A stretch of 36,307 nucleotides of DNA, taken from the NCBI GenBank assembly GCA_016932245.1, contig JAFGDG010000018.1, positions 1 through 36,307 of the forward strand. The letters run 5' to 3'. The position numbers and the translations under genes were made by a program. This document shows, one piece after another, positions 1-36,307 of this stretch. Every line of letters starts with the position of its first letter. Within the stretch, counting starts at the first letter, position 1. The DNA is from Thermoplasmatota archaeon. Lineage in GTDB: Archaea; Thermoplasmatota; E2; DHVEG-1. The notes below the pieces were generated by a model that was given only the letters and a program-made list of their open reading frames with translations, was not told the origin of the DNA and did not search any database.

Positions 1-2
1 CA

Positions 3-428
3 GTGATCATGGATGGAGAAACGGGCGAAGCTCTTGCGTTTTTAAAACCACCAGACCATTGGAGTTGGCGTATGCAAAAGGTAGAAGAAATTGCTGAAGC
101 ACTTGACCCTGAAATCTATGGAATCAAATCAATCTATTTGATTGGCAGTACGAAAGATGGAAGTGCTGGACCGGCAAGTGATATCGACCTCTTAGTTCAT
201 TTCCAAGGAACAGAAGAACAACGAGAAAAACTCCAAGTCTGGTTTGAAGAATGGGGTAAAAAACTTGATGAAGAAAATAAACAGCGAACAGGAATTGCAA
301 CTGGAGATCTTTTAGATGTGCATATTATTACTGATGAAGACATCAAGAAAAAAACCTCATGGGCATCACACATTACATCTCCCTATATGAGCGTGAAAAA
401 AATCAACCTCAAAAAAGAAAAGGCTTAG
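3..428 (+). CDS. Nucleotidyltransferase (MNT-type) domain, probably the C-terminal end of a longer protein cut by the window edge
   Basis: A nucleotidyltransferase core is visible: GSTKDGSAGPASDIDLLV carries the GS-x-SDxDLLV pattern whose two Asp residues bind metal and nucleotide. The reading frame is open to the left edge. The listed GTG at base 3 and the ATG at base 9 are therefore only the first possible starts inside the window. From memory, domains of this kind (GTEEQR, then a LLDVH-TDEDI segment) often form the C-terminus of PEP/pyruvate-binding, PPDK-like proteins, so this may be the tail of such a protein; that is inference. The gene is convergent with the metallophosphoesterase, and its TAG stop overlaps the TAA stop of that gene. 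It could instead be a short free-standing transferase of the MNT/HEPN type, but no HEPN partner follows. Confidence 0.7.
   Translation: MIMDGETGEALAFLKPPDHWSWRMQKVEEIAEALDPEIYGIKSIYLIGSTKDGSAGPASDIDLLVHFQGTEEQREKLQVWFEEWGKKLDEENKQRTGIATGDLLDVHIITDEDIKKKTSWASHITSPYMSVKKINLKKEKA
394..423 (-). terminator. Possible oligo-T terminator of the sucC-sucD-phosphoesterase cluster
   Basis: Just past the stop of the minus-strand phosphoesterase gene, the minus strand reads TTTTCTTTTTT and then another run of seven T. Archaeal RNA polymerase terminates at such oligo-T tracts without a hairpin. The tracts also encode the Lys-rich end of the opposite gene, so composition alone could explain them. Confidence 0.3.
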
Positions 429-1276
429 AGATCAACGAGTTCTTTTGATGCTTTGTTTAAATCATCAGTGTCAAAGCGAATAACTGCGAGTTCAGGTCCA
501 TCATGAGCTGCAGAAAAGGAATACGTACGACCAAATCGCTGTTTCCATTCACCAGTTAATCGAGCAGATTCATGAACATGGCCATGAAGGGTGAGAAGCG
601 GCTGTTTTTTTTTGATGAATCGTTGTATGGCAATGCTACCAACGTGAACATCTAGAGGTGCATGATCCATCATTTTACCATCTAATGCGGCTCGATCTAA
701 GTCTGACTGATAGGGCGGGGAATGAAAAAGCCAAATCGTTCGATCGGCAGGGGCGTTCTGAGAAAGTCGATCTAAGTCTTCTGCGATAGTTGTATAGCGT
801 ATATCGTCCACGGGGGCATCAATCGTTCGATACCCGCTCTCAGGAGAAACAGCACCAACATCAAGATGCCGAGAAACGTCATATCGTTCCCAATCCTTTA
901 GCTGAAAAGGAGTTGGCGGCACATAGGAATATCCAGTAACAAAAAAATCACCAAAGGAAACAGTTTTATTGTGGACGTATGTGACGATATTGTTACTATC
1001 TGCCTTAAAAAATAAGTCCTCGTATATTCGTGGATCGTCGTTACCAAGGATAAGGAAAAATCTGACAGGTTTTTTAACGGTAGCATTTATCTGCTGTATC
1101 TTAGAAAAGAGATGCCGAGAAATAAATGTTTCAAGAGAGTCGCTATTTGGATGAGAGTGTGGCAATAAATCTCCACCAAAAAAAATGCCATCTGGTTGCT
1201 GTTTTTGTATAAACTTGAACAGACTATCGTATCGCTTGATTTTCCCATGAATGTCAGAGACAAAGATACACTTCAC
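425..1276 (-). CDS. Calcineurin-like metallophosphoesterase
   Basis: The protein shows the metallophosphoesterase metal ligands in order: SDIHG near the N-terminus, GGDLLPHS, GNDDPR (the GNHD/E block, with Asp for His) and LHGHVHE near the C-terminus. The family hydrolyses phosphomono- or diesters with a two-metal centre; the substrate cannot be told. The ORF track starts at a TTG (1333) inside sucD with no Shine-Dalgarno site. I prefer the GTG at 1276, which has GGTG six bases upstream and gives MKCIFVSDIHG, placing the first beta strand at the N-terminus as usual for the family. It lies 40 nt after sucD, so cotranscription with sucCD is likely, though no functional link is obvious. Its stop overlaps the stop of the opposing nucleotidyltransferase gene. 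Confidence 0.8.
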   Translation of the reverse strand: MKCIFVSDIHGKIKRYDSLFKFIQKQQPDGIFFGGDLLPHSHPNSDSLETFISRHLFSKIQQINATVKKPVRFFLILGNDDPRIYEDLFFKADSNNIVTYVHNKTVSFGDFFVTGYSYVPPTPFQLKDWERYDVSRHLDVGAVSPESGYRTIDAPVDDIRYTTIAEDLDRLSQNAPADRTIWLFHSPPYQSDLDRAALDGKMMDHAPLDVHVGSIAIQRFIKKKQPLLTLHGHVHESARLTGEWKQRFGRTYSFSAAHDGPELAVIRFDTDDLNKASKELVDL

Positions 1277-1316
1277 ATTTAACACCAGCAGTCTTCTCTT
1301 ATGGAACGCTTTGTGT

Positions 1317-2183
1317 CTAACTATGTTGTTCAACTAAATCTGCGATATCAGTAGGGAATTGGGCTAAAGGCACATGTGCTTTTTTAAACGCTTGTATTTT
1401 TGATGTAGCGGTTCCCTTTCCTCGTGCAATAATAGCACCTGCGTGCCCCATCCTTTTTCCTGGCGGCGCCGTTCTTCCTGCAATAAATGCAAACACGGGC
1501 TTGTTGATATGCTCCTTGATGTGCTCGGCAGCATCCTCTTCAGCAGTACCACCAATCTCGCCGACTAGCACCACTGCTTTGGTGTCTTTATCTTGTTCAA
1601 AGGCGTCAAGGGCATCAATAAATGTTGTCCCAATGATCGGGTCGCCACCAAGACCGACACAAGTACTCTGTCCCATGCCTTTTTCACTCAGCGCATTCAC
1701 AATCTCATACGTCAGCGTACCCGAGCGGCTCGCAACACCAACAGTACCTTTTTTAAAGATACTGCCCGGCAAGATACCAATTTTTGTTTTACCAGGACTG
1801 GCAATACCTGGACAGTTGGGACCAATTAAGACTGCATCGTTGTATTTTGCATAATGGACAAATTCCATGGCATCATGAAATGGAATGTTTTCGGTAATGG
1901 TAACAACCGTTTTAATTCCTGCATCAAGTGCTTCAAACACCGCATCCTTAGCGAAGCGAGCAGGAACCAAAATAAGGGAAGTGTTTGCGCCAGTTTCATC
2001 AACAGCTTCCCCCACGGTATTAAAAATAGGTACACGATGAACATCCTGGCCGCCTTTACCTGGCGTTACACCAGCAACAACGTTGGTACCAAAATTTAGC
2101 ATTTCGCCGATATGAAAAACGCCTTGATGACCGGTTGCACCTTGAACAACAACAGTGTTTTTTTTGTCAACAAAAATAGACAT
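1317..2183 (-). CDS. sucD: Succinyl-CoA synthetase (ADP-forming) alpha subunit
   Basis: This subunit binds CoA and carries the histidine that is phosphorylated in the succinate + CoA + NTP = succinyl-CoA reaction. Seen: the N-terminal CoA-binding Rossmann segment VVVQGATGHQG, the IGPNCPGI block, and the GHAGAIIARGKGT segment holding the likely phospho-His near residue 245. The length of 288 residues is normal. The ATG follows the sucC stop directly, and the site GGAGGTGA lies within the last sucC codons with 4 nt to the ATG, so the two subunits are translationally coupled. In this context the enzyme links the fumarate reductase-like and 2-oxoacid oxidoreductase genes encoded on the other side of the divergent region. 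Confidence 0.95.
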   Translation of the reverse strand: MSIFVDKKNTVVVQGATGHQGVFHIGEMLNFGTNVVAGVTPGKGGQDVHRVPIFNTVGEAVDETGANTSLILVPARFAKDAVFEALDAGIKTVVTITENIPFHDAMEFVHYAKYNDAVLIGPNCPGIASPGKTKIGILPGSIFKKGTVGVASRSGTLTYEIVNALSEKGMGQSTCVGLGGDPIIGTTFIDALDAFEQDKDTKAVVLVGEIGGTAEEDAAEHIKEHINKPVFAFIAGRTAPPGKRMGHAGAIIARGKGTATSKIQAFKKAHVPLAQFPTDIADLVEQHS

Positions 2184-3290
2184 TTATTCACCTCCTGCCA
2201 TCGTAGAAGATTGTTCAGCAGCATCTTGTAAAGTAGTTGCCGTGACGAGCCCAGCATCCTTTAAAATTTCCTTTGCTGCCTCTTCATTCATTCCTTTGAT
2301 TCGGGTGATAACCGGACAGTCAATACCCTCCTTCGTAATAACTGCTTTAACCCCTGTTGCAACAGTGTCACACTTAGTTATACCGCCAAACAAGTTTAAG
2401 AAAATAACCTTGGGTTTGGCTTTTTTCATGAGTTCAAATGCTTGTTTGACTTTTTCAGGATCATCGGTACCGCCAAGGTCTAAGAATACCCCTCCTTTCC
2501 CTTTATAATAAGTAAGGGCATCGAGCGTTGCCATAGTGAGACCTGCGCCATTGGCAATCACGCCAATGTTTCCATCGAGTTGAATGAATGAAATCCCTTT
2601 TTCCTTCGCATCTTTTTCAAGGGGAGTAAGCTCAACATGTTCAGGAATGATATCTTGATGGCGAAACATCGCATCGTCATTAATAATCACTTTAGAGTCG
2701 AGCGCCATTGCACTACCATCTGTCTTGATGATAAGCGGATTGATTTCAACGAGCTCACAATCATATTCTCGAAACATTTTGTAGCTCTTTGTAATTATCT
2801 TTGAAACTTCTTTTCCTTCTTCCTTCTCAAGACTGAGTTTAGAAACAAGGTTACGAATGTTGAACGATTGAATGCCAATCAAAGGGTTAATCCATTCCTT
2901 GAAAATTTTCTTATCTGGAACACTTTCGATATCCATGCCTCCTTCACCACTTATCATAATGAGAGGCATCCTCTTAGTTCTGTCAAGCATAATGCTCAAA
3001 TAGAGTTCTTTTTTGATAGAAACTTTCTCTTCAGCATATACTTTTTTTACTGTGTATCCTTTGATATCCATTCCTATAATTTTAGATAGTTTTTCTTTAG
3101 CATCTTTCATATTTTCAACGACTTTGATGCCACCAGCTTTTCCTCGCCCTCCAATAGGAATCTGTGCCTTAAGAACAAAAGGAAACTTCAAACCAGAAAG
3201 GTCTTTCTCGCTGTTTATCAGCTTACCATTTGGAACTGCAATACCATATTTATCAAACAATTCCTTCCCCCGATACTCAAAAAGTTTCAT
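2184..3290 (-). CDS. sucC: Succinyl-CoA synthetase (ADP-forming) beta subunit
   Basis: This ATP-grasp subunit binds the nucleotide. Seen: N-terminal MKLFEYRGKELFDKYGI, the lysine/glycine ATP-grasp segment KAQIPIGGRGKAGG, the ELVEINPL metal-binding block, and the C-terminal NGAGLTMATLD and LFGGITKCD CoA-ligase motifs. Length is 368 residues from the start chosen here. The ORF track begins eight codons earlier at 3314. I choose the ATG at 3290 because homologues start at MKLFEY and because a TATA box on the minus strand is centred about 26 nt upstream, which would make the mRNA leaderless. Immediately followed by sucD. Confidence 0.95.
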   Translation of the reverse strand: MKLFEYRGKELFDKYGIAVPNGKLINSEKDLSGLKFPFVLKAQIPIGGRGKAGGIKVVENMKDAKEKLSKIIGMDIKGYTVKKVYAEEKVSIKKELYLSIMLDRTKRMPLIMISGEGGMDIESVPDKKIFKEWINPLIGIQSFNIRNLVSKLSLEKEEGKEVSKIITKSYKMFREYDCELVEINPLIIKTDGSAMALDSKVIINDDAMFRHQDIIPEHVELTPLEKDAKEKGISFIQLDGNIGVIANGAGLTMATLDALTYYKGKGGVFLDLGGTDDPEKVKQAFELMKKAKPKVIFLNLFGGITKCDTVATGVKAVITKEGIDCPVITRIKGMNEEAAKEILKDAGLVTATTLQDAAEQSSTMAGGE

Positions 3291-3311
3291 AGACTCAGAA
3301 ATACAAATTCT

Positions 3312-3322
3312 CATATATAATA
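3312..3322 (-). promoter_or_regulatory. TATA box for sucC (leaderless type)
   Basis: The minus strand reads TATTATATATG here. Its centre is about 26 nt before the ATG at 3290, which is where an archaeal TATA box sits relative to transcription start. No Shine-Dalgarno site precedes that ATG, which fits a leaderless transcript. Confidence 0.55.
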
Positions 3323-3327
3323 GCTTT

Positions 3328-4398
3328 TTAAATTAGCAAATCAGAACCTAATACCTTCCTAGCAATAGGAGCAAACTTAAAATCTTTTATGAACACCAAC
3401 GTGTTCAACCCATACGTTCGTATCAGAGGATCCTTTGCGATCCACTTATTTTCTTTTAATACCTGCATAATCCTAGTCTTATCCTGTTTATACTCATCAT
3501 AATCACCATAGACAGAAATCATCACTGCTTCAAACATTCTCCTTGCCAAAAAAATGGTCGAATCACCCATCAATAACGAGGCTTCATATTTTTCCATATC
3601 CGGTTGGTTGCGTGGATCGAATCTGATGTGAAAAAATGTCAAAATTTCAAAACCCAATTTCTTGAGATTTGGCAAGTTAATCTTCCGTATGAGATTATCC
3701 TTCTCAAATCCTCTTCGTAACCTTGAGACCGTGTGACGTGAAACCCCCAATTCTGATCCAATAGCCCCATCTGATAACTCAGGATATCTGACCAACATAC
3801 AATACACATCTTTTTCAGTATCAGAAAAGGAAACATCCTCTTTATTTCTAAAACCAACGTCTCTTACCACGTCATCTATTTCTAAATCTAACGCAAAACT
3901 GCTTCTTAGCAAAGGCGCAAAATCAAAAAAATTATGGATTGCACTTATCTCAAAAGGAAACACCACCATATTTGGATATTCGTTCTCCAAAAGCCCACGC
4001 CCGCCAAATGTCCGTGTTCTAATGTCATTAATTTTTCCAATGGTAGCATAATCTTTTGCAAGACTTAGAGAGAATCCTTTATCTTGTTCACCAATAGAAA
4101 AAAATATTTCGTCAAAAACTTCGATAGTCTTTCCTGTAATTTCAACTCTTTCTTCTAAAGGTATCAAGGGACTAAAACTTGTATAAATTACAACCAACAT
4201 TTCACACCCCATATTCTGAAGTCTTGGAATAATAAGAGTTCTAAAATATTCATTTTTTCTTAATCGGTGTCTAATAGAAGTAACTGTAGAATGGTTCAAA
4301 TTAAGTTTTTCTGAGAGTTGTTTGTCTGTCATTCGAGGATAGTTTACTAGTCCATACAAAATGAGTTTTTCTTTGTTGGTCAGATCAAACTTTTTCAT
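3328..4398 (-). CDS. Transcriptional regulator with two Lrp/AsnC-like winged-helix units
   Basis: Two related helix-turn-helix units are visible. Unit one contains LTNKEKLILYGLVNYPRMTD and then LSEKLNLNHSTVTSIRHRLRK. Unit two contains FSDTEKDVYCMLVRYPELSD and then IGSELGVSRHTVSRLRRGF. Each is followed by a similar stretch (IPRLQNMGCEMLVVIYTSF versus LPNLKKLGFEILTFFHIRF), so the gene looks like an internal duplication of one HTH-plus-ligand unit. Classical Lrp/AsnC proteins are about 150 residues with one unit. The track uses a TTG at 4422. I prefer the ATG at 4398 (a second ATG lies at 4401) because a TATA box is centred 26 nt upstream. The gene is divergent from the large Hdr array across a short AT-rich region and upstream of sucC, so it may control either; that is inference from position. 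Confidence 0.8.
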   Translation of the reverse strand: MKKFDLTNKEKLILYGLVNYPRMTDKQLSEKLNLNHSTVTSIRHRLRKNEYFRTLIIPRLQNMGCEMLVVIYTSFSPLIPLEERVEITGKTIEVFDEIFFSIGEQDKGFSLSLAKDYATIGKINDIRTRTFGGRGLLENEYPNMVVFPFEISAIHNFFDFAPLLRSSFALDLEIDDVVRDVGFRNKEDVSFSDTEKDVYCMLVRYPELSDGAIGSELGVSRHTVSRLRRGFEKDNLIRKINLPNLKKLGFEILTFFHIRFDPRNQPDMEKYEASLLMGDSTIFLARRMFEAVMISVYGDYDEYKQDKTRIMQVLKENKWIAKDPLIRTYGLNTLVFIKDFKFAPIARKVLGSDLLI

Positions 4399-4420
4399 CA
4401 TTTGAGAATAAGTTTCTTTC

Positions 4421-4428
4421 AATATAAA
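4421..4428 (-). promoter_or_regulatory. TATA box for the duplicated Lrp-like regulator
   Basis: The minus strand reads TTTATATT, centred about 26.5 nt from the ATG at 4398. This is the same spacing as the sucC TATA box to its ATG. No Shine-Dalgarno site is present, so the transcript is probably leaderless. Just upstream lies ATTTTAACGAAAAT, an AT-rich imperfect palindrome that could be a regulator site. Confidence 0.5.
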
Positions 4429-4494
4429 CTTTTTCTCATTTTAACGAAAATAAAGTAATTAATTGTTAAAATGGATATAATTATGTCTAAATTT

Positions 4495-4529
4495 TAGCAA
4501 AAATACAATCATACCACTGCCTTTTGCTA
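4495..4529. repeat. 8-bp perfect inverted repeat in the divergent promoter region (candidate operator)
   Basis: TAGCAAAA (4495-4502) and TTTTGCTA (4522-4529) form a perfect inverted repeat with a 19-nt spacer. The repeat sits between the two divergent promoters and ends about 23 nt before the TATA box of the plus-strand array. The position suits an operator for the neighbouring Lrp-like regulator. In AT-rich DNA an 8-bp repeat can arise by chance. Confidence 0.35.
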
Positions 4530-4544
4530 TTAGGAGAATTTTAT

Positions 4545-4559
4545 CAAAAGATTTATATG
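4545..4559 (+). promoter_or_regulatory. Archaeal promoter (BRE + TATA) of the large electron-transfer gene array
   Basis: A purine-rich CAAAAG is followed by ATTTATATG, resembling a BRE and TATA box. Transcription should start about 26 nt on, near 4582. That leaves a leader of about 20 nt, with GGAGGAG at 4594-4600 in front of the small ORF at 4606. Unlike the leaderless minus-strand genes, this transcript would have a leader with a ribosome binding site. The rest of 4423-4605 is AT-rich and holds no other feature I can support. Confidence 0.55.
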
Positions 4560-4605
4560 ATGCATTTTTCATACGAATTTAGATTTTAATTTAGGAGGAG
4601 TTGCC

Positions 4606-4719
4606 TTGTCTGATCTAATAGCAGGGAATGCCATCCATAAAAATATTAGAAGGGAAAAACTCTCCTTAGAATTTTTAGTTGAGATATTAAAAAATTCTGG
4701 TTCCGTTTTGTGGGGATAA
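4606..4719 (+). CDS. Candidate 37-residue leader protein at the head of the array
   Basis: This ORF is too short for the supplied track. It begins with TTG, five bases after a strong GGAGGAG site and about 24 nt after the predicted transcription start. It ends with TAA three bases before the frdB ATG. The product starts MSDLIAGNAIHKNIRREK and ends SGSVLWG; its middle could form an amphipathic helix, and it has no Cys or transmembrane segment. I do not recognise a family. It is in the same frame as frdB, with the TAA and one TGT codon between them. It could therefore be a true small protein, a regulatory leader peptide, or an N-terminal extension interrupted by a stop. Confidence 0.5.
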   Translation: MSDLIAGNAIHKNIRREKLSLEFLVEILKNSGSVLWG

Positions 4720-4722
4720 TGT

Positions 4723-5487
4723 ATGAGTAAAGAAAGTCAGGTCCTTGTGGAGAAGCCGGACGTAAAAAAAGCAGCAGATGTGGAAAAGAAAGCAGGAGTA
4801 TTAGAAGTATTCATAATGGGTAAAAGATACCAAGTTCCAACTGGTCTAACGATAATGAAGGCCATCGAATACGCAGGTTATAGATTCATTAGGAGTTGTG
4901 GTTGTAGGGCTGGATTTTGTGGTGCATGTTCTACAGTGTATAGGATAGAGGATGAACAGAAACTCAGTTTTGCGCTTGCCTGTCAAAAACTTGTAGAAGA
5001 CAAGATGTATCTTGTTCAGCTTCCTTTTGTTCCTGCAGCGAAGGCAGAATATGATATTGAGAAGCTTGAACCAAGTGAAAGCACCCTTTTGACCATCTAT
5101 CCTGAGATCGCCCGATGTGTTTCATGCAATACCTGTACAAAATCATGCCCTCAAGACATCGAGGTCATGAAGTATATCCAGATGGCAATTAGAGGAAACA
5201 TTACGAGATGTGCTGAAATTTCCTTTGATTGCATCCAATGTGGTCTTTGTGCTATGAGGTGCCCTGCCGATATTAAACATTATCATGTGTCGCAGCTTGC
5301 TAGAAGACTGCGCGGCAAATATATTGATAAAAAATCAAAAAATCTTGCAAAACGTCTAGAGGAAATTGAGAATAAAAAGTACGATGGAGATATTGAAAAA
5401 CTAATGAAAAAGGACAAGAAAGACATTATGGAGATGTACAGCGGTAGGAAGATCGAAGCAGAAGAGGGAAATGCGGGAGGCGATTAG
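4723..5487 (+). CDS. frdB: Fumarate reductase/succinate dehydrogenase-like iron-sulfur subunit
   Basis: This is an electron-transfer subunit expected to pass electrons to or from the adjacent flavoprotein. Residues 59-69 hold CGCRAGFCGAC, a plant-ferredoxin-type [2Fe-2S] binding loop, with a distal Cys in FALACQKL. Two further cluster motifs follow: CVSCNTCTKSCP near residue 133 and CIQCGLCAMRCP near 170, both of CxxCxxCxxxCP type. Classical SdhB has one [4Fe-4S] and one [3Fe-4S] motif, so this layout is closer to the N-terminal part of methanogen TfrB. It lacks the HdrD-like CCG domain that completes TfrB. The ATG has GGGGA six bases upstream. No membrane-anchor gene (SdhC/D) is nearby, so the complex should be soluble. 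Confidence 0.85.
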   Translation: MSKESQVLVEKPDVKKAADVEKKAGVLEVFIMGKRYQVPTGLTIMKAIEYAGYRFIRSCGCRAGFCGACSTVYRIEDEQKLSFALACQKLVEDKMYLVQLPFVPAAKAEYDIEKLEPSESTLLTIYPEIARCVSCNTCTKSCPQDIEVMKYIQMAIRGNITRCAEISFDCIQCGLCAMRCPADIKHYHVSQLARRLRGKYIDKKSKNLAKRLEEIENKKYDGDIEKLMKKDKKDIMEMYSGRKIEAEEGNAGGD

Positions 5488-7134
5488 TTGAAGATGATAG
5501 AGGGGTACCCAGACTACATGATGAAGTCCATAAAACTTGTTGAGAAAAAGCGGGATAAAAACATGTCTATTGCTGTCAAACCTATGAATATGAAAGAGCG
5601 AGATCAAGTACTCAAAAAATATCATCCTGATTATATGGAAAGTACGAAGAGAAAAGTAAAGGTGGGTGTTGACAAGGGAAAAGTGTTATATAATGGCATC
5701 GTTGACCTCCTTGAAGCCAAGTCAATCTTGGATCCAAAGGCTGTGGACCTAAGTAAAATAGATTATGACGTTGACCTACTAATTATAGGGGGAGGAGGTG
5801 CAGGAACAGTTGCTGCACTTTTTGCCTATGAATCTGGAGTTCCCGCAGAAAAAATATTGATTGTTACAAAGCTTCGTCATGGTGATGCGAATTCCATGAT
5901 GGCTCAGGGCGGAATACAAGCGGCTGACAGACCGCAGGATAGTCCAGTGTTGCACTATTTAGACATTTATGGTGGGGGACACTTCACCAACAAACCTGAG
6001 TTAGCGAGAGCACTTTCATTAGACGCTCCAAAGATCATCAATTGGCATGAAGACCTTGGTGTGATGTACGACCGCCAAGAGGATGGAGAATTTCAAGAGC
6101 TATCTGGAGGGGGTACCTGTAGAAATCGTATGCACAGTGCCAAGGACTACACGGGCATGGAACTATTGCGGAATATTAGAGACAAAGCAAGAAACTTAGA
6201 TATCCCCGTACTAGAATTTTGCCCCGTAATCGAGTTTCTCATGGACGATAAAGGACAAGTGGCTGGCGGTATCGCCTTCAACATAGAGACGTACGAGTAT
6301 TATGTAATTAGAGCAAAAGCTACTATTTTGGCTACGGGGGGAAGTGGACGATTACACCTCTCAAATTATCCAACTACCAATCATTATGGTGCAACGGGTG
6401 ATGGTCTTATCATGGCATATCATGTTGGAGCTAATCTTCTTGATCTAGATACCATACAAATCCATCCCACAGGAGATGCATACCCGGAACCAATAGTGGG
6501 AATTCTTTCAACAGAAAAGATACGTGGACTGGGTGCAGTACCACTCAACAAGAACGGCGATCCCTTTGTATTTCCGTTGGAACCTCGTGATGTAGAATCA
6601 GCAACATTTATTCGGGAATGTAAGAACGGAAATGGCCTTGTAACCCCTACAGGAATGCCAGGAGTATGGCTAGATTCACCTATGATAGATATCATTCATG
6701 GAAAAGGCACCATAGAAAATAAACTTGCAGGCGAGGTGAGGAAGTTTAAACGATTTGGCATTGACATGACAAAACATCCAATATTGGTATACCCAACACT
6801 TCACTACCAAAATGGCGGGGTGGAGATAAATGAGAAATGTGAAACAAAAGTCCCTGGTCTCTTCGCAGCTGGCGAAGTTACAGGAGGAGTACACGGTAAG
6901 AATCGCCTCATGGGAAATTCCCTTCTCGACTATAATGTATTTGGCCGTCGGGCTGGCATCTATGCTGCGAAATATATTAAGAAAGCCAGGATTGGAAAAC
7001 TCACGCTAAGCCATATAGAGAGATATAACAAAATGATAGAAAAGGCAAGCATCAAAACAAAGAATAAAGCACCTATACTATTACCAGAATATCGAGGGGA
7101 GATGGCAATTTCCAGAGCGCTTGACATATTATAA
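5488..7134 (+). CDS. frdA: Fumarate reductase/succinate dehydrogenase-like flavoprotein subunit
   Basis: This FAD enzyme of the SdhA/FrdA/aspartate oxidase family would interconvert fumarate and succinate. Seen: the dinucleotide-binding loop GGGGAGTVAAL near residue 101, MMAQGGIQAA, IQIHPTGD near 325, EKIRGLGA, and HGKNRLMGNSLLD near 468. The last three correspond to the His and Arg residues that bind and protonate the dicarboxylate. The His that covalently holds FAD in SdhA (SHTVAAQGG) is replaced (ANSMMAQGG), so FAD is probably non-covalent, as in aspartate oxidase. The 548 residues lack most of the long SdhA C-terminal region. The TTG start is supported by GGAGG seven bases upstream; an ATG lies two codons later. 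Another 2-enoate reductase or an aspartate oxidase-like role is possible, but the pairing with frdB favours fumarate/succinate. Confidence 0.85.
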   Translation: MKMIEGYPDYMMKSIKLVEKKRDKNMSIAVKPMNMKERDQVLKKYHPDYMESTKRKVKVGVDKGKVLYNGIVDLLEAKSILDPKAVDLSKIDYDVDLLIIGGGGAGTVAALFAYESGVPAEKILIVTKLRHGDANSMMAQGGIQAADRPQDSPVLHYLDIYGGGHFTNKPELARALSLDAPKIINWHEDLGVMYDRQEDGEFQELSGGGTCRNRMHSAKDYTGMELLRNIRDKARNLDIPVLEFCPVIEFLMDDKGQVAGGIAFNIETYEYYVIRAKATILATGGSGRLHLSNYPTTNHYGATGDGLIMAYHVGANLLDLDTIQIHPTGDAYPEPIVGILSTEKIRGLGAVPLNKNGDPFVFPLEPRDVESATFIRECKNGNGLVTPTGMPGVWLDSPMIDIIHGKGTIENKLAGEVRKFKRFGIDMTKHPILVYPTLHYQNGGVEINEKCETKVPGLFAAGEVTGGVHGKNRLMGNSLLDYNVFGRRAGIYAAKYIKKARIGKLTLSHIERYNKMIEKASIKTKNKAPILLPEYRGEMAISRALDIL

Positions 7135-7148
7135 GAAACGGTGAATTA

Positions 7149-7403
7149 ATGATTGAAATTAAAGACGACTGGTGCAAGGGCTGTAAAGTCTGCATCGAAC
7201 GATGTCCTGTTGGTGCCCTTGAGGAATCAGATAGGCTTAACAAAAAAGGCATTCGCCCACCTAAACTAAAAGAAAAGAATGAGTGTAATTTTTGCAGACT
7301 TTGTGAATTAATATGCCCCGATCTTGCAATAACCGTAATTCCTGACAGGGAAGTTAAAAAAGATGTTAAAAAAATCCTTCTAAGTCCAACTGGGGGAAAA
7401 TAA
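7149..7403 (+). CDS. korD: 2-Oxoacid:ferredoxin oxidoreductase, ferredoxin-type delta subunit
   Basis: This 84-residue ferredoxin carries two [4Fe-4S] motifs, CKGCKVCIERCPVGAL and CNFCRLCELICPDLAI, and leads the korD-A-B-G order. It should pass electrons from the TPP/Fe-S core of the oxidoreductase to ferredoxin or to a partner protein. A GGTGA site sits four bases before the ATG. The next gene starts directly after its stop. Confidence 0.9.
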   Translation: MIEIKDDWCKGCKVCIERCPVGALEESDRLNKKGIRPPKLKEKNECNFCRLCELICPDLAITVIPDREVKKDVKKILLSPTGGK

Positions 7404-8585
7404 ATGAAATATAAACGGGATCCTGAATTAATACGAGATGTTTTAGGTAAAAAAGTGCAATTTATACTTGGAGACATGGCCTGTGTCTATGGTGGTCTGC
7501 TCGCAGGTTGTTCATTTTTTGGTGGGTACCCCATTACCCCTGCATCGGAAGTTGCTGAGGGAATGGCACGAAGACTTCCAAGAGTAAAGGGAACATATAT
7601 TCAGATGGAAGATGAAATCGGCAGTATTGCCGCAGTTATCGGAGCTTCTTGGGGCGGTGCCAAATCTATGACTGCAACATCGGGTCCTGGTTTTTCACTT
7701 ATGATGGAAAACTATGGCTATGCTGTAATGACAGAAACGCCCTGTGTCATTGTTAACATCCAAAGGACTGGCCCTTCGACAGGCCAACCCACTCTTGGTG
7801 CTCAGGGCGATATGATGCAAGCTAAATGGGGATCACATGGTGACTTCGAAGCAATAGCGTTGGCTCCTAGCACTGTTCAAGAATGCATGGATTTTACAAT
7901 AGAGGCGTTTAATCTTGCTGAAAAATATCGTAATCCTGTTTGTGTCATGGCTGATGGGGAAATAGGGCATCTTAGGGAGAGGGTAGTTATCCCAGATGAA
8001 AAAGACTTGAAAATAGTTAATCGAGTCCGTGCTACAATTGATAAAAAGAAATTCATACCTTTTACAGATTCTCAGACTAGGAAAAGTAAGGTACCTGATT
8101 TCCCAACTTTTGGAACAGGTTATCGTACCTATGTTACTGGCCTTACCCATAATGAGAAAGGTTTTCCAGCAACTGACAAGCAACCAGATCATGAAAAACT
8201 TGTGAAACGAATTACTTCAAAAATCACCGATGATCTCGATAAGCTCACTAATGTTGAAAAACTGTATCTAGATGATGCGGAAACTGTTTTTGTTACCTAT
8301 GGTGCATCTGCTCGACCTGCAGAGTCGGCTGTGGAGATGGCAAGAGCCAAAGGCAAAAAAGTTGGCATGCTTCGTCTTAAGACTGTTTGGCCATTCCCAT
8401 TCAAAGAGATTCAAAAACTAGCAAATAAAGTTGATAAAATAATCGTTCCTGAAATGAATCTTGGGCAGATTGTTCATCCAGTTCGTGAATATGTGGAAGG
8501 TAAATGTAAAGTGGTTAGCGCTCCGAAAATTGGTGGAGAGATGCATCTACCTAGCGAGCTTTATAGATATCTGGAGGAAAAATAA
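7404..8585 (+). CDS. korA: 2-Oxoacid:ferredoxin oxidoreductase alpha subunit, probably 2-oxoglutarate type
   Basis: The family makes acyl-CoA + CO2 + reduced ferredoxin from 2-oxoacids, or runs the reverse carboxylation. Seen: GGYPITPASEVAEGM, the YPITP block of alpha subunits, EDEIGSIAAVIGASWGGAK, and TSGPGFSLMMENYGYA, all typical of the KorA branch, and a C-terminal transketolase-like domain with TYGASARPAESAVEMA. At 393 residues without a fused gamma domain it fits KorA, with gamma encoded separately. GGGGGA lies just upstream of the ATG. Substrate choice (2-oxoglutarate) rests on overall KorA resemblance and on the SucCD and Frd neighbours. A branched-chain 2-oxoacid enzyme (VorB type) is the main alternative. 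Confidence 0.9.
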   Translation: MKYKRDPELIRDVLGKKVQFILGDMACVYGGLLAGCSFFGGYPITPASEVAEGMARRLPRVKGTYIQMEDEIGSIAAVIGASWGGAKSMTATSGPGFSLMMENYGYAVMTETPCVIVNIQRTGPSTGQPTLGAQGDMMQAKWGSHGDFEAIALAPSTVQECMDFTIEAFNLAEKYRNPVCVMADGEIGHLRERVVIPDEKDLKIVNRVRATIDKKKFIPFTDSQTRKSKVPDFPTFGTGYRTYVTGLTHNEKGFPATDKQPDHEKLVKRITSKITDDLDKLTNVEKLYLDDAETVFVTYGASARPAESAVEMARAKGKKVGMLRLKTVWPFPFKEIQKLANKVDKIIVPEMNLGQIVHPVREYVEGKCKVVSAPKIGGEMHLPSELYRYLEEK

Positions 8586-8586
8586 T

Positions 8587-9462
8587 ATGCCAGAGATTAG
8601 AACGGCAGATGAACTTAATAAAAAATACTTGCGTGAGGAAATGTGGCCCACTATTTTTTGTAATGGTTGCGGGCATGGCGTAGTATTGGACTATACCTTT
8701 TGGGCAATTGAAGAACTTAATTTAGACATGGATAAAACCGTTTTTGTTTCAGGCATTGGTTGTTCATCTCGTCTACCCGGCTACATTAATGCAGATGGTT
8801 TGCATACAACCCACGGCAGAGCTATAGCATTTGCAACTGGCATTAAGGCAGCAAACCCTGATTTGAACATCATTATTTTTACAGGAGATGGTGACTGCTC
8901 AGGAATAGGTGGTAACCATCTCATTCATGCAGCTCGGCGAAACATCGATGTGACCGTCATTATGATCAATAACTTTACATACGGAATGACTGGCGGTCAA
9001 CTCGCGCCAACGGCACCACTGGGAAGTATTGCAACAACTGCCCCATATGGAAATATTGAACATCCTTTTAACATATGTGAACTTGCAAAAGCACTTGGCG
9101 CCAATTATGTTGCTCGATGGACTGTTTCCCACCCATATCAACCGATAAAATCAATAAAAGAGGGAATACAGAAAAAGGGTTTTTCACTTGTTGAATTTTT
9201 AGCCCCTTGCCCAACTGCTTATGGTCGCCGTAATAAACTTGGCGACATCAAAAAACTTTGGCAATGGTATGACGATAATACAATCTTAATTGAAGACTAC
9301 GACAAGATAATGAGATACGGATCTGATGAAGAAAAAGAGAGAATAAAAAATAAAATACAAACCGGTGTTTTTCAGAATATAGAAAAACTTGGTTTTTTTG
9401 AACAATATGAAAAGCTTCTGGGAAGATTACAAGAAAAACAAGGCAAGGGGGAGAAGAAATGA
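8587..9462 (+). CDS. korB: 2-Oxoacid:ferredoxin oxidoreductase beta subunit (TPP-binding)
   Basis: This subunit binds thiamine pyrophosphate and a [4Fe-4S] cluster. Seen: FCNGCGHGVVL near the N-terminus, GIGCSSRLPGYI, and the TPP/Mg motif GDGDCSGIGGNHLIHAARRN, followed by NNFTYGMTGGQLAPT. The track ORF begins at 8461 inside korA. The ATG at 8587 is the true start because GGAGG lies nine bases upstream, the korA stop is one base before, and homologues begin close to here. The product is 291 residues. Its stop overlaps korG in an ATGA junction, so the subunits are coupled. Confidence 0.93.
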   Translation: MPEIRTADELNKKYLREEMWPTIFCNGCGHGVVLDYTFWAIEELNLDMDKTVFVSGIGCSSRLPGYINADGLHTTHGRAIAFATGIKAANPDLNIIIFTGDGDCSGIGGNHLIHAARRNIDVTVIMINNFTYGMTGGQLAPTAPLGSIATTAPYGNIEHPFNICELAKALGANYVARWTVSHPYQPIKSIKEGIQKKGFSLVEFLAPCPTAYGRRNKLGDIKKLWQWYDDNTILIEDYDKIMRYGSDEEKERIKNKIQTGVFQNIEKLGFFEQYEKLLGRLQEKQGKGEKK

Positions 9463-10001
9463 AAAAAGAAATGCGTATTTGCGGTTTCGGTGGTCAGGGG
9501 GTAATACTATCCGGTTTCATTTTTGGTAAGGCAGCATCTGTTTTTATGGATTATAACGCAGTTCAAAGCCAGTCATACGGACCTGAAGCCCGCGGCGGGG
9601 CTGCTAGATCTGAAGTTATCATTTCTGATGAAAAAATAGGTTACCCTCGGCCGACAAGCGTTGATTTTTTTATTGCGATGTCACAGGAGGCTTTTGATAC
9701 GTATCGAAAGGATATCCGTAAGGATACCGTAATTGTTATTGACCCTGATCTAGTCCCTAAACATGATATTGGAAGACCAGTGTATAAGATTCATGCTCAG
9801 AAAATAGCTGAAAAACTAGGTAATAAGATTGTTACCAATATCGTCATGGTTGGCGCAGCCACAGCCATTTTTGATGTGCTAAAACATGATGCTGTGCAAG
9901 AAGCAGTTATCGATAGCGTACCAAAAAAGTTTGTGGATCTTAACAAAGAAGCTTTTGAACGAGGCCTTGAGGCAGGTAAGAATGCCAAAAATAAGCTATA
10001 A
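9459..10001 (+). CDS. korG: 2-Oxoacid:ferredoxin oxidoreductase gamma subunit
   Basis: This 180-residue subunit completes the KorDABG enzyme. Seen: the N-terminal GFGGQGVILSGFIFGKAA block and SYGPEARGGAARSEVIIS, both hallmarks of the gamma (PFOR domain III) family. The start overlaps korB by 4 nt, with GGGGGAG upstream. The next gene, hdrA, starts 20 nt inside the 3' end of korG, which ties Kor translation to the Hdr part of the array. Confidence 0.93.
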   Translation: MKKEMRICGFGGQGVILSGFIFGKAASVFMDYNAVQSQSYGPEARGGAARSEVIISDEKIGYPRPTSVDFFIAMSQEAFDTYRKDIRKDTVIVIDPDLVPKHDIGRPVYKIHAQKIAEKLGNKIVTNIVMVGAATAIFDVLKHDAVQEAVIDSVPKKFVDLNKEAFERGLEAGKNAKNKL

Positions 10002-13000
10002 CAAAAAAATTGATCACGATTTGGGAATTCCCCTTGAGGATGATTATTTTTATAATGAACCAGAAGAAATCTTAGAAGTAAATCAAATGGAAGAAGTAGA
10101 AAGCGAGGTAAAGCTTTCTGAAAAACTAAAAACAAAGAAAGAAAAAAGGGTGATAAATGCTGATGTTCTCATAGTGGGTGCTGGCATCTCTGGTATGCAG
10201 GCAGCGCTTGATATCGGGGACAAGGGTTACAAGGTTGTTCTCATCGATAAAACCTCCACGATTGGAGGGTCGATGGTTAAACTTGATAAAACATTTCCAA
10301 CAAATGATTGTTCTATTTGTACCGCTGCACCCAAGATGGTGGAACTTTCGCGTCATCCAAATATCGAATTAATCACATATGCTGAACTCAATTCACTTGA
10401 GGGTAAACAGGGGGATTTTACAGCAAATGTTTGGAAAAAAAGCAAATATGTTGATCCAGATAAATGTACAGGATGTAATGATTGCGCAGAAGTTTGCCCT
10501 GTTAATGTTGTAAGTTCTTTTGATGAAAAAATTACCACAAGAAAAGCAATATATATTGAGTTTCCACAGGCAGTACCAATTGTTTACACGATTGACCATG
10601 AAAACTGCGTGGGCTGCGGGTCATGTGACCGGGTCTGTGAGCCTGAAGCAATAAGTTTTCTTGAAAAATCTGAAGAAATAGAGGTAAACGTAGGGAGCGT
10701 TATTGTTGCAACGGGTTTTGAAGTATTTGAACCAATTGAAATGAGAAAAGAATATGGCTATGGCAAATACAAAAATGTAATAACTGCAATGCAGTTCGAA
10801 AGATTATTGTCTTCTTTTGGCCCTACTGAGGGAAAGCCTCTACGACTTTCAGATGGTAAAAAACCCAGGAACATTGCATGGATTCAGTGCGTTGGTTCTC
10901 GCAGTAAACAACTAGGTTTTCCATATTGTTCACGTGTGTGTTGTATGTATGCAACAAAAGAAGCATCCATTGTTAAAGAAGCAAATCCGGATGTCGGTAT
11001 TTCAATATACTATATGGACATCCGTGCGTATGGAAAGGATTTCCAGCAGTACTATAATCATGCCAAAGATCTAGGTGTTAATTACATCCGTGGACGGCCT
11101 TCTTCAATTTATGAAAACAAAGATAAAAGTCTCACGATCCGTTATAAGGATACACTTACTGGCGAGATAAAAGAAGATATCGTTGATATGCTTGTGTTAT
11201 CGACTGCAATCATTCCTTCAAAGGATAACAAAAAACTTGGCAAATCTCTTGGGATTGAAGTTGACGAAAATGGTTTTTTCAAACAACAGTCTTTACTAAA
11301 TAATCCAATTCAATCAACAAAAGAAGGGGTTTTTCTAGCAGGTTGCATTCAAGGCCCGAAGGATATTCCCGATAGTGTCTCCATGGCAAGCGGTGCTGCG
11401 GCAAAAGCCGTCGCTCCAATCAAAAATAGAAAAAGGCACATAGGTAAAGACTTCCCAAACGAAATGGATATTTCTGGTGATGAGCCTCGCATTGGCGTAT
11501 TCATCTGCCATTGCGGCAAAAATATCGCAAGTTACCTGGATGTTGAAAAAGTTACTAAAGCTACCGAAAAACTGCCAAATGTGGAGCATGCCGAACATGT
11601 GATGTTTGCCTGCTCCGAGGACAGTGGTAAAAAAATTAGAGAAACAATTAAAGAAAAAAAATTGAATAGAGTTATTGTTGCTGCTTGTTCACCGCGTACT
11701 CATGGCGGTCTATTTCAGGATACTCTTATGGAAGCTGGGCTAAATAAGTATCTTTTTGAAATGGCCAATATACGTAATCATTGTTCCTGGGTTCATTCTG
11801 ATGATTGGGACGCAGCAACTAAAAAAGCAACATCCCTAGTAAAGGCCGCTGTGGCAAAGGTTCGCCTGCTTGAACCACTCAGCGAAGAAGAGTTTTCAAT
11901 TATCCCTAAAACACTTGTCATAGGTGGTGGTGTCTCAGGTATGAAGGCTGCTCTTGCACTTGCAAGCATGGGTGTTGAATCTGTTTTACTTGAGAAAAAT
12001 TCAAAACTAGGGGGGAGACTTAGAGAACTTCATTCAATGTTTCCATCCGATATAAAAACTGAAAAGATTATTAACCCACTGATTAAAGAGGTCGCAAAAA
12101 ACAAGTTAATCAGCGTCATGACTGATGCCGAGCTTACCAATGTAGATGGTTTTATTGGAAACTATAAAGGAATTGTTAAACAGAAGGGTAAGGAAAAAAA
12201 AATAGAGTTTGGAACAATCATTGTTGCAACTGGGTTTAAGGAAATTGATCTTGAAGGAGAATATCAGTATCTTAAAAATAATAATATTTTGTCGCAAACT
12301 GAACTCGAAAAAAGAGTTAAAAATAACTCTTTGACTTTGAAAAAGAAGCTAAAAAATATTGTTTTTATTAATTGTGCTGGCGCAATGGATGAAAAACGTC
12401 CATATTGCTGTCGTGTTGGCTGTGGCGTATCAATTAAAAACGCGAAACTCGTTAGCGAGAAATTCCCAAGTTCTAAAGTGTATATTCTGTATAGAGATAT
12501 GAGGGTCTTTGGTAAGGAGGAAGAAGAATATTACTCAGATGTGTTGAAGACTCACCATGTTACTACTATTCGTTATGCTGGTGATAAAAAACCAACGATC
12601 ATCCTTGACAAAGACGATCCTAAGAACGGTCCTGTATCTGTAAAAGTCCTTGACGATACTTTAAACGAGGAGATAGAAATTTCTGCCGACCTTGTGGTTC
12701 TTACAATCAATACTGAGGGTGAGGTTTCAACAGAGGCGTTGAAAAACATGCTTAAAATACCAGCTGATGCAGGGGGGTTTTTCATGGAAGCACATGCAAA
12801 GATTCGGCCATTGGATTTTGCAACTGATGGCATTTATTTGTGTGGTGCTGCACATTATCCGAAAAACTTGGTTGATTCAATTGCACAAGCAGAAGGTGCT
12901 GCATCTAGAGCAGCCATCCCTATTATGCAAGAAACAATGAAGGGCGAGGGGGCTGTTTCAGAGGTTAATGAAGATCTTTGTAGTGGTTGTGGGACATGTA

Positions 13001-13206
13001 AGTCCATATGTACCTATTCCGCTATTGAAATCCTGCCTCGTTCTGACAACCCTGAACACGCTGTCGCGATTGTGAACAAGGCGTTATGCAAAGGATGTGG
13101 TGCGTGTGCCGGTGCGTGTCCATCTGGTGCAATAGACCAAAAAGGATACAAAAGCAATCAGATTGATGTAATGCTGGAAGCTCTCTTAAAGGAGGTGACT
13201 GCCTGA
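9982..13206 (+). CDS. hdrA: Double-unit HdrA (heterodisulfide reductase subunit A-like electron-bifurcating flavoprotein)
   Basis: HdrA holds the bifurcating FAD of HdrABC complexes. This 1074-residue protein contains two successive HdrA-type FAD units: VGAGISGMQAAL near residue 65 with the TFPTNDCSICTAAPKMVE cysteine block, and IGGGVSGMKAAL near 647. Cluster motifs are CTGCNDCAEVCP near 162, CVGCGSCDRVCEP near 209, IQCVGSRS, FICHCGKNIAS, and C-terminal CSGCGTCKSIC and CKGCGACAGACP. Unlike the other two HdrA proteins here it has no nested NfnB module. It has an N-terminal extension of about 60 acidic and Lys-rich residues that looks disordered. The track start (9886) lies inside korG; ATG 9982 with AGG upstream is preferred. 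It overlaps korG by 20 nt, suggesting it hands electrons to or from Kor. Confidence 0.9.
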   Translation: MPKISYNKKIDHDLGIPLEDDYFYNEPEEILEVNQMEEVESEVKLSEKLKTKKEKRVINADVLIVGAGISGMQAALDIGDKGYKVVLIDKTSTIGGSMVKLDKTFPTNDCSICTAAPKMVELSRHPNIELITYAELNSLEGKQGDFTANVWKKSKYVDPDKCTGCNDCAEVCPVNVVSSFDEKITTRKAIYIEFPQAVPIVYTIDHENCVGCGSCDRVCEPEAISFLEKSEEIEVNVGSVIVATGFEVFEPIEMRKEYGYGKYKNVITAMQFERLLSSFGPTEGKPLRLSDGKKPRNIAWIQCVGSRSKQLGFPYCSRVCCMYATKEASIVKEANPDVGISIYYMDIRAYGKDFQQYYNHAKDLGVNYIRGRPSSIYENKDKSLTIRYKDTLTGEIKEDIVDMLVLSTAIIPSKDNKKLGKSLGIEVDENGFFKQQSLLNNPIQSTKEGVFLAGCIQGPKDIPDSVSMASGAAAKAVAPIKNRKRHIGKDFPNEMDISGDEPRIGVFICHCGKNIASYLDVEKVTKATEKLPNVEHAEHVMFACSEDSGKKIRETIKEKKLNRVIVAACSPRTHGGLFQDTLMEAGLNKYLFEMANIRNHCSWVHSDDWDAATKKATSLVKAAVAKVRLLEPLSEEEFSIIPKTLVIGGGVSGMKAALALASMGVESVLLEKNSKLGGRLRELHSMFPSDIKTEKIINPLIKEVAKNKLISVMTDAELTNVDGFIGNYKGIVKQKGKEKKIEFGTIIVATGFKEIDLEGEYQYLKNNNILSQTELEKRVKNNSLTLKKKLKNIVFINCAGAMDEKRPYCCRVGCGVSIKNAKLVSEKFPSSKVYILYRDMRVFGKEEEEYYSDVLKTHHVTTIRYAGDKKPTIILDKDDPKNGPVSVKVLDDTLNEEIEISADLVVLTINTEGEVSTEALKNMLKIPADAGGFFMEAHAKIRPLDFATDGIYLCGAAHYPKNLVDSIAQAEGAASRAAIPIMQETMKGEGAVSEVNEDLCSGCGTCKSICTYSAIEILPRSDNPEHAVAIVNKALCKGCGACAGACPSGAIDQKGYKSNQIDVMLEALLKEVTA

Positions 13207-13628
13207 AAAAAAAGTTAGAGAGCAATAAAGAAATCGATGCTATCAAGTTTAAAGAAGGTGGGCTTGCAACAGAAGTCGAGGAGCTCTCTGGAGAAAATCT
13301 TTTTTCATGCTATCAATGTGGAACTTGTTCAGCTGGTTGCCCATTTATCGAGGATATGGATTTAGGTCCCGATAAAGTCATTAGATATGTGGTATTGGAC
13401 AGAACAGAAGTGTTAAATTCGAATACAATTTGGATGTGCGCATCCTGCTATACTTGTGCAGAAAGATGTCCTCGTGATTTGAACATTACAAAGATTATGG
13501 AAGCGCTACGTCAAATAATTCTTAGAAAAAAAATTGATCGGACAAAAGTTGTAAAAATTTCTAAAAAGGAAAAAGAAACTATTCCTCAGTTGGCATTTGT
13601 TAGTTTATTTAGAAAAAATATAGGTTAA
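13203..13628 (+). CDS. hdrC: HdrC-like iron-sulfur subunit with a CTG start codon
   Basis: HdrC links HdrB to HdrA. The track ORF starts at 13356, which would lose the first cluster motif. Upstream in the same frame lie CYQCGTCSAGCP and then CASCYTCAERCPRDLNI, the two [4Fe-4S] motifs needed for HdrC, so the gene must begin earlier. Between the upstream in-frame stop at 13164 and 13356 there is no ATG, GTG or TTG. A CTG at 13203 follows a perfect GGAGGTGA with 4 nt spacing, the same spacing as sucD, and overlaps the hdrA stop as CTGA in place of the usual ATGA. The resulting 141-residue protein is a normal length. It is followed by hdrB after 63 nt. Confidence 0.85.
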   Translation: MKKKLESNKEIDAIKFKEGGLATEVEELSGENLFSCYQCGTCSAGCPFIEDMDLGPDKVIRYVVLDRTEVLNSNTIWMCASCYTCAERCPRDLNITKIMEALRQIILRKKIDRTKVVKISKKEKETIPQLAFVSLFRKNIG

Positions 13629-13632
13629 GACA

Positions 13633-13646
13633 TATAAAAATATATA
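13633..13646 (+). promoter_or_regulatory. Possible internal promoter before hdrB/hydrogenase genes
   Basis: The 63-nt gap between hdrC and hdrB contains TATAAAAATATATA, a good archaeal TATA sequence. Transcription would begin around 13663-13669 and leave a leader of about 25 nt with GGGG seven bases before the hdrB ATG. It is one of only two gaps over 60 nt in the array. AT-richness makes a chance match possible. Confidence 0.4.
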
Positions 13647-13691
13647 TTAAAGGATATTTAGAAAGACATGCTAATATAGTGGGGCAATATC

Positions 13692-14594
13692 ATGAAGCTA
13701 TTGTACTATCCTGGATGTACGCTTAAGACCTCTGCAAAAAACCTTGAGAGATCCGCATTTGCCGTTATGGAAGCTTTGGGCCACGAAATGGTAGAAATGG
13801 AGGATTGGAACTGTTGCGGAGTTGTTGCATCTCTTACTGATGATGATCTCATGCATCATCTTGCCCCATTGCGAAGTTTGATACATGTGGAAGATCAAGG
13901 AGAAGATAAGGTTGTAACGCTCTGTGATATGTGTTGTAATACACTTAAACAAACCAACTTAAGAGTGAAAGAAAACTCTGACGACCTTGAGACGCTCAAT
14001 GCGTTTATGGATAGAGAAAATGATTATAAGGGGACTGTAACGGTCATTCATTTTCTTGAGTTTTTACGTGATGAAATTGGTTTTGATGTGATTAAGAAAA
14101 AAGTAAAACGTCCCCTCAAAGGCATACGAATTATGCCGTATTATGGGTGTATGCTTCTCCGTCCACGTGAAGTAGCAATTGATGATGCAGAAGAACCTAC
14201 TATTCTAGGGGACCTTCTTTCTGCGCTTGGCGCAGAAGTTATTGATAATCCATTCAAAATTGAATGCTGTGGTTCATACCATACCGTAGATGAAAAAGAA
14301 TCGGTTTCTAAGAGAGCGCATAGAATTACAAATTTTGCAACTGAGGGGGGTAGTGACGCCATGGTGCTTTCATGCCCGCTTTGCAGGTTTAATCTCGACG
14401 CGCGAGGGAAAGAAGCGGAAAAAATGTTTAAGGACTACAAACAAATACCAGTATTTTACTATACTCAACTTATAGCAATTGCACTTGGTTTAGACCAAAA
14501 CGTGTGTGGTTTCGACCAACATGTTGTAGATCCGCTTCTATTGTTAAAGAAAAAAGGAGTCTTCGAAAAAGAGGATAAAATAATCAAAATTTGA
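13692..14594 (+). CDS. hdrB: HdrB-like subunit (two CCG domains)
   Basis: HdrB carries the non-cubane [4Fe-4S] clusters that reduce a disulfide in methanogens. Both CCG domains are complete. The first has YYPGCTLKTS, WNCCGVV and LCDMCCNTL; the second has YYGCMLLRP, ECCGSYH and SCPLCRFNLD. The length of 300 residues is normal, and it pairs with the hdrC before it. Whether the substrate is CoM-S-S-CoB or another acceptor cannot be seen; no methyl-CoM reductase gene is in the window. The hydrogenase genes follow with no gap. Confidence 0.93.
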   Translation: MKLLYYPGCTLKTSAKNLERSAFAVMEALGHEMVEMEDWNCCGVVASLTDDDLMHHLAPLRSLIHVEDQGEDKVVTLCDMCCNTLKQTNLRVKENSDDLETLNAFMDRENDYKGTVTVIHFLEFLRDEIGFDVIKKKVKRPLKGIRIMPYYGCMLLRPREVAIDDAEEPTILGDLLSALGAEVIDNPFKIECCGSYHTVDEKESVSKRAHRITNFATEGGSDAMVLSCPLCRFNLDARGKEAEKMFKDYKQIPVFYYTQLIAIALGLDQNVCGFDQHVVDPLLLLKKKGVFEKEDKIIKI

Positions 14595-14611
14595 TAAAGA
14601 TGGTGTTAGCG

Positions 14612-15622
14612 ATGGTTAAAGAAAAAAAGAAGGAAGAACCGACAAAAAAGAAAAAACTGCAACTTGCATTTTATTGGGCAGCAAGTTGCGGCGGATGCGA
14701 AATAGCAGTACTTGATATTGATGAAAAGATACTCGATGTCATCGGGCTTGCAGATATTTTATTTTGGCCTGTTGCCATGGACTTTAAGTATAAAGATGTT
14801 GAAGCGATGAAAGACGGAAATATCGACGTGTGTTTCTTTAACGGTGCAATCCGGACAGAAGAACAAGAACATATTGCAAAATTACTGCGAAAGAAATCAA
14901 AGGTTCTTGTTGCCTTTGGTGCTTGTGCAGTAAACGGAGGGATCCCTGGCCTTGCAAATATTGCAAACCGAGAAGAAGTATTTCATACTGCGTATCTTCA
15001 AAATCCATCAACTGACAACCCAAAAAAGACGGTCCCAAAAACCAGCGTAAAGGTCAAAGAGGGTACACTAACGCTACCAGAATTTTATGACACCGTAAAA
15101 ACGCTTGACCAGACCGTTGATGTTGATTATTATTTGCCTGGCTGCCCGCCAACACCTGAAATTATTATGACTGCTGTTGGCGCTATTGTCGAAAATAAGC
15201 TACCGCCAAAAGGATCAGTTATTGGCCCAATGAAGTCGGTGTGTGATGAATGCCGATTTGAAAAAAGTGAGAAAAAAATTACAAAAGTTAGAAGAGTCTA
15301 CGAAGTTGATAAAATCGAAGAGAAGTGTTTACTAGAACAAGGAATTATTTGCCTTGGCCCAGCAACTCGTGGCGGGTGTGACGCACGTTGTCTTGATGCC
15401 AATATGCCCTGCACTGGTTGTGGTGGCCCTACACCAAATTCTCTTGATCAGGGTGCAAAGATGATGTCGGCACTTGCATCCATACTTGGGCTTGAAGGGG
15501 AAGAAAAAATGAGTGATGAAGAAGTTGAAAAATTAATCAATCAAGTGGTTGACCCAGTTGGAACGTTCTACAAATATGGTTTGCCAAATGCTCTGATCAA
15601 CAGGAAGGTGATGAGAAAATGA
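14612..15622 (+). CDS. mvhG: F420-non-reducing NiFe hydrogenase, small subunit
   Basis: This subunit carries the Fe-S relay of an MvhADG-type (group 3c) hydrogenase. Seen: ASCGGCE near the N-terminus, the CxxC of the proximal cluster, FGACAVNGGIPG, PGCPPTPE, and further Cys motifs CDECRFEK, GGCDARC and CTGCGGP for medial and distal clusters. No twin-arginine signal is present, so it is cytoplasmic. The track starts at a TTG (14591) overlapping the hdrB stop; ATGs at 14600 and 14612 are also in frame. I chose 14612 because GGTG precedes it by six bases; the start is uncertain by 21 nt. The stop overlaps mvhA (ATGA). Confidence 0.92.
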   Translation: MVKEKKKEEPTKKKKLQLAFYWAASCGGCEIAVLDIDEKILDVIGLADILFWPVAMDFKYKDVEAMKDGNIDVCFFNGAIRTEEQEHIAKLLRKKSKVLVAFGACAVNGGIPGLANIANREEVFHTAYLQNPSTDNPKKTVPKTSVKVKEGTLTLPEFYDTVKTLDQTVDVDYYLPGCPPTPEIIMTAVGAIVENKLPPKGSVIGPMKSVCDECRFEKSEKKITKVRRVYEVDKIEEKCLLEQGIICLGPATRGGCDARCLDANMPCTGCGGPTPNSLDQGAKMMSALASILGLEGEEKMSDEEVEKLINQVVDPVGTFYKYGLPNALINRKVMRK

Positions 15623-17079
15623 AAACGATTACCATCGATCCGATTACCCGGCTAGAGGGGCACGGAAAAATTAGTATTTTCTTGAATAACAACGGCGATG
15701 TGGAAAATGCCTATCTGCAGATTCCCGAACTCCGTGGTTTTGAGCGGTTTAGCCAAGGGAGAAGAGCAGAGGATATGCCACAAATAACAAGTCGTATCTG
15801 TGGTGTGTGTCCTGTTGCCCATCATTTTGCTGCAACAAAAGCACTCGATGCTGCGTTTCACGTTGACCCGCCATCTGCTGCAAAAAAATTACGAGAGCTC
15901 ATGTATATGGGATACTACATCTACGACCACATCCTCCACTTTTATTACCTCGGTGGCCCTGATTTCGTTGTTGGTCCTGATGCACCACCTGCAAAAAGAA
16001 ACGTAATAGGAGTCATTGAAAAAGCAGGGGTAGAGATTGGAAAGGAAGTAATCAAACATCGTGCATATGGCCAGAAAATCACCGCGATACTTGGCGGAAA
16101 AGCAACCCATCCAGTCTGTGGTCTTCCTGGAGGCATTTCCAAAGGACTCGACAAGGATGAAGTCAAAGACATCAAAACAATGGTAGACTCATGCATAGGG
16201 TTTGCACAATTTTCGCTGAAACTCTTTGACGACATTGTACTCAAAAACAAATCCTATGTTGACCTTATTCTAAGTGATCCGTATCAACTAGCAACGTATA
16301 ATATGGGCCTTGTGGATAAAAACAATAAGGTCAACTTCTACGATGGCAAAATTCGGGTAACAGACCAAAAAGGAAACGAAAAAGTAAAATTTGAGGTGAA
16401 AGACTACTATAAAAACATAGCAGAACACGTCGAAGAATGGACCTACATAAAATTCCCTTATTTGAAAGCAGTGGGGTGGAAAGGTCTTCGGGATGGTAAA
16501 GAAAGTGGGATTTATCGAGTTGGACCTTTAGGTCGACTCAATGCCGCTGAAGGAATGGCGACGCCTCTTGCGGATAAAGAATACAAAAGATTCTACGAGA
16601 CACTCGGCGGTAGAGCAGTAAATTCAACACTTGCGTTCCACTGGGCAAGATTAATAGAACTACTCTATGCAACAGAGCGAGCAAAAGAACTGATTAACGA
16701 TCCTGAAATCACTTCTCAAAAAATCAGAAATCCCGTTGGTGAACCTGGTGAGGGAATGGGCGTTACCGAAGCAGCTCGAGGCACTCTCATCCATCACTAC
16801 AAACTCGACAAGAACGGATTAATCGAGAAAGCCAATCTTATCGTTGCTACAACGAACAACGCAGGAGCAATAAACATGTCAGTTCGAGACGCAGCAAAAG
16901 GACTAATTTCAAAAGGAAAAGTCAGTGATGCCACCCTGAACATGGTGGAAATGGCGTTCCGTGCCTATGATCCTTGCTTTGCGTGTGCAACCCATACGCT
17001 TCCAGGTGGTATGCCCCTAGAAGTGAAGATATTTGACCATAACAAAAAGTTATACAAAACACTGCACCAGAACCTTTAG
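15619..17079 (+). CDS. mvhA: F420-non-reducing NiFe hydrogenase, large (catalytic) subunit
   Basis: This subunit holds the NiFe(CN)2CO site that splits H2. The two Cys pairs are present: RICGVCPVAHH near residue 58 (motif L1) and DPCFACATH near the C-terminus (motif L2). Other family blocks are DPITRLEGHGKI at the N-terminus and MYMGYYIYDHILHFYYLGGP. About 27 residues follow the L2 His, a tail that may be removed by the protease encoded next. The surrounding mvhG, mvhD and hdrABC genes identify it as the MvhADG-Hdr type rather than an F420-reducing or membrane enzyme. It is an intact gene of normal length (486 residues). Confidence 0.94.
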   Translation: MKTITIDPITRLEGHGKISIFLNNNGDVENAYLQIPELRGFERFSQGRRAEDMPQITSRICGVCPVAHHFAATKALDAAFHVDPPSAAKKLRELMYMGYYIYDHILHFYYLGGPDFVVGPDAPPAKRNVIGVIEKAGVEIGKEVIKHRAYGQKITAILGGKATHPVCGLPGGISKGLDKDEVKDIKTMVDSCIGFAQFSLKLFDDIVLKNKSYVDLILSDPYQLATYNMGLVDKNNKVNFYDGKIRVTDQKGNEKVKFEVKDYYKNIAEHVEEWTYIKFPYLKAVGWKGLRDGKESGIYRVGPLGRLNAAEGMATPLADKEYKRFYETLGGRAVNSTLAFHWARLIELLYATERAKELINDPEITSQKIRNPVGEPGEGMGVTEAARGTLIHHYKLDKNGLIEKANLIVATTNNAGAINMSVRDAAKGLISKGKVSDATLNMVEMAFRAYDPCFACATHTLPGGMPLEVKIFDHNKKLYKTLHQNL

Positions 17080-17093
17080 AGGAATGCATTCAT

Positions 17094-17570
17094 ATGAAGA
17101 CCATAGTCCTTGGAATAGGGAACCTGATACTTAGAGACGATGGCGTAGGAATACATGTTGCAAATGAGGTGAAAAAACAAATCAATAATCCAGATGTAAC
17201 TGTGGACGAAGCAATAACTGGCGGAATGAACTTACTGGATTTACTACTAGGATATGACAAAGCAATACTAATCGATGCGGTAAAATCAGATGACGGGGCT
17301 CATGGGGAAGTAAGGAGAATACCTATCAAGGAGTTCAGCACAATGCATTCATGCAATCCTCATGATGTATCATTAATTGAAGCAATAGATATGGCTAAAA
17401 AACTAGGTGAATCACGAATTCCCAAAGAAATAATCATCATCGGTGTGATGATGAGAAAAATACCATGTGAATTTGGCGAAGATCTAAGTGATAAGATTGC
17501 AGCGGCCGTCCCGGAAGCTGTAAAATTAACATTAAATGAGATAAAAAAAGATATGAAAATTTCAAGTTGA
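17094..17570 (+). CDS. NiFe hydrogenase maturation endopeptidase
   Basis: The 158-residue protein matches the HycI/HyaD/FrhD peptidase family that trims the C-terminus of the large subunit after nickel insertion. Seen: GIGNLILRDDGVGIHVANEV at the N-terminus, with the first metal-binding acidic residue, ILIDAVKSDDG with the second Asp, and a His in MHSCNPHDVSLIEA. It lies 14 nt after mvhA, its presumed substrate. Only one hydrogenase and one protease are seen, so the pairing is likely specific. No hypABCDEF genes are in the window and they must be elsewhere. Confidence 0.9.
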   Translation: MKTIVLGIGNLILRDDGVGIHVANEVKKQINNPDVTVDEAITGGMNLLDLLLGYDKAILIDAVKSDDGAHGEVRRIPIKEFSTMHSCNPHDVSLIEAIDMAKKLGESRIPKEIIIIGVMMRKIPCEFGEDLSDKIAAAVPEAVKLTLNEIKKDMKISS

Positions 17571-17582
17571 GGTGAAAAATAT

Positions 17583-18002
17583 ATGGCAAAAGAATTTGAA
17601 CCAAACATAATCGGGTTTTTGTGCAATTGGTGTTCCTATGCAGGTGCAGACCTTGCTGGCACAAGTCGCATCAAGTACCCGCCAAACATCAAATCCATAC
17701 GAGTGATGTGCTCTGGTCGCGTCGATCCAGTATTTGTACTCGAAGCACTCAAAAAAGGAGCAGATGGCGTACTTATTGCAGGATGCCACCCTGGAGATTG
17801 TCATTACCAGTCAGGCAACTACAAGACTAACAGACGTATTAAACTATTAAAGAAATATCTCAATGAAATGGGCATCGAGCCTGAACGTGTACGATTTGAA
17901 TATATCTCTGCTTCTGAGGGGCAAAAATTTGCGCAAGTAGTTACTGACTTTGTCGCTGAGCTGAAAAAACTAGGACCAAGCCCACTCACGGTAGAAGCAT
18001 GA
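17583..18002 (+). CDS. mvhD: MvhD [2Fe-2S] adaptor subunit, copy 1
   Basis: MvhD connects a hydrogenase or dehydrogenase module to HdrA. Seen: FLCNWCSYAGADLAGTSR, VMCSGRVDP and AGCHPGDCHY, with the Cys residues that bind the [2Fe-2S] cluster, and the conserved C-terminal YISASEGQKFAQVV segment. At 139 residues it is a free-standing MvhD. Its place after mvhGA and the protease makes it the hydrogenase-linked copy. The first 64 bases after the start codon region are identical to the second mvhD at 27979 (see findings). The stop overlaps the next gene in an ATGA junction. Confidence 0.93.
   Translation: MAKEFEPNIIGFLCNWCSYAGADLAGTSRIKYPPNIKSIRVMCSGRVDPVFVLEALKKGADGVLIAGCHPGDCHYQSGNYKTNRRIKLLKKYLNEMGIEPERVRFEYISASEGQKFAQVVTDFVAELKKLGPSPLTVEA
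17587..17650 (+). repeat. 64-nt tract identical to the 5' end of the second mvhD
   Basis: Bases 17587-17650 and 27983-28046 are identical, including all synonymous positions, covering codons 2 to about 22 of both mvhD genes. Directly after this tract the two genes differ at many third positions. Confidence 0.9.
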
Positions 18003-19429
18003 AGATTGACATACCAAAACTCAAACAAATAGTCGGCGAGGGCAACGTCCGAGATAACATCGCTGATCTTTATGTCTATGCATCAGATGCATCAGTGCAC
18101 AGCAAACTGCCTGATGTAGTGGTGCGACCGAGCTCTACAAAAGAAGTACAAGAAGTCGTGCGCTATGCCAATAAAAACAAAATACCCGTGGTTGCTCGAG
18201 GAGCAGGGTCAGGAATGAGTGGGCAAACCGTTCCCCTCAGTGGCGGTATCATCCTTGACATGAAAAAAATGGATAAAATTATTGACATTCGTTCCCAAGA
18301 TTTACTCTGCAAAGTACAGCCTGGTGTTATTAACGACGAACTAAACCGCGTATTGAAATCATATGGTTTCTTTTTCCCACCAACACCATCTTCTGGCAGA
18401 ATCTGTACCATTGGAGGGATGATTGGTACCAACGCCTCAGGAAATCGTTCTGTAAAATATGGAGCAACGCGAGATGCCGTATTAGGGATGAAGGTAGTAC
18501 TTGCCAATGGCGATTTGGTAACCCTTGGTTCAAATACAAAGGTCGACTCATCAGGGTATCAGCTGGCACGATTAATAGTGGGATCAGAAGGCACATTAGG
18601 AATTGTCGTCGAGGCCACTCTTCGAATATCCCCTGTACCAAAATATCGTGCAATGGGTGTCGCTAACTTTGCAACTCTTAGAGATGCAGGTAACATGATA
18701 AGTGAAACTATCGCCTCAGGGGTAACTCCATCAATGCTTGAATTGATGGACAACGTGGCAATAACAGCAGTAAACAACGCACAAAACCTAGGATTGCCTG
18801 ATGTCGCAGCAATTGTTATCTTTGAATGCAATGGCATGGTAAAAGAAGCGGTAGATTACGAAATAAATCAAATAAAGGAAATCTCGAAGAGCAACCATGG
18901 AACGGGAATAAAGGTTACCGATGATCCTGATGAGATGGTTCGCATCTACAATGGCCGGAAGAAACTTTTTCCCTCACTTTCCAAATATGCCGAAGGATTG
19001 TATACAACGGCACTTGCTGATGATATGGCAGTGCCGATGTCGAAAATTGCAGATACGGTTCAAAAAATTCATGAAATTGCAAAGAAAAATAATGTGGTTA
19101 TGAGCGCGTATGGCCATTGCGGTGCTGGACTGATCCATACAAAAATTCTCATGGATACGACCAAAAAAGCACAATGGCAAGGTGCAAAAAGGGCAGTGAA
19201 AGAAGTATATGAGTACGTGCAATCTATGGGGGGTACAACTTCCGGTGAACATGGTATTGGGTTTTCCAAAGGGCAATCGTTTAAGGAAGAAAAACAAGAC
19301 TCTCTTGCCATGATGAAAGCAATAAAAAAAGCACTTGACCCCAATAACATTCTTAATCCAAATAAATTGATGGATTCACCTGACGATTGGCTAACCGCAA
19401 CGCCATTACGTTATCAGGTGAGTGCATAA
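17999..19429 (+). CDS. glcD: FAD-linked oxidase of the GlcD/D-lactate dehydrogenase type
   Basis: This VAO/PCMH-family flavoenzyme oxidises 2-hydroxy acids such as glycolate, D-lactate or D-2-hydroxyglutarate. Seen: the FAD-binding block VARGAGSGMSGQTVPLSGG near residue 64, PPTPSSGRICTIGGMIGTNASG, YGATRDAVLGM, and in the C-terminal domain YGHCGAGLIHTKI with the metal-ligand His pair, SGEHGIGFSKG and LDPNNILNPNK. Length (476) is normal and there is no fused Fe-S domain. The next gene supplies the Fe-S/CCG partner, as in GlcD-GlcF and archaeal Dld-HdrD pairs. It overlaps mvhD by 4 nt. The substrate cannot be determined; with Kor and Frd nearby a link to 2-oxoglutarate/2-hydroxyglutarate is possible but only inference. 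Confidence 0.88.
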   Translation: MKIDIPKLKQIVGEGNVRDNIADLYVYASDASVHSKLPDVVVRPSSTKEVQEVVRYANKNKIPVVARGAGSGMSGQTVPLSGGIILDMKKMDKIIDIRSQDLLCKVQPGVINDELNRVLKSYGFFFPPTPSSGRICTIGGMIGTNASGNRSVKYGATRDAVLGMKVVLANGDLVTLGSNTKVDSSGYQLARLIVGSEGTLGIVVEATLRISPVPKYRAMGVANFATLRDAGNMISETIASGVTPSMLELMDNVAITAVNNAQNLGLPDVAAIVIFECNGMVKEAVDYEINQIKEISKSNHGTGIKVTDDPDEMVRIYNGRKKLFPSLSKYAEGLYTTALADDMAVPMSKIADTVQKIHEIAKKNNVVMSAYGHCGAGLIHTKILMDTTKKAQWQGAKRAVKEVYEYVQSMGGTTSGEHGIGFSKGQSFKEEKQDSLAMMKAIKKALDPNNILNPNKLMDSPDDWLTATPLRYQVSA

Positions 19430-19457
19430 GAAATAATCTGTATTCGAGGGAGTGAAT

Positions 19458-20549
19458 TTGGCAGCAAAAACAAAAAAAACGAGAAAGCATCTAGAGCAAT
19501 ATGAAAGAGAAATGAACATGTGCATACGTTGCGCATATTGTTTTGAGAAGTGCCCGGTCATTAAAGAAGTTCAGTGGGATACTGATGGCGCCCGTGGAAA
19601 GGTAATAATGAGTTACGGGCTACTCACTGGAGAATTAGAACCTTCACAATATATTGCTGACAAGCTCTTCCGTTGTACATTTTGCCGCGATTGTCTTGAC
19701 CGTTGCCCATCAAAAGTAAATATTCTGCATATCATCGCTTCAGCGCGGGCAGAAATTGTTGAGGCAGGGTTTGCATCTGATACTCATAAGTACATAATCG
19801 AGAACATTAAAAAAACGGGCAACATCTATGGTGATACTGAAGTCATCTCACAAGAACAAGAAGGAAAAATCCCACTTTTTATCGGCTGCCAGTATCTAGG
19901 ACGGCCAAACAAAACCAAGAAATATCTTAAAATTTTAGAAAAACTAGACATAAAACCTGCTGTTGTTAAAGAAATTTGTTGCGGCTTTCCCATGGAAGTA
20001 CTTGGATTCAAAGATGACTATGAAAAACATAAAGATAATTTCAAAAAACACTTTCCCTTCAAAGAGGCAATTACTCTTTGTCCAACTTGCACTGTTTTTT
20101 TAAAGGAAGGTCATGAGATTAAAGCAAAACATGTATTGCAAATAATACTCGAAAAGTTACCAAAGGCAAATCTTAACATGAAAGTCACCTACCACGATCC
20201 TTGTGATTTTTCTCGCGGATTAAAAATCATTGAAGAGCCGAGAAAAATACTTGAAAAGCTCGGTGTCGAAATTGTTGAGATGAAAAATAACAAAGAAAAC
20301 TCGCGATGTTGTGGCGGTGGTGGTGGTATTCTAATGACTGATCAGGAACTCTCAAACGATATTGCGAAAAAGCGAATACATGAAGCTTTGGAAACGGGCG
20401 TTGACACATTAGTTACTTCATGTCCTACTTGCGAGACAACACTGAAAAAAGCAGCACAAGAAATCGCTGAATCGGAAGGAAAAACCATCTCAGTCAGAAG
20501 TATTGAAGACATTATATGGAAGGGGTTACAAGATGCTGAACGTTCTTAG
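19458..20549 (+). CDS. HdrD/GlcF-like Fe-S protein with two CCG domains
   Basis: This is the electron-accepting partner of the GlcD-type oxidase. Two N-terminal [4Fe-4S] motifs are seen (CIRCAYCFEKCP and CTFCRDCLDRCP). Two CCG domains follow: IGCQYLGRP, EICCGFPMEV, CPTCTVFL, and then YHDPCDFSRG, SRCCGGGGGI, SCPTCETTL. This HdrC+HdrB-like fusion is the layout of HdrD and GlcF. The track begins at a GTG (19452), but GGAG lies only a few bases before it. The TTG at 19458 has GGAG five bases upstream and is preferred, giving 363 residues. The C-terminus overlaps lplA by 17 nt. In Archaeoglobus-type systems such pairs send electrons from lactate to a quinone or disulfide; here HdrABC is the nearest candidate. 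Confidence 0.88.
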   Translation: MAAKTKKTRKHLEQYEREMNMCIRCAYCFEKCPVIKEVQWDTDGARGKVIMSYGLLTGELEPSQYIADKLFRCTFCRDCLDRCPSKVNILHIIASARAEIVEAGFASDTHKYIIENIKKTGNIYGDTEVISQEQEGKIPLFIGCQYLGRPNKTKKYLKILEKLDIKPAVVKEICCGFPMEVLGFKDDYEKHKDNFKKHFPFKEAITLCPTCTVFLKEGHEIKAKHVLQIILEKLPKANLNMKVTYHDPCDFSRGLKIIEEPRKILEKLGVEIVEMKNNKENSRCCGGGGGILMTDQELSNDIAKKRIHEALETGVDTLVTSCPTCETTLKKAAQEIAESEGKTISVRSIEDIIWKGLQDAERS

Positions 20550-21585
20550 GCTTGAACAATTGCCTGGCCAACAGTCAATGCTTGTGTTTCATGCACTTGC
20601 ACGAATGGGATTTGAAGGACTTGTTATAGTCTCACCAAACGTTCCTCTTGCATCAATAGGATATTTCCAAGATGCAACTAAAGAAATAGATCTCGAATAT
20701 TGCAAACAGGCAAAGATTCCAGTTATGCGGCGTGAGGTTGGCGGAGGCGCAACATATCTCGATCGCAATCAGATTTTCTATCAGCTCATTTGGCAGAAAG
20801 GTAATTCTCAGTTTCCGACACGAATTAAAGATGTCTTTCCGTATTTATCACAACCTGCTGTTGACACCTATGGTGATTTTGGGATTCAGACCATGTTCCG
20901 ACCAGAGAATGACATTATTACTAAAGACCATCGTAAAATTGCAGGTGAGGGAGGTGGCGATATCGGCGACAGCATGGTATTTGTCGGTGGCATTCTTATG
21001 GATTTTGATTATGTGACAATGAGTAAAATTTTGAAAGTACCCGATGAAAAATTTCGTGACAAGATCCACAAGTCAATGGAAGAAAATCTGACAACTATGA
21101 AGCGTGAATTAGGCTTTGCGCCAGAAAGAGAAGAAGTCGTCACATCTCTTGTAGGCAACTTTGAAAAGCTCATTGGCACACTCAAACCAATCACGCTAAC
21201 ACAAGACACAATTGATAAAATGATTGAACTTGAAAGGTGGTTCACGAGCGATGCTTTTTTGTATAAAAAAACCCCACGTATTCCCAAAGGTGTAAAAATT
21301 CGTGAAGGGGTGGAGGTTCTTTATAGCACGTATAAAGCTCGCGGAGGGCTCATTCGTACTGCACAAGAGATCAAAGAGAATATGATCGAAACAATCCATA
21401 TTTCTGGGGATTTTCAGTTTTATCCAAAATCAGAACTGTCTGATCTCCAAGAGAGATTAAATAAGACTAAACGTAAAGAGCGAGACATTATCTCAAAAAT
21501 TGAAGATTTTTACGAAAAACATAAGATTGAAAGCCCAGGTGTAGAACCTGAGGATGTTACTGAAGCAATTATGGAGGCGAAATAG
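20533..21585 (+). CDS. lplA: Lipoate-protein ligase A family protein with C-terminal accessory domain
   Basis: The family attaches lipoate (or octanoate) to a lysine of acceptor proteins. Seen: MRREVGGGATYLDRNQIFYQ, matching the RRxxGGGxVYHD lipoyl-binding block; HRKIAGEGGGDIG, with the Lys expected to bind the acyl group; and a C-terminal accessory domain with YKARGGLIRTAQEI and ISGDFQFYP. It ends in a charged coiled-coil-like segment. Many archaea split these two domains into LplA and LplB; here they are one 350-residue chain. The track start (20503) lies in the previous gene; ATG 20533 has GGGG seven bases upstream. No GcvH, 2-oxoacid dehydrogenase E2 or LipS gene is in the window. The neighbours are GlcD/HdrD and HdrCBA genes, reminiscent of the lipoate dependence of sHdr clusters. 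Confidence 0.85.
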   Translation: MLNVLRLEQLPGQQSMLVFHALARMGFEGLVIVSPNVPLASIGYFQDATKEIDLEYCKQAKIPVMRREVGGGATYLDRNQIFYQLIWQKGNSQFPTRIKDVFPYLSQPAVDTYGDFGIQTMFRPENDIITKDHRKIAGEGGGDIGDSMVFVGGILMDFDYVTMSKILKVPDEKFRDKIHKSMEENLTTMKRELGFAPEREEVVTSLVGNFEKLIGTLKPITLTQDTIDKMIELERWFTSDAFLYKKTPRIPKGVKIREGVEVLYSTYKARGGLIRTAQEIKENMIETIHISGDFQFYPKSELSDLQERLNKTKRKERDIISKIEDFYEKHKIESPGVEPEDVTEAIMEAK

Positions 21586-21586
21586 G

Positions 21587-22075
21587 ATGATCGATTCAAA
21601 AGAATTAGATCCGAAATTTAAATATGAAGTGGCAGCTGAAATGGGTGGCACGAACATTACACGGTGTTTTGCATGTGGTACATGTACGGCAGGTTGTCCA
21701 GTACGTGAGATTGATGACAAATATAATCCACGCAAAATCATTCGCATGGTACTTTTAGGTATGCGAGAAAAGGTACTAAAAAGTGATTTTATTTGGCTTT
21801 GCTCTACTTGCTACACCTGCTATGATCGGTGCCCTCAAGATGTACAGCTCACTGCCATTATGACTGCATTGAAAAATATCGCTGCTCGAGAAGGGCACAT
21901 CCACCCCTCATTCAAAGAGCAAGCAAGACTAGTGAGCACCTTTGGACGGTTGTATGAGGTCGAAGATTTTGACAATAAAAAGCGTGAGAAACTTGGTCTT
22001 CCACCCATACAAAAAACTTTTGATGATCTGACTAAGCTTGCTAAAGCATCTCTGCCTAAGAAGGTGATACAGTGA
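21587..22075 (+). CDS. hdrC: HdrC-like iron-sulfur subunit, copy 2
   Basis: This 162-residue subunit has both HdrC cluster motifs, CFACGTCTAGCP and CSTCYTCYDRCPQDVQL. It is longer at the C-terminus than the first HdrC. The track start (21554) is inside lplA; ATG 21587 has GGAGG nine bases upstream and follows the lplA stop by one base. The stop overlaps hdrB as GTGA. With the next two genes it forms a complete hdrCBA set in one translationally coupled block. Confidence 0.93.
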   Translation: MIDSKELDPKFKYEVAAEMGGTNITRCFACGTCTAGCPVREIDDKYNPRKIIRMVLLGMREKVLKSDFIWLCSTCYTCYDRCPQDVQLTAIMTALKNIAAREGHIHPSFKEQARLVSTFGRLYEVEDFDNKKREKLGLPPIQKTFDDLTKLAKASLPKKVIQ

Positions 22076-22953
22076 AATATGCGCTATTTTTAGGATGCAC
22101 AATTCCCGTTCGTGGACAAAATTATGAAATGAGCGCTCGAGAAGTTGCAAAAAAATTAGGGATTGATTTTATTGATATTGCTGAGTTTTCTTGTTGTGGT
22201 TTTCCGGTAAAATCATCGAATGCTGAAACATCGCGCATTATCGCGGCACGCAATATTGCCATTGCATCAAACAAGGGCGAAAACATTTGCACGCTTTGTA
22301 ATGCGTGTACATCTGTTCTCACCGAGGCAAACAAAGAACTTTCCGAGAATAAAGAACTTCGTGAAAAAGTAAATAAGGAGCTAGGGAAAATTGGTCTCGA
22401 GTTTAAACCTGGCGTCAAAATCAAGCATTTTTCACGGATTTTATATGAAGATGTTGGAATAGAAAAAATCCAGAAGAGCATTGAAAAGAACCTCAGCAAA
22501 CTCAGCATGTCCATTCATTACGGATGCCATTATCTGCGTCCATGCGAATTGTACGATGGTTTTGATGATGCAGAAAATCCCTCAACAGTAGAAAATCTTG
22601 TAGCAGTGACTGGTGCAGCAGTTATTGACTACAAAAACAAATTAGAGTGTTGTGGCGGTGCAATTCTCGGTGTTGAGGAAGATATTGCTCTAAAAATGGC
22701 GAAAGATAAGCTTGATAATGTAACAAAAAATAAGGTTGATGCATTGGTTACCATCTGTCCCTTTTGTTCTATTATGTATGAAGACAACCAGAAAAAAATT
22801 GAGTCGAAATTCAACGTTGAATATAATCTCCCAGTGTTATATTACCCACAAGTTCTTGGTCTTGCATTGGGCGTAGAACCAAAACAACTAGGATTTAGAT
22901 TAAATAAAGTAAAAACTAACCGGATTCTTGAAAAATTGGGGGTGGATATATGA
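22072..22953 (+). CDS. hdrB: HdrB-like subunit, copy 2 (two CCG domains)
   Basis: Two CCG domains are complete: FLGCTIPVRG, FSCCGFPVKS and CTLCNACTSVL, then HYGCHYLRP, ECCGGAILG and ICPFCSIMY. It starts at GTG in a GTGA overlap with hdrC and ends in an ATGA overlap with hdrA. The length of 293 residues is normal. It resembles the first HdrB in layout, but the loops around the cluster motifs differ, so the two HdrBC pairs may serve different acceptors or partners. Confidence 0.93.
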   Translation: MKYALFLGCTIPVRGQNYEMSAREVAKKLGIDFIDIAEFSCCGFPVKSSNAETSRIIAARNIAIASNKGENICTLCNACTSVLTEANKELSENKELREKVNKELGKIGLEFKPGVKIKHFSRILYEDVGIEKIQKSIEKNLSKLSMSIHYGCHYLRPCELYDGFDDAENPSTVENLVAVTGAAVIDYKNKLECCGGAILGVEEDIALKMAKDKLDNVTKNKVDALVTICPFCSIMYEDNQKKIESKFNVEYNLPVLYYPQVLGLALGVEPKQLGFRLNKVKTNRILEKLGVDI

Positions 22954-25900
22954 GTAACAAGAATACGAAATCTGACAAGGTTGGCTCTGTTCTCGTTGTT
23001 GGCGGCGGTATTGGTGGGATGCAAGCTGCCCTGGATCTTGCCGATTCTGGATTTAAAACATACCTCTTAGAACAGAACCCCGCCATTGGCGGAGTCATGG
23101 CCCAACTCGATAAAACCTTCCCAACAAATGATTGTTCGATGTGTATTATGTCACCAAAACTAGTGGATGTCGGTCGTCATCCAAATATTGATCTTATCAC
23201 ATACGCTCAGCTAGAAGATATTATCGGCTCAGCTGGGAATTTTAATGTCAAAATAAAGAAAAAGGCAAGTTTCGTTGATGCTGATAAATGTACTGGTTGC
23301 GGAGAATGCGCCGAAGTGTGCCCCGTGATTCTTGAATCAGAGTTTGACGAGGGTCTTGCTAATCGCCATGCAATTTATAAGATGTATCCACAGGCAATTC
23401 CCAATGTATTCACTATCGACAAAGTAGGCATTCCGCCATGTATGGATGCCTGTCCGGCTCATGTCAATGCTCAAGGATATGTTGCTCTTATTCGTCAAGG
23501 TAAATTTCAAGAAGCAGCAGATCTCATTAGAGAACGCAATCCCTTGCCTAGTGTATGCGGTCGAATTTGTACTCATGTTTGTGAAGACAATTGTAATCGT
23601 AATGAAATTGATCAACCCGTTGCCGTTCGAGCGTTAAAGCGTTTCGCCCTTGACTACGAACGTATTCATGGAAGAAAAATCAAAGAAAAAAAGAAGAATC
23701 CTGTGGAAATACGAGGAAAAGGCAGAAAGGTTGCAATCATCGGTTCTGGTCCTGCCGGTCTTACTGTTGCCTATGATCTGGCTAAAATGGGGTACAAACC
23801 TACTATTTTTGAAGCACTTTCAAAAGCAGGTGGCATGCTCCGTGTTGGTGTTCCAAAATATCGTTTACCGCCAGATGTCCTCGATTATGATATCAAGATA
23901 ATTGAAGAAGAGGGAGTCGAGGTTCGTACAAATACCCCCATCGGCCCAGATCTAACGCTCAATGACCTGTATAATGCAGGTTATGAGGCTGTTTTTATTG
24001 CGATTGGTACACACAAGAGTAAAAAGCTTGGAATCGACGGGGAAGATCTTGAGGGTGTTGTACATGCCGCTGGTTTCTTGCATGACCTTGGCATTGGTAA
24101 AAAAATTGATTATCGTGGAAAGATCGTTGCCGTTATCGGTGGTGGAAATGTTGCCATTGATAGTGTTCGTACAGCGCTTCGGCTAGGCGCAAAAACAGCT
24201 TTTGTATTATATCGTCGATCGCGAGCGGAAATTCTTGCTAACCGAGAAGAACTCGAAGAATGTGAGAAAGAAGGAATCTCATTCTATTATCTCACGGCTC
24301 CAACAAAAATCATTGGTGAAAAAGGAAAAGTAAAAGGAGTTGAATGCGTCCGAATGAAGCTTGGCGAGCCGGATGATACGGGTCGTCGACGACCAATACC
24401 TATTGAGGGATCAACATTTACTCTCGATGCTGATGTTGTCATTTCTGCTATTGGTCAAGCTCCCATACTTGAACCGCTTGCTGAGGCAGAAGTTGAACTT
24501 GGTTTAAACAGAGATGGCATCGTGTCTGTGCCAATACAAAACCTTCAACTCGAAGGAGTATTTGGATTCACCGCATTTCTCAAAGCACTTAGTATGGGAC
24601 AAAAGTTAGAAATTGGAAAAAAAGTCCTTGTTGTCGGCGGTGGAAATGTTGCCATTGATGTTGCTCGTTCTGCCGTGCGTATTGGCGGTGAAGATGTCCA
24701 CATGGTCTGTGTTGAATCCCGAGAGGAAATGCCTGCCTTTGATTATGAAATTGAAGAAGCAGAACAAGAAGGAATTGTGATTCATACCCGCCAAATGCCA
24801 AAAAGAATTGTTGGGGTCAGTGGCAGAGCGGTTGGTGTTGAAACTTTAAAAGTTACATCAGTGTTCGATGAAAAAGGAAGATTTAATCCTCAGGTAAAAC
24901 CAAATACTGAGAGGATCATTGAAGCAGATACCATCATTGTTGCTATTGGCCAAGAGGTCGATTATACCCTTTTAAAAGCCGCTGATGGAGTTCTGGTAAC
25001 CAGACGAGGATTATTGCAAGTCGATAACACAACGTATCAGACAAACATTCCATGGATATTTGCTGGCGGTGATGCAGTCGCCGGCCCGGGGCTTGTAATT
25101 GAGGCTATTGCTCATGCTCATGAAGCTGCAGTTTCAATAGATCGACATCTGAACAATGAAGATCTATATGAAGGACGATCTAAAAAGGACATTGTTGTTG
25201 CTCCAAAGCCCGATAAAATATTTGAAAAAATACCTCGTACACAAATACCAAAACGTACCGCTGAGGACAGAGTCACTAATTTTGAGGAGGTGGAACTTCC
25301 TCTGACAGAACAACAAGCCATAAAGGAAGCAGAACGTTGTCTGAGTTGTAACTTCTGCTCCATATGTAAACAATGTGTCGAGGCTTGTAAAGCAGATGCC
25401 ATTGATCATGACATGGTCGAAAAGACGCTTGATCTGAATGTCGGATCTGTCATCTTGGCACCAGGATATGAACTATTTGATGCCCGTCTTAAAAGCGAGT
25501 ATGGATATGGAAGATATCCAAATGTGGTAACATCATTGGAATTCGAAAGAATCCTCTCTGCATCTGGTCCATTCAGCGGTCATGTAGTGAGACCATCTGA
25601 CGAAAAAGAACCGAAACGTATCGCATGGATACAGTGCGTAGGAAGTCGCGATAATACCTGTGGCAATAATTATTGTTCGTCTGTCTGTTGTACGTATGCT
25701 ATTAAAGAAGCGGTGATTGCAAAGGAGCACTCTCCGAAGATAAAACCTACGATTTTCTACATGGATATGAGAACCTACGGAAAGGGATTTGAGCGCTACT
25801 ATAACAGGGCAGAAAACGAACAAGGCGTACGGTTTATTCGCTGTCGTGTATCTGCTGTTGAAGAGAACCCAAAAACAAAGAATCTCCATCTTAAATATGA

Positions 25901-27911
25901 AACAGAAGAGGGAAAACTTGAAACGGAAGAATTTGACATGGTTGTTCTTTCTTGCGGTCTTTCATCACAAGAAAGTATGAAAGAAATCACGAAAAAAATT
26001 GGCGTTAAACTTAATGAATTTGGTTTTTGCGAAACCCAAGAGTTTGATCCTATCTCTACCACAAAACGTGGAATATTTGTCTGTGGGGCATTCTCTGGCC
26101 CAAAAGATATTCCTGAAACTGTCATGGAAGCATCTGGTGCTGCTGCAAAAGCTAGTGGCATAATTGCATCAGAACGCAATACACTGATTGAAAAGAAGGA
26201 ATACCCACCAGAGCGAGATGTATCTGATGAAGAACCACGTATCGGGCTCTTCATATGCCATTGTGGCATAAATATTGGATCATATGTTAATGTGCCATCA
26301 GTGGTAGAATTTGCAAAAACATTACCGAACGTAGCATATGCTGAGGAAAATTTATATACGTGCTCCGATGACACGCAACATAAAATTGTTGAGAAAATAA
26401 AAGAGCACAAGCTTAACAGGGTTATTGTTGCGTCTTGTACACCGCGTACACACGAACCACTATTCCAGGAAACCATTCGTGAAGCTGGACTGAATCCACA
26501 TTTATTTGAAATGGCAAATATCCGTGATCAATGCAGCTGGGTTCATATGAAAGAACCAGAAAAAGCAACGGAGAAAGCTAAACAGTTGGTGAAAATGGCT
26601 GTTGCAAAAGCAGCACTTATTGAGCCATTAAAGACTATTGAACTCGATGTTATTCAGAAAGCTCTTGTAATCGGTGGTGGTCTTGCGGGTATGACTTCTG
26701 CCCTAAGCATAGCTGACCAAGGCTTTGAGGTATATCTTGTTGAAAAAGAAAAAGAGCTTGGTGGAAACCTTCGTAATCTGTATTGGACACTTGAAGATTA
26801 TGACATTCGTCCATATATGCGTTCTATTATTGAAAAAGTAGAGAAACACCCAAAGATAAACGTGTATAAAAAGGCACAGATAGACAAAGTTGAAGGATGC
26901 ATTGGCGGTTATAAAACGACGATTAAAAATGGCACTGCAAAACTTACTGTGGAACACGGCGTTATAATTGTTGCGACTGGCGCCGAGGAGTATAAACCAT
27001 CTGAATATTTGTATGGAAAAGATAATCGGGTGGTAACTCAGCTAGAGCTTGAGAAGAAGCTTGCTGGCGGACAAGATTTTGGCAAGAAAACAGTTGTCAT
27101 GATACAGTGTGTTGGTTCACGAGAAGATGACCGACCCTATTGCAGCAGAATTTGTTGCACAGATGCAATCAAAAATGCACTGAAGATTAAGGAGCGGCAT
27201 CCTGATGCAGAGATCTACATTCTCTATCGAGATATGAGAACCTATGCATTTAGAGAAAGCTATTATGAAAAAGCACGAGAAAAGGGAATTATTTTCATAC
27301 GGTATAACAAAGATAAAAAACCAAAGGTTAAAAAAGGCAGCAGAGGCATTGATGTTGAAATCAAAGATCTCATTCTGAGCGAAAATCTATTGATTCATGC
27401 GGATTATCTTGTTCTAAGTTCTGCCATTATTCCAAGAACAGAAAATATAGAGCTTGCACAGAAACTAAAAGTCCCCTTAAACGAAGACAACTTCTTTTTG
27501 GAGGCTCATGTAAAACTCAGACCAGTTGACTTTGCAACTGAAGGCATCTTCTTAACAGGTTTGGCCCACTCACCAAAATCAATCAATGAAACCATTGCAC
27601 AATCTTATGGCGCAGCATCAAGAGCACTTACCATCATTTCCAAGAACAAGTACTACACTGATGCACCGATTGCCCATGTTGACGAGGACCTTTGTAGCGG
27701 TTGCGGCGTCTGTGAAAAAATCTGCCCATACGGTGCGATTGAAATGATCGTCGAAACGGGAGATGGTAAAACGAAACGACTTTCAAAGGTACTGGAAGGA
27801 GTTTGTAAAGGATGCGGTAGCTGTGTATCTGCTTGCCCCTCAGGTGCAATAGAACAAAAAGGTTTCAAACGCGAACAGATTATTTCAATGATCGATGCAG
27901 CGGCAAAATAA
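22950..27911 (+). CDS. hdrA: Giant HdrA with nested NfnB/GltD-like module and duplicated NAD(P)-binding domain (1653 aa)
   Basis: This is an HdrA-type flavoprotein with several FAD and NAD(P) sites. Order seen: HdrA FAD domain with TFPTNDCSMCIMSPKLVD; CTGCGECAEVCP near residue 113; a GltD/NfnB-type Fe-S start with PPCMDACPAHVNAQGY near 162; FAD loop GSGPAGL near 266; first NAD(P) loop GGGNVAID at 397; a second GGGNVAID at 563; GGDAVAGPG near 705; CSICKQCVEACKADAI near 800; IQCVGSRD; HCGINIGS near 1100; second HdrA unit with IGGGLAGMTSAL near 1238; C-terminal CSGCGVCEKICP and CKGCGSCVSACP. The NfnB part interrupts the HdrA insert region rather than being added at an end. The second NAD(P) domain adds about 160 residues relative to the homologue at 31209. 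It should couple NAD(P)H, ferredoxin and HdrBC redox reactions. Confidence 0.9.
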   Translation: MSNKNTKSDKVGSVLVVGGGIGGMQAALDLADSGFKTYLLEQNPAIGGVMAQLDKTFPTNDCSMCIMSPKLVDVGRHPNIDLITYAQLEDIIGSAGNFNVKIKKKASFVDADKCTGCGECAEVCPVILESEFDEGLANRHAIYKMYPQAIPNVFTIDKVGIPPCMDACPAHVNAQGYVALIRQGKFQEAADLIRERNPLPSVCGRICTHVCEDNCNRNEIDQPVAVRALKRFALDYERIHGRKIKEKKKNPVEIRGKGRKVAIIGSGPAGLTVAYDLAKMGYKPTIFEALSKAGGMLRVGVPKYRLPPDVLDYDIKIIEEEGVEVRTNTPIGPDLTLNDLYNAGYEAVFIAIGTHKSKKLGIDGEDLEGVVHAAGFLHDLGIGKKIDYRGKIVAVIGGGNVAIDSVRTALRLGAKTAFVLYRRSRAEILANREELEECEKEGISFYYLTAPTKIIGEKGKVKGVECVRMKLGEPDDTGRRRPIPIEGSTFTLDADVVISAIGQAPILEPLAEAEVELGLNRDGIVSVPIQNLQLEGVFGFTAFLKALSMGQKLEIGKKVLVVGGGNVAIDVARSAVRIGGEDVHMVCVESREEMPAFDYEIEEAEQEGIVIHTRQMPKRIVGVSGRAVGVETLKVTSVFDEKGRFNPQVKPNTERIIEADTIIVAIGQEVDYTLLKAADGVLVTRRGLLQVDNTTYQTNIPWIFAGGDAVAGPGLVIEAIAHAHEAAVSIDRHLNNEDLYEGRSKKDIVVAPKPDKIFEKIPRTQIPKRTAEDRVTNFEEVELPLTEQQAIKEAERCLSCNFCSICKQCVEACKADAIDHDMVEKTLDLNVGSVILAPGYELFDARLKSEYGYGRYPNVVTSLEFERILSASGPFSGHVVRPSDEKEPKRIAWIQCVGSRDNTCGNNYCSSVCCTYAIKEAVIAKEHSPKIKPTIFYMDMRTYGKGFERYYNRAENEQGVRFIRCRVSAVEENPKTKNLHLKYETEEGKLETEEFDMVVLSCGLSSQESMKEITKKIGVKLNEFGFCETQEFDPISTTKRGIFVCGAFSGPKDIPETVMEASGAAAKASGIIASERNTLIEKKEYPPERDVSDEEPRIGLFICHCGINIGSYVNVPSVVEFAKTLPNVAYAEENLYTCSDDTQHKIVEKIKEHKLNRVIVASCTPRTHEPLFQETIREAGLNPHLFEMANIRDQCSWVHMKEPEKATEKAKQLVKMAVAKAALIEPLKTIELDVIQKALVIGGGLAGMTSALSIADQGFEVYLVEKEKELGGNLRNLYWTLEDYDIRPYMRSIIEKVEKHPKINVYKKAQIDKVEGCIGGYKTTIKNGTAKLTVEHGVIIVATGAEEYKPSEYLYGKDNRVVTQLELEKKLAGGQDFGKKTVVMIQCVGSREDDRPYCSRICCTDAIKNALKIKERHPDAEIYILYRDMRTYAFRESYYEKAREKGIIFIRYNKDKKPKVKKGSRGIDVEIKDLILSENLLIHADYLVLSSAIIPRTENIELAQKLKVPLNEDNFFLEAHVKLRPVDFATEGIFLTGLAHSPKSINETIAQSYGAASRALTIISKNKYYTDAPIAHVDEDLCSGCGVCEKICPYGAIEMIVETGDGKTKRLSKVLEGVCKGCGSCVSACPSGAIEQKGFKREQIISMIDAAAK

Positions 27912-27935
27912 TCACACCACAATAGTCTTATTTCC

Positions 27936-27942
27936 CTTATAC
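27936..27942 (+). promoter_or_regulatory. Weak possible TATA box before the second mvhD
   Basis: The 67-nt gap after the giant hdrA contains CTTATAC, about 26 nt before a position that would leave a short leader with GGGAGG before the mvhD ATG. The match is weak; the gap itself, unusual for this array, is the better argument for a separate promoter. Confidence 0.25.
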
Positions 27943-27978
27943 TTTTGTTATTATGCTAGTATCTAACATGGGAGGACA

Positions 27979-28407
27979 ATGACAAAAGAATTTGAACCAA
28001 ACATAATCGGGTTTTTGTGCAATTGGTGTTCCTATGCAGGTGCAGATCTTGCAGGAACAAGTAGGATTCAATATCCGCCAAATGTAAAAATAATACGAGT
28101 GATGTGTTCAGGTCGCATTAATCCTATTTTTGTCCTTAACGCTTTACAGCAGGGGATAGATGGTGTGATTATCGGTGGTTGTCATCCTGGTGAATGCCAT
28201 TATGAAACTGGAAACTACCTCACACGTCGACGCATCACAGTTTTGAAGAAATTATTGGAATATATTGGAATTGATCCACGCCGTGTTCAGATGACCTGGA
28301 TTTCTGCATCTGAAGGCGCCAAGTTTGCTGATGTGATTAAAGCTGCTACAGATGAAATAAGAAATCTTGGCCCCATACAGAAAATCAAAAGGAGAAATGA
28401 ATGGTAG
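27979..28407 (+). CDS. mvhD: MvhD/FlxD [2Fe-2S] adaptor subunit, copy 2
   Basis: This 142-residue paralogue of the hydrogenase-linked MvhD has the same cluster Cys motifs (FLCNWCSYAGADLAG, VMCSGRINP, GGCHPGECHY). It is followed by three Fe-S/flavin genes and an HdrA-NfnB fusion, the neighbourhood of FlxD in flxABCD-hdr clusters, so it probably links the NAD(P)H dehydrogenase module to HdrA. GGAGG lies three bases before the ATG. It overlaps the next gene by 7 nt. Its first codons are nucleotide-identical to copy 1 over 64 nt, while the remainder is clearly diverged. Confidence 0.92.
   Translation: MTKEFEPNIIGFLCNWCSYAGADLAGTSRIQYPPNVKIIRVMCSGRINPIFVLNALQQGIDGVIIGGCHPGECHYETGNYLTRRRITVLKKLLEYIGIDPRRVQMTWISASEGAKFADVIKAATDEIRNLGPIQKIKRRNEW
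27983..28046 (+). repeat. 64-nt tract identical to the 5' end of the first mvhD
   Basis: This is the partner of the tract at 17587-17650. Identity covers every base, including silent positions, and ends abruptly at codon 22, where copy 1 has GAC and copy 2 has GAT. Confidence 0.9.
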
Positions 28408-29354
28408 ATAATAAAGAACTAAGGCAAGAAATCCAAAAGATCTTGAAACAGGATGATGTCAAATATGTGATTTGTTACAAGAAGGGAACATATGGTTTTC
28501 AAACTACTCCATATTTTGTTTCAAAAAAGGACAATATTACTGAAATCATTTTTTCTCCGTTATGCGTAAATAATCTCTCGTCGTATGTCAAGTCCGAAGA
28601 GGAAAATAAAAAAATTGGAGTAGTGGTAAAAGGGTGTGATTCTAGGACACTTGTACAGATGTTAAACGAAAAACGACTACCGCGTGAGAGGTTGATAATA
28701 ATTGGTGTTGCATGTGGGGGTGTAATAGATGTTAAAAAACTCCAAAAGAATATTTCTGAACCTTTAGAGAACATTGATGTTTTTGAAGAAAAAGACAAAT
28801 TTGTTTTGCAGTTCAATAATAAAAAACAAACTATTCGTAAAAAAGAAGTTTTACTTGATAAATGTCTTCATTGTGAATATCCGACACCACTCAATTATGA
28901 TGTCCTAATTGGAGAAAAAACTAAATCACTTGGCAATGAGGAATATAAAGACGTGAAAGATTTCGAAAAGAAAAAACCTGATGAAAAATGGAAGTTTTGG
29001 GAGGAGCAATTTAGCTGTTGTATTAGGTGTTATGCTTGTCGCAATGTCTGCCCAGTTTGTTACTGTGAGAAATGTATGGCTGAGCAATTGGATCCGCAAT
29101 GGCTTTGCCGTTCAGTGAACCTTTCTGAGAATGCAGTATGGCATATTATACGTGCTTTTCATTTGGCTGGCCGATGTACTGGCTGTGGAGAATGTGAACG
29201 TGCTTGTCCCATGGATATACCATTGATGTTATTAAATAAAAAAATGGAAAAAGATGTCAAAGAACTTTTTGATTATAGCGCTGGAGTGGAACTAGGCAGT
29301 AAACCTTTACTGGCAATATTTAAACCTGATGACCCTGAGGAGGATATCAAATAA
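28401..29354 (+). CDS. FlxC-like / FrhB-N-like 4Fe-4S dicluster protein
   Basis: The N-terminal half resembles the F420 hydrogenase/dehydrogenase beta-subunit fold, with KGCDSRTLVQML and IIIGVACGGVID as typical blocks. The C-terminal half has an unusual Cys string CCIRCYACRNVCPVCYCEKC and then CTGCGECERACPMDIP, for two [4Fe-4S] clusters, plus CLHCEYPTP in between. Proteins of this kind accompany MvhD, HdrA and Asr/Flx-like subunits in anaerobes. The likely role is electron relay between the NAD(P)H-oxidising flavoprotein encoded two genes on and MvhD/HdrA. F420 binding is possible from the family but not shown. It overlaps mvhD by 7 nt. Confidence 0.75.
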   Translation: MVDNKELRQEIQKILKQDDVKYVICYKKGTYGFQTTPYFVSKKDNITEIIFSPLCVNNLSSYVKSEEENKKIGVVVKGCDSRTLVQMLNEKRLPRERLIIIGVACGGVIDVKKLQKNISEPLENIDVFEEKDKFVLQFNNKKQTIRKKEVLLDKCLHCEYPTPLNYDVLIGEKTKSLGNEEYKDVKDFEKKKPDEKWKFWEEQFSCCIRCYACRNVCPVCYCEKCMAEQLDPQWLCRSVNLSENAVWHIIRAFHLAGRCTGCGECERACPMDIPLMLLNKKMEKDVKELFDYSAGVELGSKPLLAIFKPDDPEEDIK

Positions 29355-29357
29355 AAA

Positions 29358-30383
29358 ATGCAAGAAATGATCATTGACAAGGGTAAAATTAATGATTTTA
29401 TCAATCAAATTATTCCAGACCATATTGTTTTTGCCCCAGTGAAGAACAAAGATATAATCTTATTTAAACCGATTAAAAAACCAGATGAAATGACGCTGGA
29501 TTACGAGAATAGCAGGATTCCCCCCAAATCGATTTATTTACCTCAAACCGAGACTTTATTTAGATTTTCAAAAGATAAAAATATAACTCTTGAAACACCT
29601 AAAAAGGATGAAAGAACGCTTATATTTGGCATAAGACCATGTGATGCCAAGAGCTTGAAAATCCTTGATCAAGTTTTCACCGGTGAACACGAAGATTCTC
29701 TGTATCTGTCAAAGAGAAAAAACTCAATTCTGGTTGGTTTAGCATGCCACAATCCCTGCTTAAACTGTTTTTGCACTTCTGTCAACGGTAGCCCAACTGG
29801 CACAGATGGCCTAGACGTTTTACTAACAGATATTGGTGACAGATACTATGTCGAATCAATTACTAAAAAAGGGGAAAAAATTGTGAAAAACTTTGCAGGT
29901 TTCAAGCCTGCAAATAAAGAGGACAAAAAGAAAAAAGAAAAAGTAACGAAAAAAGCCAAAGATAACATTAAAAGACATATAAAAAGCGAAAAACTAGTAC
30001 CCATTCTTGACTCAATTTTTGAAAATAAATATTGGGAGGAAATCGCCAGAACATGTTTAGGATGTGGCATTTGTACATTTCTGTGTCCCACTTGCCATTG
30101 TTTTGATATGCAAGACGAAATCGTAGGAGATAGAGGCGCTCGTATACGTGTTTGGGATTCATGTATGTACTCAGAATATACTATGCAAGCATCTGGCTAT
30201 AACCCTAGACCCAATCGGATGAATCGCATTAGAAATAGAGTGTTTCATAAATTTAACTATTTTCCTAAAAACAATCAGGTTTTTGGCTGCGTAGGTTGTG
30301 GAAGATGTATAACTGAATGTCCGGTAAACATCGACATAATTGAGATAGTGAATCAGGCACGGGAGGTTAAAAAAGATGAATAA
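29358..30383 (+). CDS. FlxB/AsrA/HyhB-like 4Fe-4S dicluster protein
   Basis: This 341-residue relay protein matches the family of anaerobic sulfite reductase subunit A and sulfhydrogenase beta subunit. Seen: GIRPCDAKSLKILDQVF, CHNPCLNCFCTS, then CLGCGICTFLCPTCHC near residue 234 and CVGCGRCITECPVNID near 315. There is a Lys-rich linker near residues 188-210. It precedes a PyrK/AsrB-like flavoprotein that starts 8 nt before its stop, the usual AsrAB pairing. No siroheme AsrC subunit follows, so sulfite reduction is not supported; the Flx-type NAD(P)H dehydrogenase reading is better. The start could be ATG 29358 or 29367, as neither has an ideally spaced Shine-Dalgarno site. Confidence 0.8.
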   Translation: MQEMIIDKGKINDFINQIIPDHIVFAPVKNKDIILFKPIKKPDEMTLDYENSRIPPKSIYLPQTETLFRFSKDKNITLETPKKDERTLIFGIRPCDAKSLKILDQVFTGEHEDSLYLSKRKNSILVGLACHNPCLNCFCTSVNGSPTGTDGLDVLLTDIGDRYYVESITKKGEKIVKNFAGFKPANKEDKKKKEKVTKKAKDNIKRHIKSEKLVPILDSIFENKYWEEIARTCLGCGICTFLCPTCHCFDMQDEIVGDRGARIRVWDSCMYSEYTMQASGYNPRPNRMNRIRNRVFHKFNYFPKNNQVFGCVGCGRCITECPVNIDIIEIVNQAREVKKDE

Positions 30384-31212
30384 TCCCTACAAGCCTTGGC
30401 TTGCCATTATAGAAAACATCACGGACGAAGTTGGCGGTGAACGTGCTATCAAAACTCTCAGACTGAAAGTTAAAGACAAAAAGATTCGGGAGAACTTTTC
30501 TTTTAAACCTGGTCAATGCATAATGGTAAGCCTGTTTGGCGTAGGAGAATGCATGTTTGCTATTGCCTCATCACCAACTGAAAAAGAGTATGTTGAAGTC
30601 AGTATAATGAGACATGGCAAAGTAACCAGTGCCCTTCATGATGCAAAGATTGGTGACACCCTAGGGATGAGAGGACCATATGGAAATAGTTTCAATGTTG
30701 ATGATTGGATTGGTAAAAACATGGTTTTCATTGGTGGAGGGATCGGCCAGGCGCCATTACGCTCTGTTATACATTACATAATGGCTAATCGTAAAAAATA
30801 TGACAGAATTGATGTCATTTATGGTGCAAGAAGTTCTAAGGATTTATGTTTTAAAGAAGAATTATTTGAATTGGAAAAAAGAAACGATATTAATGTTCAT
30901 CTATCTATTGATAAAGAAGAGCACGGGTGGGATCGTTTCGTAGGTTTTGTTCCAGATAATCTTCTAAAAGTCAGTCCTTCTCCAGAAAATACGATAGCTG
31001 TTACTTGCGGCCCACCTATTATGATAAAGTTTGTAATTGAAAAGCTGTTGAAACTAGGATTCCCACCCAACCAGATTTTTACCACTCTTGAGATGAGAAT
31101 GAAATGTGGCATAGGAAAATGTGGTAGATGTAACATTGGCAATGTATATGTCTGCAAAGATGGGCCTGTTTTCTCATATCAACAATTAAAAAGTATTAAA
31201 GGAGAAAAATGA
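30376..31212 (+). CDS. FlxA/AsrB/HyhG-like FAD-NAD(P)H oxidoreductase subunit
   Basis: This ferredoxin-reductase-like flavoprotein would oxidise NAD(P)H and feed the Fe-S chain. Seen: FKPGQCIMVSLFG and FAIASSPTE (flavin-binding barrel), MRGPYGNSF, the NAD(P) loop GGGIGQAPLRS near residue 117, TCGPPIMIKFV, and a C-terminal [2Fe-2S] motif CGIGKCGRC with a distal Cys in YVCKDGPVFS. At 278 residues it is typical of PyrK/AsrB/HyhG proteins. It overlaps its neighbours on both sides, ending in an ATGA junction with the HdrA-NfnB fusion, so the module mvhD-flxC-flxB-flxA-hdrA is tightly coupled. Confidence 0.87.
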   Translation: MNNPYKPWLAIIENITDEVGGERAIKTLRLKVKDKKIRENFSFKPGQCIMVSLFGVGECMFAIASSPTEKEYVEVSIMRHGKVTSALHDAKIGDTLGMRGPYGNSFNVDDWIGKNMVFIGGGIGQAPLRSVIHYIMANRKKYDRIDVIYGARSSKDLCFKEELFELEKRNDINVHLSIDKEEHGWDRFVGFVPDNLLKVSPSPENTIAVTCGPPIMIKFVIEKLLKLGFPPNQIFTTLEMRMKCGIGKCGRCNIGNVYVCKDGPVFSYQQLKSIKGEK

Positions 31213-34200
31213 GAAACAACACGAGTAAGAACCACAATGATTCAAAACCTGTTTCTAAAGTTTTAGTTGTAGGTGGTGGCATATCTGGTATACAATCTTC
31301 TCTTGATTTGGCAAACTCAGGTTTCAGAGTATATCTTCTAGATAAAAAACCCAGTATTGGAGGTGTGATGGCTCAATTGGACAAGACTTTCCCCACTAAC
31401 GATTGTTCCATGTGTATTCTTTCACCAAAGCTTGTTGAAGCAGGTCGTCATCCAAATATTGAAATTTTAACATGTTCCAATGTTGAACAAGTAGCAGGAC
31501 AAGCAGGTCATTTTCAGGTCGTTGTGCAAAAACACTCAAGATATATAGATATTGAAAAATGTAAAAGTTGCGGGGATTGTTGTGATGTTTGCCCTGTTGT
31601 TCTTCCGAACACTTTTGAAGAAAGTTTATCCGATCGACATGCTATTTATCAACTGTTTCCTCAGGCAAATCCTAGTGCGTTTATAATTGAAAAACAAGGT
31701 ACCCCTCCTTGCCGTGCTATTTGTCCTCTTCATGTTAACGCTCAGGGATATGTCTCCTTAGTTTCCGCTGGTAAATATCGGGAAGCTTTTGAGCTCGTAA
31801 GGGAAAAGAATCCTTTTTTGGGCATCACGGGTCGCATTTGTACTCGCCCATGCGAAGCTGCTTGCCGACGTGGAGATCTGGATGATCCAGTTGCTATTGA
31901 TTACCTAAAACGTTTTGTTTGTGATAGAGAATATAATGAAAAAATTCAACATCCTGAAAAAGCACCTTTAACCAGTAAGAAAGTTGCTATTATTGGTTCT
32001 GGACCTGCAGGACTGTTATCTGCTTATGATCTGGCATTAAAAGGTCATAAACCTACTGTTTTTGAATCTCTTCCAGTGGCTGGTGGTATGCTTGCCGTGG
32101 GAATTCCAAGTTATCGACTTCCTCGCAATATTTTGAAAAGAGAGATTGATTTAGTTAAGAACCTTGGCGTCGAGATTAAAACCAATGTTTGTATCGGAAA
32201 AAATGTAACTCTCTCTAACTTAAGAGACAATTTTGATGCGGTCTTTATTGCAGTGGGAACCCATATTGCTCGTAAATTGGGCATTCCCGGTGAAGAGTTA
32301 GAAGGAGTTATTTCAGCTACTGATTTCCTGAGAAAATATAACCTTACTAAAGATGTTAATGCAGGTCAACGGGTTGCAGTGATTGGTGGCGGCGATGCTG
32401 CCGTGGATGCAGCTCGAACATCGCTTCGCGTAGCTCAACAGAAATATGGCGATAGGGCTGAGGTTTTCATTATTTATCGTCGATCAATTGAAGAGGCACC
32501 TGCACAGAAATCAGAGATTGAAGAAGCTCAAAGAGAAGGCATACACTTTATTTTCCTATCGGCTCCCATTCGCATACTTGGAAAGAACAGTAAAGTTACT
32601 GGTGTTGAATGCCAGCGGATGAAACTTGGAAAACCAGATACTAGTGGCAGGAGGCGGCCTATCCCCATTCCAAATTCAGAGTTTACAATTGATGTTGATA
32701 TGGTACTGCCTGCAATAGGCCAGAAACCTGATATGTCTTTTCTCTCTAAAGGAGAAGCTCTTAACATTTCTGAGTGGGGCACTATTAAGGTTGACCCAGT
32801 TACTCTTGAAACAAATTTTTCTGGTGTTTTTGCTGGTGGTGATGCAGTTACAGGCCCTCAGACATATATCGAGGCCATGGCAGCGGGTAGAAGAGCGGCC
32901 GTTTCAATTGATCGTTATTTACGTGGAGAAAATCTTAGATTTAAGCGAGAGGAGGAGGGAACATCTGATGAATATGTAAAAGTTGATATTACGGAATTGA
33001 AGAAGATTCCACGCGTGGAGATGGCTTCTCTCCCCTTGAGGAAGCGTAAGGGATCTTTTGATGAAGTGGAACTCGGTTTTTCTGAAAAAGATGCAATATC
33101 TGAAGCAGGGCGTTGCCTGAATTGCGGCGGTTGCTGTGAATGCATGCAATGTGTAGGCGCTTGTGAACCTGAAGCGATTTTCCATGACATGAAGGACGAA
33201 CTAATTACCTTGGATGTAGGGTCCGTGATTCTTTCTCCAGGATTTGACGAAGTTAATCCACTAATTAAAAGTGAGTTTGGTTATGGTCGTTTTCCTAATG
33301 TCATCTCTAGTATCGAGTTTGAAAGGATCTTGAGTGCTTCAGGTCCATTCCAAGGTCGTGTGGTACGTCCTTCAGATGAAAAGGAACCTAAGAAGATTGC
33401 TTGGATACAATGTGTAGGAAGTCGTGATCCTCATATAAACAAGGGTTACTGTTCCTCAGTATGTTGTATGTATGCGGTTAAAGAGGCAGTAATTGCCAAG
33501 GAGCATGCACCAAATGTTGAACCCACCATTTTTTTTATGGATATGCGTGCTTTCGGAAAAGATTTCGATAAATATATTGACAGAGCAGAGGGAGAAAATA
33601 ATGTACGATTTATTCGCTCACGTATTTCGAATATCGATGAAGATCCAAAGACTCGTAATCTTATCATTAAATTTGAAAATGAAAAAGGTGGTCTGAGTAG
33701 TGAGGAGTTTGATCTTGCAGTATTATCTGTTGGTCTCAATCCTCCTGATGATTCGGTTCGGTTAGCAGATAAATTTGGAATAAATTTAAATAAATATAAC
33801 TTTGCAAACACCTCTACTTTTCGTCCTTTGGAGACCAATAAACCTGGCATTTATGTGGCTGGTACTTTTTCAGGTCCAAAGGACATTCCTGAAACTGTAG
33901 CTCAGGCCAGTGGTGTATCCGCCATGGTGTCTGGCTTACTCTCTGAATCGCGTGGTGAACATGTAACGATAAAACAGTATCCATCTGAGATGGATGTAAG
34001 ACATGAACCTGTTCGTGTTGGTGTTTTTATTTGTCATTGTGGAAGTAATATTGGGGGATATCTTGATGTTCCCTCTCTAGCTGAATATACTAGAACCCTT
34101 CCCAAGGTGGTATATGCTGAGGATAATTTGTTTACTTGTTCACAGGATACACAGACACATATCAAGGAAATGATTAAAGAACATACAATAAACAGGATAG

Positions 34201-35696
34201 TGGTGGCTTCTTGTACTCCTCGAACCCACGAACCATTATTTCAGGATACGATCAAAGAAGCTGGTTTGAACCCTTATCTTTTTGAGATGGCAAATATCCG
34301 TGATCAATGCAGTTGGGTTCATATGAAAGAACCAGAGAAGGCTACAGAAAAAGCACGCGATCTAATTAAAATGGCCGTCTCCAAAGCCGGTTTGTTAAAC
34401 CCTTTGCCAACCGTGAGATTGGATGTGAATCACAAAGGATTGATTATTGGAGGCGGCCTTACTGGTCTAACCAGTGCTTTGAAACTTGCTGAACAAGGAT
34501 TTGAAACATTTTTGATTGAGAAAGAAAAAGAACTTGGCGGAAACCTTAGAGATATTCACTATACCCTTTATGGTGAAAATGCCCAAGATTTTTTAAAGGA
34601 CTTGATTCAAAAAGTTAAAAATAATGATAAAATCAAAATTTTCACTGGTGCTAAGATTGAAAATATTTCTGGTTATGTTGGTAATTTCAAAACCATCATT
34701 AAAGACAAAGACGCAAAGATGGAAGTGGATCATGGTACCATCATTGTTGCTACTGGGGCTCGGGAAAATAAACCAAGAGAGTATTTGTACGGCAAAGATA
34801 AAAGAGTGCTAACACAGAGAGAATTTGAACAAAGAATATTTGCGGGTAATTTCAAAATTGATAATAATCAGAATGTAGTCATGATTCAATGTGTAGGTTC
34901 ACGTGATGCTGATCATCCTTATTGCAGTCGTATATGTTGCAGTCAAGCAGTAAAAAATGCTTTGAAAATTAAAGAGATAAACGAAAAAGCAAATGTGTAC
35001 ATTCTTTACCGCGATATGAGAACCTACGGCTTCAAAGAGGATTATTATCAAAAAGCTCGTGAGAAAGGAATAATTTTCATTAGATATACTCCAGAAAAAA
35101 AACCTATTGTTAGAAAAGATAGTGATAAGCTCCTAGTGACGGTTCACGACATATTATTGGATGAGGACTTAGTTATTGATACAGATATTTTAACTCTGAG
35201 TGCTGGCATCGTTCCATCGGAAGACAATCAGAGAGTGTCCCAGCTGCTAAAAGTACCCTTGAATGAGGATGGTTTTTTCATGGAGGCACATATGAAATTA
35301 CGTCCTGTGGATTTTGCAACTGAGGGCGTTTTCCTTGCAGGCATGGCCCATTCGCCTAAGTTTATTGACGAAAGTATTTCGCAGGCTTGTGCTTCCGTAT
35401 CAAGGGCTTGTACTATTCTTACGAAGGAGCATCTTGAGCTCCCTGGCAAGGTTGCAGAGGTTGATGAGAAACATTGCATAGGCTGTGGTTTATGTATCGA
35501 AGTATGCAGCTACAGAGCGATAGAACTTGTCACAAAAAAGGTTGGTGAAAAGGAAAAAATTGTTGCAAAGGTAAATGAAGCGTTATGCAAAGGCTGTGGA
35601 GCTTGCGCTGGTTCCTGTTACTCTGGTGCTATCCAGCATAAGGGATTCACAGACGGCCAAATTCTTACAATGCTTAAAACTCTTGGAGAAAAATAG
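31209..35696 (+). CDS. hdrA: HdrA with nested NfnB/GltD-like module (1495 aa)
   Basis: Domain order parallels the giant HdrA at 22950. It runs: TFPTNDCSMCILSPKLVE; CKSCGDCCDVCP near residue 118; PPCRAICPLHVNAQGY near 167; FAD loop GSGPAGLL near 263; a single NAD(P) loop GGGDAAVD near 395; GGDAVTGPQ near 543; CECMQCVGACEPEAI near 640; HCGSNIGG near 943; CTPRTHEPLFQ near 1002; second HdrA unit GGGLTGLTSAL near 1081; C-terminal CIGCGLCIEVC and CKGCGACAGSC. Here the NAD(P) motif has Asp-Ala in place of Asn-Val. It lies directly after the Flx-like genes and has no dedicated HdrBC after it, so it may share the pair encoded before the 1653-residue HdrA. Last gene of the array. Confidence 0.92.
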   Translation: MRNNTSKNHNDSKPVSKVLVVGGGISGIQSSLDLANSGFRVYLLDKKPSIGGVMAQLDKTFPTNDCSMCILSPKLVEAGRHPNIEILTCSNVEQVAGQAGHFQVVVQKHSRYIDIEKCKSCGDCCDVCPVVLPNTFEESLSDRHAIYQLFPQANPSAFIIEKQGTPPCRAICPLHVNAQGYVSLVSAGKYREAFELVREKNPFLGITGRICTRPCEAACRRGDLDDPVAIDYLKRFVCDREYNEKIQHPEKAPLTSKKVAIIGSGPAGLLSAYDLALKGHKPTVFESLPVAGGMLAVGIPSYRLPRNILKREIDLVKNLGVEIKTNVCIGKNVTLSNLRDNFDAVFIAVGTHIARKLGIPGEELEGVISATDFLRKYNLTKDVNAGQRVAVIGGGDAAVDAARTSLRVAQQKYGDRAEVFIIYRRSIEEAPAQKSEIEEAQREGIHFIFLSAPIRILGKNSKVTGVECQRMKLGKPDTSGRRRPIPIPNSEFTIDVDMVLPAIGQKPDMSFLSKGEALNISEWGTIKVDPVTLETNFSGVFAGGDAVTGPQTYIEAMAAGRRAAVSIDRYLRGENLRFKREEEGTSDEYVKVDITELKKIPRVEMASLPLRKRKGSFDEVELGFSEKDAISEAGRCLNCGGCCECMQCVGACEPEAIFHDMKDELITLDVGSVILSPGFDEVNPLIKSEFGYGRFPNVISSIEFERILSASGPFQGRVVRPSDEKEPKKIAWIQCVGSRDPHINKGYCSSVCCMYAVKEAVIAKEHAPNVEPTIFFMDMRAFGKDFDKYIDRAEGENNVRFIRSRISNIDEDPKTRNLIIKFENEKGGLSSEEFDLAVLSVGLNPPDDSVRLADKFGINLNKYNFANTSTFRPLETNKPGIYVAGTFSGPKDIPETVAQASGVSAMVSGLLSESRGEHVTIKQYPSEMDVRHEPVRVGVFICHCGSNIGGYLDVPSLAEYTRTLPKVVYAEDNLFTCSQDTQTHIKEMIKEHTINRIVVASCTPRTHEPLFQDTIKEAGLNPYLFEMANIRDQCSWVHMKEPEKATEKARDLIKMAVSKAGLLNPLPTVRLDVNHKGLIIGGGLTGLTSALKLAEQGFETFLIEKEKELGGNLRDIHYTLYGENAQDFLKDLIQKVKNNDKIKIFTGAKIENISGYVGNFKTIIKDKDAKMEVDHGTIIVATGARENKPREYLYGKDKRVLTQREFEQRIFAGNFKIDNNQNVVMIQCVGSRDADHPYCSRICCSQAVKNALKIKEINEKANVYILYRDMRTYGFKEDYYQKAREKGIIFIRYTPEKKPIVRKDSDKLLVTVHDILLDEDLVIDTDILTLSAGIVPSEDNQRVSQLLKVPLNEDGFFMEAHMKLRPVDFATEGVFLAGMAHSPKFIDESISQACASVSRACTILTKEHLELPGKVAEVDEKHCIGCGLCIEVCSYRAIELVTKKVGEKEKIVAKVNEALCKGCGACAGSCYSGAIQHKGFTDGQILTMLKTLGEK

Positions 35697-35718
35697 AATA
35701 TGTGTCTTGACTTATTCT
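35697..35718. other. 22-nt convergent junction ending the array
   Basis: Only 22 nt separate the hdrA stop from the stop of the opposing regulator. No hairpin is seen. On the minus strand a T5 run lies inside the hdrA 3' end. On the plus strand TTTTCTTT occurs about 70 nt on, inside the regulator. Either could act as an oligo-T terminator, but neither is strong. Confidence 0.3.
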
Positions 35719-36282
35719 TCACAGTATTCCTTTATAACCTTCACAAAGAGGGCATCCAACACATCTGTTTTCTTTAAAAGATTTACAGTTAGGACAATCT
35801 GTTTTGAAGTCGCATTTCATTTTGCGTTTCTCATCTTCTGTAAAAAATCTGACGTGATGACATGTAGAAGAAGAAGTGGCGATAGGCATAACATTATATT
35901 TTGTGATATCAGTAAAATTAAATGAAAAACACTGTTCAATCATTGACTCCATGGTATCTGTGTTTTCGGCAACCGCAAGCATTACAAAATTATATTCTCC
36001 ATACGTGTTGAAGTAGCAAATTATTTTAGGACAGTTCTGCACATGGTTAATGACTTTACTTTTAAATCTTGCTTCTAAACAAATGAAAAACATTTTTAGT
36101 CCCAATTTTTCAATATCTATATTACAATTCACTTTTAGCATGTCTCTTTGAAGACGTTTTAGTCTTGATCTTACAGCCGTATGAGATAATCCTACTTGCT
36201 TCCCTATTTTTGTGGTTCCCTGCTGCCAATCTTCATTTATCATGTAGATAATTTTTTTATCTATCTCATCAAGATGCTTCAT
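35719..36282 (-). CDS. Lrp/AsnC-family regulator with a Cys-rich C-terminal tail
   Basis: The N-terminal half is a winged helix of the AsnC type: LDEIDKKIIYMINEDWQQGT, then IGKQVGLSHTAVRSRLKRLQ. An RAM-like effector domain follows (FFICLEARFKSKV, YFNTYGEYNFVMLAVAENTD). The last 45 residues hold seven Cys and two His in the pattern CHH, CDFKTDCPNC, CVGCPLC, which could bind zinc or an Fe-S cluster, or act as a thiol switch. The ordinary family ends after the RAM domain. The ATG at 36282 is 25 nt from the window edge, so its promoter is only partly visible. The gene converges on the Hdr array, and a redox- or metal-responsive role in its control is inferred from position and Cys content only. 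Confidence 0.8.
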   Translation of the reverse strand: MKHLDEIDKKIIYMINEDWQQGTTKIGKQVGLSHTAVRSRLKRLQRDMLKVNCNIDIEKLGLKMFFICLEARFKSKVINHVQNCPKIICYFNTYGEYNFVMLAVAENTDTMESMIEQCFSFNFTDITKYNVMPIATSSSTCHHVRFFTEDEKRKMKCDFKTDCPNCKSFKENRCVGCPLCEGYKGIL

Positions 36283-36307
36283 TTTCTAATGTTATGCAAT
36301 ATGAATA

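Follow-up and report, generated by a model that had tools for sequence, protein, structure and literature searches.

Why should a gene for a lipoate-protein ligase be embedded in a cluster of hdr genes? The question is raised by a 36,307-nucleotide stretch of DNA from a Thermoplasmatota archaeon (the window), within which we found no gene for a lipoyl acceptor. The original prediction offered two answers: that a lipoylated carrier encoded elsewhere is used by Hdr, or that the ligase-fold protein has been recruited for another acyl group. The features of the window are collected in Table 1.

Table 1. Features of the hdr cluster surrounding lplA2, in order of position in the window.
Feature	Coordinates	Strand	Remarks
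hdrB2 (two CCG motifs), mvhG, mvhA ([NiFe] hydrogenase), hycI protease, mvhD	13692..18002	+	Upstream hydrogenase module
glcD-like FAD 2-hydroxyacid dehydrogenase	17999..19429	+	Conserved partner upstream of hdrD-lplA2
hdrD/TfrB-like Fe-S protein, two 4Fe-4S and two CCG disulfide-reductase motifs	19452..20549	+	Overlaps lplA2
lplA2, single-chain lipoate-protein ligase (LplA catalytic and LplB accessory domain), 350 aa	20533..21585	+	ORF, domain, tree and structure searches
hdrC, two 4Fe-4S motifs	21587..22075	+	Motif scan, NCBIfam
hdrB, two complete CCG motifs; proposed lipoyl disulfide/dithiol site	22072..22953	+	Motif scan
hdrA, 1653 aa, bifurcating-type flavoprotein with extra insert	22950..27911	+	Conserved beside lplA2-hdrCB in relatives
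mvhD, two FrhB/HydB-like Fe-S proteins, HydG-like FAD/NAD(P) protein, second large hdrA	27979..35696	+	

The ligase gene, lplA2, is intact, running from an ATG at 20533 to a TAG at 21583-21585, and its 350-residue product carries both the catalytic and the accessory domain that had been predicted for it. It overlaps the HdrD-like open reading frame by 17 bp, and a single base separates its stop codon from the start of hdrC. The LplA-B_cat domain is recognised by Pfam with 111 bits (E=8e-32; cut-off 27) and Lip_prot_lig_C with 25.1 bits (cut-off 24). The NCBIfam model for the LplB small subunit gives 60 bits, under its cut-off of 65, indicating that the C-terminal accessory domain is present but divergent. 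This domain is required by lipoate ligases for activation of the acid.

Across an alignment of 22 sequences, the RR-x2-GGG motif (R66, R67 and G70-G72) and the catalytic K135 are invariant. However, the active-site segment is altered (RREVGGG..YLD), with GGGDIGDSMVFVGG where the canonical sequence is QHGT; FVGG stands in place of QHGT in LplA2, and FQGT in the DUF116-fused ligase described below. Loss of lipoyl-binding residues, which would have spoken against the lipoyl interpretation, is thus addressed in part only: the arginines, glycines and lysine are kept, but this segment is changed. The QHGT/HHGT segment is frequent, though not defining, in canonical ligases, and its replacement suggests that the substrate details of LplA2 may differ. 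An AlphaFold2 model built from an input alignment of 22 sequences (mean pLDDT 81) has only lipoate ligases as its best PDB matches, among them 3r07, a bipartite ligase from an archaeon (TMt 0.85), and 2art, a ligase with bound lipoyl-AMP (TMt 0.82). By its domains, motif and lysine, LplA2 is thus predicted to be a lipoate-protein ligase of the LplA/B superfamily with ATP-dependent activity.

The window's HdrB, HdrB2 and HdrD proteins contain two complete CX~30CCX~35CXXC motifs apiece, and with these intact CCG pairs the cluster encodes more than one active site of the disulfide type. The top-scoring NCBIfam model for HdrD is TfrB, a subunit of methanogen thiol:fumarate reductase, although its score lies far under the cut-off. 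The genes from the second mvhD to the second large hdrA probably form an electron input/output module. The HdrA-type proteins encoded at 22950-27911 (1653 aa) and 31209-35696 (1495 aa) have in common a long insert resembling a GltD-type NAD(P)H/FAD module, which is absent from the 1106-aa HdrA encoded at 9886-13206.

Although no acceptor is in view within the window, this does not hold for the genome. A search of the assembly (G000; 1.62 Mb in 161 contigs; completeness 89%) by protein family and by individual stretches revealed three GcvH-family proteins. One, on contig C47, is a canonical GcvH whose gene adjoins gcvT; a TAG codon that had seemed to lie oddly inside this gene is its normal stop. 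The other two, here termed GcvHx (144 aa each, 80% mutual identity), are encoded on C55 (8 kb) and C130 (4.6 kb), where each stands last in a cluster of [NiFe]-hydrogenase genes, a maturation protease gene and a gene for an OsmC-like protein. Neither lies on the lplA2 contig; the window itself carries the ligase only. No E2 protein was found in G000. Family and gene neighbourhood mark its other biotin/lipoyl domains as biotin carriers, and E2 lipoyl domains were rejected as acceptors. A canonical split LplA/LplB and the lipoyl synthase LipA are encoded together on C102. Since these ligase and synthase genes, and GcvH-GcvT, are present separately, LplA2 is an extra ligase that glycine cleavage does not need. 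The search for GcvH/LbpA and LipS genes proposed originally was thus rewarded for the carriers and not for the synthase: matches to LipS1 were weak radical-SAM background, and LipS1 was rejected as the lipoyl synthase of a genome that has LipA. LipA or scavenged lipoate must presumably serve in its place.

When LplA2 was used as a query against 390 Thermoplasmatota genomes (threshold >500 bits), it was found in nine, from five family-level groups; it also occurs in Aerophobetes, Coprothermobacterota and Zixiibacteriota. The 14 loci (nine archaeal and five more from the carrier scan) form one clade (SH-aLRT 97), which is distinct both from canonical LplA and from another Hdr-linked type of ligase that is fused to DUF116. 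Context maps, in which gene labels are uncurated best BLASTP matches to reference proteins of G000 and its sisters, show an hdr gene as the immediate co-directional neighbour of lplA2 in 11/14 cases, a set that spans five family-level groups of archaea and the Aerophobetes. The lplA2-hdr junctions usually overlap or are 0-3 bp apart, and the order glcD-hdrD-lplA2-hdrC/B is repeated in six archaea. Two of the remaining loci have GcvHx together with glcD or fum/hdrA genes, and one (G009) is unlinked. The linkage of lplA to hdrCB, which the original prediction had suggested following in relatives, is therefore upheld; the opposite pattern, a ligase gene away from hdr and beside glycine cleavage, does not appear, as a glycine cleavage operon adjoins lplA2 in 0/14 loci. 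Conservation in other families and phyla indicates that the arrangement is not due to chance.

Several of these loci bring ligase and carrier together. The operon of G023 reads lplA2-hdrC-hdrB-hdrA-GcvHx, and that of two Aerophobetes reads fumA-fumB-GcvHx-lplA2-hdrC-hdrB-hdrA-sdhB-sdhA. GcvHx lies immediately 5' of lplA2 in three bacterial loci, and a GcvHx-lplA2 pair is present in Coprothermobacterota. G356 has GcvHx oriented divergently to glcD-hdrD-lplA2-hdrC, with genes for ligase-DUF116, LipT and LipS1 further along the cluster. On shared contigs the two genes are 3-25 kb apart in G356, G236, G044 and G063 (9-25 kb in the latter three). A more distant LplA2 relative (~330 aa) is followed directly by a divergent GcvHx in four further loci (L202, L203, L201 and L163). 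LipS2 and ligase-DUF116 come next in L201-L203, giving two ligases per locus, and L163 and L203 each contain two carriers.

GcvHx is separated from canonical GcvH by a branch with SH-aLRT support of 99, and the lipoyl lysine (Lys70) is kept in 107/107 GcvHx-type rows. Close GcvHx proteins (>200 bits in a scan of the 390 genomes of the phylum) are present in 14/390 genomes overall and in 7/9 LplA2 genomes (hypergeometric 5e-10, a value that ignores kinship). Conversely, 11/14 GcvHx genomes have LplA2 or ligase-DUF116 (1e-12, likewise ignoring kinship), six with LplA2 only, four with ligase-DUF116 only and one with both. Mutual exclusion of the two ligases was considered, and the genomes are too few for significance. 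GcvHx is without a dedicated ligase in G012, G197 and G003; in the last of these the carrier gene (L083, contig C26, 454-883) is frameshifted, an apparent loss of both carrier and ligase. Eighty carrier loci in named genomes were compared over at most 10 kb on either side, many of them truncated by contig ends; none has gcvT near GcvHx. Within this distance 43 contain hdr, hdrD or glcD, 18 of them with a ligase or Lip gene as well, and in the other 37 no gene of these three kinds was recognised. These results give good comparative support to a carrier-ligase link between GcvHx and LplA2.

The carrier ranges over Thermoplasmatota, Altiarchaeota and Bathyarchaeota among the archaea, and over Desulfobacterota, Syntrophaceae, WOR-3, Stahlbacteria, Sumerlaeota, Zixiibacteriota, Aerophobetes and Caldisericia among the bacteria. 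In a Deltaproteobacteria/Desulfobacteraceae subgroup (L105-L109, L113, L114, L119, L121, L131 and L133), it stands in the order 430-463 aa gene-GcvHx-ligase-LipS2 with no hdr gene nearby. The 430-463 aa gene is hisD-like (Pfam, checked in L106), and GcvHx is thus not exclusively linked to Hdr. In WOR-3/Stahlbacteria clusters (L164 7563-10420; also L144, L159 and L140), hdrA-mvhD-hydB-hydG-hdrA-hdrC-hdrB is followed by two genes of the DsrE family, identified as such by Pfam in L164, and then by GcvHx. These look like a sulfur-relay version of a lipoyl-Hdr system, and the DsrE proteins suggest sulfur roles in some branches. Elsewhere an OsmC/Ohr-like gene directly precedes GcvHx (L009 4971-5414; L010 732-1172; L080 12450-12890). 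The cysteines of the OsmC-like protein, C60 and C127, are spaced roughly as in Ohr, which in C. glutamicum has Cys60/Cys124, and Ohr enzymes are reduced by lipoylated proteins (PMC4486171). This fits a lipoyl carrier without proving one.

The nature of the group on GcvHx is indicated by sister genomes. In G019 the order glcD-hdrD-hdrC-hdrB-hdrA-hydrogenase-protease-OsmC-GcvHx is followed by genes for ligase-DUF116, a LipT-like flavoprotein and, both scoring under their cut-offs, LipS1 (226.7 against 230 bits) and LipS2 (244.8 against 270 bits). LipS1/S2 are lipoyl synthases that partner LplA-type ligases (PMC10332631). Their position after GcvHx, with LipT, makes lipoyl very probably the cofactor, and by far the likeliest group on this carrier. 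Together with the two GcvHx copies in G000 and their counterparts in the lplA2-hdrCBA operons of G023 and Aerophobetes, this strongly favours a lipoylated carrier encoded elsewhere and used by Hdr over another acyl group, the use by HdrB being what we infer from gene content.

Which disulfide, then, do the CCG sites serve? McrA (MCR_alpha_N) and ComA were found in 0/40 genomes (G000 and 39 relatives), with positive controls, so that CoM-S-S-CoB is an unlikely Hdr substrate, although the absence of ComA is compatible with the second CoM pathway. Given the several CCG sites, a dedicated lipoyl carrier becomes the best candidate for a shared disulfide. We consider it likely that LplA2 lipoylates GcvHx and that the lipoyl disulfide/dithiol serves HdrB/HdrD in place of CoM-S-S-CoB in these non-methanogenic Thermoplasmatota. 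The first step has strong comparative support: with ATP, LplA2 would activate lipoate or octanoate and attach it to Lys70 of GcvHx; if octanoate is used, sulfur would be added by LipA in G000 or by LipS1/S2 in the sisters. The lipoyl group would then act as a mobile substrate for HdrB at its CCG sites, and probably for HdrD and HdrB2 too. Through it, 2-hydroxyacid oxidation by GlcD-HdrD, the hydrogenase and, among relatives, enzymes resembling fumarate reductase would be connected to HdrA and its bifurcation or confurcation of electrons. The TfrB-like HdrD and the sdhBA/fumAB genes beside the Aerophobetes GcvHx-lplA2 pair hint by analogy that lipoyl-GcvHx could be the counterpart of CoM-SH/CoB-SH. 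More tentatively, the OsmC-like protein might be a lipoyl-dependent reductase acting on the same carrier. The redox potentials are about -290 mV for lipoamide and about -140 mV for CoM-S-S-CoB. H2-driven bifurcation would thus find a weak acceptor in the lipoyl group, which suits the H2-producing, confurcating direction better. The Hdr-type complex of Sporomusa ovata is unaffected by lipoate, which was assayed in its free and not its protein-bound form (PMC9430772).

Lipoylated GcvHx might instead bind sulfane sulfur in a persulfide relay, as proposed for LbpA, and carry no electrons as a disulfide. The sHdr-LbpA precedent, the two DsrE-family genes between hdrCB and GcvHx in the WOR-3 relatives and the branching of true-sHdr LbpA proteins on the GcvHx side of the tree all lend this some weight. 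Yet neither the window cluster nor the archaeal LplA2 loci have a recognisable DsrE or TusA-like gene alongside, both LbpA cysteines are missing from the GcvHx clade of the window, and the modules that the cluster does contain are those for hydrogenase, 2-hydroxyacids and fumarate; we regard a relay here as improbable. Less probable still is that LplA2 is an ordinary second ligase for canonical GcvH whose location among hdr genes is incidental. Canonical GcvH is indeed encoded in G000, and in G009, the sole LplA2 genome that lacks both hdr linkage and GcvHx, the only GcvH is the canonical one, encoded 38 kb from lplA2 on a shared contig. Against this, G000 already has its canonical LplA/LplB/LipA operon, the hdr linkage extends over several phyla, and nearly all GcvH-bearing relatives are without LplA2.

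That the ligase-fold protein loads GcvHx with a different acyl group or redox cofactor could account for the replaced QHGT segment, and is very unlikely given the invariant RR, GGG and Lys135, the retained accessory domain, the lipoate ligases found as best structural matches, the linkage of the carrier to LipS1/S2 in sisters, and the clustering of LplA2 with ligase-DUF116, LipT and LipS1 in G356. Equally slight is the prospect that LplA2 is a structural or regulatory Hdr subunit and no working ligase, as its tight coupling to hdrD/hdrC and the second, potentially relieving ligase in the G356 cluster might suggest, for the catalytic lysine and glycine motif are invariant across the clade and LplA2 and ligase-DUF116 occur mostly in different GcvHx genomes.

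Returning to lipoyl-GcvHx as the disulfide substrate of Hdr, the wider reading would be a widespread, largely undescribed HdrABC metabolism of archaea and bacteria in which lipoyl bound to a GcvH-like protein, loaded by its own ligase, forms a shared disulfide/dithiol pool that stands in for CoM/CoB and couples flavin-based bifurcation to hydrogenase, to the oxidation of 2-hydroxyacids and to the reduction of fumarate; to this we give an even chance. HdrABC genes occur far beyond the methanogens, and GcvHx loaded by LplA2 offers a concrete, testable candidate for the disulfide there. If this is true, lipoate would be a third Hdr substrate pool besides CoM-S-S-CoB and sulfur-loaded LbpA, and the view of energy metabolism in uncultured Thermoplasmatota, Aerophobetes, Sumerlaeota, Syntrophaceae and WOR-3 would be altered.

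Among known systems, sHdr-LbpA (sLpl(AB)-LipS1/S2-LipT) is similar in that a GcvH-like carrier, its own ligase and Hdr are encoded together. In that system dedicated ligases serve LbpA (PMC6067878, PMC10332631) and sulfur chemistry is involved (PMC6067878). Ligase and carrier are both linked to hdr genes in G023, G356 and Aerophobetes, and LipS1/S2 and LipT are found in sisters. The window differs in its order, glcD-hdrD-lplA2-hdrC-hdrB-hdrA and not hdrC1B1A-hyp-hdrC2B2, in its large bifurcating-type HdrA with MvhD, hydrogenase and GlcD as partners, and in a GcvHx without a cysteine near both termini. The terminal-cysteine pair is present in eight carriers, from the sHdr-bearing Thermoplasmatota families f14 and f50. 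In three loci of these families (L214, L215 and L216), sHdr-type clusters include a two-cysteine LbpA and a ligase of their own, and L216 has the full hdrC1B1A-hyp-hdrC2B2 order together with DsrE-like proteins. The LbpA-type proteins of true sHdr clusters branch on the GcvHx side of the tree, whereas their ligases, within the same phylum, form a clade different from LplA2. Measured against these three loci, the window does not belong to sHdr, which was rejected on gene order and carrier cysteines; the cluster is of the classical HdrABC/Mvh type, as first proposed.

With methanogen HdrABC-MvhAGD it shares HdrABC, MvhDGA and the CCG motifs. Mcr and ComA are missing, and the linked lipoyl carrier and ligase point to another disulfide. 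LplA2 resembles the bipartite LplA/LplB of Thermoplasma acidophilum and the Mycoplasma Lpl in fold, RR..GGG motif, catalytic lysine and accessory domain, and differs in being one chain, in its changed QHGT segment and in its linkage to Hdr. A precedent for the carrier, and the only proposal of a lipoyl carrier for HdrABC that we found in the literature, is the Ehe hydrogenase/HdrBC cluster of Culexarchaeia, where a GcvH gene likewise adjoins hdr genes and GcvH was proposed as disulfide carrier for HdrB (PMC9723716). That cluster is of the membrane-bound group 4, whereas the modules described here are soluble, are accompanied by LipS1/S2/LipT in sisters and are spread broadly over archaea and bacteria. 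Beyond the Culexarchaeia proposal, the present analysis contributes a dedicated ligase with a conserved position within the hdr operon, a connection to lipoyl synthases and a wide distribution.
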